From Candidatus Rifleibacteriota bacterium (lineage in GTDB: Bacteria > Muiribacteriota > Ozemobacteria > Ozemobacterales > Ozemobacteraceae), in assembly GCA_012517355.1 (NCBI GenBank), contig JAAYVD010000149.1, positions 1-45,864 on the forward strand: a stretch of DNA of 45,864 nucleotides. Reading direction: 5' to 3'. Both the position numbers and the translations under genes were made by a program. Shown one piece after another: positions 1 to 45,864 of the stretch. Under the pieces are notes generated by a model. It was not told the origin of the DNA, did not search any database, and worked only from the letters and a program-made list of their open reading frames with translations. Position 1 is the first letter of the stretch; the number at the start of each line of letters is the position of its first letter.

Positions 1-414
1 CCCGCCCCCGCCCCCCGACCTCCGCAGCCGCCCGCCCCTCCCCAGATGCCACGTCCCTTCCAGAAGGAAGTCGACGAGGCCAGCCACCGGCATTTCGAGA
101 ATTTCGGCGGCCACTCCGAAGAGGACGCCGAGGCCATGCTGTTCGCCCTGGAGATGGACCGCGCCCCCGTCCCCGTCGCCGCACCGACCACGCCCAGGCC
201 CGAGGAGGAGTTCGATCCCTCGCTCGAGATGCCACCGCGCAAAAAACCCAGGGGCCAGCAGGAACCCGGCAAGCCGACATTCACGGTGGTCTACGACCCG
301 ATGGCCCCGCGTGACGCCCAGTCGCGCCGCCGCGGGTCGTCCGGCCGGCGCCGGTCCAAGGGCGGCAAGCGCCGCCACCATGGCGGTGGGCAGCGGCCGC
401 CGCCCCGGCCATGA
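1..414 (+). CDS. C-terminal part of Pro-rich, basic-tailed protein (5' partial)
   Basis: Frame 1 is open from the first base and gives a Pro/Ala-rich stretch before the first ATG at 46, so the real start is probably upstream of the window. The visible part has an acidic middle (FGGHSEEDAEAML) and a strongly basic Arg/Lys/Gly/His tail (about residues 90-120 counted from the ATG at 46). Such a tail could bind nucleic acid or be disordered; I recognise no domain. The stop overlaps the next start in an ATGA at 411-414, which indicates translational coupling to the small membrane protein. Function unknown. Confidence 0.55.
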   Translation, partial: PAPAPRPPQPPAPPQMPRPFQKEVDEASHRHFENFGGHSEEDAEAMLFALEMDRAPVPVAAPTTPRPEEEFDPSLEMPPRKKPRGQQEPGKPTFTVVYDPMAPRDAQSRRRGSSGRRRSKGGKRRHHGGGQRPPPRP

Positions 415-587
415 CCATCGAACCCTTCGTCAAGAAGCGGGCGATCTTCACCGGGGCGGTCATGCTGCCGTGCCTGTTGCTGGCGCAGTATCTCGGGTAT
501 GATTCCATCCTGCTGACGGGGCTGATCGCCGGGGTGACCGGCGGCGTTTCGGTGGTCCTGTTCCCCGACCCGAAACGGCAGCCCTGA
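411..587 (+). CDS. Small two-TM membrane protein, 58 aa
   Basis: The ATG at 411 overlaps the preceding stop (ATGA). The product begins MTIEPFVKKRAIF and has two hydrophobic segments, about residues 11-26 and 31-50, with a short loop at YLGYDS and a polar C-terminus (FPDPKRQP). The coupling to the upstream gene and the 5-base gap to the resolvase downstream support a real gene. No family recognised; probably an inner-membrane protein. Its short length makes the call moderate. Confidence 0.55.
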   Translation: MTIEPFVKKRAIFTGAVMLPCLLLAQYLGYDSILLTGLIAGVTGGVSVVLFPDPKRQP

Positions 588-592
588 CGGCC

Positions 593-1129
593 GTGGACCC
601 CTGCCCGCCCGCTTCGGCCATCCTGGGGCTCGACCTGGCCGAGCGGGTCGGGATCTGCGTGCTGGCCATCCGCGACCATGTCCGGCTGTGGAGCGACAGC
701 CTGGCGCTGGCGCGGCGCGATCCGCAGGAACGCCTGCTCAACCTGGCGCGGCTGTTGCACCAGGTGATCGCCCGGTATCCCCACCTCGAGGTAGCCATCG
801 AGGATGTCTTCCTGCCCGCGCGCACCTCGCGCAAGACGCCGATCTCCCTGGGCGAACTGCGCGGGGTGGCCCGCCTCTGCGCGGCGGAGGCCGGGCTTCC
901 CGTCTTCTTCTACCCGCCGGCGACGGTCAAGCAGACCATCACCGGGTCCGGCCGGGCGGCCAAGGAGGACGTGGTGCGCTGGATCGAGGCGGAGTTCGGG
1001 ATGCGGGTGAAGGACCACAACGAGGCGGACGCGATCAGCATCGCCTACACGCACTGGCTGTCGCGGGGGTTGCGGCCGGCGGTCCCCGCGGCGAAGGCGG
1101 CCGGGAGAACCGGGCTGCGGCAGGGTTGA
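593..1129 (+). CDS. ruvC: RuvC-like Holliday junction resolvase
   Basis: The RNase H-fold resolvase that cuts Holliday junctions is recognisable from ILGLDLAERVG at the N-terminus (first catalytic Asp), AIEDVF in the middle (catalytic Glu), the basic segment VKQTITGSGRAAKEDV, and DHNEADAISIAYTHW near the C-terminus. The length of 178 aa is normal for RuvC. The start is GTG at 593, 5 bases after the preceding stop. One oddity: by the usual DxxDA alignment, the position of E. coli D138 is Asn (N-E-A-D), with His just before it, while the last Asp is kept. ruvA and ruvB are not in the window. Related RuvC-like nucleases cannot be excluded. Confidence 0.82.
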   Translation: MDPCPPASAILGLDLAERVGICVLAIRDHVRLWSDSLALARRDPQERLLNLARLLHQVIARYPHLEVAIEDVFLPARTSRKTPISLGELRGVARLCAAEAGLPVFFYPPATVKQTITGSGRAAKEDVVRWIEAEFGMRVKDHNEADAISIAYTHWLSRGLRPAVPAAKAAGRTGLRQG

Positions 1130-1154
1130 AATCGATGGGGAGGTGTGGTATTCT
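1126..1154 (+). promoter_or_regulatory. Promoter of the cold-shock gene
   Basis: TTGAAA at 1126-1131, a 17-base spacer and TATTCT at 1149-1154, with an upstream TGG giving an extended -10. It starts inside the last codons of ruvC and leaves a leader of about 90 bases before the ATG at 1250, a leader length compatible with RNA-level temperature control as known for csp genes. Inferred by eye from hexamer match and spacing. Confidence 0.6.
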
Positions 1155-1249
1155 CCCGTCCGCCGAGGTCCCGGGGTGCTTTTCGGCCCTGCGAACGGGC
1201 ATCCCCTCGGGTGAACCTGCCGTGCATCAGTATCTACTGGAGGAGTATC

Positions 1250-1450
1250 ATGCAGAGTCGCGTCAAATGGTTCAACAACGCCAAGGGTTTCGGATTCATC
1301 GAGAACACCGATGGGGGCAAGGACATCTTCGTCCATTACAAGCAGATCATGGGCGACGGGTACAAGTCCCTGCAGGAGGGCCAGACGGTGGAGTTCGAGG
1401 TCGAGCAGGGCCCCAAAGGTCCGCAGGCCGTGAACGTGCGCGTGGTCTGA
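1250..1450 (+). CDS. Cold-shock domain protein (CspA family), 66 aa
   Basis: Single-domain OB-fold RNA/ssDNA-binding protein. RNP1 is KGFGFI (residues 12-17) and RNP2 is IFVHY (26-30); the opening [14 protein letters not shown] and the closing PQAVNVRVV are typical of the family, as is the 66-aa length. The ATG at 1250 is chosen because CTGGAGGAG lies just upstream and the homologous region begins there; the longer in-frame extension is leader. Likely an RNA chaperone in cold or growth transitions. It has its own promoter at 1126 and a hairpin terminator at 1469, so it is probably monocistronic. Confidence 0.93.
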
Positions 1451-1468
1451 ACCGACAACGAACCGACC

Positions 1469-1500
1469 AGGGGCGGACGGGCCACGGCCGGTTCGCCCCT
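1469..1500 (+). terminator. Terminator after the cold-shock gene
   Basis: AGGGGCGGAC pairs with GTTCGCCCCT (ten pairs including one G-T), followed by TCTCTTT. It sits 19 bases after the csp stop and separates csp from lysS. Confidence 0.65.
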
Positions 1501-1620
1501 TCTCTTTCCCGCCCGCGCCGCGCCCGCGCCCCGGTCCCCCGGTGGGTCACCCGGCCGGGCCGGCCGGCCGGAACCCAGCCCGGCCCGGGCTGAAACCGCT
1601 CCCAGGAGGCATTCGTCGCC

Positions 1621-3138
1621 ATGGAAGATCTTTCCCAACTGAACATCGAACAGCAGCAACGCCTGACCGTCGTCGAGGATCTGCGCAAAGAGGGGCTGGA
1701 GCCCTACGGGCGCCGCTTCGACCGCACCCACACGACCGAGGCCGGCAAGCAGGCCTTTCTCGAGGCCGAGAAGGCCCAGGGCCCGTCGGAACATTTCGAG
1801 TGGGGTCCGGTGAAGATCGCCGGCCGCCTGGTCGCGAAGCGCGAGCAGGGCAAGACGGCGTTCGGCCATCTCGAAGACATGTGGGGAAGGATGCAGGTCT
1901 ACCTCCGCAAGGACGTCCTGGGAGAGGCCGGCTTCGCGCTGCTGAAGAAGATCTACGTCGGTGACATCCTCGGCGTCGAGGGGATGCTGTTCCGCACCCG
2001 GACCGGCGAGGTCACGGTGCGGGCCACCACGGTGACCATCTTGTCGAAGGCGCTCAACCCGATGCCCGAGAAGTTCCACGGGCTGACCGACGTCGAGACG
2101 CGCTACCGGCAGCGCTACGTCGACCTGCTGTCCAACCCCGAGGTCCGGCAGACCTTCGTCAAGCGCAGCCGGATCGTGCAGCTGGTGCGCGAGTTCATGA
2201 GCCGGAAGGGGTTCCTCGAGGTCGAGACCCCGATGATGCACCCCATCGCGGGCGGGGCGGCGGCGCGGCCGTTCGTCACGCACCACAACGCCCTCGACAT
2301 GGAACTGTTCCTGCGCATCGCCCCCGAGCTCTACCTGAAGCGGCTGCTGGTGGGCGGGTTCGACCGGGTGTTCGAGATCAACCGCAACTTCCGCAACGAG
2401 GGCATCTCGATCAAGCACAACCCCGAGTTCACCATGATGGAGGCCTACCAGGCCTACGGGGACATGGAGTCGATGCTCGAGCTGACCGAAGAGCTGATCA
2501 CCTCGGTCGCCCTCGAGTTCTTCCCCGACGGCAAGGTACCCTACGAGGACAAGGTGCTCGACTTCGCCCGTCCCTGGAAGCGGCTGCCCATGCTGGAAGC
2601 CGTGCGCGAGGTGACCGGCCTGGCCGACCTCGGGTTCGGCTCGCCCCGCGAGGCGGTCGCGGCCAAGGCCCGCGAGCTGCACATCGAGGTCGATCCCAAG
2701 GACACCACGGCCAAGCTGGTGGTGAAGATCTTCGAGGAGAAGGTGGAGGGAACCCTGATGAACCCGACCTTCATCATCGGGTATCCCAAGGAGACCTCGC
2801 CCCTGGCCAAGGGCAACGCCCAGGACCCCACCCTGGTCGACCGGTTCGAGTTGTTCATCTTCGGGCGCGAGATGGCCAACGCCTTCTCCGAGTTGAACGA
2901 CCCCGAGGAGCAGAAGGCCCGGTTCGAGGACCAGATCAACCAGCGGGCGGCCGGCGACGACGAGGCCCACCAGATGGACGAGGACTACGTCAACGCCCTG
3001 CGGTTCGGCATGCCCCCGGCCGGCGGGCTGGGCATCGGCATCGACCGGCTGGTGATGCTGCTCACGAACTCGCCGTCGATCCGCGACGTCATCCTGTTCC
3101 CGACCCTGCGCAAACGGGCTGCCGCCGCCAAGGACTGA
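1621..3138 (+). CDS. lysS: Lysyl-tRNA synthetase, class II
   Basis: Charges tRNA-Lys in the cytoplasm. The 505-aa product has the class II layout: an N-terminal OB-fold anticodon-binding domain (about residues 55-165, containing VKIAGRLVAKREQGKTAFGHLE) and then the catalytic core. Motif 1 is at FLEVETPMMHPIAGGAAARPF, motif 2 at FRNEGISIKHNPEFTMMEAY, and motif 3 at GLGIGIDRLVMLLTNSPSIR. The start has CCCAGGAGG a short distance upstream. It begins about 120 bases after the csp terminator with no obvious strong promoter, so where its transcription starts is unclear. Confidence 0.97.
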   Translation: MEDLSQLNIEQQQRLTVVEDLRKEGLEPYGRRFDRTHTTEAGKQAFLEAEKAQGPSEHFEWGPVKIAGRLVAKREQGKTAFGHLEDMWGRMQVYLRKDVLGEAGFALLKKIYVGDILGVEGMLFRTRTGEVTVRATTVTILSKALNPMPEKFHGLTDVETRYRQRYVDLLSNPEVRQTFVKRSRIVQLVREFMSRKGFLEVETPMMHPIAGGAAARPFVTHHNALDMELFLRIAPELYLKRLLVGGFDRVFEINRNFRNEGISIKHNPEFTMMEAYQAYGDMESMLELTEELITSVALEFFPDGKVPYEDKVLDFARPWKRLPMLEAVREVTGLADLGFGSPREAVAAKARELHIEVDPKDTTAKLVVKIFEEKVEGTLMNPTFIIGYPKETSPLAKGNAQDPTLVDRFELFIFGREMANAFSELNDPEEQKARFEDQINQRAAGDDEAHQMDEDYVNALRFGMPPAGGLGIGIDRLVMLLTNSPSIRDVILFPTLRKRAAAAKD

Positions 3139-3160
3139 ACCCGCGACGTCCGGCGGGGAA

Positions 3161-3189
3161 TTGCGCCAGGGCGCGGGGCATGATACCGT
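3161..3189 (+). promoter_or_regulatory. Weak promoter candidate before the secreted-protein gene
   Basis: TTGCGC at 3161, a 17-base spacer and TACCGT at 3184-3189, preceded by TGA (extended -10 context). The -10 matches only at its most conserved positions, so this is tentative. Confidence 0.25.
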
Positions 3190-3218
3190 GAAGCCGTTGG
3201 CAAGAAGGAGATGACCCG

Positions 3219-4238
3219 ATGTCACGGTTGGCACTGACCCTCCTGGGAATGGTCCTCTGCCTCGGCTGGACGGAAACCGCCGCGGCGCGCCCCCCCGACG
3301 TGCGCTTTCCCGACTGGTACAAAACCACGCTTTCTGTCAAAGCCTGGAACCCCGCCACGCGCGAGATCCGGGTGGCCCTGACCGTCGAGGCGCCCCTGGT
3401 GCCGATCCACGACCTGGCGGCGGCGGTGGCCTGGCCGGCGGGATTCACCGGCGGCTCGCCACGTCAGTCCATCGGCACCCTCGCCCAGGGAAAGAGCTGG
3501 GCGGCCGAGTTCACCGCCCGCGGTCCCGAAACCTTCGATGGCTGGGTGGAGATCTCCGGCGAGGGACGGCCCGACCGGGCCGGGCTGCGCCAGGCGATCG
3601 AGCGGCCGGGAGCCTATGCCCCCAGCGTCCGGACGATCCTGCTGTCGGAAGTCGAAGGCGTGACGGGGCCCCTTCCCTTCGGGCTCAGCCTTCCCCTCTG
3701 CATCCGCCCCGACCTGGCCGCGGCCGTGCCCGCCGCTTTCCTTCCCGAGCCGCGGTGGCCGGTGGGCGAGCGGGCCCTGCATCTATGGGCGCCGGCCGGG
3801 TCCTTCGAGTTGCCGGCGGTCCAGGCCCGTTTCGCCGACTGGCAGAAGGCGGTGGTGGCGGGGAATGCCGCCCCGGCGCGCCAGGCCGCGACCGCCCTTC
3901 TCGCCGCCCTGGGTTCGACGGACGCCCTCGACTTTGTGCGGGCCGATGGCACGCCGTTGACGATCACCGGGGCCATGGCGCGCCAGTTCGTCCGGGTCTC
4001 CCTCGATGCCCTGCACGGTCTGGAACTGTCCCGGACCCAGCTCGGAGCCCTGCTGAAGGACCTGGGCCGGACCCCGCCCGCCCTCACCGACGGGTTCCGG
4101 GCGGCCAACCTCGGAGTCCTGCTCGCGGCCAAAGGGGCGCCGGCCGAAGCCGACCGGGCCTGGGGATTCGCCCTCGAGCGGCTCCCCGCCTGGAATCTGG
4201 TCAAAGGGTGGCGACCGCCGCCCGGGAGGAAACCATGA
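3219..4238 (+). CDS. Secreted protein of unknown function, 339 aa
   Basis: The N-terminus (MSRLALTLLGMVLCLGWTETAAA) is a Sec signal peptide with a likely cleavage near AAA-RP, so the product should be periplasmic or outer-membrane associated. The next segment (residues 35-120) reads as beta-rich (SVKAWNPATREIRVALTVEAP), suggesting an immunoglobulin-like or CARDB-like fold; the last third is helical and could be a repeat-type scaffold. No catalytic motif is visible. AAGGAG lies 9 bases before the ATG. It overlaps the next gene by an ATGA, so the two are probably co-translated. Family not recognised. Confidence 0.7.
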   Translation: MSRLALTLLGMVLCLGWTETAAARPPDVRFPDWYKTTLSVKAWNPATREIRVALTVEAPLVPIHDLAAAVAWPAGFTGGSPRQSIGTLAQGKSWAAEFTARGPETFDGWVEISGEGRPDRAGLRQAIERPGAYAPSVRTILLSEVEGVTGPLPFGLSLPLCIRPDLAAAVPAAFLPEPRWPVGERALHLWAPAGSFELPAVQARFADWQKAVVAGNAAPARQAATALLAALGSTDALDFVRADGTPLTITGAMARQFVRVSLDALHGLELSRTQLGALLKDLGRTPPALTDGFRAANLGVLLAAKGAPAEADRAWGFALERLPAWNLVKGWRPPPGRKP

Positions 4239-4399
4239 TCTGGTTCTTCGCGTTCTCGACCCTGGGAGTGGCGATCTTCCTGTTCCTGTGCACCATGCGG
4301 CAGCTGCGGGAGCTGGGCTGGAAAGGGTGGTTCTCCACCCTCGGCTCGCTGGCCGTCATGTTCCTGCTGACCCGGGACGAACTGAAGGCGGCCGGCTGA
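4235..4399 (+). CDS. Small two-TM membrane protein, 54 aa
   Basis: The ATG overlaps the previous stop (ATGA at 4235-4238) and CGGGAGGA precedes it. The product has an N-terminal hydrophobic helix (residues 2-19), a short charged loop (MRQLRELGWKG) and a second helix (32-46). Coupling to the secreted protein upstream suggests a shared role, but no family is recognised. Confidence 0.6.
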   Translation: MIWFFAFSTLGVAIFLFLCTMRQLRELGWKGWFSTLGSLAVMFLLTRDELKAAG

Positions 4400-4433
4400 C
4401 ATCCCCGACCGGCCCGGCCGCGCCGCCCATGTC

Positions 4434-5036
4434 TCAGCGATCGGACGGGGCCATCCACAGGATGCGCCCGAGGCCGTCGTTGAGGCCGATGGTGGGGCTG
4501 TCGCTCGCCACCACCAGCCCCAGCAGGCTTTTTCCCAGCGAATCGAGCAGGGAGATGCCCGGCCCCGCCTCGGTGACGATCATCGCCAACCGCTTGCGGG
4601 CGTAGGCATCACGCAGGCTCACCAGCGGCCCGACCATCGTCTGCAACAGTTCGAGCCGGACCCGCTGCCGGGGATCCTTCATCTGGAGGAACGCGCCGTC
4701 CGGATCCTGGAAACCCAGGTCCAGGCGCGGAAGGCCCGCCTGGTCGAGCAGCTCCATCCGACCGCCGCGGGAGGACCCCGACAGGATGAGCGAGGCCGAC
4801 CCCTGGGCGCCGAACAGGCTCAGCCGGCTGCCTTCCCCGGTCATCTCCCAGATGCCGCGGGTCACCCCGCCGCCGTCGCGAAGCACCAGGCGCCGGGCGG
4901 ACAGCTCGTCCCGGTCGGCCGTGCCGCTCCCCATCAGGAAAAGGGTGGCGAACCCCAGCAACAGGGCGAGGCAGGCGTGCCGCCAGCGGCGGTTCGCGGC
5001 TTCCAGGGCTTCGAGGCGGGCAAGCAGGTGGTTCAT
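4434..5036 (-). CDS. Coiled-coil/TM protein with a repetitive beta-strand exterior, 200 aa
   Basis: The start at MNHLLARLEAL is chosen for the GGAGG just upstream. The protein has a short heptad-like helix (LLARLEALEAANRRWR), one TM helix (about residues 21-38) and an outside part of repeated short strands: LSARRLVLRDGGG, IWEMTGEGSRLSLFGAQGSASLIL and similar blocks. This 'R-F/L-V-L-R-D-x-x-G' pattern recalls uncharacterised membrane proteins found in several GC-rich phyla; I know no function. It is convergent with the small membrane protein upstream. About 380 bases without a gene separate it from the next gene on the same strand. Confidence 0.65.
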   Translation of the reverse strand: MNHLLARLEALEAANRRWRHACLALLLGFATLFLMGSGTADRDELSARRLVLRDGGGVTRGIWEMTGEGSRLSLFGAQGSASLILSGSSRGGRMELLDQAGLPRLDLGFQDPDGAFLQMKDPRQRVRLELLQTMVGPLVSLRDAYARKRLAMIVTEAGPGISLLDSLGKSLLGLVVASDSPTIGLNDGLGRILWMAPSDR

Positions 5037-5249
5037 GGGGGAGCCTCCGGGTGGGGAATGCCCGATCTTACCCGCCCGCCCTTCCCCATGCAAGGGTGGC
5101 TGCACCGTCCACCGTCGGCGCCGGAATCAGGGCGGAACATCCCATCCCGGAGGGGGCGGGACTGCGCCGGGAACGACCAGGCCGGAACGCGGGAAGCGGC
5201 AGAAAAACCGCCCCCAGCGGCCAGGGGAGAGTATCCCCGCAGGAGCGCG

Positions 5250-5273
5250 CCCTTCCGACCTCGTTCCGGTCGG
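5250..5273 (-). repeat. Dispersed REP-like element, partial (hairpin 1)
   Basis: CCGACC-n7-GGTCGG (arms 5255-5260 and 5268-5273) preceded by CCCTT, as in the linker side of the other copies. The second hairpin of the element is missing or decayed. Confidence 0.5.
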
Positions 5274-5346
5274 ATTCGCCGAGGCCCATCCGTCTTGCGT
5301 CATGGGTAATCCGAGGAAGTGCACCTTGCCGGGCGCAGGCGCGCGG

Positions 5347-5380
5347 AAAAACGCCCCCGGGTCGTGGACCCTGGGGGCGT
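5347..5380 (-). terminator. Rho-independent terminator of the secreted HExxH gene
   Basis: On the minus strand, a long GC-rich stem (ACGCCCCCAGGGTC pairing with GACCCGGGGGCGT, one bulge, 3-base loop) runs directly into TTTTT. It lies about 35 bases after the stop of the gene at 5416-6804. Confidence 0.85.
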
Positions 5381-5415
5381 GACGGTCAGGAAAGAGAGAG
5401 GGAGGGCCGGCGTTC

Positions 5416-6804
5416 TCAGCGATTCCGGTACTGGGACCGGAGGCGGGTCAGGCGGTCCTTGGCGGTGGCCATGCGCTTCCGCGCCTGGATGACCTCGGCC
5501 GAATCGGGAGAAGACTTTGCGCAGAGGGCGTTGTAGTCGGCGAACGCCTGGTAGTATTCCTCCTGGGCGGAGACCAGGTCGGTGCCCCCGGTCAGGACCT
5601 GCCCATCGGTGGTCTGGGCCTGGGGGGAGGTGGAGGTGGAACCCTGGCCATCCTCGACCTGGGCGGGAACGCTGATCGAGCCGCCCTCACCGGAGGGGGA
5701 GGTGGCCCCGACGGAAACGCCGGGTTGGGCGGCGGTGGCGGTCGAGCGCGAGCCGAAGAGGCCGCCGAACACCCGCGAGAACCAGTCGCCGATCGAACTC
5801 CACCAGGACTTCTTGGTCGAGGTGGTGGAGTTGTTGGAGGAACTGCCCCCGCCCAGCTTGCCGGCGCTGCTGAGGTAATCGTAGAAAGACCGGCTCACCG
5901 AGTTGGAGCCGTTGTTCAGGTAGTCGAGCATCTCGGAGAGGGACATCCGGCCCGAGCTGTTCTTGTTGAGGATCTGGGCCAGGGCGACCTGGTCCTGGGG
6001 GTAGACGGACAGGTAGGCCCGGCAGAAGTGCCGCAGGGAGTAATGGGGCCCGGTTCGGGCAATGACGTCGTAGATCTTGTCTTTGCCGGAGGTCACCGAG
6101 GTCATGACGTCGTAGACCGCTTTGCCGGTGAACAGCTCGTTGCGGGTCATCTCCTCGAAGGTGTTGGCGGACAGGAAGGCCATCGAGGCATCTGAATTCA
6201 GCGCGATGTTGAACACCCGGCCGTCGTTTTTGTAGGCGGCGAAGGCATTGGCCCAACCTTCGATCCAGGCGGTGTTGGCGTTGGGAAGAATCTCATCGAC
6301 GTAATGGACGTTGTCGGAGCCGTAATCGAGGCCGGTGAACGAATAGGTCGAGGGGTAGGAGTTCAGCATGGCCACGTGGCCGAGTTCGTGCAGGAAGACG
6401 AACTTCTTGCTGGAGCTGGAGGAATACTGGGTGACATGGCGGTAGAGGTTCAGGGAGTACCCGCCGCCGCTCGACTTCGAGGAGGAGGACATCAGGTTCC
6501 GGTCGCTGATCTTGAAATTCAGCGGGGCATTCAGGCTGCCGGCGATCTCCTTGGCATACCCCAGGATGGTGCGGGTGCCGACCATCTGGCTCAGGTAGGC
6601 GCGCCAGGGGCTGGTTGAGGGGAGATCCTCGAGTGACGTGATGCGCTGGGTCTGGTAGCCGATCTCGTTGCCGTAGATGTCCTGCACCACCCGCTCGTAC
6701 AGGAAGTTGAACTCCCCGGCCATGGCGGGGGCGGCAACCAGGAGCAGGGAGAGGAGGGTGAAGACAGCCACATGGGACCAACCCCGGCAAGTCGGCAAGC
6801 GCAT
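5416..6804 (-). CDS. Secreted zincin-like putative metallopeptidase, 462 aa
   Basis: An N-terminal signal peptide (cleavage near AMA-GEF, residue 29) sends it out of the cytoplasm. HELGH at residues 139-143 is the zinc-binding HExxH motif; E182 in WIEGWANAF is a plausible third ligand, giving a gluzincin-like arrangement. After the catalytic part come a Ser/Asn-rich linker, a Trp-rich amphipathic piece (WWSSIGDWFSRVFGGLFG), another low-complexity linker and a C-terminal helical segment (residues 410-462). The ATG at 6804 has GGGGGAG 5 bases upstream. It has its own promoter and terminator. A second protein with the same layout lies at 29534-30820. Peptidase activity is inferred from motifs only. 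Confidence 0.72.
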   Translation of the reverse strand: MRLPTCRGWSHVAVFTLLSLLLVAAPAMAGEFNFLYERVVQDIYGNEIGYQTQRITSLEDLPSTSPWRAYLSQMVGTRTILGYAKEIAGSLNAPLNFKISDRNLMSSSSKSSGGGYSLNLYRHVTQYSSSSSKKFVFLHELGHVAMLNSYPSTYSFTGLDYGSDNVHYVDEILPNANTAWIEGWANAFAAYKNDGRVFNIALNSDASMAFLSANTFEEMTRNELFTGKAVYDVMTSVTSGKDKIYDVIARTGPHYSLRHFCRAYLSVYPQDQVALAQILNKNSSGRMSLSEMLDYLNNGSNSVSRSFYDYLSSAGKLGGGSSSNNSTTSTKKSWWSSIGDWFSRVFGGLFGSRSTATAAQPGVSVGATSPSGEGGSISVPAQVEDGQGSTSTSPQAQTTDGQVLTGGTDLVSAQEEYYQAFADYNALCAKSSPDSAEVIQARKRMATAKDRLTRLRSQYRNR

Positions 6805-6835
6805 AAACTCCCCCGTCGTTTGGAAGATTTCTTCA

Positions 6836-6864
6836 ATTATATGAATGAAAGGGGGGTACGTCCA
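6836..6864 (-). promoter_or_regulatory. Promoter of the secreted HExxH gene
   Basis: On the minus strand, TGGACG (6864-6859), a 17-base spacer and a perfect TATAAT (6841-6836). The leader to the ATG at 6804 is about 25 bases and carries the ribosome binding site. Confidence 0.65.
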
Positions 6865-6894
6865 TCCGTCAGGAGGAGAATTATTTGCCGCGCC

Positions 6895-6923
6895 TTGGCT
6901 TCACGGGCGGCCTACCGTAGAAT
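6895..6923 (+). promoter_or_regulatory. Promoter of the DMT permease gene
   Basis: TTGGCT at 6895-6900, a 17-base spacer and TAGAAT at 6918-6923. The predicted transcript would start about 6 bases before the ATG at 6936, and no Shine-Dalgarno motif is visible, so the mRNA may be almost leaderless. Confidence 0.5.
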
Positions 6924-6935
6924 GGCCACGAACCG

Positions 6936-7862
6936 ATGAACCCCGCCGCCCCCCCCCTTCCCTCCCCCGGCCACCTGCGCGGCATTGCCCAGGTGGCCTT
7001 GGCGGCCGTCTTATGGGGGGCGGCCTACCCGCTCACCAAGGGGGTGCTCGGCACCCTTCCCCCCATCGGCCTCGGGTTCTTCCGGTTCGCCCTGGCCAGC
7101 CTCGTTCTCGTGGTGCTGACCCGGTCGCCCCCCCTGGGAGGAATCGCCCCGGCCGACCGCCGCGCCATGGGCTGGCTGGCCTTCTGGGGAACCTTCGTCC
7201 TGGTGTTGGGCATGAACTTCGGCCTGCGGTGGGCGCCGGGCATCGCCTCGTCGATCATCTCGGGCACTCCGCCCCTGTTCACGGTCATCCTGGCCGCGGT
7301 GTGGCTGCGCGAACCGTGGCAGGGAAGACAGTTCGCGGCGGTGGCCATCGCCCTCGCCGGCCTGTTCCTCCTGGCGGGAGACACGTCCGAAGCCGCGCCC
7401 CGCGGGCCTCACTACTGGCTCGGCATCGTGCTGGTGACCGTCCCCCAGGTGGCCTGGGCGGTCTACGGCATCCTGGGCAAGGCCATCATCTCCCGGTATC
7501 CCTGGCCGGTGCTCTGCCGCGACACCTTCGCCCTGGGGGCCACCATGCTGGCCCCCTTCGCCCTCGCCGAGGCCTGGCAGGCCGGCCTGGGCACCTGGGG
7601 CAGCCGCGAGTGGCTGGTGTTGGGCTACCTGGGCATCTGCAATTCGGTCTTCACCTACGGCCTCTGGAACAGCGCCCTGGCGATGATCCCCGTCTCGACG
7701 GCCAGCTTCGTCCTGTACCTGCAGCCGATCTCCGGGGCGGTGCTTTCCTCGGTCCTGTTCGGGGAACGCCTCGGCCCGGCCGGATGGGCGGGAACGGGAC
7801 TGATCTTCCTGGCCCTGACGCTGGTCCTGCGCGAGCGCCCCAACGCCCCGGAACCCGCCTGA
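6936..7862 (+). CDS. DMT-superfamily (EamA) transporter
   Basis: Inner-membrane permease of the drug/metabolite transporter superfamily. The 308-aa product shows ten hydrophobic helices arranged as two EamA repeats: residues about 18-145 (VLWGAAYPLTKGVLG, then TPPLFTVILAAVWLREPW) and 160-300 (VPQVAWAVYGILGKAI, then LQPISGAVLSSVLFGERLG). The substrate cannot be read from the sequence; amino acids, nucleosides and drugs are all known in the family. The start is placed just after the predicted promoter and lacks a ribosome binding site. A repeat element follows immediately, and the next gene (mutM) is convergent. Confidence 0.88.
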   Translation: MNPAAPPLPSPGHLRGIAQVALAAVLWGAAYPLTKGVLGTLPPIGLGFFRFALASLVLVVLTRSPPLGGIAPADRRAMGWLAFWGTFVLVLGMNFGLRWAPGIASSIISGTPPLFTVILAAVWLREPWQGRQFAAVAIALAGLFLLAGDTSEAAPRGPHYWLGIVLVTVPQVAWAVYGILGKAIISRYPWPVLCRDTFALGATMLAPFALAEAWQAGLGTWGSREWLVLGYLGICNSVFTYGLWNSALAMIPVSTASFVLYLQPISGAVLSSVLFGERLGPAGWAGTGLIFLALTLVLRERPNAPEPA

Positions 7863-7863
7863 A

Positions 7864-7945
7864 CCGACCGGCACGAGGTCGGAAGGGCTCCCCCTTTGCC
7901 GCCACGGAGGGCGGGGCGAAGATTTCGTTTCGCCCATCGCCAGAG
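7864..7945 (+). repeat. Dispersed REP-like element, full copy
   Basis: Hairpin 1 is CCGACC-n7-GGTCGG (7864-7882), then a GGAAGGGCTCCCCC-like linker, then hairpin 2 CCGCC-n6-GGCGG (7899-7914), then GGGCGAAGATTTCG with further self-complementary bases. It lies between the convergent permease and mutM genes. Confidence 0.75.
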
Positions 7946-7985
7946 GGCCGGCCGCGGCGGTGCTCCCGCGCCGGCCGCTCGCCGG

Positions 7986-9056
7986 TCAGGCGGATTTCCC
8001 CCGCTGCCGCGGGGCGGGCTGGCACCGCGGACAAAAGAAGGTGCTCCGCCCCGCCTGGACCATCCGCTCGATCGTTCCTGCCCGACACCGGCGACAGGGC
8101 TGGCCGTCACGGCCGTAGACCAGGAAGGGAAACGGGAAAAAGGTGGTCTCTTCGCGAACGTCGGCCGGAGTCATCTCGCCAGGGGCAGCCGCAGGGTAGG
8201 CCGCCCGGGGAAGGGGGCCCTCCGCGGCTGATGTCACGCCATCGATGACTGGTGCCACGCCATCCGCGGCTGATGTCACGCCATCCGCTGCCGGAACCGG
8301 CACCTCCGGAGGTACCGTGCTGCCGACGGCCAAGGCCCGGCGCAAAACCGCACGGATGGCGCGGTGCAAGCGCGCCACCTGCTCCGCGGTCAGGCGGCTG
8401 GCCGGGATGACGGGGTGGATGCCGGCCACGAACAGGGCCTCGGTGGCGTAGATGTTGCCGAGCCCGGCCACCACCGCCTGGTCGAGCAGCACCGTCTTGA
8501 CCGGGCCGGCCCGCGGGGCCAGGCGGCCCCGCAGGACCCGGGCGGTGAACGCCGGGTCGAGGGGTTCGGGGCCGAGGCGGGCCAGCTCGGGGGCCTCCGG
8601 GGCGGCGGCGGTGGTGCAGTGCAAAAAGACCTGTCCGAACCGGCGCGGGTCGTTGAACCGGAGGTGGAAACCCCCGACCAGGGAGCAAACCAGGTGGTCG
8701 TGGCGGTCGAGGGGTTCCGGGGCGGGGCAGACCCGCAGATGGCCGGTCATGCCCAGGTGGAAGACCAGCTGGATTCGGCCGCCACGATGCGGGAAGCGCC
8801 CCCCGGCCGCCACGGAGGGCGGCGCGCCCCTTCCGCTCCGCCCAGGGCGTGCGGGTTCCCCGTCGAATTCGAACAGGAGGTATTTTGCACGACGCCAGAC
8901 CCGCCGGATGGGCCGGCCCACGACGAGGGAGGCCGCCCCGGCCGGAAACGGCCGACGCAGCCCCCCCCGCCGGGGTTCGAAGGAAAGCAGACACCGGCCC
9001 TCCAACCAGGGGCGCAGGGCTCGGGTGAGGGCTTCGACCTCCGGCAGTTCCGGCAC
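7986..9056 (-). CDS. mutM: Formamidopyrimidine-DNA glycosylase with two in-frame insertions
   Basis: Base-excision repair enzyme that removes 8-oxoguanine and nicks the strand. The start is GTG, followed by the catalytic N-terminus PELPEVE; Lys is present in WRRAKYLLFEF (about residue 58), HLGMTGHL in the beta-sandwich, and the helix-two-turn-helix at AGLGNIYATEALF. The C-terminal zinc finger is CRRC...CPRC with GRSTFF. About 356 aa against a usual 270-290. The excess is in two places: about residues 67-94, where the DNA carries a copy of the dispersed element, and about 249-306, where a 21-bp tandem repeat encodes GVTSAAD-like heptads. Both fall between conserved motifs, so activity may be kept. 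It starts 13 bases after the nitroreductase stop with a weak ribosome binding site, implying coupling. Confidence 0.9.
   Translation of the reverse strand: MPELPEVEALTRALRPWLEGRCLLSFEPRRGGLRRPFPAGAASLVVGRPIRRVWRRAKYLLFEFDGEPARPGRSGRGAPPSVAAGGRFPHRGGRIQLVFHLGMTGHLRVCPAPEPLDRHDHLVCSLVGGFHLRFNDPRRFGQVFLHCTTAAAPEAPELARLGPEPLDPAFTARVLRGRLAPRAGPVKTVLLDQAVVAGLGNIYATEALFVAGIHPVIPASRLTAEQVARLHRAIRAVLRRALAVGSTVPPEVPVPAADGVTSAADGVAPVIDGVTSAAEGPLPRAAYPAAAPGEMTPADVREETTFFPFPFLVYGRDGQPCRRCRAGTIERMVQAGRSTFFCPRCQPAPRQRGKSA
8221..8283. repeat. 21-bp tandem repeat inside mutM (three units)
   Basis: Three 21-base units (8221-8241, 8242-8262, 8263-8283); the first and third are identical and the middle one diverges. 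On the minus strand they encode the heptads GVTSAAE, GVAPVID and GVTSAAD in the region just before the zinc finger. Confidence 0.85.
8791..8835 (+). repeat. Dispersed REP-like element within the mutM reading frame
   Basis: GGGAAGCGCCCCCC followed by GCCGCCACGGAGGGCGGCGCG matches the linker plus hairpin 2 of the copy at 7864-7945. On the minus strand it is read as GAPPSVAAGGRFPHRGG within MutM. Hairpin 1 is not recognisable here. Confidence 0.65.
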
Positions 9057-9069
9057 GCCGGACGACGGC

Positions 9070-9693
9070 TCAGTCGAGGGTCTGGAGGTATTCCTTCACT
9101 TCGGGGGTCGGGCGGGGTTGGGGCGTAACCGCGGGCTTGCCCAGGGCGACGAGGGTCTGGACCTTGTATTCCCCGCCTTTCAGCAGGCCGTCGATCTGCT
9201 CGGAAGCCACCAGGGCCCCCGACACCCAGACCGCGCCGTAGCCCAGCTCGGTGGCGGCCAGGAGCATGTTCTGCACCAGCGCCCCCGTCGCCTGCACGTC
9301 GGGGTTCTTGCGCAGGACATTGATCTGATCGTGGGTCAGCACCGACCCCTCGAGCAGCTCGTCGACCACCGCCCGATACGACCGGGTCAGGACGGCCAGC
9401 ACGAGGGGGGCTTGCGCGAAGATCGTCGAGAAGGTCTTGACCTTGTCGAAACTGACCTTCTTTTCCCCGCTCACTTTCGGAAACAGGCCGTCGAGCTTTT
9501 TCTCGACCGCTCCGCGCATTTCACGCAACACGCTCTGGTTGCGGATCGCAACGATCTTCCAGGGGTGGGAGTCGTTGGGGCTGGGGGCCGTCAGCCCGGC
9601 CTGGACGATCTTGACGACCACGTCCTGGGGAACCGCGTCGGCGGTGAACTGGCGGACGGTGCGCCGGTGCCTCAGAAGCTCGAAGAATTCCAT
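9070..9693 (-). CDS. Nitroreductase-family flavoprotein
   Basis: FMN-dependent oxidoreductase family that reduces nitro compounds, quinones or related substrates with NAD(P)H. The start at MEFFELLRHRRTVRQFT is fixed by AAGGAGG upstream and by homology: the R-R-T/S-V-R-x-F opening is the FMN-binding signature. Further marks are APSPNDSHPWKIVAI (residues 36-50), the mid-protein LVQNMLLAATELGYGAVWV segment, and the closing ALGKPA. The 207-aa length is normal. It is the first gene of a probable two-gene unit with mutM. The physiological substrate is unknown. Confidence 0.87.
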   Translation of the reverse strand: MEFFELLRHRRTVRQFTADAVPQDVVVKIVQAGLTAPSPNDSHPWKIVAIRNQSVLREMRGAVEKKLDGLFPKVSGEKKVSFDKVKTFSTIFAQAPLVLAVLTRSYRAVVDELLEGSVLTHDQINVLRKNPDVQATGALVQNMLLAATELGYGAVWVSGALVASEQIDGLLKGGEYKVQTLVALGKPAVTPQPRPTPEVKEYLQTLD

Positions 9694-9721
9694 GGGATCC
9701 TCCTTGAGGGAATGTTCCCTG

Positions 9722-9730
9722 ATTCTACCA
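9722..9730 (-). promoter_or_regulatory. Extended -10 element of the nitroreductase-mutM unit
   Basis: TGGTAGAAT on the minus strand, 29 bases before the ATG. No convincing -35 hexamer is visible at 17 bases; the TGG extension may compensate. Confidence 0.45.
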
Positions 9731-10260
9731 TTGCCCCCCACCCGGAGGATACCCCTCGGGTGACTCTGCGGCCATTCCCACACATGTCTACTGAAGCGCT
9801 TTTCCTGGCTGCTTCGGCCTGACGCGTCGATGGAGTCGAGGCCTTCGGGAACCACGGCCTTTCAGAATCGCTTCGGGCCGATGAAAGGAAAGAGCTGTGA
9901 CCTCTAGCCCAGCATCACAATTGTCTTTTGGGGGAATTCCCCGCGGGATCGTATTGCCGGCCAAATGCGCAGCATGACCAACCCCCAACCTCGACCGTGA
10001 CGGGGGACCAGGCCAGTCCTTTGTCACCCTTCAACCTCTGGGGTGACCGGACGGGAAACGGGTCGCCGCTGATGAACGCAGATGAGGATGAGCAGGGGAT
10101 CAGCGCGTATCAGCGCACATCAGCGGCCATGACAACCCTTCCGGCGTTTGGGGTGAATCGGTCATGCCATCGGCCAGTCAGAAACTTCATCGGTGACAAG
10201 GAACCATGCAGACGACGCCGGTGAGGCGGCCGGGGCCCTCGTCCAACGGTGGATGGGCGG
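9731..10260. other. Gene-free interval with a short-period ATCAGCGC repeat
   Basis: About 530 bases without a convincing gene on either strand. From about 10069 to 10130 it contains GCTGATGAACGCAGATGA-like units and then ATCAGCGCGTATCAGCGC and ATCAGCGGCC, a short-period noncoding repeat with a counterpart at 13345-13410. The rest shows nothing nameable. Confidence 0.5.
10069..10130. repeat. Short-period ATCAGCGC repeat
   Basis: Units of about 11 bases: ATCAGCGCGT, ATCAGCGCAC, ATCAGCGGCC, preceded by an inverted GCTGATGAACGCAGATGA part, giving loose dyad symmetry. A related block is at 13345-13410. Confidence 0.5.
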
Positions 10261-12723
10261 TCATCCCGGGGTGCCGACCTCTCTCTCGAGCCAGGCCCAG
10301 AGGTCCTCACCGTCCGGGCCGGTGGCTTGCGTCTTCCGGAGCCAGGCGCGGGCTTTGCGGGCGGCCAGGCGCCAGACCGGTTCCTGGTCCGCGGCGAGCA
10401 TTTCCAGCCATCGGAGGCCGAGCAAGGTCGCCAGGACGACCAGGGGGTTTTCTCCGCCAGGAATCTGGAGGGCTTCGGCCAGAGCGAGGAACCTCTTTTT
10501 GGAGAGCGCCCAGACCTGTCGGGTCACGCTTTCGGCAACGAAGGCCCCTTCCGCATTCTGGGTGGCCAAAAGATCGAGGAACGGGGGCATCCCGGCGGAT
10601 TCCTTGGGGGGGGAGGCCGTGGTCTTCCCGCTCCGGGCCGGTGGTTTTCCCGCAGGGAAGCTTTCACAGGCTTTGCGCTGGATCTCCGACGGCGAACCTG
10701 AGGGCTGGGGAGCCCTGCGTGGTGATGGGGAACTCCTTTTGCGCATGGAGGCGGAACCGTCCAGGAAGTTGCAAACCTCGGAGGAGAGCCAACCCAACGC
10801 CCTGGCGGGCATCGATTTCTGCACCGAGAAGACGTTCGCGATCGCGGACGACAGGAAGGCGGGCGCCTGGATGGAGCCCCGACCGCCATACCCCGCGGTG
10901 ACCAGGACCGGCACCCGGCGCAGTTCGCAGGGCTCGCCCGCCTTCCGGTCGGCGGCCCGTTCCTCGACCGCCACGAAGCTGGTCTGGCTGGAGAGCAGGC
11001 CATAGAGCATCGCCACCTGTACCGCCTTTTCTTCCGGCTGGCCACGCTCCTGGCGCGACCCGCGCCGCGGCGCCCGGCCCTCCTCGTGATCGCGGATGGC
11101 TTGGCGGGCCCACCAGAGGGGAACCGCCCCTCCCTCGCCACGGCGCACCGCAACCGACCATTCCAGGGGCCCCGTCGGCCCGTCGGCCCGCACCACGACA
11201 CGATCGTCATCGGCGAACCGGGCCCCCGCCGGCAGCCGGCCGGCGATCGTCAGGGCGTCGCCGTCGAATACCGGCGGCATCGCGACCGGGGCCGCTTCGA
11301 CCCCGCGATGGCCCCAGTCGATGGTCACGTTTTCCAGGCAGGGGGAATCGATGCGCCCGAACTGCCGCAGCACCTTGGGTTCGATCCGTTCCCCCGGAAA
11401 GATGAACTCGGCGACGCCGTGCCCCTGGCGCGCGAGGCCGGCCACCAGGTGCTCGCTGGCGCCGGCCCCGATGCCGAAGGGGAAGATCCGGCACCGGCCG
11501 CCACGCACGGCGACCAGCCGCAGGACCTCGGCCTCGTTGCTGACCTCACCGTCGGTCAGGACGATGACGTCGAGATGGCCCTCGTCCACCGCGTCGAACA
11601 CCGCGGCCAATGCCCCCAGGATCTCGGTGCCCCCCAGGTCGGCCCGCATCTGTCGCACCCGGTCGACGGCGGCGTCGAGGGTGGCCTGGGAGAAGGTCTG
11701 GAAGCCAGGGAACAGGCTCTGGTGCCGGGAACCGAACCGGAAGATCTGGAACCGGTCGCCTTCCGACAGGGCCCGCAAACACAGCTCGACGGCCCGCCGC
11801 GCCTGGTCGATCGAGTCGCCGTCCATCGACCCGGAACAGTCGACCAGGATCGCCACCGACCGCGGGGTGGTCCGTTCCCCTTCGGGCAGTTCGGGAAACA
11901 GGTCGAGGAGCAGGTGATCGCGCCCGTGGGCCTCGACAGCCACGGCGCCGGGCCGATGCGGCTCGGCGGTCGCGATCTCGATGACCAGGTCGCGGTCGGG
12001 CGCGGTCATCCCCTGCCCCAAGGCAACCCGGGCGCGGGGCCCGTCGAGCTCGGTGCGCAGGGGATGCGAGGGCGACTCGACCACCCGGATGGGCGCATGC
12101 GCTTCGAAAGCCAGGTCGAGCGTGAGGCCGTAGGGCACCGACCCGGCGTAGGGGGGCGTGGTCCGGTCGATCTCGGCGCGCTCGGCCGCCGACAGGGTCG
12201 GCGGCGAGTATCGCGGCGAGATGGAGGTGGGAATCATCAGCCGCAGGCCACGCGGGGTCGGGGTGGCGGTCATCAGGAACCGGATGGTCACGACCACCTC
12301 GCTGCCCGGCAACAGGCTCCCCACGCTGACCTGGAAGACGTTCGGCCGCTCCTGGTCGAGCAGGAAGGCCCCGTCACCGCTCGCCAGCGCTTCGTCGTAG
12401 AGCTCGAAGGCCTTGTCGCGTTCCTCGACCTGGGCCCGCAGCACCCTTCCATCCTGTTCGATCACCAGGTCGCAGACGCTGGCGTTGTCGGGCAGTGGAA
12501 AGACGTAGGTCACCTCGATGGGCTTCGCCTCGGTGTTGCGGAACCGCTGCCGCACGGCGACCTCCCCGGCGCACCCCTGGAAGCGGCCTTCCATGACCAC
12601 GCCGAGCAGGGGGACCGGCTCGCCGGCCGGGGAGACCAGGATGGGAGCGGGCCGGGCCGGGTCAAACCTCGGCTTCGGGGTCGGGGCCGGAGACGGGGGA
12701 TGGGGATATTCCTTCGTCGTCAC
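10261..12723 (-). CDS. VIT and von Willebrand A domain protein, 820 aa
   Basis: The VIT domain (about residues 30-150, with EGRFQGCAGEVAVRQRF and TYVFPLPDNASV) precedes a vWA domain whose MIDAS motif is DCSGSMDGDS from D295, with later LGGTEIL and LTDGEVSN supplying metal-binding positions. No signal peptide is seen, so it is probably cytoplasmic. The last 150 residues hold a Ser/Pro/Arg-rich linker and a small helical C-terminal domain (LLATQNAEGAF). The start is GTG at 12723, chosen for AAGGAGG 8 bases upstream; this makes the gene overlap the MerR gene by 62 bases. VIT/vWA proteins are known as scaffold or chaperone-type partners, but no bacterial role is established here. Confidence 0.85.
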   Translation of the reverse strand: MTTKEYPHPPSPAPTPKPRFDPARPAPILVSPAGEPVPLLGVVMEGRFQGCAGEVAVRQRFRNTEAKPIEVTYVFPLPDNASVCDLVIEQDGRVLRAQVEERDKAFELYDEALASGDGAFLLDQERPNVFQVSVGSLLPGSEVVVTIRFLMTATPTPRGLRLMIPTSISPRYSPPTLSAAERAEIDRTTPPYAGSVPYGLTLDLAFEAHAPIRVVESPSHPLRTELDGPRARVALGQGMTAPDRDLVIEIATAEPHRPGAVAVEAHGRDHLLLDLFPELPEGERTTPRSVAILVDCSGSMDGDSIDQARRAVELCLRALSEGDRFQIFRFGSRHQSLFPGFQTFSQATLDAAVDRVRQMRADLGGTEILGALAAVFDAVDEGHLDVIVLTDGEVSNEAEVLRLVAVRGGRCRIFPFGIGAGASEHLVAGLARQGHGVAEFIFPGERIEPKVLRQFGRIDSPCLENVTIDWGHRGVEAAPVAMPPVFDGDALTIAGRLPAGARFADDDRVVVRADGPTGPLEWSVAVRRGEGGAVPLWWARQAIRDHEEGRAPRRGSRQERGQPEEKAVQVAMLYGLLSSQTSFVAVEERAADRKAGEPCELRRVPVLVTAGYGGRGSIQAPAFLSSAIANVFSVQKSMPARALGWLSSEVCNFLDGSASMRKRSSPSPRRAPQPSGSPSEIQRKACESFPAGKPPARSGKTTASPPKESAGMPPFLDLLATQNAEGAFVAESVTRQVWALSKKRFLALAEALQIPGGENPLVVLATLLGLRWLEMLAADQEPVWRLAARKARAWLRKTQATGPDGEDLWAWLEREVGTPG

Positions 12724-13168
12724 GATGGGGGCCTCCTTGCGGAAAGTTCGGGTCGATGCCCAGGTGGCGGATGGCCAGGGCGGCCACCGCCTGGCGGAAA
12801 GTCTCGAGGCGGCCGGGCGAAGCCCGGGTGAACCCGGCCTGCAGGTGCACTTCGAGGCCGGGAAGAACGGCCAACCGCGACCAGAGCACGGCGGCGGCCG
12901 GGGGGGCCCGCACCGGCCCACGCTCGGTCAACCCGGCCTGCCGTTCAGACGGGGCGCCCAGGCGGGCCCCGATCTCGTCGAGGCCGAGCCCTGCCTCCTG
13001 CAGGGACCGGATTTCGCGCAACCGGTCGAGGTGGGCTTCGGTGTAATAATGCCCGCGCCCGCCGCCCAGGGGTGGAGGGACCAGCTTCAACTGGCTGTAA
13101 TAATGGATGCACCGGCGGCTGACGCCGGCCAGGGCGGCCAGTTCCCCGATCGCGAATTTCCGTTCCAT
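12662..13168 (-). CDS. MerR-family transcriptional regulator
   Basis: The N-terminal winged helix-turn-helix reads FAIGELAALAGVSRRCIHYYSQLKLVPPP (residues 5-34), followed by GHYYTEAHLDRLREIRSLQEAGLGLDEI, the classic MerR DNA-binding fold. The C-terminal half (residues 75-168) has no conserved Cys, so it is probably not a metal sensor. ATG at 13168 is preferred; a TTG lies one codon upstream. The downstream VIT/vWA gene starts inside this gene's 3' end, so the pair is one translational unit and the regulator probably controls both genes from the AT-rich promoter at 13177. Confidence 0.87.
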   Translation of the reverse strand: MERKFAIGELAALAGVSRRCIHYYSQLKLVPPPLGGGRGHYYTEAHLDRLREIRSLQEAGLGLDEIGARLGAPSERQAGLTERGPVRAPPAAAVLWSRLAVLPGLEVHLQAGFTRASPGRLETFRQAVAALAIRHLGIDPNFPQGGPHRDDEGISPSPVSGPDPEAEV

Positions 13169-13176
13169 CAATCATG

Positions 13177-13204
13177 AATATATCATTAACTGTCACTTTT
13201 ACAA
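13177..13204 (-). promoter_or_regulatory. AT-rich promoter/operator of the MerR-VIT unit
   Basis: On the minus strand TTGTAA (13204-13199), a 16-base spacer and TATATT (13182-13177). The region 13170-13220 is strikingly AT-rich for this DNA and contains AGTTGT-n7-ACAGTT, an imperfect dyad that could bind the MerR protein. The -10 is only about 8 bases from the ATG, so the mRNA may be leaderless. Confidence 0.4.
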
Positions 13205-13344
13205 CTGCTATATTTTTCTTCAGGCCCCGGCCCCGGGTCCGGCCGCCCTCGCACCGGAAGCTGGAACCGATGTCCCTGCCGCGATGGACGCGATTCCCGC
13301 GGAAAAACGCTGATGCCTGTCCGCCCTCCCCCGCGTCGATCCAC

Positions 13345-13410
13345 CCTCACCCTCTTCGAACCGCGTTCATCCGCGTCGGTCCGCGTCCATCCGCCTCCAG
13401 CCGCGGCCAC
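13345..13410. repeat. Short-period ATCCGCGTC repeat
   Basis: Units such as GCGTTCATCC, GCGTCGGTCC, GCGTCCATCC, GCCTCCAGCC, closing on GCGGCCA. The ending matches that of the block at 10069-10130, and the period is about 10-11 bases. Confidence 0.5.
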
Positions 13411-13475
13411 CCGACCGACACGAGGTCGGAAGGGCTTCCCCGTTGCCGTCACGGATGGCAGCGCGAAACGCCAGG
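13411..13475 (+). repeat. Dispersed REP-like element, full copy
   Basis: Hairpin 1 CCGACC-n7-GGTCGG (13411-13429), linker AAGGGCTTCCCC, hairpin 2 GCCGTCA-CGGA-TGGCAGC (one decayed pair), then GCGAAACGCC. This is one of the clearest copies. Confidence 0.75.
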
Positions 13476-13649
13476 TTCCCACCCCGCAAAGGGGCCAGCC
13501 CTGGTCAGGCGACACCAAGGTCATGGACAAACCCGAGACGGCAGCCCGTAATGGCGCGAAACGCCCGCCGCGCGCCAGGAAAAACCCCTGCCGCCGGCGA
13601 CGGCGAAGGCCCGGGCCGGGCAGGGGGCGGTGGGGATTCCTGGTCCTGT

Positions 13650-14906
13650 TCAGCCCTTGCGGAGGTTCTCCAGTTCCTGATGCAGGGCGTGCAGGAAGCT
13701 GCCGACGTCGGTGACGATGCCCACGGTCTGATGGGAGCCGCGATCGGCGAGCTTGGTGACGACGGCGGGGTTGATGTCGACGCAGATCGTCTTCACGTAG
13801 CCGGGAAGCATGTTCCCGACCCCGATGCCGTGCAGCATGGTCGACAGGATCATCATCAGCCCGCACCCGCGCAGCTGCTCGAAGTAGGCTTTCTGGGCCT
13901 GGATCTGGTCGGTGATCACCTCGGGCAGGGGGCCGTCGTCACGGATGCTGCCGCTCAGCACGAACGGGACGTTTTTGCGGACGCACTCGTAGAAGAGGCC
14001 CGAGGTGAGCACGCCGGCCTCGACCGCGCCCTTGATCGACCCGTGCCGGAACACGGTATTGATGGCCCGCAGGTGGTTGCGGTGGCCGTTCTCGACCGGT
14101 TCGCCGGTGTGCATGTCGATGCCCAGCGAGGTCTTGTACAGGCTGGTCTCGATGTCGTGGACGGCCAGGGCGTTGCCCGACAGGATGAAATCGACGTACC
14201 CTTCACGGACCATGCGGCCGAGGAAGTCGGCCCCGCCGGTGTGGACGACGACCGGTCCGGCGGTGACCCCGATGCGCTGGCCTTCGCGCTTGCGTTCGAG
14301 GAGGAGCCGGGCGATCTGCCGCACAGCGATGCGGACGCGGCGCTCGGAGCTGACCTCGGCGTTCATGAAGGCGAACTCCTCGCGGTCGCGCTCCTTGAAT
14401 TCTGGATGGATGCGGATGCCCCGGAACCCGCAGGCGACCAGGTCGCCCTGCTTGACGTCGCGCAGCTTGCGACACCAGACCTGCCAGTCCTCGCCTTCCT
14501 TGCGGCAGACGAGGACGGTGTCCATGCGCTGGTCGCGGGCGGTCACCCATTTTCCTTCCAGGCGCACCTCGGTGAGGTGGTTGGTGGTCGAGTAGAAATC
14601 TTCGGGAACGACCCAGTCGTTTTCGGCGGGGCGAAGCACCGCGTTTTCCTCGGTGACCTGCACGCAGCCCAGCCCGTGCAACCCCTGGGAGATGCGGTTG
14701 AGCTCCTCCTCGGTGCGCGCGAAGACTTCGATCCGGGTGCGGGAGGTCTGCTCGTGGGTGTGGCCGACGACGAACTCGTGGATCTTGTACATCCCCTCGT
14801 TCTTGATGATCGTGTCCATGATCGCCGACATGATGCCCGAATCGATCAGGTGGCCGGCGGCGGTGAGCTCGACGGAAAAGGGGTGCTGGCTGAAATCCTC
14901 GGTCAT
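13650..14906 (-). CDS. TIGR00300 / LOR-SDH family protein (ornithine cyclodeaminase type)
   Basis: The 418-aa product matches the TIGR00300 family end to end: GHLIDSGIM near the N-terminus, DFYSTTNHLTEV, MNAEVSSERR, GPVVVHTGGADFL, GNALAVHDIE, TSLGIDMHTG, SGSIRDDGPLPEVITD and VDINPAVVTKLADRGS near the C-terminus. Family members include an archaeal ornithine cyclodeaminase unrelated to mu-crystallin and the C-terminal part of cyanobacterial AgrE/ArgZ, which make proline from ornithine; that function is plausible but unproven here. The start has GGAGG upstream. It lies 55 bases after trxB on the same strand and is likely co-transcribed with it. Confidence 0.85.
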   Translation of the reverse strand: MTEDFSQHPFSVELTAAGHLIDSGIMSAIMDTIIKNEGMYKIHEFVVGHTHEQTSRTRIEVFARTEEELNRISQGLHGLGCVQVTEENAVLRPAENDWVVPEDFYSTTNHLTEVRLEGKWVTARDQRMDTVLVCRKEGEDWQVWCRKLRDVKQGDLVACGFRGIRIHPEFKERDREEFAFMNAEVSSERRVRIAVRQIARLLLERKREGQRIGVTAGPVVVHTGGADFLGRMVREGYVDFILSGNALAVHDIETSLYKTSLGIDMHTGEPVENGHRNHLRAINTVFRHGSIKGAVEAGVLTSGLFYECVRKNVPFVLSGSIRDDGPLPEVITDQIQAQKAYFEQLRGCGLMMILSTMLHGIGVGNMLPGYVKTICVDINPAVVTKLADRGSHQTVGIVTDVGSFLHALHQELENLRKG

Positions 14907-14961
14907 GGGTTCCTCCGTGGTCTGGCTGGGTGATTCAGGTCTGGACGGGCCGCGAAGCGCG

Positions 14962-15903
14962 TCACCCCCGGCGGGCGGCCAGCCACCGTTCGGCGTCGAG
15001 GGCCGCCACGCAGCCGGTGCCGGCGGCCGAGATGGCCTGACGGTAGTGGGGGTCGATGACATCGCCGCAACCGAAGACGCCCTCGACGGACGTGTAGGAA
15101 GTCGGGTGGCGCACCGCCAGGTAGCCCTTGTCGTCGAGCCGGACCTGCCCTCCCAGGAACTTCGTGTTGGGCTCGTGGCCGATGGCCATGAAGAAGCCGC
15201 GGGCCTCCAGGTCGCGGACCGCGCCGGTCTTCAGGTTCCGGATCTTCAGCCCGCGCATGACCGTGTCGCCCACGATCTCGTCGACCACCGAGTCGGTCAC
15301 CACCTCGATCTTCGGATTGGCGAAGGTCCGCTCGACCATGATGCGGCTGGCGCGGAACTCGGCGCGGCGATGGATGAGCACCACCCGGGCCGCGAACCGG
15401 GTCAGGTAGGCGGCCTCTTCCATGGCGGTGTCGCCGCCGCCGACGACGGCGATGACCTGGTTGCGGAACATGGGCAGGGCTCCGTCGCACGTGGCGCAGG
15501 CCGAGACGCCCTTCCCCCAGAAAGTCTTGGCGCTGGGAAGGTCGAGGAGGCGGGCCGAGGCGCCGGTGGCGATGATGACTGCCCGCGCCTCGATCTGCTG
15601 GGAGGAGGTGGTGAGGTGGAACACCGGGCCGCGCAGGTCGACCGCGGTCACGTCCTCGGTGAGCATGTCCGCGCCGAACCGCACGGCCTGCTCGCGCATC
15701 TGGCCGATCAGGTCCGGGCCCATGATGCCCTTGGGGAACCCGGGGAAGTTCTCCACTTCCGAGGTGGTCATCAGCTGGCCGCCGGGCTGGCCCCCCGCCA
15801 TGAATCCCTCGATGACCAGGGGCTTCAGATCGGCCCGGCTGGTGTAGACAGCCGCCGTCAGTCCGGCCGGGCCCGCCCCGACGATCACCACGTTTCTGAT
15901 CAT
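14962..15903 (-). CDS. trxB: Thioredoxin reductase
   Basis: NADPH- and FAD-dependent enzyme that keeps thioredoxin reduced in the cytoplasm. The FAD-binding motif is GAGPAGLTAAVY at the N-terminus, the redox-active pair is CATC in SACATCDGA (about residue 135), the NADPH motif is GGGDTAMEEA, and the C-terminal FAD motif is GVFGCGDV. The 313-aa length is normal. MIRNVVIVGAG is the start because GGAGG precedes it. It heads a two-gene unit with the TIGR00300 gene; no thioredoxin gene is in the window. Confidence 0.95.
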   Translation of the reverse strand: MIRNVVIVGAGPAGLTAAVYTSRADLKPLVIEGFMAGGQPGGQLMTTSEVENFPGFPKGIMGPDLIGQMREQAVRFGADMLTEDVTAVDLRGPVFHLTTSSQQIEARAVIIATGASARLLDLPSAKTFWGKGVSACATCDGALPMFRNQVIAVVGGGDTAMEEAAYLTRFAARVVLIHRRAEFRASRIMVERTFANPKIEVVTDSVVDEIVGDTVMRGLKIRNLKTGAVRDLEARGFFMAIGHEPNTKFLGGQVRLDDKGYLAVRHPTSYTSVEGVFGCGDVIDPHYRQAISAAGTGCVAALDAERWLAARRG

Positions 15904-15933
15904 TGCCTTCCTCCAGGGTGGATTGATTGGGCG

Positions 15934-15942
15934 ATTATAGCA
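15934..15942 (-). promoter_or_regulatory. Extended -10 of the trxB unit
   Basis: TGCTATAAT on the minus strand, 30 bases before the ATG: a perfect TATAAT in an extended TGn context. The -35 region has no good hexamer. A TATCAT on the plus strand at 15952-15957 could serve the divergent binding-protein gene. Confidence 0.55.
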
Positions 15943-16022
15943 CTTTTGATGTATCATGGAGGGGTGAGCCAGGCCGAGTTCCGGGGCCCGGCCAAACCTG
16001 CCAACCCGGCACCAGAGGGGAC

Positions 16023-17012
16023 ATGGAACGACGGTTCGTTTTCGTGTTGATGGTCGGCGCCCTGCTGATCGGCCTGGCGGTGGCGATCTACCGCCCCGCC
16101 CGGCAACTCCCGGAGGAACCCGAACTGGAGGTGTCCCTGCCCGCCGACCGTCTGGTCGACGACCGGGTTCTGACCTTCTGCTCGGATCCCTGGATGCCCT
16201 ATGCCGGCGAGGCGGGCAGCCCCAAGGAAGGGTACGTGGTCGATCTGCTGCGCGCCATCTTCACGCCCCAGGGCTTCGAGGTCCGCTACCAGACCTATCC
16301 CTGGTCCAGGTGCATCGAAGAGACGCGCCAGGGACAGGTGCTGGGGATCCTCTGCGCCGAGCGCCAGGAAGCCCCCGATTTCACCTTTCCCCAGGAACCG
16401 GTCGGAGTGAATCAGCCCGCCTTCTTCACCCGACCCGGCTCCGATTGGACGTTCACGGGAATCCCGTCGCTGGAGATGATCCGACTGGGGGCCGTCCAGG
16501 ACTACTTCTACGCGGATGACCTCGAGGAATACATCCGTCTGCATCGGGAGAGCGACCGGCTGATCCTGACCAAGGGCACCGATGCCCTCGAGCACCTGTT
16601 CGCCCTGCTGGCCGATGGATCGATCGAGGCCCTGGTGGAAAACGCCCTGGTCGTCCGGTATCACCAATCGCTGGCGACCGCGCCGATCCCGTTGCGGGAG
16701 GCTGGTTCGATCGCCGGAGGCGGGTTCCTGTTCGTGGCCTTCAGCCCCCGTGACCCACGGGCCCGTGACATGGCCCGACGGTTCGACGAGGGGATACGGG
16801 CCCTGCGGTCCAACGGCCGCCTCGACCAGATCCTGCAGGAGGCGGGAGTGAGCGACTGGCATGCCGCGGCCGGGCGGCCCCCTCCCCCACCCCCCACCGG
16901 ACCTCTCCTTCCGTTATCGGCTCCCGATCATGGTTCCGGGGAAACGCCGGCCGCGCCGCCTCCGGTTTCCCCCGCCCCTCTGCCCGCCTCGGGATCGGCC
17001 CCATGCCCCTGA
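16023..17012 (+). CDS. Membrane-anchored solute-binding protein, family 3-like
   Basis: Begins MERRFVFVLMVGALLIGLAVAIY, an uncleaved-looking signal anchor, so the binding domain should face the periplasm while tethered. Residues 55-285 resemble the amino-acid/polar-compound binding proteins: LTFCSDPWMPYAG, GYVVDLLRAIFTPQGFEVRYQTYPWSRCI, ADGSIEALVENALVVRYH, DEGIRALRSNGRLDQILQE. The last 40 residues are Pro-rich and disordered. The start has AGAGGGG upstream. The 3' end overlaps the hybrid kinase gene by 10 bases and no ABC permease is nearby, so it more likely senses a ligand for the kinase than feeds a transporter. Confidence 0.78.
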   Translation: MERRFVFVLMVGALLIGLAVAIYRPARQLPEEPELEVSLPADRLVDDRVLTFCSDPWMPYAGEAGSPKEGYVVDLLRAIFTPQGFEVRYQTYPWSRCIEETRQGQVLGILCAERQEAPDFTFPQEPVGVNQPAFFTRPGSDWTFTGIPSLEMIRLGAVQDYFYADDLEEYIRLHRESDRLILTKGTDALEHLFALLADGSIEALVENALVVRYHQSLATAPIPLREAGSIAGGGFLFVAFSPRDPRARDMARRFDEGIRALRSNGRLDQILQEAGVSDWHAAAGRPPPPPPTGPLLPLSAPDHGSGETPAAPPPVSPAPLPASGSAPCP

Positions 17013-19267
17013 CCCGAAAAGTCATCGGCACCCTGTTGGTCGCCGGTTTCCTGGTGCTGCTGATCGTTTCCGGCATGCGCTACCATGCTGGCCTGCTGGT
17101 CCTCACCGGGGAATACCAGCACCTGCTGCGCTCGACCACCCGGCACCTGGGCATCGCCCTGCGCGAACCGATCTTCCAGCACGACCTGACGACGATCCGG
17201 GACGCCCTGGCGGCCGAATTCGCCCAGCCGCAGATCTCCGCCATCCTGGTCTGGCTTCCCCATCGCGACCACCTGTTGCTCGGCCTGGAACGGGCTCCCG
17301 ACCGGCGCCTCGTGCCGACGAACGATCCCCGCCGCGGCAAGCCGGGCCTGTCTCTGGAAGCCCCGATCCTCCGGATCGGCGCCAACGGGGAAAGCCGCCT
17401 GGTGGGCCTGGTCGGGGTCCACCTCGATCCCGAGGCGGGTCGCGCCCAGTTGCGGACACGGGTGCTGCAGGACACCCTGGTCGACGGCCTCGGGTTCCTA
17501 CTGCTGATCACCGTGGTCGCCTGGATGCTCGGCGAGTCGGTCGCCGCGCCCCTCGACAACCTGCGCACCCGGCTGCGGATCGTCGAGGAGGCGGCCAACC
17601 AGCCCGAGACCGCGGAAACCTGGCCCCACCTGGGCTCACCCGCCGCCGACCCGGAACTGGCAGGGGCCTTCCGGGAACTGCGGGACATGGCCGCGAGTCT
17701 GGGGAGCGTGCTGGAAACCCTGTGGCGGCGCGGGGAAAGCCTGCGGATCACCCTCAACTCGATCGGCGATGCGGTCATCGCCACCGACGCCCAGGGGGTG
17801 ATCACCCGCCTCAACCCGGTCGCCGAGGTGATGACCGGGTGGCCGCGCCACGAGGCGGTGGGGAAGCCGCTGACCGAGGTCTTCACCATCGTCAACGGCC
17901 TGACCCGGGCTCCCGCCGACAGCCCCGTGGCCAAGGTCCTGGCCTCGGGCGAGGTGGTGGGGCTGGCCAATCATACGATCCTGATCGGGCGCCACGGCAA
18001 GGAGTACCAGATCGCCGACAGCGGGGCCCCCATCCGGGACGACCACGGCCAGACGGTCGGCGTGGTGCTCGTCTTCCGCGACATCACCGAGCAGCATGCC
18101 CTCGAAAGCCAGCTCCGCCAATCGCGGAAGATGGACGCCATCGGCCAGTTGGCCGGCGGCATCGCCCACGATTTCAACAACCTGCTCGGCGGCATGATGG
18201 GAAGCGCCGAGCTGCTGGCCGCCAAGCTCCCCCATGACGACCCTTCGCGCAGGTATCTCGACATGATCCAGCAGACCGGCCGGACCGCCACCGAGCTGGC
18301 CCGCAAGCTGCTGTCCTTCGCCCGCCAGGACCGGACGGAAGCCGTCCCGGTCGATCTGCACCAGGTCCTGCGCGACACCGGGCACCTGCTCGAACACAGC
18401 ATCAGCCGGAAGATCTCGCTGCGGTTCGACCTGGGCGCCAGCCGGCCATTGCTGCTGGGAAACGCCTCCGACCTGCAGAACCTGTTTCTGAACCTGGGCC
18501 TCAACGCACGCGACGCCATGCCCGAAGGCGGCACCCTGAGCTTCACCACCCGGAACCTGCACCTCGAGCCGGGCGAATACATCGACGGGGTGTTCCCCGT
18601 GCAGCCCGGCGACTACCTGGTGGCCGAGGTCACCGACACCGGCGTGGGCATCCCCCCCGAGCTGATCGAGCGGCTGTTCGAGCCCTTCTTCACCACGAAG
18701 GTGGCGGGCAAGGGGACCGGCCTGGGCCTGTCGGCGGTATACGGAGCGGTCAAGCGGCACCAGGGATCGATCCGGGTGAGCAGCCTCGTCGGCAAGGGAA
18801 CCACCTTCCAGATCCTGCTGCCGCAGGCCGACCCCAAGGTGGCCGCGGTGATCACGCGGTCCGAGGTCAATCCAGTGCAGGGAACCGGGCTGATCCTGGT
18901 GGTGGAAGACGACGAGCACCTGCGCGATACGGCCAAGGCCCTGCTCGAAAGCCTGGGCTACCAGGTGAAGCTGGCCGCCAACGGCGTCCAGGGGTTGGCG
19001 ATGTTCCAGGAAGCCCCCGCCGAGATCTCGGCCCTGCTGGTCGACCTCGTGATGCCGGAGATGGACGGCCGCTCGCTGGTGCTGGAACTGCGCAGCCGCG
19101 GGTTCCAGGTTCCCATCGTGGTGGCCTCGGGGGCGGCCCCTCCGGCCGACCTGCCCAAGGTGCTGGGTCCCCACGGCCTCTTCCTGCCGAAGCCCTACTC
19201 CAAGGTGACCCTGAGTCAGGCCCTGGCCACCGTCCTGCGGCCGCCGCCACCCGCCAGCAAGACGTGA
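17003..19267 (+). CDS. Hybrid histidine kinase with PAS and receiver domains
   Basis: Inner-membrane sensor of 754 aa. Order: TM1 (residues about 8-28), a periplasmic domain (30-150), TM2 (about 155-178), a linker that may be HAMP-like, PAS (about 245-365; LNSIGDAVIATDAQGVI), the dimerisation/phosphoacceptor helix with H389 in GGIAHDFNNLL, the ATPase domain (NLGLNARDAMPEGG, DTGVGIPPELI, GKGTGLGLSAVYG), and a C-terminal receiver with D681 in LLVDLVMPEMDG and the conserved Lys in PKPYS. The H-box of the GxIAHDFNN type is common in hybrid kinases. It overlaps the binding-protein gene, pointing to a ligand-sensing pair. No output response regulator is adjacent, so the downstream target is unknown. 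Confidence 0.93.
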   Translation: MPLTRKVIGTLLVAGFLVLLIVSGMRYHAGLLVLTGEYQHLLRSTTRHLGIALREPIFQHDLTTIRDALAAEFAQPQISAILVWLPHRDHLLLGLERAPDRRLVPTNDPRRGKPGLSLEAPILRIGANGESRLVGLVGVHLDPEAGRAQLRTRVLQDTLVDGLGFLLLITVVAWMLGESVAAPLDNLRTRLRIVEEAANQPETAETWPHLGSPAADPELAGAFRELRDMAASLGSVLETLWRRGESLRITLNSIGDAVIATDAQGVITRLNPVAEVMTGWPRHEAVGKPLTEVFTIVNGLTRAPADSPVAKVLASGEVVGLANHTILIGRHGKEYQIADSGAPIRDDHGQTVGVVLVFRDITEQHALESQLRQSRKMDAIGQLAGGIAHDFNNLLGGMMGSAELLAAKLPHDDPSRRYLDMIQQTGRTATELARKLLSFARQDRTEAVPVDLHQVLRDTGHLLEHSISRKISLRFDLGASRPLLLGNASDLQNLFLNLGLNARDAMPEGGTLSFTTRNLHLEPGEYIDGVFPVQPGDYLVAEVTDTGVGIPPELIERLFEPFFTTKVAGKGTGLGLSAVYGAVKRHQGSIRVSSLVGKGTTFQILLPQADPKVAAVITRSEVNPVQGTGLILVVEDDEHLRDTAKALLESLGYQVKLAANGVQGLAMFQEAPAEISALLVDLVMPEMDGRSLVLELRSRGFQVPIVVASGAAPPADLPKVLGPHGLFLPKPYSKVTLSQALATVLRPPPPASKT

Positions 19268-19339
19268 ACCCCATGCCCGGAATGATGGACACGGACCGGG
19301 TGGCCCCTTGGCGGTGGGTGATACGGGCGGTGCCCGCCG

Positions 19340-19390
19340 CCGCCATCCGTGGCGGCAAAGGGGAAGCCCTTCCGACGTCGTGTCGGTCGG
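19340..19390 (-). repeat. Dispersed REP-like element, full copy (inverted)
   Basis: Read on the plus strand it is hairpin 2 CCGCCA-TCCG-TGGCGG (19340-19355), linker AAAGGGGAAGCCCTT, then hairpin 1 CCGACG-n7-GGTCGG (19372-19390) with one mismatch. It lies directly after the hybrid kinase gene. Confidence 0.75.
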
Positions 19391-19433
19391 GTCACTCCTG
19401 AACCGTTGGCGAATATCGAAAGGGGGAGCTTCC

Positions 19434-19532
19434 ATGAGAAACGTGCGACCATCATCTCTCCGTTGCCTTCCCGGCCCCGGGGTGGCAGACCCGGGCCTTC
19501 CGGTGAAACGATTTCGGGGCCGGCCATGCTGA
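19434..19532 (+). CDS. Possible 32-aa leader ORF
   Basis: ATG with AGGGGGAG at an ideal distance, encoding 32 residues that begin MRNVRPSSLRC and are Arg/Pro-rich. Its stop lies 7 bases inside the next ORF, which itself lacks a good ribosome binding site. This could couple translation of the downstream membrane protein. No homology is recognised, and chance is possible. Confidence 0.25.
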   Translation: MRNVRPSSLRCLPGPGVADPGLPVKRFRGRPC

Positions 19533-19756
19533 GCAGACTTGGAATCTCCCGCGGAAACCTCCTGGCCGGGCTTCTGCTCCTGGAAATCCCCTGCATCGCG
19601 GCCATCTACCTGAACCCCCGCGTGCCCGGACGCTGCCGGGTCACCTGGCTGGTCTGCACCCTGCTGGCCGGCCCGATCGGGTTCGCGGCCTACTGGTGGC
19701 TGAAAACCCCCAGCCGGCCCGCCACACCGCCGCCCACCGCGCCCCTGGCCGCCTGA
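19526..19756 (+). CDS. Small two-TM membrane protein, 76 aa
   Basis: ATG at 19526 follows a poor ribosome binding site but overlaps the end of the 32-aa ORF. The product has two hydrophobic helices (about residues 11-29 and 41-60) and a Pro/Ala-rich tail. The helix pair and the short loop NPRVPGRCR look like a genuine small membrane protein. Its role is unknown. Confidence 0.45.
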   Translation: MLSRLGISRGNLLAGLLLLEIPCIAAIYLNPRVPGRCRVTWLVCTLLAGPIGFAAYWWLKTPSRPATPPPTAPLAA

Positions 19757-19924
19757 CCGGCGGCCGGATTGACCGCCCCGTCCGACCGGGGACACCCCCG
19801 GTGGTTTGGGCTTGGCGTGATACGGGTGATCAGGGGCCCGAATTGACCGCACCGCCCGGCCTGGCGTCCTTCCCCACCCTTGGCCATCCAAGACCGGTGA
19901 GGGGGTTCCCCGAGCGTTCCCCGA

Positions 19925-19953
19925 TTGTCGGACGGACCTGCTTGGGCTATGAT
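19925..19953 (+). promoter_or_regulatory. Promoter of the peptidase-exporter operon
   Basis: TTGTCG at 19925-19930, a 17-base spacer and TATGAT at 19948-19953, with CTGGAGG and the ATG at 19983 downstream. This is the only good promoter seen before the six coupled genes to 28967. Confidence 0.5.
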
Positions 19954-19982
19954 GGCGGCAGACCACCCTGGAGGTCTTTCCC

Positions 19983-22499
19983 ATGCCCCTGCGGCCACCT
20001 GCCTTGTTCCTTCTCTTCGGCTTCTTCCTGCTGGCGACGGCCGGCGCCCTGCACGCCCAGGTGCCGGAAGCCTACCACCTGCCACCCGCCCGCATCGTCG
20101 AGATCGTCGATGCCCCCCAGCCCCCCCTGGCCGAGGTCAGCCCGCGCGGGGACAAGGTTCTGCTCGTGGAATACCGCAACCTCGTCGATATCGCCTACCT
20201 GTCGCAGCCCATGTTGCGACTGGCGGGCATGCGCATCCTGCCCAGATACAACGCCCCCCAGCGCACCTTCTTCGTGCAGTCGATGCAGATCCTGCACCTG
20301 GCGAGCCGCGGCCGGACCCACCTGCCGCTTCCCGAAGGCGCCTCGTTCGGGTATCCCGGCTGGTCGCCCGACGGAAAGCGGCTGGCCGTCGCCCGCTACG
20401 AGAAGGACGGGGCGGAGATCTGGGTGTTTGACGCCGACACCGGCGAGGGCAAGGCCGTCACCCCCCGCCGGGTCAACTCGGTGCTCCTGTCGCCCTACCA
20501 GTGGGACATCGACAGCCGCCACCTTTTCGTTCCCCTGATCCCCGACGGGCGGGGGCCGGCCCCGGCCACTCCCGAGGTGCCGGCCGGGCCGGTCATCCAG
20601 GAGACGGCGGGAGTGGTTTCGAAGGTGAGAACCTACCAGGACCTGCTGCAGACGGCCCACGACGAGGCCCTGTTCGAGCACTACGCCACGGCCGGGCTCG
20701 GCTGGGTCGACACCGAGACCGGGGCCCTGACGGTGCTGGGAAAACCCGGCCTGCTGCAGGAAGTGTCCCCTTCTCCCGACGGCCAGTATCTGCTGGTCGA
20801 CCGGATCACGCCGCCGTTTTCCCGCGTGGTGCCGGCCAACCTCTTCGCCCACGTCCTCGAACTGTGGGACCGCCAGGGGAACCGGTTGCGCACGATCGCC
20901 GAGCTGCCCGTGGCCGACCAGCTGCCCATCCAGGGCGTGCCCACCGGGGTGCGGAGCCTGCACTGGCAGCCGTTGTTCCCGCATACGCTGGCCTGGGTGG
21001 AAGCCCTCGACGGGGGCGATCCCAACACCAAGGTCCCCTTCCGTGACAAGCTGCTCGTCGCCGCCGACCCGCTGGCCTCCGACTCCGTCGAGGTGTTCCG
21101 GTTCCCGCAGCGGTTCTCGGGGATCGACTGGCTGGCCAGCCCGGGCCTTCTGCTGGCCCACGACTACGACCGCGACCGCCGGCAGGTCAGGACCTGGCTG
21201 TTTTCCACGGCCAGCCCGACCGACGCCTCGGCCGCCCGCCTGCTGTTCGACCGCAACGCCCAAGACGAGTACAACGACCCGGGCGACCCCGTCTACGTCA
21301 GGCTCCCGAGCGGGGAGTCGGTGGCGGTCATGGCCTCGGACAGCATCTTCCTGGCCGGGAAGGGGGCCACCCCCGAAGGATACCGGCCCTTCCTGCGCCG
21401 GTTCGACCTCGGCACCCTCGCCTCGACCACCCTGTTGCAGTCGGCCACCGACACCTACGAGGCGTTCATCGCCTTCGGCCGGGACGACCTCGGGTCGATC
21501 GTGACCAGGCGGGAGAGCCCCACCGAGCCGCCGAACTATTTCGTGCGCTCCCTGACCGGTGATCGGGCGGGTTCGCCCGACCGTCTCACCTCCTTCACCG
21601 ATCCCGCCCCCGAGTTCCAGAAGATCAAAAAAGACCTGTTGACCTATTCCCGCAAAGACGGCATCCCCCTCTCCGGCACCTTGTATTACCCCCTCGACTA
21701 CCAGCCGGGGAGGCGGGTTCCCGCCGTGGTCTGGGCCTACCCGCGGGAATACACGAGTTCGGCCACGGCCGGGCAGGTGCGCAACACCACCAGCCGCTAC
21801 ACCCGCATCGACAACGACTCGATCCTGTTCTTCCTGTTCCTGGGGTATGCCGTGCTCGATCGGGCCGAGATTCCCGTGGTCGGCGACCCCCTGACGGCCA
21901 ATGACACGTTCATCGAGCAGATCTCGGACGGGGCCCAGGCCGCCGTCGACAAACTGGTGGACATGGGCGTCGCCGACCGGCACCGGATCGGGGTGGCCGG
22001 TCATTCCTACGGGGCGTTCATGGTGGCCAACCTGCTCGCGCATACCGACCTGTTCGCCGCCGGCATCGCCCGCAGCGGCGCCTACAATCGCACCCTGACC
22101 CCCTTCGGCTTCCAGGGGGAACGGCGCACGTTCTGGGAGGCCCCCGAGGTCTACACCCGCCTGTCGGCCTTCACCCATGCCCACAAGATCGACGAGCCGC
22201 TGCTGATGATCCACGGCGAACTCGACAGCAACCCGGGCACCTACCCGCTGCAGAGCGAGCGCCTGTTCGCCGCCATCCGGGGGCACGGCGGCATCGCCCG
22301 GTTCGTGCTGCTTCCCTTCGAGAACCATGGTTACCAGGCCCGCGAGTCGGTCCTGCACGTGCTGTACGAAATGTTCGCCTGGTTCGACCGGTACGTGAAG
22401 AACCGGCCGGCTCCGACGCCCGGGGCCCCCTCCCCCGCCTCCGGGACCACGCCCACCGGTCCCGCCGCGGCCACCGGCCCGGCGGCCGACGGGAAATGA
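19983..22499 (+). CDS. Secreted S9-family serine peptidase (glutamyl endopeptidase-like)
   Basis: Signal peptide (cleavage near LHA-QV, residue 22) and 838 aa. The N-terminal two thirds are a beta-propeller-like gate (GYPGWSPDGKRLAVARY, SPSPDGQYLLVDRI). The C-terminal alpha/beta-hydrolase has the nucleophile S675 in GHSYGAF, D748 in HGELDSNPG and H782 in ENHGYQARES. Overall order and the opening PPARIVEIVDAPQPPLAEVSP resemble the S9D group (glutamyl endopeptidase, CGEP), more than DPP-IV. It overlaps the TolC gene by an ATGA, so a periplasmic peptidase is made together with an exporter. Substrate unknown; a role in trimming or clearing the exported molecule is inference. Confidence 0.88.
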   Translation: MPLRPPALFLLFGFFLLATAGALHAQVPEAYHLPPARIVEIVDAPQPPLAEVSPRGDKVLLVEYRNLVDIAYLSQPMLRLAGMRILPRYNAPQRTFFVQSMQILHLASRGRTHLPLPEGASFGYPGWSPDGKRLAVARYEKDGAEIWVFDADTGEGKAVTPRRVNSVLLSPYQWDIDSRHLFVPLIPDGRGPAPATPEVPAGPVIQETAGVVSKVRTYQDLLQTAHDEALFEHYATAGLGWVDTETGALTVLGKPGLLQEVSPSPDGQYLLVDRITPPFSRVVPANLFAHVLELWDRQGNRLRTIAELPVADQLPIQGVPTGVRSLHWQPLFPHTLAWVEALDGGDPNTKVPFRDKLLVAADPLASDSVEVFRFPQRFSGIDWLASPGLLLAHDYDRDRRQVRTWLFSTASPTDASAARLLFDRNAQDEYNDPGDPVYVRLPSGESVAVMASDSIFLAGKGATPEGYRPFLRRFDLGTLASTTLLQSATDTYEAFIAFGRDDLGSIVTRRESPTEPPNYFVRSLTGDRAGSPDRLTSFTDPAPEFQKIKKDLLTYSRKDGIPLSGTLYYPLDYQPGRRVPAVVWAYPREYTSSATAGQVRNTTSRYTRIDNDSILFFLFLGYAVLDRAEIPVVGDPLTANDTFIEQISDGAQAAVDKLVDMGVADRHRIGVAGHSYGAFMVANLLAHTDLFAAGIARSGAYNRTLTPFGFQGERRTFWEAPEVYTRLSAFTHAHKIDEPLLMIHGELDSNPGTYPLQSERLFAAIRGHGGIARFVLLPFENHGYQARESVLHVLYEMFAWFDRYVKNRPAPTPGAPSPASGTTPTGPAAATGPAADGK

Positions 22500-24097
22500 G
22501 GCACCGTCCCCGCCCCGGACCCGGCCAGGGATTCCATCTTTCCCCCCTGGAGAAGACCGGCCAACGAAGGCTCCCCGTGGCCTGGGTCATTGCCCTGGCC
22601 GCCTTCGGATGGCTGTGCCTCGCCGGCGCGGCCCCCGCGGAGGAGGCGGTGCCCCCCGGAACCACGCCTGCCGCCGCCGTCGCGACCCCCGCCGCCCCCC
22701 CGCCCCCCGAAGCCGCCTTTCCCATCGCCGCCACCCTTCCCCACCCCGCTTCGCCCGCGGTGGAACTGACGGTCGAAGACTGCGTCCGGATGGGGGTGGC
22801 CGCCAACCTCACCCTCCTGCAGAAAGGGCTGGAACGAGATGCCAAGGCGTTCGACATCGGGATCGCCCGGCGGGTGTTCATTCCCGAGGTCACCGCCGCC
22901 GTCACCGAGAGCCGCGACGCGACCCGCACCCGCGTCTACGGGCAAGGCTTTTCGGTGACCGGGGTGCAGGGCACGAAAGTGGCTCTCCGGAACGAGTATC
23001 GCGATCCCGAGGCCGGCCGCAGCCGCGACGAGAGGACGCAGGTGTTCGCCCTCACCCAGCCCCTGATGAAGAATTTCGGCCGGGCGGTGACGGGGTACGC
23101 CATCGACGTGGCCCGCATCGACTACGAGGCGGGTGTCGAGCGGTTCCGGTCCGACCTGAACGCGTTCATCTACGACCTGGTCACGCTCTGCCTCGATCTC
23201 AGTTTCGCGCGGAAGAACCTGGCCATCCAGGATGCCGCCTGCCAACGGGCCCGGCAGCAGTTCGAGGACACCCGGCACGACATCGGGCTGGGGGCCATCG
23301 CCGAGCGCGAGATCTTCCTGGTCGAGGAGAACCTGGTCGGGTTCGAGATCAAGCGGCAGAATGCCCGGCAGGAGATCGCCATCCTCGAGCTGCAACTGCG
23401 GCAGGCCCTGAACTTCGACCCTTCCCTCGACGAGGGGATCACCGCCGCCGATGCCCTGGGCAGCGAGGGGGCGGCCCTTGGCGAGGCCGCCGGCGCGGGG
23501 CCTTCCCCCGCCTCCTTTGCCGACATCATGGCCGTGGCGCGCCAGGAGAGCCCTGACCTGCGACTCGACCGTCTGCTCGAAAAGAGGTCGCTGACCGCCC
23601 TCGAGCGGGAACGGCTCCAGTATCACCCGCGGCTCGATTTCGCCCTCGACTGGCGGTGGCGGGAAGGAGGCACCTCCCGGGCCAACGCCTACACGGTCGG
23701 GTTGGAATACGAAGTGCCCCTGTCTCGGAGCGCCGACCGGGCGGCCGTCGACCAGGCCCGCCTCGAGCGCGAGATCCGGCGGCTGGCGGTGCAGGACACC
23801 GAGACCCGCCTGGCCTACCGGCTGCGCGAGGTGTTGCTCCAGATCGGGCACCTGCGCACCGTCCTTGCCGGGAAGCGCCGCTCGGTCGAGCTATCCCGCA
23901 AGACCCTCGATGCGGAGAACGAGAAGTACCGGAACGGCTATTCCACCCTGGCGGACGTGGTGCGGTTCCAGCGCGAGCTCGAATCGGCCCAGATCGACGA
24001 GCTGTCGACCCGGACCAACCTCGAAAAGGCCTGCTGGCGGCGGTTCCTGCTCGAGGGCACGTTGCATCGGAAGTTCGCCATCACCATCGACCGCTGA
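22496..24097 (+). CDS. TolC-family outer-membrane channel
   Basis: Outer-membrane efflux protein of 533 aa. After the signal sequence (VAWVIALAAFGWLCLAGA) there are two homologous helical repeats: LTVEDCVRMGVAANLTLLQ near residue 90 opens the first, and the second ends near YRNGYSTLADVVRFQRELESAQ, the characteristic TolC 'K/R-Y-x-x-G-x-x-x-x-x-D-V' motif. ATGA overlap at 22496 gives one start; an in-frame GTG at 22577 would give a more typical signal peptide and is a real alternative. It forms the exit duct for the ABC pump encoded next. Confidence 0.9.
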   Translation: MRHRPRPGPGQGFHLSPLEKTGQRRLPVAWVIALAAFGWLCLAGAAPAEEAVPPGTTPAAAVATPAAPPPPEAAFPIAATLPHPASPAVELTVEDCVRMGVAANLTLLQKGLERDAKAFDIGIARRVFIPEVTAAVTESRDATRTRVYGQGFSVTGVQGTKVALRNEYRDPEAGRSRDERTQVFALTQPLMKNFGRAVTGYAIDVARIDYEAGVERFRSDLNAFIYDLVTLCLDLSFARKNLAIQDAACQRARQQFEDTRHDIGLGAIAEREIFLVEENLVGFEIKRQNARQEIAILELQLRQALNFDPSLDEGITAADALGSEGAALGEAAGAGPSPASFADIMAVARQESPDLRLDRLLEKRSLTALERERLQYHPRLDFALDWRWREGGTSRANAYTVGLEYEVPLSRSADRAAVDQARLEREIRRLAVQDTETRLAYRLREVLLQIGHLRTVLAGKRRSVELSRKTLDAENEKYRNGYSTLADVVRFQRELESAQIDELSTRTNLEKACWRRFLLEGTLHRKFAITIDR

Positions 24098-24101
24098 CGA
24101 C

Positions 24102-24764
24102 ATGATCAGGCTCGAGAACATCCGCAAGGACTACCGGCTCGGCATCGTCGAGGTGCCCGTCCTGCGCGGCGTCTCGCTGCACATCGCCGAAGGGGAGTTC
24201 GTCGCGGTGATGGGGGCGTCGGGCTCGGGGAAATCGACGCTGCTCAACATCCTGGGCTGCCTCGACACCCCCTCTTCCGGTCGCTACCTGCTCGAAGGCA
24301 CCCCGATCGACTCGCTGACCGACAACGCCCTGTCGGAGGTGCGGGCCCGGTCGATCGGGTTCGTCTTCCAGCGGTTCCACCTGATCAAATTCCTGTCGGT
24401 TCTCGACAACACCAAGATGCCGATGGAGTTTTTGAACGTGAAGGATGCCGAGGCCGACACCGCCGCCCGGCGCTGGCTGGGCCGGGTCCGAATGGAGCAC
24501 CGGCTCGACCACTTCCCCCACCAGTTGAGCGGCGGCGAGCGCCAGCGGGTGGCCATCGCGCGGGCCCTGATCAAGACCCCGAAGATCATCCTGGCCGACG
24601 AGCCGACCGGGAACCTCGACGAGAAGGTCGGCCACGAGATCATCCAGTTGTTCCGCGACCTCAACCGGGAACTGCGGGTCACCGTCATCATGGTGACCCA
24701 TGCCCCCGACATCGCCGCGGTGGCCGACCGCACCATCCACATCCGGGACGGCCTGATCCAATGA
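24102..24764 (+). CDS. MacB/LolD-type ABC transporter ATPase
   Basis: Cytoplasmic nucleotide-binding subunit, 220 aa. Walker A is GASGSGKST, the Q-loop region VFQRFHLI, the signature LSGGERQRVAIARAL, Walker B IILADEPTGNLD and the H-loop VTHAPD; all key residues are intact. The 'EPTGNLD' Walker B ending is typical of the MacB/LolD/FtsE group. It follows TolC by 4 bases and overlaps the adaptor gene by an ATGA, so it powers the permease at 26161. Confidence 0.95.
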   Translation: MIRLENIRKDYRLGIVEVPVLRGVSLHIAEGEFVAVMGASGSGKSTLLNILGCLDTPSSGRYLLEGTPIDSLTDNALSEVRARSIGFVFQRFHLIKFLSVLDNTKMPMEFLNVKDAEADTAARRWLGRVRMEHRLDHFPHQLSGGERQRVAIARALIKTPKIILADEPTGNLDEKVGHEIIQLFRDLNRELRVTVIMVTHAPDIAAVADRTIHIRDGLIQ

Positions 24765-26164
24765 GATGTGCCTTCACCATGGTGGCCATCCTCCTGGTGG
24801 TCGTCTGGAGCTTCCTCCCCCAGCCCACCAAAGGTCAGGAGACCGGGGGACAGCCCGGTCCGTCCGCCACCCGACCACGGATCCGGAGAGAGCAGCCGCG
24901 AGGCGCTGACGACCCAGGCCGTCCCCGACGGGAACGAGGCAAACGCGCCAACCGCGACAGGGCCGAAGGCGGCCCCACATCCGGGGAAGGCGCAGGAAAC
25001 GAGCCCCCCCCGGAAGTTCCACCCACCGGTGACGCAGGCACCGACAGCCTGAAGGTCCCCGAGGGAGCGACTCCCGAAACCGGCGTTGAGGAGGATGACG
25101 AACCCGGGGCGACGGCCAGTCCCCGGATTGGAATGGCAGGGGCCGACACGCCGATGCCCCGGGTCGGAGGGGCGACGCCCACGACGGAGCCCGCGGGAAG
25201 CGGGCGGCGGGGGGGAGCAGCCTCCCGCCCGGCCGGAAAGGGGCGCGAGATCCGGTATTACGACGGCCGGGTGGTACCGAAGGATTTCCTTGCCCTGTGC
25301 GCCCCCCAGAACACCCTCAAGCTGCCGTTCTGGCGGTCGGAGTCGAGTTCGATCCGGCTGAGCACGATCCTGCCCGAGTCCCGGCCGGTGGCGTCGGGCG
25401 AGGTGGTGGCCACCTTCCAGTTCGCCGACCTGGCGGCGCGCGAGGAACTGACCCAGCAGGTCAACCGGCTGACCGCGAAGCGCGACGAGTCCCTGCTGGG
25501 GCTGCGCAAGAACCTGGTCGACCTGGAGGCGAAGCTGGAAAAGGCGCGCCTGAAGGAACGGGCGGCCGCGATCGACCTCGGGCGCAAGAGCACCCTCTCG
25601 CAGCAGAAGGCGGCCCTGCTCGACATCGAGTTCCGGCTGGCCACCCACGAGCGCACCTCCCTCGAACACAAACTGGCCGCCGCCCAAGACAACCTGCGGC
25701 GCACCGCGGCCATTCTCGACGCCAACATCCGGTCCTGGAACAACCACTTCGTCTCGTTCGACCGCACCCGCGACCGGTATGCGGTGAAGGCTCCGGCCGC
25801 CGGCACCCTTTTCTATCCGACCATCGACAAGCAGAAGCGGAAGATCATCCCCGGCGACGAGATCAACTCCGGCCTGCATTTCCTGTCGGTCGTCACTTCC
25901 GACCGCGTCGAGATCCAGTTCTTCGTGCCCGAGGCCGACCTCGGCCTGGTGCGGCCCGGCGGCCGGGTGCGGGTGGCCTTCGACGGGCGCGAGCGACCGG
26001 GCGTGATCACGGGCGTGGGGTTCTTCCCGCAGCGGGTGGGTGACGTGCAGGGCACCTTCGCGCTGCCGAACGCCTGGGAGAAGTGTTTTGTCGTGCGGGC
26101 CGACCTCGAAGGGGCGGCCACCCTCGGCACGAACAACCTGGTGCGGGTGAGGCTGCGACCATGA
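24761..26164 (+). CDS. Periplasmic adaptor (HlyD/MacA-like), first of two
   Basis: An N-terminal hydrophobic segment (MVAILLVVVWSFLPQ) is followed by an unusually long low-complexity linker (residues 25-165, rich in Gly, Pro, Glu, Arg). The folded part starts near REIRYYDGRVVP. A coiled-coil hairpin (REELTQQVNRLTAKRDESL to HKLAAAQDNLRRTAAIL) sits between lipoyl-type halves, closing with YAVKAPAAGTLFYP. The beta-barrel region follows (VEIQFFVPEADLGLVRPGGRVRV). It overlaps the ATPase upstream and the permease downstream by ATGA. It probably bridges the permease and TolC. Confidence 0.82.
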   Translation: MRCAFTMVAILLVVVWSFLPQPTKGQETGGQPGPSATRPRIRREQPRGADDPGRPRRERGKRANRDRAEGGPTSGEGAGNEPPPEVPPTGDAGTDSLKVPEGATPETGVEEDDEPGATASPRIGMAGADTPMPRVGGATPTTEPAGSGRRGGAASRPAGKGREIRYYDGRVVPKDFLALCAPQNTLKLPFWRSESSSIRLSTILPESRPVASGEVVATFQFADLAAREELTQQVNRLTAKRDESLLGLRKNLVDLEAKLEKARLKERAAAIDLGRKSTLSQQKAALLDIEFRLATHERTSLEHKLAAAQDNLRRTAAILDANIRSWNNHFVSFDRTRDRYAVKAPAAGTLFYPTIDKQKRKIIPGDEINSGLHFLSVVTSDRVEIQFFVPEADLGLVRPGGRVRVAFDGRERPGVITGVGFFPQRVGDVQGTFALPNAWEKCFVVRADLEGAATLGTNNLVRVRLRP

Positions 26165-27471
26165 AGGTCTCGTCGCTGATCAAGGGCAGCCTGGCCTCGT
26201 TCCGGATGAACCTGTTCCGGACCTTCCTCGCGCTGCTGGGCATCATCTTTGGGGTGTCCTCGGTGATCGCCATGATCACCATCGGCGAGGGGGCCCAGCG
26301 CCGCATCCTCGACAACATCAACGCCCTGGGCGCCGACCTGGTGCACATCCAGGAGGGGAACCTGGAGCGCGGCCAGTTGTCACAGTTCATCAACGATTCG
26401 CAGGGCCTGTCGCTGCGCGACGTGCGGGCCCTGCGGGCGGTTTTGCCGATGGCGGGCCGCGACCTGGCGTATTTCGCCAAGCTGAAGGTGAAGGTGACCA
26501 GCCTGCCGGTGCAGGCCGGGGAGCTGAACGTGTTCGGCGTCAGCGGCCGGTTCCTGCCGATGAACCAGCTCCGGTTGTCGGCCGGACGGTCGTTCCACCC
26601 CGACGATTTCCGGGTGTTCGCGCCGGTGGCGATCGTCAGCCGCGACCTGGCCGAACAGGCCTGGGAGACGCCCGAGGCCGGCCTGGGGAAGGTCTTCCGG
26701 CTGGAGGAGCGGTATTTCCGGGTGGTCGGCGTGTTCGAGCGCCGGACCCTCGCCGGCGCGGCCCGGGAAGCCGGCCGCGAGGGCCGGCCGGGGGGGAGCC
26801 GCGGGGGAAGGGGAGGCGGCAGGCGGGGCCGGGGCATGCCGCGCGATTTCGGCATCTACGAGCGGTCGGTGCTGCTGCCCTACGCCACCGCCCGCGAGAC
26901 CCTCGCCGCCGAGCGGGTCTATTCCCCTCTCGACAAGATCCTGCTGCAGTGTCGGAGCCTCGACGAGACCAGCCGGATGAAGGAGGCGGCCGACCGCGTG
27001 CTGGCCGTGACCCACAACGGGGTCCGCGATTACCGCACGTTCTCGCCCCTCGAGCTGCTGGAGCAGCAGCAGTCGACGCAGGAGATCTTCAACATCGTTC
27101 TGCTCAGCATCGCTTCGATCTCGCTGCTGGTGGGCGGGATCGGCATCATGAACATCATGCTGGCCAACGTGCTCGAGCGCCGGGTCGAGATCGGCATCCG
27201 GCGCGCGCTCGGGGCCAAGCGCCGGCACATCGTGTTCCAGTTCCTGTTCGAGTCGGTCACCATCTGCCTGATCGGCGGCGGGCTGGGCATCCTGCTCGGC
27301 CTGGGGATCGGCCTGTGCATCATGCAGTTCACGAAGATCCCGGTGGCTTTCACCCTCAAGCCCATCCTCATCTCGTTCGGCATCTCGTTTTCGGTCGGGG
27401 TCTTCTTCGGCATCATGCCCGCCCGCGAGGCCGCCGCCCTCAACCCGGTGGAGGCCCTGCACGACGAATGA
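26161..27471 (+). CDS. MacB-type ABC permease
   Basis: Inner-membrane subunit, 436 aa, with the MacB layout: TM1 at residues about 20-42 (LFRTFLALLGIIFGVSSVIAM), a large periplasmic domain (50-300), then three TM helices with FNIVLLSIASISLLVGGIGIMNIM and the conserved ERRVEIGIRRALGAKRRHI cytoplasmic loop. Closing AREAAALNPVEALHDE is the family's usual end. A Gly/Arg-rich stretch (residues about 199-224) interrupts the periplasmic domain and is not expected in the family. The start overlaps the adaptor stop (ATGA). The ATPase is a separate polypeptide at 24102. Confidence 0.93.
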   Translation: MKVSSLIKGSLASFRMNLFRTFLALLGIIFGVSSVIAMITIGEGAQRRILDNINALGADLVHIQEGNLERGQLSQFINDSQGLSLRDVRALRAVLPMAGRDLAYFAKLKVKVTSLPVQAGELNVFGVSGRFLPMNQLRLSAGRSFHPDDFRVFAPVAIVSRDLAEQAWETPEAGLGKVFRLEERYFRVVGVFERRTLAGAAREAGREGRPGGSRGGRGGGRRGRGMPRDFGIYERSVLLPYATARETLAAERVYSPLDKILLQCRSLDETSRMKEAADRVLAVTHNGVRDYRTFSPLELLEQQQSTQEIFNIVLLSIASISLLVGGIGIMNIMLANVLERRVEIGIRRALGAKRRHIVFQFLFESVTICLIGGGLGILLGLGIGLCIMQFTKIPVAFTLKPILISFGISFSVGVFFGIMPAREAAALNPVEALHDE

Positions 27472-27497
27472 GTCCCCCCTACCCTGGAGGTTCCCTG

Positions 27498-28967
27498 ATG
27501 AAAAAGACCCCGGCATCCGCCATTTCCCTGACCCGCCCGCCGCGCGGTCGGCCATTACCCCTCGCCATTCCGGAAGGCGCCGCGTACCGTTCGGGTCGTG
27601 CCATGCCAGGGAGCCACCCCGGGCCCGACCGACACGAGGTCGGCCATGCACCCCTGCCCCTTCGGCGAGCAGGGCGAAGCGCCCATACCGCGTATCGCCA
27701 GGGAGCGATCGTTCTTCTCCTGGTGCTGGCCGAGCTGGCGGCGGCGCTTCCCCGGCTGACCGGCCAGGACTGGAGCGGTGGGGAGGACCGGGTCCTGGCC
27801 CCCGTCCGGCAGGGCGACCTCGTCGAGACCTTCGTCTTCCACGGCGAGATGGAAGCGTGCGACAGCGTCCAGGTGCACGCCCCCGAGTTGCAGGAAACGC
27901 GGCTGGTCACGATCCGGTCGGTGCTCGAGGACGGCACGCCGGTGCAGGCAAGCGACACCGTGGTCGAACTGGAGGACGGCGACTTCCAGCGGGCCCTCGA
28001 GGGCGCGCGGGACGAGGTCGAGGTCGCCCAGGCCGAACTGGAGAAAGTGCGTTTCGACCTGCAGAACGACGGGATCGACCTCGAACTGAACGTGAAGCGT
28101 CGCGAGCTCGAACTCGAAAAGGCCCGGGCCATGGTGATCGAGGACGCCATCGTGTTCTCGAAGATCGAGCTGCAGAAGGCGAAACTGGGGGTCGAGCAGG
28201 CGGAGATGGAGCTGAAATACGCCCAGGCGGCCCTGGGCGAGTTCCGCCAGAAACGCGAGGCCACCCTCAAGGTCAAAGAACTGCAGCTGCAGCAGGCCCG
28301 CCGCAAGATCGACATCCAGCAGGAGAACATCTCCAGATCGGTGATCCGTGCCCCCGGCGCGGGGATCGTCTACAAGCCGTTCATCCGCCTGAACAACGAG
28401 ATGGGGCGCATCGAGGCGGGAAAAGTGGTGCGGTGCGGCGACAAGCTGCTCGAGTTGCCCAACCTCGACCGGTTCCGGGGGGTGTCGTACGTGCCGACCG
28501 TCGAGTACCCCTACCTGACGCCGGGCAGCCCCGCCACGCTGACCCTGACCATCGCTCCCGACCGCGTCTTCCCGGCCGTCCTCGAGAGCAAGGAACCCTA
28601 CCCCATCAGCCGGAACGAGCGCCTGGGAAGGAACGACCCCGAGGGGTTCCTGAAGGAATACAAGGTCTCCTTCGCCCTGTCGGGAACCGACCCGGTGTTC
28701 CGGCCCGGGCTCACGTTCAAGGCCGAGATCGCCACCGTCATCGCCACCGGGTGCACCTTCCTGCCCCGTGCCGCCCTGGCCCGCCCCAACGGCGATCGGG
28801 CAACGGTCTGGATGCAGGCGCCGGGCGGGGCGGTGGAGCGGCAGATCCGCACCGGCCGCAAGGGGGTGGCCTTCATCGAGGTGCTGGAAGGCCTTCGTCC
28901 CGGCGACCAGGTCTGCCTCGACTTCCCTCTCGAAGAAGAAGGAGAAGATGAGGACGAGGACCTCTGA
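27498..28967 (+). CDS. Periplasmic adaptor (HlyD-like), second, with a repeat in its N-terminal tail
   Basis: ATG at 27498 has CCTGGAGG just upstream, 26 bases after the permease stop. The signal anchor (GAIVLLLVLAELAAALP) begins only near residue 70; the 68 residues before it are basic and include PDRHEVG, read from hairpin 1 of the dispersed element (27625-27643). After the membrane helix come lipoyl-type strands (GEMEACDSVQVHAPEL), a coiled-coil hairpin (residues about 155-275; EVEVAQAELEKVRFDL to LQQARRKIDIQQENI), IRAPGAGIVYKP and a beta-barrel part. The very acidic tail is EEEGEDEDEDL. Two different adaptors in one operon suggest a mixed adaptor ring or two alternative pumps. Confidence 0.83.
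   Translation: MKKTPASAISLTRPPRGRPLPLAIPEGAAYRSGRAMPGSHPGPDRHEVGHAPLPLRRAGRSAHTAYRQGAIVLLLVLAELAAALPRLTGQDWSGGEDRVLAPVRQGDLVETFVFHGEMEACDSVQVHAPELQETRLVTIRSVLEDGTPVQASDTVVELEDGDFQRALEGARDEVEVAQAELEKVRFDLQNDGIDLELNVKRRELELEKARAMVIEDAIVFSKIELQKAKLGVEQAEMELKYAQAALGEFRQKREATLKVKELQLQQARRKIDIQQENISRSVIRAPGAGIVYKPFIRLNNEMGRIEAGKVVRCGDKLLELPNLDRFRGVSYVPTVEYPYLTPGSPATLTLTIAPDRVFPAVLESKEPYPISRNERLGRNDPEGFLKEYKVSFALSGTDPVFRPGLTFKAEIATVIATGCTFLPRAALARPNGDRATVWMQAPGGAVERQIRTGRKGVAFIEVLEGLRPGDQVCLDFPLEEEGEDEDEDL
27625..27643 (+). repeat. Dispersed REP-like element, hairpin 1, inside the second adaptor gene
   Basis: CCGACC-GACACGA-GGTCGG, identical in sequence to hairpin 1 of the 13411 copy. It is followed by CATGCACCCCTGCCCCTTCGG and GGGCGAAGCGCCC, which may be a changed second half. 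Confidence 0.7.
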
Positions 28968-29485
28968 ACCCAGGGACGGGAGAAGGAAGTCTGGCAAGAC
29001 CCTGGTCGAGCCAGAAAAGAAACGGGAAAACAGCCGCCGATGGCAGGGTTTCCGGGAGTGCCTGCCGGCGATTCCCAACGCTGAAGCCATACATCCCTGG
29101 GGGCGGGAGAAAGCCTGACCTGGGTGGGAAACCTGGGCTTGCCAACTCGCAGGTATCTCAGAGGTCGCAGGGGAAACGGGGAAGGGGGAGAAGGGGCGAA
29201 GGGTGGCAAGACATTCGGCCCTGCTTCGTGAACGATGCTGCTGAGGGCAGGGAACAGGGAAAAATCGAGACTTCCGCATTTCGATAGAAACCTCGAGGAC
29301 GGCAAGGGGAACGGAGGATGGGGGGGGAAGTGGCGAAGGGAGTCGCCAACACGATCGGCATTATCAGAATCGACGGGTGGATGCAGAAAGAGGAATGGAT
29401 GAGTCAGTCGAGATGCTGGAGTGTCGAAAAATCCCTGCCATCCGTACACGATGTGTCGTGGATCGAAAACCATCCCCGTTTTCTC
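28968..29485. other. Gene-free interval with G-rich tracts
   Basis: About 520 bases after the exporter operon without a convincing gene; the long minus-strand frames through it are low-complexity and continue antisense into real genes. It contains a run of G-tracts at 29170-29203 and another at about 29301-29335. No clear terminator for the operon is seen. Confidence 0.5.
29170..29203 (+). other. G-quadruplex-type tract
   Basis: GGGG-AAAC-GGGG-AA-GGGGG-AGAA-GGGG-CGAA-GGG: five closely spaced G-runs with loops of 2-4 bases on the plus strand. It fits the usual four-tract quadruplex pattern; its role, if any, is unknown. Confidence 0.55.
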
Positions 29486-29494
29486 TGGTAAAAT
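29486..29494 (+). promoter_or_regulatory. Extended -10 of the second HExxH gene
   Basis: TGGTAAAAT, 39 bases before the ATG at 29534. A -35 match at 17 bases is lacking; TCGAAA lies 20 bases away. Confidence 0.45.
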
Positions 29495-29533
29495 AGGAAG
29501 AAATACGGTCATTCCACCAGACGAGGTGAACCC

Positions 29534-30820
29534 ATGAACACCCGACGGTTGTGTTTGCTGCTGTTCCTGGCGGTGATCCTGTTGTGGCCTGCGAACCTGG
29601 CCGGCGCCCAGTCCGGGTTCGAGTTCTACTACCAGGCCATCGAGGAGGTCCAGGAAGAGAAACCCTCGACCGGCGACTCCTGGTGGGACAAAGCCAAGAA
29701 TTTCGGCAAGAAGATCCTCAACTACGGGAAGATGGCCTGGAGCCAGGCCGAGATGCGCTTCTTCCCCGGCGAAGGAACCAAGTGGGTCCGGTCGGTCCAG
29801 AACCCCAACATCGCCTACAAGGTCAAGCGGGTGAAGGTGACCACCGAAGCCGAACTGCTCAAGGCCATGGGGGTCAAGTCGGAGTCTGAACTGGCCGACG
29901 GCCAGAAGGCGATGCTCGAGGCTTTCCGCGCCTCGTCGATGCAGATGATCAAGGACCGCCAGCCATATTCCTACCGGAAGGACCCGGTGCGCGTGCTGCT
30001 GACCGACACCACGGGCTTCGACGACGTGAAGACGGTCGAAAAGGATTTCTGGCCGATGTCGTTCGGGTCGATCCAGATGAGTTCGAATCTGTACAACTAT
30101 TCCGGGTCGGGCGAGCAGGCCCGTTCCACCTTCCTGCACGAGTTCTGCCACACCATGGACCGCACGGTTCCCGCCGGGGTCGCCTACGAGGCCGCCCGCA
30201 CCTGGATCAAGGACGGCGGGCCGCTCTACGGCAAGGACAACATGCACCACATCAACGAGCACACCTATCCCCGGGTGGCCTACCTGGAAGGTTGGGCGAT
30301 CTTCAACGAGATGCTCGAATACCCGCGGGAAGCCGAGGGCGTTCGCAACGCCATCAAGACCATCGACTTCGAGAAGGACGGCGGCAGCTATGACCATGTC
30401 GCCGCCACCGACGCCAAGGTGACCGGTCAGCAGCTGATGGAGACCGAGGGCGTGGTGGCCATGGTCCTGTACCGGTTGGCAACCGAAGGAAAGGGCGGCC
30501 GGAAGGCGATCTTCGAGGCATTCCAGGCCAGCAACAAGTATCTGCACGAACCGAAGGATTTCCTCCAGGCGTTCGCCAAGGCGAACCCCGACGATGTGGC
30601 GCTCGCGGTGCGGATCCTCGACGAGGAGACCCACGGCAAGCTGTCCGACGCCGAGCTCAAGAACCTCCTGGGCGCGACCCCCGAGGTGCTGGCCGCCCTG
30701 GCCGACCGCGGCAAGTCGACCCTTCCCGCCGCGCCGGCCGACGAGGCCGGAACCACGGCCGAGGGCAAGCCCGTCCAGGTCGGCAGCCCCGACGACACGA
30801 GCCCGTTCGCCGACCGCTGA
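29534..30820 (+). CDS. Secreted zincin-like putative metallopeptidase, 428 aa
   Basis: Signal peptide (cleavage near AGA-QS, residue 26). HEFCH at residues 202-206 is an HExxH zinc motif, and E252 in LEGWAIFNEM is a likely third ligand. Before it lies HHINEHTYPRVAY, matching HYVDEILPNANTAW at the same relative place in the protein at 5416-6804; the two are probably distant paralogues. An N-terminal helix-rich part (residues 30-130) and a C-terminal low-complexity end (395-428) flank the core. CGAGGTG precedes the ATG. It is a single gene between the two exporter systems. Activity and substrate are inferred or unknown. Confidence 0.72.
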   Translation: MNTRRLCLLLFLAVILLWPANLAGAQSGFEFYYQAIEEVQEEKPSTGDSWWDKAKNFGKKILNYGKMAWSQAEMRFFPGEGTKWVRSVQNPNIAYKVKRVKVTTEAELLKAMGVKSESELADGQKAMLEAFRASSMQMIKDRQPYSYRKDPVRVLLTDTTGFDDVKTVEKDFWPMSFGSIQMSSNLYNYSGSGEQARSTFLHEFCHTMDRTVPAGVAYEAARTWIKDGGPLYGKDNMHHINEHTYPRVAYLEGWAIFNEMLEYPREAEGVRNAIKTIDFEKDGGSYDHVAATDAKVTGQQLMETEGVVAMVLYRLATEGKGGRKAIFEAFQASNKYLHEPKDFLQAFAKANPDDVALAVRILDEETHGKLSDAELKNLLGATPEVLAALADRGKSTLPAAPADEAGTTAEGKPVQVGSPDDTSPFADR

Positions 30821-30865
30821 TTCCCGACGGGCGCGGGCCTGCCGCCTGCCCCGAGCCAGATCCCA

Positions 30866-30898
30866 GACCGCCCTCTCCGGCCGACGGAGGGGGCGGTC
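30866..30898 (+). terminator. Hairpin after the second HExxH gene
   Basis: GACCGCCCTCTCCG pairs with CGGAGGGGGCGGTC (14 pairs, one G-T) around a 5-base loop, 45 bases after the stop. The following bases are not T-rich, so it may end transcription poorly or protect the 3' end. Confidence 0.5.
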
Positions 30899-31045
30899 CG
30901 GTTCTGGCGGGGATAACTTTCGAGTGCCTCTCGCGACCCGCGAGGGTTCGGGGAAAGCAGGAAAGCCCCGTCCCGGCCGGGTTGCCGGGAGGCCTCCCGG
31001 CCGACCCCGGTGGGCTTCTCACGGAGCCTGGGACCCATCGCCGAA

Positions 31046-31074
31046 TTGACTTGGCGGTGGGCGGGGAGTATTCT
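31046..31074 (+). promoter_or_regulatory. Promoter of the heterodimeric ABC exporter
   Basis: TTGACT at 31046-31051, a 17-base spacer and TATTCT at 31069-31074. The leader to the ATG at 31110 would be about 29 bases. Confidence 0.6.
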
Positions 31075-31109
31075 GCCATGCTCCGCGATCCATCGCGGTT
31101 TTCGCCGAC

Positions 31110-32984
31110 ATGAGCCAACCCGCCGAACCCACCCGCCCCTCCCCCACCCCGCCCCCCGGAGACGATTTCCGGCCCCGGGCGCGGGAGCTGTTCTGGCGGT
31201 TCATCGGAGCCTACAAGAAGGAGTTCGGGCTGGCGGTGCTGGCTCTGGCCATCGTCGACGCGATGGACGTGCTGCCCCCGCTCATCATCAAGGGAGCCAT
31301 CGACGTCCTCGAGAAGGGCGAAGGGTCGCGGATGCTCTGGATCCTGGCCGGCGCCTACCTGGCGGCCTCGCTCCTGCAGGCCGTTTTCCGCTACTACTGG
31401 CGGAAGTATTTCCTCGGCACCAGCCACGTGGTGGTCTACGACCTGCGCAAACAGCTCTACGAGCACCTGCAGACCCTGTCGTTCGGGTTCTTCAACCGCA
31501 ACAAGACGGGGGAACTGATGTCGCGGCTGACCAACGACATCGACGAGATCCGCATGATGTTCGGCATCGGGCTGCTGCTGATGATGGACGCGCTGTTCTA
31601 CTTCCTGTCGGTGCCGTTCATCATGCTCTGGCTGTCGCCGCGCCTGGCGCTGTATATCCTGCTGCCCCTGCCCATCGTGCCGATCTTCGTGACCAAGGTG
31701 GGCGGCTACATCCACGACCTGTCGAAGATCGTGCAGGAGCGGGTGGCCGACCTGTCGGCGCGGGCCCAGGAGAACTTCTCGGGCATCCGCATCGTCAAGG
31801 GGTTCGCCCGGGAGGAGGCGCAGATCGAGGGGTTCAACCGCACCAGCCGCCGGCTGGTCGGGGAGAAGCTGACCCTGGCGAAGGTCGAGGCGGGGTTCCA
31901 CCCCACCCTCGAGCTGATCGTCGGCATCGGGGCCTTCTTCCTGATCCTGGCCGGGGGGCAGCGAGTGCTGGCCGGGGAGATCTCGATCGGCTCGTTCGTG
32001 GCCTTCCAGGCCTACCTGCTGAAGATGGTCTGGCCGATGACCGCGGTAGGAATGTGCATCAACATCCACCAGCGGGGCATGGCCTCGCTGGGGCGCGCCG
32101 CCGAGGTCCTCGACGAGCGGCCGGAGATCGCCTCCCCCCCCGATCCGGCCGAGCCGCCCGCCGGTGGCCTGGCCGGCCACCTGGAGGTGCGCGGCCTGTC
32201 GTTCACCTACCCCGGGGCGGCCGCCCCCAGCCTGCACGAGGTTTCCTTCACCCTGCCGGCGGGGCACACCCTCGGCCTCACCGGGCCGGTGGGGTGCGGC
32301 AAGTCGACGCTGCTGCACCTGCTGCTGCGGCTGCTGGAACCGCCTCCCGGCACGGTCTTCCTCGACGGCACCGACATACGCCGGTATGCCCTGCCCACCC
32401 TGCGCCGGGCGTTCGGGTACGTGCCGCAGGACACCTTCCTGTTTTCCGAGACCATCCGCGACAACATCGGGTTCGGGCTGCCCGCGGCCGGCGACGGCCC
32501 CGGCGACGCCGACGGGCGGGCCGCGCGGGTCCAGGCCTGCGCGCGGGCGGCCCAGATCGACGGCGAGATCGCCGACCTCGCGCAGGGCTACGACTCGCTG
32601 CTGGGGGAACGCGGGGTCAACCTGTCGGGTGGCCAGAAACAGCGGGTGGCGATCGCCCGCGCCCTGGCCCTCGACCCGCGCATCCTGCTGCTCGACGATG
32701 CCACCAGCGCGGTCGACACCGACACCGAGGAGCGCATCCTGGCCGCCCTGCGGGAGATCCTGCGGGACCGGACCGCCATCCTCGTCTCGCACCGGCTGGT
32801 GACGGTGCAGAACGCCGACCTGATCCTGTTTCTGGAGGCCGGCCGGATCCTCGAGCAGGGCACCCACGCCGACCTGCTGGCCCGGGGCGGACGGTATGCC
32901 TGGCTCTGGGAGAAGCAGCGCCTGAAGCGGGAACTGGAGACCGAGGGGCCGGGCCTGCCCGCCGCGCCGCCGGTGGCCACATGA
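31110..32984 (+). CDS. ABC exporter half-transporter with degenerate Walker B
   Basis: A type IV ABC exporter subunit: six TM helices (residues about 35-320; FNRNKTGELMSRLTNDIDEIR in the second cytoplasmic loop) fused to a nucleotide-binding domain. Walker A is GPVGCGKST, the signature LSGGQKQRVAIARAL is canonical, but Walker B ends LLLDDATSAVD: the catalytic Glu is Asp. The H-loop is VSHRL. The stop overlaps the next gene by ATGA, and that partner has complementary defects, so they form a heterodimer of the TM287/288, BmrCD or TmrAB kind. The ATG follows a predicted promoter but no strong ribosome binding site. Substrate unknown; lipids, drugs and peptides are known in the family. Confidence 0.92.
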   Translation: MSQPAEPTRPSPTPPPGDDFRPRARELFWRFIGAYKKEFGLAVLALAIVDAMDVLPPLIIKGAIDVLEKGEGSRMLWILAGAYLAASLLQAVFRYYWRKYFLGTSHVVVYDLRKQLYEHLQTLSFGFFNRNKTGELMSRLTNDIDEIRMMFGIGLLLMMDALFYFLSVPFIMLWLSPRLALYILLPLPIVPIFVTKVGGYIHDLSKIVQERVADLSARAQENFSGIRIVKGFAREEAQIEGFNRTSRRLVGEKLTLAKVEAGFHPTLELIVGIGAFFLILAGGQRVLAGEISIGSFVAFQAYLLKMVWPMTAVGMCINIHQRGMASLGRAAEVLDERPEIASPPDPAEPPAGGLAGHLEVRGLSFTYPGAAAPSLHEVSFTLPAGHTLGLTGPVGCGKSTLLHLLLRLLEPPPGTVFLDGTDIRRYALPTLRRAFGYVPQDTFLFSETIRDNIGFGLPAAGDGPGDADGRAARVQACARAAQIDGEIADLAQGYDSLLGERGVNLSGGQKQRVAIARALALDPRILLLDDATSAVDTDTEERILAALREILRDRTAILVSHRLVTVQNADLILFLEAGRILEQGTHADLLARGGRYAWLWEKQRLKRELETEGPGLPAAPPVAT

Positions 32985-34783
32985 GCCAGTCCTTTTTCGC
33001 CGACGACGAGGTGGTGGGCTCGTTCTACGACGCCCGGCTGGTGCGGCGGCTGCTCGGCTACATCCGGCGCTACGCGTGGCTGGCGGCGCTCGCCCTCGCC
33101 CTGGTGCTGGCCGGCATGGGGCTGTTTTTGGTCAACCCCTACCTGCTCGGCCGGATCGTCGACCTGGGGATCCGGGGCCGCGACCCCGACACGATCTGGC
33201 GTCTCGGGCTCCTGTACGGGGCGATCGAGGTGATGATCTTTTTGGTGTCATACGCGCAGAACTACCTGTTGCAGTACATCGGGCAGCACGTCATGTTCGA
33301 CCTGCGGGCCGGATTCTTCGCCCACCTGCAGCGCATGCCCCTTCCCTTCTTCGACCGCAACCCGGTGGGCCGGCTGGTGACGCGCGTCACCAACGACATC
33401 GCCACCCTGGCCGAACTGTTCAGTTCGGGCATCGTGATGGTGATCGGCGACCTGTTCCTCATCGCGGGCATCGCCGTCTCGCTGGTGCTGCTGCATCCGG
33501 GGTTGGGGCTGGCGACCCTGTCGACCGTGCCGCTGCTGGTGGTGGCGGCGTGGTTCTTCCAGACCCGCATCCGGCAGGCCTTCCGGGAGGTGCGGGCGCG
33601 CATCGCCCGGGTCAACGCCTCCCTGTCGGAAAACATTTCGGGCATGCGGGTCATCCAGATCTTCCGGCAGGAGGAAGGACGGGCGGCCAAGTTCGACGGC
33701 CTGAATGCCAGCCACCGCGATGCCCAGGTGCAGTCGGTCTTCTACCATTCCCTGTTCACCCCGGTCATCACCGTCATCAACGCCCTGTGCATCATCGTGA
33801 TCCTGCTGGTCGGGGGGCACATGGTGCAGGGGGGCACCCTCACCCTCGGGCTGCTGGTGAGCTTTTTGACCTATGCCCAGAACTTCTTCCACCCCATCCG
33901 CAACATCAGCGAGAAGGTGACCATCTTCCAGAGCGCCATGGCCTCGGCCGAGCGCGTCTTCTCGCTGATGGACGAACCCGAGGAGACCGGCCTGCGTGAG
34001 GGGGAACCGCTGCCCACGGTGCAGGGGGAGATCCGGTTCGAGGGGGTGCGGTTCGCCTACATCCCCGGCCGCGAGGTCCTGAGCGACATCTCCTTCACGG
34101 TCGCCCCGGGTCAGTCAGTGGCCATCGTCGGCCACACGGGGGCAGGGAAGACGACGATCACGGCCCTGCTCGACCGCATGTATGACCTGGCGGCCGGGCG
34201 CATCCTGCTCGACGGCCGGGACGTGACGACGATCGCCAAGGAGGAGTTGCGGCGCCGCATCGCGGTCATCCACCAGGACGTGTTCATCTTCGCCGACACG
34301 GTGCGGGAGAACATCCGCCTGTGGAACCCGGCGATCGCACCCGAGCGGGTGCGGCAGATCGCGCGCGAGATCGGCGCCGACGGGTTCATCACCGCCCTGG
34401 CCCAGGGCTACGACACCGAACTGTACGAGCGGGGGGCCAACCTGTCGACCGGCCAGCGCCAGCTGATCTCGTTCGCCCGCGCGCTGTGCGCCGACCCGAC
34501 CATCCTGGTGCTCGACGAGGCCACCAGCTCGATCGACTCGGAGAGCGAGAAGATCATCCAGGAGGCGATCAAGACCCTGACGCGGGGCCGCACCTGCCTG
34601 ATCATCGCGCACCGCCTGTCGACGATCCGGCACTGCGACCGCATCCTCGTGCTGCACCAGGGCCGGCTGGTCGAGTCGGGCTCACACCAGGAACTCCTGG
34701 CGAAGCAGGGCTTCTACCACAAGTTGTACGAACTCCAGTTCCACGACGGGCCCGCCGCCAACCGACCGGTTCCTTCCCACTGA
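32981..34783 (+). CDS. ABC exporter half-transporter with catalytic Walker B
   Basis: Partner of the preceding gene, 600 aa: six TM helices (about residues 30-310; PFFDRNPVGRLVTRVTNDIATL in the coupling loop) plus the nucleotide-binding domain. Walker A is GHTGAGKTT, Walker B ILVLDEATSSID with the catalytic Glu, H-loop IAHRLSTIRHCD. The signature is LSTGQRQ, with Thr replacing the first Gly of LSGGQ. Thus the site built from this subunit's Walker motifs and the partner's LSGGQ is canonical and the other site is degenerate. Coupled by ATGA. Long in-frame codons upstream of 32981 are antisense-like readthrough of the first gene and not part of it. Confidence 0.94.
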   Translation: MSQSFFADDEVVGSFYDARLVRRLLGYIRRYAWLAALALALVLAGMGLFLVNPYLLGRIVDLGIRGRDPDTIWRLGLLYGAIEVMIFLVSYAQNYLLQYIGQHVMFDLRAGFFAHLQRMPLPFFDRNPVGRLVTRVTNDIATLAELFSSGIVMVIGDLFLIAGIAVSLVLLHPGLGLATLSTVPLLVVAAWFFQTRIRQAFREVRARIARVNASLSENISGMRVIQIFRQEEGRAAKFDGLNASHRDAQVQSVFYHSLFTPVITVINALCIIVILLVGGHMVQGGTLTLGLLVSFLTYAQNFFHPIRNISEKVTIFQSAMASAERVFSLMDEPEETGLREGEPLPTVQGEIRFEGVRFAYIPGREVLSDISFTVAPGQSVAIVGHTGAGKTTITALLDRMYDLAAGRILLDGRDVTTIAKEELRRRIAVIHQDVFIFADTVRENIRLWNPAIAPERVRQIAREIGADGFITALAQGYDTELYERGANLSTGQRQLISFARALCADPTILVLDEATSSIDSESEKIIQEAIKTLTRGRTCLIIAHRLSTIRHCDRILVLHQGRLVESGSHQELLAKQGFYHKLYELQFHDGPAANRPVPSH

Positions 34784-34886
34784 CCGCCTCCGGTCGCCTC
34801 CCCGCCGGGCCGGGCTCGTCGGGCCGCGGACGGGCCATCGTCGCCGCTCCCCAACGGGAACCTGGACGGCAGGAGGATCCCTTCGG

Positions 34887-35546
34887 CTATGGCGGGGAAC
34901 GCCGGAACAGGTGGCCGGCCAGCAGGAAAGGGAACCAGGGGATGGCGACCACGAGGCACACCGCGCCGACCGCGGCGAGCACCAGCCGGAGCGCCATCAG
35001 GGGCAGCGGCACCGCCGGCGGCGGCCGGGGATGTTCGAGGCTGCCGTGAAAGGCGCAGGAGAGGCTGGCCAGGCCGGCGAGATCGGTCCCCCGGTAGTCG
35101 CACTGGGGGGTGGGGGGAACGATGGGCGATTTGAGCCAGCCCGCGGTGACCAGCCATCCTCCGGAGGCGACGTCGGTCGTTTCAAGGGTGGTGAGGCGGA
35201 GCGCCCCGGTGGCATCCATGTTGTACATCTCCACCGCCCCGAGGATCAACCGGAGATTGGCCATGCAGGCCTTTTGCCGCGCCTGGTCCCGATCCCGCTG
35301 GAAGGGGGAGGCAACGGTCAGCAGGCAGAACAGGCTGACCAGGCAGAACGCGGCCCGGACTCCCGTCTTGAGTGCCGCTTCGGCCCAGGTCGGGGAAGGG
35401 GAGGCAAGGAACCCGGCCACCAGGAAGTATCCACCGACGGCCAGGGTCGCGACCGCCATGCCCAGGGTCATCGGGTCCGTCGGGCGGACCTCGCCCAGGA
35501 GTCCGAGGCCGCAGGCGAGAACCAGGCCGGAGAGCCAGATCTTCAT
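34887..35546 (-). CDS. Polytopic membrane protein with a pilin-like segment, 219 aa
   Basis: Starts MKIWLSGLVLACGLGLLG; the upstream ribosome binding site is weak. Four hydrophobic helices are seen (about residues 3-18, 28-50, 65-82 and 180-205). Between the third and fourth lies KACMANLRLILGAVEMYNMD, then LTTLE..GWLVTAGWLKSPIVPP...CDY...CAFHG. This order (Cys-x-x-Asn-x-R, A-x-E-x-Y-x-x-D, then a Cys pair near HG) is the pattern of type II secretion/type IV pilin-like proteins, yet the usual N-terminal pilin helix with prepilin cleavage site is not seen. It is 16 bases after a nitroreductase gene on the same strand. Function unknown. Confidence 0.62.
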   Translation of the reverse strand: MKIWLSGLVLACGLGLLGEVRPTDPMTLGMAVATLAVGGYFLVAGFLASPSPTWAEAALKTGVRAAFCLVSLFCLLTVASPFQRDRDQARQKACMANLRLILGAVEMYNMDATGALRLTTLETTDVASGGWLVTAGWLKSPIVPPTPQCDYRGTDLAGLASLSCAFHGSLEHPRPPPAVPLPLMALRLVLAAVGAVCLVVAIPWFPFLLAGHLFRRSPP

Positions 35547-35562
35547 TCGAGGTTCCCCGGCC

Positions 35563-36072
35563 TCAGAACCGGTTGCGCTTGATGCGGGAGGGGTCGTAGC
35601 GGGCGGGTGAGGTGCGGTTTTCCGCCGGCCAGCCGACCGGCACCAGGCTGAAGGGGACGAGGTGGTCGGGCACGGCAAACAGCTTCCGCAGGCCGGCGAT
35701 CCGGTCCTCCATGGGATGCACCCCGACCCAGACCGCCCCCAGGCCCATGCCGTGGGCCGCCAGCAGGAGGTTCTGGGTCGCGGCCGAGCAGTCCTGGGTC
35801 CAGAAGCCCTTGTGCTTTTCCCGCTGCAGGTCGCCGCAGACGAGGATGGCCAGAGGGGCGGTCCGGGTCATGGCGGCGTAAGGGTGGACCTCGGGGATGC
35901 GGTCGAGCAGCTCGCGCTGATCGATGACCAGGAACTCCCAGGGCATCTCGTTGCCGGCCGAGGGGGCCTGCATGGCGGCCTTGAGCAGGAAGTCGAGCCG
36001 CCACTCCTCGACGGGGGTGGACAGGTATTTCCGGACGCTGTGCCGGGAGAGCAGGGAAAAGATCGATTCCAT
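35563..36072 (-). CDS. Nitroreductase-family flavoprotein, 169 aa
   Basis: MESIFSLLSRHSVRKYLSTPVEE is the standard opening with the FMN-binding R-x-S-V-R motif; GTGGAGG lies upstream and sets the start. QAPSAGNEMPWEFLVI (residues 35-50), NLLLAAHGMGLGAVWVGVHP and PVGWPAENRTSPARYD follow the short, 'ferredoxin-like' nitroreductase subgroup (about 170 aa). It is shorter than and only distantly like the one at 9070. Oxidoreductase with unknown substrate; likely transcribed with the membrane protein downstream. Confidence 0.88.
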   Translation of the reverse strand: MESIFSLLSRHSVRKYLSTPVEEWRLDFLLKAAMQAPSAGNEMPWEFLVIDQRELLDRIPEVHPYAAMTRTAPLAILVCGDLQREKHKGFWTQDCSAATQNLLLAAHGMGLGAVWVGVHPMEDRIAGLRKLFAVPDHLVPFSLVPVGWPAENRTSPARYDPSRIKRNRF

Positions 36073-36182
36073 GCAGGACCTCCACTTCGTTCTGTGCATC
36101 GTGACGGGGTTTCGCCGGTTGAACACAGGAAACCCCGCCGGGTCCAGGATACAGCAGCCCCGCCCCCCCGCCAACCGTTCAG

Positions 36183-36188
36183 TGGTAG
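36183..36188 (+). repeat. Target-site duplication, left copy
   Basis: TGGTAG directly outside the left inverted end; the same six bases directly follow the right end at 37839-37844. Confidence 0.8.
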
Positions 36189-36339
36189 CCCAGGAATCGC
36201 GATGGACTGACACCCGTTGGCCCCCCAGGGAAAACGGCGCCCTCGCAAAAATAGTTCTGGCCAAGATGTCAAAACCTCGCCGGATCTGGTACAAGTGAAG
36301 TGCGACCCACACCATCCCAGAACCAACGAGGTTAAAACC

Positions 36340-37623
36340 ATGATCCCACAAGCATTCCTTCCCTTCAAGCTCGAAATGACTTCCGATGAAATGACGCCCC
36401 ACGCTGGTTTGGCATTGATTGGGGAATTCATCCGATCCCTGGGCCTCCCCGCGGAGGTTGATCGGCTCCTTCCCACCCCCGGAAGCTCCGTTGGCTATCG
36501 TCCTGCCGAGTTTGTCTTTCCCCTTGTCCTGATGCTTCACGGAGGTGGAAAGACCCTCGAAGATCTTCGTGAAATCCGACGGGATACTGGCCTTCGACGG
36601 TTGCTGGAGATCGAGGGGGTCCCCAGTTCCGACGCCTCAGGAGATTGGCTCCGCCGGATGGCCTGGCAAGGGCGTGGACTGCGGCAATTAGAGCGGATCA
36701 GGAAGAATCTCCTCAGCCGAAGCCTGCATCTGGAGGCATCCGACGAGTATACCCTGGATTTCGACGCATCCCAGATCATTGCCGAGAAGCAGTCCGCGCA
36801 GAAGACCTACAAAGGCGAGATCGGCTACATGCCCTTGGTCGGGACCCTGGCAGAGAATGGATTGATCATTGGGGCGGACTTCCGGGATGGCAATGTTTCT
36901 CCGGGCGATGGGAACCTTGGGTTCATCAAATACTGCCTCCGACAACTTCCCAAGGGAAAGCGGATCACGGCCATACGGTCTGATGCCGCCGCCTACCAGT
37001 CAGGCATCATCAATTATTGCGAAGACCGGAAGATGACCTTCGCGATTGGGGGACACCTGAATGAGGCGGTGAAAAACGCCATTCATGGGATTGCCGAGGC
37101 CGACTGGATGCCCTATCAGGATGGGCATATGGCCGAAACGATCCATTCCATGGAGGAAACCAAGGAATCCTTCCGCTTGATCGTGGTCCGTCGACCGGTG
37201 CAACCAGATCTGGACGGCACGATCGACTTGGCCAAGCGCTACAAGGTCATTGCCACCAACCGGATCGAATCGCCACGAGAGGTCCTGGCTTGGTACAACC
37301 AGCGCGGGGAAACCAGTGAGAACCGGATCAAGGAACTGAAGATCGACTTTGGGATGGAGCGGATGCCGTGCGGGACCACCGCCGCCAACGCGGTGTATTT
37401 CTGCATCGGGACCTTGGCTTACAACCTCTACCGGATGTTTCGGGATTGGGCCCTCCCAGCCGAATGGGGGAAACATCGGGTGGAAACCATTCGGTGGAAG
37501 CTGTATCAGATGGCCGGCAAGGTGGTCCGCCACGCAGGAACTTTGGTCCTGAAGGTTCAGGCCTGGGCCTTCGACCTATTCCAGGACATTCGAACGGGAT
37601 ACAAAGAACTGGAGTGGACGTAG
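36340..37623 (+). CDS. IS1380-family transposase
   Basis: DDE transposase, 427 aa. The catalytic acids are likely D in LDFDASQII (about residue 145), D in AIRSDAAAY and E in ETSENRIKELK near the C-terminus. Conserved family landmarks are LMLHGGGKTLEDLREIRRDT, KTYKGEIGYMPLVGTLAENG, FRDGNVSPGDG and CIGTLAYNLYRMFRDWALP. The start MIPQAFLPFK is preferred because AACGAGG precedes it and homologues begin near there; in-frame codons upstream lie partly outside or at the edge of the element. Frame intact, so the element may be active. Confidence 0.93.
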   Translation: MIPQAFLPFKLEMTSDEMTPHAGLALIGEFIRSLGLPAEVDRLLPTPGSSVGYRPAEFVFPLVLMLHGGGKTLEDLREIRRDTGLRRLLEIEGVPSSDASGDWLRRMAWQGRGLRQLERIRKNLLSRSLHLEASDEYTLDFDASQIIAEKQSAQKTYKGEIGYMPLVGTLAENGLIIGADFRDGNVSPGDGNLGFIKYCLRQLPKGKRITAIRSDAAAYQSGIINYCEDRKMTFAIGGHLNEAVKNAIHGIAEADWMPYQDGHMAETIHSMEETKESFRLIVVRRPVQPDLDGTIDLAKRYKVIATNRIESPREVLAWYNQRGETSENRIKELKIDFGMERMPCGTTAANAVYFCIGTLAYNLYRMFRDWALPAEWGKHRVETIRWKLYQMAGKVVRHAGTLVLKVQAWAFDLFQDIRTGYKELEWT

Positions 37624-37625
37624 GG

Positions 37626-37648
37626 CCCTGGTACAACCAGGGATTTTC
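37626..37648 (+). terminator. Terminator of the transposase gene
   Basis: CCCTGGT-ACA-ACCAGGG perfect 7-bp hairpin followed by ATTTTCT, two bases after the transposase stop; it limits readthrough into the acetyltransferase gene. Confidence 0.75.
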
Positions 37649-37838
37649 TAGTGGTCACAGAGGGGAATCCGGGGAAAGTGTTCTCAAAAACGGGTCATCC
37701 CCCCTGATTCGTGGGAAAAAACCCTTCTTCCGGGAAGGGATCCTTCCCTGCCTTGGCCCTTCCGAGTCGATTTGCCTGGTTCAGAGGATGGACCCCCTGA
37801 ATTTCGGAGGCCATCGATACCCCATCGCGATTCTTGGG

Positions 37839-37844
37839 TGGTAG
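37839..37844 (+). repeat. Target-site duplication, right copy
   Basis: TGGTAG directly after the right inverted end; it forms the first part of TGGTAGAAT, the probable -10 of the acetyltransferase gene. Confidence 0.8.
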
Positions 37845-37847
37845 AAT
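37839..37847 (+). promoter_or_regulatory. Extended -10 of the acetyltransferase gene, split by the insertion
   Basis: TGGTAGAAT, 30 bases before the ATG at 37877. Everything upstream of it is now the right end of the insertion sequence, so any original -35 has been displaced by 1.65 kb. Confidence 0.45.
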
Positions 37848-37876
37848 CTCCCGTCGCGGACGACAAGGAGAGTGAG

Positions 37877-38326
37877 ATGGACGAACCCCTGGAGATCAGG
37901 CCCCCGGCCACGTTGCAAGAGCGGGAGGCGGCTTTCGCCCTGCGCTGGCGCATTCTCCGGCAGCCCTGGAACCAGCCTCCGGGCAGCGAGCGTGACGACC
38001 TGGACGACACCGCGTTCCTGCTGATCGCCGTCACCGGCGCCGGTGAGGTGCTGGGAACCGGGCGTTTGCAGCGGGTGGACGGGCAGACCGGCCAGGTCAG
38101 GTACATGGCGGTCGATCCCCGCACCCGCGGCCGCGGCACCGGACTGGCCATCCTGCGCAGCCTCGAGGCGGAAGCCGGCCGCTGGGGCCTGCGCCGCTTG
38201 GTGCTCAACGCGCGGGCCGACGTCGTCGGGTTCTACGAGAAGGCGGGCTACTCGGTCACCGGCCCGGCGCCCACCCTGTTCGGAACGATCGCGCACCAGC
38301 GCATGGAGCGCAGCCTCGGCGGGTGA
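37877..38326 (+). CDS. GNAT-family N-acetyltransferase
   Basis: Transfers an acetyl group from acetyl-CoA. The 149-aa product has VRYMAVDPRTRGRGTGLAIL (residues 74-93), whose R-G-x-G-T-G is the acetyl-CoA pyrophosphate-binding motif A, and LNARADVVGFYEKAGYSV, the motif B ending. The N-terminal helix (LQEREAAFALRWRILRQPW) is of the PanZ/ElaA kind. AAGGAG 6-7 bases upstream fixes the start. Substrate unknown. The insertion sequence lies 38 bases upstream of the start and interrupts its promoter region. Confidence 0.88.
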   Translation: MDEPLEIRPPATLQEREAAFALRWRILRQPWNQPPGSERDDLDDTAFLLIAVTGAGEVLGTGRLQRVDGQTGQVRYMAVDPRTRGRGTGLAILRSLEAEAGRWGLRRLVLNARADVVGFYEKAGYSVTGPAPTLFGTIAHQRMERSLGG

Positions 38327-38400
38327 CCCGGGAATGGCCGCCTCGGCGGGAATCGACCGCGGGGGTCGGCAGCCGGCGGGCGAGGGCGTCCCCCAGGCGA

Positions 38401-38456
38401 GGCGCGAAACGGGCGTTTCGCGCCGCCACCCGGGACGGCAAGGGGGACGGCACGAG
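38401..38456 (-). repeat. Dispersed REP-like element, diverged, with a long palindrome
   Basis: GGCGCGAAAC-GGGC-GTTTCGCGCC (38401-38424) is a perfect 10-bp hairpin; it is followed by CGCCACCCGGGACGGCAAGGGG, the diverged hairpin 2 and linker in inverted orientation. The arms CGAAAC/GTTTCG match the outer end of the copies at 7864 and 13411. Confidence 0.55.
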
Positions 38457-38587
38457 AGGAAGGCCGACCGCCAGCCGGTCCGGTTCGGACGGTGAGCACC
38501 GGGGCGGTGACGAAGGGTCGCCGGCCCTGGCGCGGGGTTGCCGGAGAGGCGAGGGGCCGTTCGCCTGGAGGGACCGGCCGGGCGGGG

Positions 38588-38992
38588 TCAGCGTTCGAGC
38601 GGGAACCCCGCGGCGTGCCAGGCTCCCATGCCACCTTCGACATTGACGACGCGGGTCTTGGGCAACCGGCCGGCGAGGGCCTGGCAGGCGGCGGCCGACC
38701 TTCCTCCCCATTGGCAGATGACGAGGATGGTGGCGAAACCCGCCAGGTCACCGGTTTTTCCGGCTACCTGGCTGAGTGGGATGTTGCGAGCCCCAGGCAC
38801 CCGGCCGGCCGCGAATTCATCCGGTTCCCGGACGTCGAGGAGGAGGGTCGCCGTTGCCGGCGGGTTCTGGTCGAGCAGGTTCTTCAGTTCGTGGATGGTC
38901 ATGGATTCCCCGCTATACCGCCCCCAACGCCACCAGACGAGCAACAGGACCGCCAGGGCCAGCCAGGCGGGCCATCGGGCACCGATGTTCAT
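38588..38992 (-). CDS. Membrane-anchored rhodanese domain protein
   Basis: One N-terminal helix (PAWLALAVLLLVWW) anchors a single rhodanese domain, 134 aa in all. MTIHELKNLL, LLLDVREPDEFAAGRVPGARNIPLSQV and the active-site loop ICQWGGRSAAA (catalytic Cys kept) are family hallmarks, ending VEGGMGAWHAAGFPLER. Likely outside or at the membrane surface, handling sulfane sulfur or redox partners. TAGGAGG, which includes the stop of the upstream gene, precedes the ATG, so the two are coupled. Confidence 0.9.
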   Translation of the reverse strand: MNIGARWPAWLALAVLLLVWWRWGRYSGESMTIHELKNLLDQNPPATATLLLDVREPDEFAAGRVPGARNIPLSQVAGKTGDLAGFATILVICQWGGRSAAACQALAGRLPKTRVVNVEGGMGAWHAAGFPLER

Positions 38993-39004
38993 GGGTTCGG
39001 CCTC

Positions 39005-39208
39005 CTACGGGGCGAGGACCGCCCCGACCGCGATGGCCACGGCCAGGATCAGGTAGAACGCGCCGGCCCCGGAGTCCCCGATGAGGCCGCGAAGGGTTCT
39101 GGCCTTGTGGTTTTCCCAGAAGATGGCCGGCTTGTAGACGACGCCGACCACGAGCCAGACCGCCACCAGCAGGGCCAAAACTCGCAGGGCCAGAACTTGC
39201 AGGGGCAT
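39005..39208 (-). CDS. Small two-TM membrane protein (Imm17-like?), 67 aa
   Basis: Two hydrophobic helices (residues about 6-24 and 50-66) flank WENHKARTLRGLIGDSGAGAFY. This 'W-x-x-x-K-A-R-x-x-x-x-x-x-G-x-x-x-A-x-x-x-Y' loop recalls the Imm17-type small membrane proteins, only a weak resemblance. GGAGGG precedes the ATG at 39208. Its stop forms part of the ribosome binding site of the rhodanese gene. Confidence 0.6.
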   Translation of the reverse strand: MPLQVLALRVLALLVAVWLVVGVVYKPAIFWENHKARTLRGLIGDSGAGAFYLILAVAIAVGAVLAP

Positions 39209-39235
39209 GGTCCCTCCGCGACTCGGATTTCGTTC

Positions 39236-39241
39236 ATTCTA
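39236..39241 (-). promoter_or_regulatory. -10 candidate of the rhodanese unit
   Basis: TAGAAT on the minus strand, 27 bases before the ATG at 39208, without a good -35. Confidence 0.35.
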
Positions 39242-39272
39242 CCGCAAGGGAATCCCTCCCGGCCAGTCGGCG

Positions 39273-39309
39273 GAAGGCCGCCCGGAACCGATCATCCCGG
39301 GCGGCCTTC
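39273..39309 (-). terminator. Hairpin after the four-TM membrane protein gene
   Basis: GAAGGCCGCCCGG pairs perfectly with CCGGGCGGCCTTC (13 pairs, 11-base loop), 15 bases after the stop of the gene at 39325-39903. No T-run follows on the minus strand. Confidence 0.55.
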
Positions 39310-39324
39310 GCGGGCCGGCAGTGC

Positions 39325-39903
39325 CTACCAGAACATGGCGATCAGCAGGCGGCGCAGGAGCAGCAGAGCCATTCCCCCAACCACCGCCCAGGCCCAGAAG
39401 ACCAGGCTCTTGAGCACGAAAGCGGGATCCAGGGGGATGGCCCACAGGACCGCCACGTCGGTCAGCAGGCAGAACACGATGCCATACCGGGCGGCCAGCA
39501 ACTGGTCTGGATGGTCTTGCCGGGGGTCGAGCAGTTCGGTCAGCACGTAGAGCATGACGAACAACAGGAGCGCCCCGTTCAGGAACGTGTAGATCGGGGT
39601 GTCGGGGCCCAGGAGGAAGAACAGGGTTTCGGGGAACACCGGCGGGATCACCCGGTGATGGATGCCCGCGATGAACACGTAGACGGAGAAGGGCGCCACG
39701 AGGGTCCAGAAGAGGAACATCATGATCTTGGCCACGACATTCTTCAGGGCGGCCCCGACCAGCAGGCTCCAGGCGACAGGCTGACGCCGCGGGCGCGGAA
39801 TCGCGGCCGCCCGGGTCTCCGGAACAGCCAGTTCGGGAAGATCGGCCAGACCATCGGCCAGGACGAGATCAGCGGTGGTGATGCTCAGACGGGGTTCGGA
39901 CAT
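39325..39903 (-). CDS. Four-TM membrane protein of unknown function, 192 aa
   Basis: A soluble N-terminus (residues 1-45) is followed by four hydrophobic helices (about 60-82, 105-123, 137-155 and 163-188). RQDHPDQLLAARYGIVFCLLTD lies between the second and third. The last helix ends in LLRRLLIAMFW. GGAGG precedes the ATG. It recalls no family to me. It is probably monocistronic, with a strong hairpin after it. Confidence 0.65.
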   Translation of the reverse strand: MSEPRLSITTADLVLADGLADLPELAVPETRAAAIPRPRRQPVAWSLLVGAALKNVVAKIMMFLFWTLVAPFSVYVFIAGIHHRVIPPVFPETLFFLLGPDTPIYTFLNGALLLFVMLYVLTELLDPRQDHPDQLLAARYGIVFCLLTDVAVLWAIPLDPAFVLKSLVFWAWAVVGGMALLLLRRLLIAMFW

Positions 39904-40238
39904 GACAACCTCCCTCGCTCTCTATCTGGAATGGGATGGCCGGCGGCCGGAGTTCTGCGCCGTCAGCGGCTTCCGCCAAGAACTGGGGACACCTCCCCGA
40001 GGGAAGGGGACGCCCCCTCGGGGAAACAGAGGTCTTCCCTCGGGAAACCCGGGGTTGAAAAGGAGTGGCAGGGAAAGACAGGGCAACGGACAAAGCACGG
40101 CTGCCTCCGGATGCTGGTATGCTCTTTCATATCCATCGGCAATTCGTGACGAAAACCTGAGGCCGTGTTACTTTTGGAGGGAAAGCGTCACGGCCGCCTC
40201 GTCCCCACCAGGCAGGCGGCCACCAGCGGGAGGCGTTC
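39904..40238. other. Gene-free interval with a palindrome cluster
   Basis: A divergent region between the membrane protein and the FGE-domain gene. It carries the CCCCGAGGG/CCCTCGGGG cluster (39994-40045) and TGGTATGCT at 40115-40123, a possible extended -10 for the gene at 40239, whose leader would be about 110 bases. Confidence 0.5.
39994..40045. repeat. CCCCGAGGG palindrome cluster
   Basis: TCCCCGAGGG pairs with CCCTCGGGGA (10 pairs, 11-base loop, 39994-40024); a third arm CCCTCGGG follows, then CCCGGGG. It could form alternative hairpins. Confidence 0.6.
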
Positions 40239-41267
40239 TTGTCACAGGATCCAACCACTCCGGACCGACCCGGCGCCGGGCCGGGCCCCGCCCTCCCCCC
40301 CCTGATCTGCCCGAACTGCGGGGAGGCCGTCGATCTCCCCGAAGAGGAGCGCCGCCAGAGGGTCCTGCTCTGCTCGAAGTGTTCCTTTCCCCTGCCGCGG
40401 CAAAGCGGGCAGGAACGGACCGCGGCCCAGGACCTCCTGGACGCGACCGGGGCGAACTTCGGCTGGATCGCGGCCGCCCTCGTCGCCCTGGCCTTCCTGG
40501 TGATCATCCAGGCCTGGGGTCCGCGGGAGGCCGGCCCGCCGGAAGCCCGGCCCCCGAGCCTGACGAATTCGGTCGGGATGCGCCTGGTCCTGGTCCCCGC
40601 CGGGACTTTCCGGATGGGATCCCGGTCCGGCAGCGCCGACGAGCAGCCGGTCCGCGAGGTCACCATCCGTCGCCCCTTCTACCTGGGCGCCACGGAAGTG
40701 ACCAACGAGCAATTCACCCGGGTCATGCAGCAGGCCCCTTTCTTCCCCAACGACCCGCCGTCGAACCCCGTGGTGTTCGTCTCCTGGCACCAGGCCAAGG
40801 ATTTCTGCCTGCGCCTCTCGGTTCTCGAGAAGGCCACCTACCGGCTGCCCACCGAGGCCGAGTGGGAGTATGCCTGCCGGGCGGGCACCACGACGGATTT
40901 CTTCTGGGGGGACGCCTGGCAGGACGGATTCGCCTGGGCCCACCCCAACAGCGGGCGGCCGACCCGGTCGACCCACCCCGTTGGAACCCTGAAGCCGAAC
41001 GGGTGGGGCCTGTATGACATGAGCGGCAACGTCGGCGAATGGTGCGAAGACGTCTATGCCCCGGCATATCTGCCGGGAGACGTTGCCGACCCGAAGGGTC
41101 CGCCACGCGGCGATTTCCGGGTCGTGCGGGGCGGGGCGTATGACCACACCCCCGAAGGGGTGCGCTCGGCCGCCCGGGGCCATCATCCTCCCGGTGAAGC
41201 AGCCATGGGTCCGGGTTTCCGGGTGGTCATGGAACTGCCCCCCGCCGCCCCCGCTACGACGCCCTGA
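40239..41267 (+). CDS. Zinc-ribbon, single-TM, formylglycine-generating-enzyme domain protein
   Basis: The start is TTG at 40239 with GGGAGG 6 bases upstream; no closer ATG fits. CPNCG...CSKC (residues 24-49) is a zinc ribbon, one TM helix follows (residues 74-90), and residues 105-335 form an FGE/sulfatase-modifying domain: MRLVLVPAGTFRMGS, TEVTNEQFTRVM, VSWHQAKDFCLRLS, YRLPTEAEWEYACRAG, GLYDMSGNVGEWCEDVY, VVRGGAYD, GFRVVME. Whether it has true oxidase cysteines cannot be concluded; most such proteins have unknown function. The domain is probably periplasmic with the zinc ribbon inside. Confidence 0.85.
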   Translation: MSQDPTTPDRPGAGPGPALPPLICPNCGEAVDLPEEERRQRVLLCSKCSFPLPRQSGQERTAAQDLLDATGANFGWIAAALVALAFLVIIQAWGPREAGPPEARPPSLTNSVGMRLVLVPAGTFRMGSRSGSADEQPVREVTIRRPFYLGATEVTNEQFTRVMQQAPFFPNDPPSNPVVFVSWHQAKDFCLRLSVLEKATYRLPTEAEWEYACRAGTTTDFFWGDAWQDGFAWAHPNSGRPTRSTHPVGTLKPNGWGLYDMSGNVGEWCEDVYAPAYLPGDVADPKGPPRGDFRVVRGGAYDHTPEGVRSAARGHHPPGEAAMGPGFRVVMELPPAAPATTP

Positions 41268-41517
41268 CCGCGATCAGGCCTCGCCGGGGGAGGACTGCCG
41301 AAACCGGGATCCAACGGCCCGAGCACCGGCCATCCGACCGGGCGACCCGGTCTTTGTCAGGCAGGGGAATTCCCCCACCCGCATCCTCACCCGTTCGCGG
41401 CGATCCTGTTCCCGCCGGATGTCTCCAGGGGCCGCCGGTCGAAAGACCGGGGGGGGCGGGGGCACAGGTTGTCCTGGTCCTTCCTGGGGAAGAAGGGCGA
41501 CTCGACCGGCGAAGGGC
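41268..41517. other. Convergent interval between the FGE-domain and MotE-like genes
   Basis: Contains CCGGTC-GAAA-GACCGG (41435-41450), a hairpin with a GNRA tetraloop, followed by a G-rich run. No T-tract on either strand; no gene seen. Confidence 0.45.
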
Positions 41518-42471
41518 TCAGCGCAGGTTGGCGTTGGTGGACGCCACGAGATCCTGCAAGCCCGGGGGGACATAGGAGCGCGAGGGGCCCGGGTCGGGCA
41601 GGGTCGGAGGGTTCTTCGAGATCTTGAGGATCTTGCCCGCCTTCTCGGGATCCATGAAGGACAGGATCAGGGCGGACCGGTCGGCGGGAATGCCCCGGAG
41701 GATGTTGTAGATCAGCACGTTGTCGGGCACCTCGTCGAGGATGGCGCCGATCGCCTGGGGCTCCATCGTGGCGGCGATGTCCTGCACGGGGCGCAGCCGG
41801 TTCTCCTCTTCCATGAACCGGATCAGGCTCGATTCCAGGCTGGCCGCCTCGGAGGCGACCTGCCGGGCCAGGATGTCGACGCCCGCCTTGCGGGCCTCGA
41901 GGTCCTGCTTCATGTCCTCGATCAGCTTCTTCTGGCGCAGCAGTTCCTCCTGCACGGCATCGAGCTCGCGCTGCCGCTTCTGGTAGGACTCATCCTGCAC
42001 CCGGGCGAGGTTCTGGTAGGCCTCCTCGAGTTCCCGGTTGCGGCGGGTGATGTCGGCATTGCTGCGGACCATCAGGTCGTCGAATTCCTGTTTCCGGCGG
42101 CGCATCTGTTCCGCGAAGCGTTCCTCGTCGGGAAGCTGGTGCATGGCGACGAAATCGTAATAGGACGAGAGGGGCCACTTGGTCCGCCAACCGAGGGGAA
42201 GCCGGTAGCGGAACTGGAGGATGTCGAGGAAATCGAGCGCGAACAGGAGGGTCACCAGGGTCAGGGAAAAGGCTCCGATCAGCCCCAGGTACAGAATCGA
42301 GGTGAGAGCCCGGAACAGGCGCGAGGGCTGCTCCTCCTGGCTGCCGTCGGCCGCCGGGTTGGCCTGGCCGGGGGCTCCGGAAGCGGTTTTCCCCGGGGTG
42401 GCCGAAGGGACCGCCGGGCGGGGCACGGCGGGCCTGGGAAGGGGCGGGGGCGGACTGACAACGTCGGGCAT
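41518..42471 (-). CDS. MotE-like flagellar protein (MgtE_N-type domain)
   Basis: A Pro-rich N-terminus, one TM helix (residues about 58-82), a long coiled coil (about 110-225) and a C-terminal MgtE_N-like domain (AAMEPQAIGAILDEVPDNVLIYNILRGIPADRSALILSFMDPEKAGKIL read across residues 230-285; quoted part by part: ATMEPQAIGAILDEV, MDPEKAGKIL). MotE proteins of this layout help stator or rod assembly in flagellated bacteria. It is the last gene of the minus-strand flagellar block, 25 bases after the lytic transglycosylase gene. No terminator is obvious. Confidence 0.8.
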   Translation of the reverse strand: MPDVVSPPPPLPRPAVPRPAVPSATPGKTASGAPGQANPAADGSQEEQPSRLFRALTSILYLGLIGAFSLTLVTLLFALDFLDILQFRYRLPLGWRTKWPLSSYYDFVAMHQLPDEERFAEQMRRRKQEFDDLMVRSNADITRRNRELEEAYQNLARVQDESYQKRQRELDAVQEELLRQKKLIEDMKQDLEARKAGVDILARQVASEAASLESSLIRFMEEENRLRPVQDIAATMEPQAIGAILDEVPDNVLIYNILRGIPADRSALILSFMDPEKAGKILKISKNPPTLPDPGPSRSYVPPGLQDLVASTNANLR

Positions 42472-42496
42472 CGGCTACCTTTTTCGGGGGTCTTCC

Positions 42497-43129
42497 CTAT
42501 CTATCGACCGGAAGGCGCAGAACCTTCGCCACAAATCGCCGGGTTTCGGGGAAGGGGGGGATGCCCCCGTGTTCCGCCACCACGGTGGGCCCGGCGTTGT
42601 AGGCGGCCAGGGCGCGTCGCCGGTCGCCCTGGAACCGTTCGAGCATCTGGGCGAGATATTTCGTGCCCCCCTCGATGTTCTGCTCGGGATCGAAGGGATC
42701 GGCCACCCCGAGGTCGCGGGCGGTATCGGGCATCAGCTGCATGAGGCCCATGGCCCCCTTGTTGCTGACGCAGGCGGGGTCGAAGCCCGATTCGGCCTCG
42801 ATGACCCGCTGCACCAGCTGGGCGTCGACCCCGTGCTGGTCTGCGTATTTCCGGATCAGGTCGAGGAAGGGGGCCGCGCGGGAGGCGGCCCGGGTGTCGA
42901 GGGAGGCAGGGGCGGGAGCGGCGAGGGGCGTCACGGCCGCCAGGGTCTTCATCGGGGCCGGTGGCGTCTTGCCGGCCGCCACCCCGGCGGCGGCACCCAC
43001 CTGCTGGGCCTCCTGCAGGGCGCTGGAGAAGGTGGCCTTCTCGCGGCGCGGCCGGCGGGGGGCCATGCCCCGGAACGAGGTGTTCAGTTCGTCGATCCGT
43101 TCGATGATCTGCCGCATGCGTTCAAGCAT
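42497..43129 (-). CDS. Lytic transglycosylase (SLT domain)
   Basis: Cleaves peptidoglycan, here probably to let the flagellar rod through. The 210-aa product has an N-terminal helix (MLERMRQIIERIDELNTSFRG, FliE/FlgJ-like at best), an Ala/Pro linker and the SLT domain from about residue 85: IRKYADQHGVDAQLVQRVIEAESGFDP with the catalytic Glu, SNKGAMGLMQLMPDTA, and YLAQMLERFQGD...ALAAYNAGP. GGAGG sets the start at 43129, which overlaps the fliJ stop by 8 bases. No signal peptide is visible, so export may be through the flagellar apparatus. Confidence 0.9.
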   Translation of the reverse strand: MLERMRQIIERIDELNTSFRGMAPRRPRREKATFSSALQEAQQVGAAAGVAAGKTPPAPMKTLAAVTPLAAPAPASLDTRAASRAAPFLDLIRKYADQHGVDAQLVQRVIEAESGFDPACVSNKGAMGLMQLMPDTARDLGVADPFDPEQNIEGGTKYLAQMLERFQGDRRRALAAYNAGPTVVAEHGGIPPFPETRRFVAKVLRLPVDR

Positions 43130-43574
43130 CGTTTTCCTCCCGGTCGAGCTGGTCGCGGCGGCTGGTGAAGCCGTCGAGCCGCTTCTGGTCGAGTCTGAGC
43201 TGTTCCTTCCGGTAGGCTTTTTCATCGCGTTCCCGGATCTTCTCGTAGGTCTTGCGCTGGCGCCGCTTCTCGGCGAGTTCGGCGACGATCTTCGCGCGCT
43301 GGGCCTGCAGGCGTTCCTTCTCCTCTTCGTGGTGTTCGCGCGTTCTTTGCAGGCGGAGGAGGTAGGGGTGGTAGAGCCGGATGGTGTCCATGCGGCCGGC
43401 GAGCAGGGCCTGGGACTTTTCCTCGAGGGCGGCGTCGTGTTCCTGCTGGAGCCGGGAGATCTTCGCGTCGAGCTCGGCGATCTGCCCGTCCTTGATGGCG
43501 AGGCGCCGCTTCACCTCGTCCTCCTCGTGGATGGTGAGGTAGAGCAGTTGCTGGAACCGGAAGGAAAACGCCAT
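43122..43574 (-). CDS. fliJ: Flagellar FliJ-like export chaperone
   Basis: A 150-aa, almost wholly coiled-coil protein (FSFRFQQLLYLTIHEEDEVKRRLAIKDGQI to KRLDGFTSRRDQLDREEN; shown in parts: FRFQQLLYL, KEQLRLDQKRLDGF) between fliI and the lytic transglycosylase gene. FliJ sits at the centre of the FliI hexamer and couples it to FlhA. Length, the opening 'F-x-F-x-x-L-L', and position fit. GGGGAG precedes the ATG. Similarity is weak, as always in FliJ; context carries the call. Confidence 0.85.
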   Translation of the reverse strand: MAFSFRFQQLLYLTIHEEDEVKRRLAIKDGQIAELDAKISRLQQEHDAALEEKSQALLAGRMDTIRLYHPYLLRLQRTREHHEEEKERLQAQRAKIVAELAEKRRQRKTYEKIRERDEKAYRKEQLRLDQKRLDGFTSRRDQLDREENDA

Positions 43575-43606
43575 GTCGGTTCAGCTCCCCGCCCCGCGAA
43601 GGGGCC

Positions 43607-44914
43607 TCAGGCCAGGATGCCCTCGAGCAGCCTGACGCTCTCCTCGAACGGGACCGCCTCCTGGATGCCCTGCTTGATGAAGGCCTCGATGCGGGGCAGG
43701 CGCTCGACCGCCTGGTCGATCTTGGCGTTGGTTCCCTTCTTGTAGGCGCCGATGTTGACCAGGTCGGCCGACTGCTGGTAGGTCGAGTAGAGGTCGCGGA
43801 CCCGGCCGGCCGTGTCGTAGTGCTTCTTGGACACGATGTCGGGCATCAGGCGGGAGATGCTGCCGAGGATGTCGACGGCCGGGAAGAGGTTCTGGTGGGC
43901 CATCTCGCGCGACAGGACGAGGTGGCCGTCGAGGATACCGCGCACGGCGTCGGCGACCGGTTCGTCCATGTCGCCGCCCTCGACCAGCACGGTGTAGATG
44001 GCGGTGATCGAGCCGGTCTTCGAGGTGCCGGCCCGCTCGAGCAGCTTGGGCAGGAGCGAGAAGACCGAGGGGGTGTAGCCGCGCGTGGTCGGCGGTTCGC
44101 CGACCGCCAGGCCGATCTCGCGCTGCGAGAGGGCGAAACGGGTGACCGAATCCATCATCAGCATGACGTCCTTGCCCTGGTCGCGGAAGTATTCGGCGAT
44201 GGCGGTGGCCGTGAAGGCGGCCTTGACGCGCACCAGGGCGGGCTTGTCGGAGGTGGCCACGACGACCACCGAGCGGCGCAGCCCCTCGGGGCCGAGATCC
44301 TTCTCGATGAACTCGCGCACCTCGCGTCCCCGTTCCCCGACCAGCCCGATGACGTTGACGTCGGCCTTCGAGCTGCGGCAGATCATGCCCATCAGCGTGC
44401 TCTTGCCGACGCCCGAGCCCGAGAAGATGCCCATGCGCTGGCCGCGGCCCATGGTCAGCATGGCGTCGAGCACCTTGATCCCGGTCTCGAGGGGGGCGTT
44501 GATGCGGCGGCGCGAGAAGGGGTTGGGCGGGTCGCGGCTGATGGGCACGCGCCCGATGTCGGGCGGCAGGTCGCCCTTCTCGTCGATGGGCACGCCGAGG
44601 CCGTCGACCAGACGGCCGAGCAGGGCCTCGCCGGCGGGGGCGGTCAGCGGCTGGCCGAAGGGCACCACCTCGCTGCCCTGGCGGATGCCGGCGGTGCTGA
44701 CGAGCGGCATGAGCAGGATGGAGTTGCGGCGGAAGCCGACCACCTCGCAGGGCATGGGGCCCAGGCCGGTGGTGATGTGACAGACCTCGCCGACCGGGAT
44801 CTGCGGGCCGGTGGCCTCGACCAGCAGGCCGACGACCTGGGTGACCCGGCCGTTGACCCTGACCGGATCGCTGTTCTCGATGACGGCCGTGTACTGTTCG
44901 AAGGGGAAACTCAT
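43607..44914 (-). CDS. fliI: Flagellum-specific ATPase FliI
   Basis: Energises flagellar type III export. The 435-aa product has the F1/T3SS ATPase core: Walker A GSGVGKST (residues 165-172), GLVGERGREVREFIE, Walker B VMLMMDSVTRFA, and AVGEPPTTRGYTPSVFSLLPKLLERAG, ending in ILGSISRLMPDI...KKHYDTA. FliI rather than AtpA/YscN by its fliH and fliJ neighbours. The start lies 7 bases after fliH. Confidence 0.97.
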   Translation of the reverse strand: MSFPFEQYTAVIENSDPVRVNGRVTQVVGLLVEATGPQIPVGEVCHITTGLGPMPCEVVGFRRNSILLMPLVSTAGIRQGSEVVPFGQPLTAPAGEALLGRLVDGLGVPIDEKGDLPPDIGRVPISRDPPNPFSRRRINAPLETGIKVLDAMLTMGRGQRMGIFSGSGVGKSTLMGMICRSSKADVNVIGLVGERGREVREFIEKDLGPEGLRRSVVVVATSDKPALVRVKAAFTATAIAEYFRDQGKDVMLMMDSVTRFALSQREIGLAVGEPPTTRGYTPSVFSLLPKLLERAGTSKTGSITAIYTVLVEGGDMDEPVADAVRGILDGHLVLSREMAHQNLFPAVDILGSISRLMPDIVSKKHYDTAGRVRDLYSTYQQSADLVNIGAYKKGTNAKIDQAVERLPRIEAFIKQGIQEAVPFEESVRLLEGILA

Positions 44915-44921
44915 GGCCCGT

Positions 44922-45719
44922 TCACTCCGGCCGCTTGAAATGCTTGAGAATCTGGGCCTCGAGTTCCTGGGCCTGGGTCTCGATCGAGGCGTCGATGGTG
45001 CCGACGCCGGTCTCGACCTTCACCCCGCCGGGAGCCAGGGAGGAATCCTCGACGATGCGGAGCTCGGCGACGGTGGCGAGGCGGCGCATGAACTCCTGCT
45101 TGTGCGCCTCGGTCATCGTCTTGTCCTTGAGGTTGATGCGGATGACGATCTTGTCGACCTCGGATACCTTGTTGAGGGCGGCGTCGATGTTGTGCAGGAT
45201 GATCTCGGGACGGACCAGGGGTTCGGTCTTGAGGATCCGCTTGGCGAAGGCGATGACGAGCCGGACCATCTCCTCCTCGGCGGCCTTGAGCAGGCCCATG
45301 CGGCTGGTCTGCAGCTCCGTCACGAGCAGTTCGGTCTCCTGCATGAGGGCCTGCCAGTCGAGGCGGCTCTCCTCGAGGCCGGCCTTCTCGCCGGCGGCGA
45401 TGCCCTTTTCCTCGCCCAGGGAGAAGCCCTCCTTGTAGGCCTTCTGCTTCACGGTTTCGAGTTCGAGGGTGACGCCTTTCCGGATCGCCTCGGCCTCGGT
45501 GCGGGCCGTCGACATGATGGTCTCGGCGCTCTTGCGGGCCATCTCGAGCTGTTTTTTGGTCTCCTCCTCGACGGTCTGGCGGCGGGCCATCATGTCGTGG
45601 TGGAATTTCTCCTCCTCCCGGGTGACGGCGCTCTCGCGCTCGACCAGGGTCTGCTCCCATTCGCGCAGGCGTTGTTCGAGGGCGGCCAGTTCGAGGGCCT
45701 TACGCTTGACGGCCGACAT
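44922..45719 (-). CDS. fliH: Flagellar FliH (possibly 5' partial)
   Basis: Regulator of FliI that ties it to the C-ring. Residues 1-130 are a long charged coiled coil (ALELAALEQRLREWEQTLVE, KKQLEMARKSAETI), and the C-terminal globular part (ELLVTELQTSRMGLLKAAEEEM to ILKHFKRPE) has the FliH/YscL elements VIAFAKRILKTEP and LRIVEDSSLAPGGVKVETGVG. The ATG at 45719 gives a full-length 265 aa, but the frame remains open upstream to the window edge with a Gly/Ala/Pro/His-rich stretch and the ribosome binding site at 45719 is weak. So the true start may lie beyond the window. Confidence 0.9.
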   Translation of the reverse strand: MSAVKRKALELAALEQRLREWEQTLVERESAVTREEEKFHHDMMARRQTVEEETKKQLEMARKSAETIMSTARTEAEAIRKGVTLELETVKQKAYKEGFSLGEEKGIAAGEKAGLEESRLDWQALMQETELLVTELQTSRMGLLKAAEEEMVRLVIAFAKRILKTEPLVRPEIILHNIDAALNKVSEVDKIVIRINLKDKTMTEAHKQEFMRRLATVAELRIVEDSSLAPGGVKVETGVGTIDASIETQAQELEAQILKHFKRPE

Positions 45720-45864
45720 CGCCCCGCTCTCCCGGGCGGCGGTGGCGGCGGCCGACAGCCCGCCATCGGGGCCGGAGGCGGCCCCGGGTGCCCCGGCGCC
45801 ATGGGGCGCGGCATGGGCGTGGCCGGGGCCGGCATGGCCGGCGGGGGGATGGGCCCCGGGCCCG

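What the first reader, a model, noticed from the sequence alone, without database searches (positions are those of the whole stretch)
19983..28967. Six-gene operon joining an S9 peptidase to a MacB-TolC exporter with two different adaptors
Peptidase, TolC, ATPase, adaptor 1, permease and adaptor 2 are joined by ATGA overlaps at three junctions and gaps of 4 and 26 bases elsewhere. A full set of inner-membrane, periplasmic and outer-membrane parts in one operon is already unusual for MacB systems. Two dissimilar adaptors (one with a 140-residue disordered linker, one with a 68-residue N-tail and acidic C-tail) and a co-made secreted peptidase suggest a dedicated export and processing route for a peptide or lipopeptide. 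No substrate gene is evident.
Basis: partly seen in the sequence, partly recalled or inferred. Interest (0 to 1): 0.65.

Follow-up and report, generated by a model that had tools for sequence, protein, structure and literature searches.

The report
Two-adaptor MacB-type exporter; peptidase incidental
A bacterium carries a five-gene pump that spans both cell membranes and uses two unequal connector proteins; the pump is shared across its phylum, while the peptidase gene beside it is only a local neighbour in this one genome.

Summary
The six genes are real, on one strand, with the junctions described. They split into two unlinked parts.

The peptidase (19983-22499) is an S9D, chloroplast-glutamyl-endopeptidase-like enzyme. 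Most family-level relatives have it, but always away from the exporter. It is at its own ancestral locus: the flanking reductase and half-ABC pair accompany it in relatives. A largely collinear congener has neither peptidase nor exporter at this spot.

The exporter (tolC-ATPase-adaptor1-permease-adaptor2) is a genuine conserved unit: adaptor 1 occurs in 10 of 40 phylum genomes, always with adaptor 2, in the same order.

The conserved asymmetry lies elsewhere: adaptor 1 lacks the membrane-proximal domain and adaptor 2 has it. Similar short-plus-full adaptor sets occur next to MacB-type permeases in Shewanella, Bacteroidota and Acidobacteriota, apparently evolved separately.

Best reading: a split MacB-type tripartite exporter with a heteromeric adaptor ring; substrate unknown.

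The parts
19983..22499 (+). S9D peptidase (chloroplast glutamyl endopeptidase-like), putative signal peptide; neighbour, not part of the conserved exporter
   Evidence: Pfam Peptidase_S9 E 3e-24; PDB 10eq E 8e-172 over residues 27-830; unlinked in relatives
22496..24097 (+). TolC-type outer-membrane channel; residues 1-27 not in homologues, signal-peptide-like stretch begins about 22577
   Evidence: Pfam OEP E 7e-34; same place in G003, G005, G007, G014, G026, G037
24102..24764 (+). ABC ATPase, separate chain
   Evidence: Pfam ABC_tran E 4e-33; 59-67% identity in the six relatives with the five-gene order
24761..26164 (+). Adaptor 1: signal-peptide-like N-terminus, lipoyl, 50-residue-per-arm hairpin, beta-barrel, no membrane-proximal domain
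   Evidence: AlphaFold model pLDDT 72; Foldseek MacA/EmrA
24830..25231 (+). Adaptor 1 linker, 134 codons, GC3 0.71, absent from relatives
   Evidence: single copy in genome
25433..25744 (+). Adaptor 1 alpha-helical hairpin
   Evidence: model helices 69-118 and 125-172 of window:25229-26161
26161..27471 (+). MacB-type permease (MacB_PCD + FtsX), no fused ATPase
   Evidence: PDB MacB 5gko E 6e-45; 51-56% identity in G003/G005/G007/G014/G026/G037
27498..28967 (+). Adaptor 2: TM anchor, lipoyl, 59-residue-per-arm hairpin, beta-barrel, membrane-proximal domain, acidic tail
   Evidence: AlphaFold pLDDT 79; Foldseek MacA E 2e-22
27625..27705 (-). Copy of 83-bp dispersed REP-like repeat inside the adaptor-2 N-tail
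   Evidence: nhmmer E 4e-6 in the window; genome copies
27978..28334 (+). Adaptor 2 alpha-helical hairpin
   Evidence: model helices 161-219 and 222-279
28713..28916 (+). Adaptor 2 membrane-proximal domain (missing in adaptor 1)
   Evidence: strands 406-473; alignment
19925..19953 (+). Promoter-like site before the peptidase
   Evidence: consensus scan, 2 found against 0.6 expected
14965..15957 (-). Pyridine-nucleotide-disulphide reductase; marker of the peptidase's ancestral neighbourhood
   Evidence: 62-66% identical near the peptidase in 6 relatives
31110..34783 (+). Heterodimeric half-ABC exporter pair; marker of the peptidase's ancestral neighbourhood
   Evidence: near the peptidase in G009, G011, G012, G017; 81-83% in congeners

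Best explanation
A conserved five-gene, split MacB-type (type VII ABC) tripartite exporter. The ATPase and permease form the MacB equivalent. Adaptor 2, which has hairpin, lipoyl, beta-barrel and membrane-proximal (MP) domains, contacts the permease and couples its ATPase. Adaptor 1, with hairpin, lipoyl and beta-barrel but no MP domain, alternates with adaptor 2 in a mixed ring and helps build the conduit to the co-encoded TolC. Substrate is taken from the periplasm and expelled; its identity is unknown. Shown: gene order, conservation, domain content. Inferred: mixed ring, division of labour, periplasmic uptake. The S9D peptidase upstream is at its own ancestral locus, and the exporter came to lie behind it only in this lineage; they may share a transcript without sharing a function.
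For: The order tolC-abc-ad1-perm-ad2 is identical in six relatives from three families, and abc-ad1-perm-ad2 in three more. Adaptor 1 is in 10 of 40 phylum genomes, each time with adaptor 2. Adaptor 1 ends at the beta-barrel in all ten, while adaptor 2 continues into an MP domain. Both fold-match MacA. In the hairpin-tip register of the RLS motif (PMC3391258), adaptor 2 mostly keeps K/R-aliphatic-S (S in 8 of 10); adaptor 1 keeps the leucine in 8 of 10 and the serine in 5 of 10, without the arginine. Short-plus-full adaptor sets recur beside MacB-type permeases in other phyla and seem to have arisen separately. Peptidase unlinked.
Against: No experiment or complex model shows both adaptors in one ring. 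The f3-family relatives have no local TolC. The adaptor-1 model has moderate confidence (pLDDT 72) from only seven sequences. The adaptor-1 tip lacks the arginine of the RLS motif.
Confidence: 0.65

Rival explanations
1. The two adaptors do not share a ring: each forms its own homomeric ring with the same permease (alternative pumps), or adaptor 1 is a modulator of adaptor 2 rather than a conduit part, somewhat like YknW for YknX.
For: Adaptor 1 and adaptor 2 are distantly related and on separate clades. Adaptor 1 lacks the domain that contacts the permease in MacA (PMC11559062 for that domain's role). YknW modulates the adaptor of a MacB-type pump (PMC5985334).
Against: Adaptor 1 keeps lipoyl, hairpin and beta-barrel, the ring-forming and channel-docking parts. 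The two genes co-occur in 10 of 10 genomes with fixed order and coupled translation.
Confidence: 0.22
2. One reading: a dedicated export and processing route in which the peptidase trims a peptide or lipopeptide that the pump exports.
For: Peptidase and tolC overlap by ATGA with no terminator between; a secreted S9D endopeptidase could act in the periplasm.
Against: The peptidase is never next to the exporter in relatives and each occurs without the other; its usual neighbours are a reductase and a half-ABC pair; no conserved small ORF.
Confidence: 0.08
3. Two adaptors of unequal hairpin length (about 50 and 59 residues per arm) form stacked or extended rings that lengthen the conduit, as a single long EmrA-type adaptor does.
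For: Different predicted hairpin lengths; EmrA also lacks the MP domain (PMC4158417, abstract seen).
Against: The length difference is small; no known tripartite pump stacks adaptor rings (own knowledge).
Confidence: 0.05

Closest known systems
MacAB-TolC (E. coli; type VII ABC tripartite pump)
   Same: MacB_PCD+FtsX permease with best PDB matches MacB, MacA-like adaptor 2, TolC-type channel
   Different: ATPase is a separate gene; two adaptors, one without MP domain; TolC in the operon
LitOPAI of Legionella pneumophila (PMC11559062)
   Same: Split ATPase and permease, adaptor and outer-membrane channel in one cluster
   Different: One adaptor; order differs; whether substrates correspond is unknown
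TriABC-OpmH of Pseudomonas aeruginosa (PMC13328181, PMC4338810)
   Same: Two dissimilar adaptors, thought to have different roles in one pump
   Different: RND transporter, not ABC; resemblance in design, not membership
Desulfitobacterium DSY0927 (PMC4338810)
   Same: ABC-type transporter whose adaptor is a fusion of two different adaptor types
   Different: Fused in one chain, discussed among Gram-positive systems; not examined here
Multi-adaptor MacB-type operons of Shewanella, Psychrobium, Proteiniphilum, Acidobacteriota (loci L051, L066, L070, L078, L113)
   Same: Two or three adaptors beside a MacB-type permease, one often ending before the MP domain
   Different: Adaptors in tandem rather than flanking the permease; short adaptors on different branches
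Chloroplast glutamyl endopeptidase, S9D (PMC12871690; PDB 10eq)
   Same: Full-length match to the window peptidase, E 8e-172
   Different: Bacterial, with a putative signal peptide and a short private C-tail

Membership tests
MacB-type (type VII) ABC exporter | Permease with MacB periplasmic core and FtsX domain | tested here: met
   Pfam MacB_PCD E 3e-27 and FtsX E 7e-22; MacB structures E 6e-45
MacB-type (type VII) ABC exporter | Cognate ABC ATPase | tested here: met
   Separate adjacent gene, ABC_tran E 4e-33
MacB proper (MacAB-TolC) | ATPase fused to the N-terminus of the permease | tested here: not met
   Two genes, 24102-24764 and 26161-27471
[quoted passage not shown]
   Adaptor 2 meets it; adaptor 1 does not, as it lacks the membrane-proximal domain
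TolC-dependent tripartite pump | Outer-membrane channel gene with the transporter | tested here: met
   OEP E 7e-34 and same position in six relatives; absent locally in f3 relatives
TriABC-type two-adaptor RND pump | RND transporter | tested here: not met
   The transporter is ABC type
TriABC-type two-adaptor RND pump | Both adaptors required in one complex | not testable with these tools
   Needs deletion and purification
S9D glutamyl endopeptidase | Full-length S9D architecture | tested here: met
   phmmer residues 27-830 to PDB 10eq
S9D glutamyl endopeptidase | Cleavage after glutamate | not testable with these tools
   Enzyme assay needed
Dedicated peptide export and processing operon | Peptidase conserved next to the exporter | tested here: not met
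   Unlinked in G003, G005, G007, G014; no match in G026

The most novel reading that the evidence does not exclude
Multi-adaptor MacB-type exporters are a widespread, undescribed class in which one adaptor has repeatedly and independently lost its membrane-proximal domain, giving asymmetric rings where one subunit type drives the ATPase and the other only builds the tunnel.
Probability: 0.35. Interest if true: 0.6.

Novelty: new variant of a known kind. Interest (0 to 1): 0.4.

Why it matters
Why tripartite pumps need six adaptors, and whether the ring positions do different jobs, is open; TriABC is the main natural test case and it is an RND pump. A MacB-type pump in which nature has stripped the MP domain from one of two adaptors makes the division of labour directly testable with an ATPase assay. 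It also shows that the peptidase link, attractive from one sequence, dissolves on comparison.

Tried and rejected
Peptidase as a functional partner: rejected on relatives. Small substrate ORFs within 1.2 kb of the module in 11 loci: no shared ORF. Biosynthetic genes around multi-adaptor loci L051, L053, L055, L061, L106, L129: none obvious in the start of each predicted protein, not searched by profile. Known RNA families in the window: none. PDB match of adaptor 1 by sequence: none, only by fold. Adaptor-1 linker as a dispersed repeat: no second copy. Tandem second repeat unit at 27536-27622: alignment score no better than the best of 500 shuffles, so not claimed. Recent acquisition shown by GC content: no difference. 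The permease tree groups the window with G008 (same family) at 98/98, so no sign of transfer from outside the phylum. Literature searches for ABC pumps with two adaptors found only the DSY0927 fusion and RND cases in the held papers; most subscription papers are not covered.
Full report
WHAT IS THERE. Pfam identifies a prolyl-oligopeptidase-family peptidase, an outer-membrane efflux protein, an ABC ATPase, a HlyD-type adaptor, a MacB_PCD+FtsX permease and a second HlyD-type adaptor. The window is a whole contig (C49) of a 7.1 Mb, 184-contig genome. One promoter-like site precedes the peptidase and no convincing terminator separates the genes, so one transcript is possible.

THE PEPTIDASE IS NOT PART OF THE CONSERVED SYSTEM. 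Its nearest solved relative is the plant chloroplast glutamyl endopeptidase, family S9D (PDB 10eq, E 8e-172; PMC12871690). Orthologs at 51-58% identity occur in most family-level relatives, including 13 genomes with no adaptor-1 ortholog, and where both exist they are on different contigs: G003 C98 vs C135, G005 C76 vs C56, G007 C33 vs C13, G014 C106 vs C116. G026 (97% complete) has the exporter but no peptidase match. In relatives the peptidase lies near a pyridine-nucleotide-disulphide reductase (six loci) and a heterodimeric half-ABC pair (four loci). The same two markers flank the window locus at 14965-15957 and 31110-34783. In congener G001 a contig is largely collinear with the window from about 1.2 kb to 42 kb, but between the small ORF at 19596-19701 and the ORF at 29534 it holds one 2113-residue ORF in place of peptidase plus exporter. 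In congener G002 the peptidase start appears at the same position, cut by a contig end, and no exporter was found in that genome. So the peptidase is at its old locus, and the exporter came to lie behind it in this lineage. The first ATGA overlap joins two private tails (peptidase residues 810-838, TolC residues 1-27).

THE EXPORTER IS A CONSERVED MODULE. tolC-abc-ad1-perm-ad2 occurs in the same order in G003, G005, G007, G014, G026 and G037, and abc-ad1-perm-ad2 without a local TolC in G025, G032 and G039. A profile of adaptor 1 finds orthologs in 10 of 40 phylum genomes, each with adaptor 2; G008 shows permease and adaptor 2 on a contig that begins inside the permease. ATGA or 8-base overlaps at the junctions are common in the relatives. 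No neighbour gene or small ORF is consistently shared between these loci.

WHAT IS SPECIAL ABOUT THE ADAPTORS. The 134-residue linker of adaptor 1 is absent from all relatives, has GC3 0.71 against 0.92 in the body (P about 3e-11) and is single copy. The adaptor-2 N-tail has GC3 0.69 and includes an 83-bp repeat (27625-27705) that is dispersed through this genome: at least 45 scored copies, about 430 first-look candidates, none in 386 kb of relatives' loci. In several relatives adaptor 2 starts within the end of the permease gene, so the repeat lies where the genes probably once overlapped. The acidic tail varies. The conserved difference is in the domains: adaptor 1 ends at the beta-barrel in all ten orthologs, while adaptor 2 goes on into a membrane-proximal domain. 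Both models match MacA by fold. At the hairpin tip, aligned to the RLS motif RxxxLxxxxxxS (PMC3391258), adaptor 2 mostly shows K/R, V/I/L and S (S in 8 of 10), and adaptor 1 shows no R but often L (8 of 10) and S (5 of 10).

HOW COMMON THE DESIGN IS. Among the 80 best loci of a genome-collection scan with the permease, 14 have two or three adaptors with the permease (one of them the G039 record itself). In eight of the other 13 one adaptor's match stops before the MP domain: Shewanella (two), Psychrobium, Porphyromonadaceae, Proteiniphilum, Duganella, Lysobacterales, Acidobacteriota. A quick tree of 49 adaptors puts adaptor 1, the Shewanella/Psychrobium short adaptors, the Bacteroidota short adaptors and the Acidobacteriota one on different branches (the six short adaptors outside this phylum need three changes). 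The sample was chosen by permease similarity, and the tree is quick and has long branches, so independent loss is likely, not proven.

MECHANISM. In MacAB-TolC the hairpin contacts the channel, the lipoyl domain makes the ring, and beta-barrel plus MP domain contact the permease (summarised in PMC11559062). In TriABC-OpmH two adaptors are described as dividing the work, one stabilising the outer-membrane contact and one activating the pump (PMC13328181). By that logic adaptor 2 should be the activator and adaptor 1 the structural partner in a mixed ring. This is inference; no complex was modelled. Substrate uptake from the periplasm is assumed from the MacB class.

KNOWN OR NEW. All-in-one clusters with split ATPase and permease are known (LitOPAI, PMC11559062; VarACDEF, PMC5595328), so that part is ordinary. 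Two adaptors with an ABC transporter are, in the papers I could find, mentioned only as the fused DSY0927 protein (PMC4338810). I therefore call this a new variant of a known kind.

Noticed in passing
window 7864-7949, 13411-13496, 19303-19390, 38390-38446, 27625-27705 (weaker 5245-5273, 8779-8826): 83-bp REP-like repeat, consensus with a GGCGCGAAACGGGCGTTTCGCGCC hairpin; dispersed through the genome, sometimes in tandem at 75-87 bp spacing; not seen in relatives' loci.
   Followed up: partly
window 27498-27707: Repeat-containing, low-GC3 DNA lies in frame at the start of the adaptor-2 ORF; if translated, a repeat element has become protein, as reported for Rickettsia palindromic elements (own knowledge).
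   Followed up: partly
L266/L267 (G001:C43:15552-21893): One 2113-residue ORF at the syntenic spot in a congener; reads like two sensor plus class III cyclase units fused (by eye from motifs, no profile search).
   Followed up: no
window 29534-30820: Secreted-looking protein with an HEFCHTMD (HExxH) motif and no Pfam match; 70% identical ortholog at the same locus in G001.
   Followed up: partly
window 15927-19267: Putative solute-binding-like ORF and hybrid histidine kinase between reductase and peptidase, without a match at the syntenic place in G001 or on the G002 contig; the locus looks variable.
   Followed up: partly
L191, L184, L198: In G007, G014 and G024 the S9D peptidase adjoins or lies near a ZnuABC-like metal uptake operon instead (profile-checked in L191 only).
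   Followed up: partly
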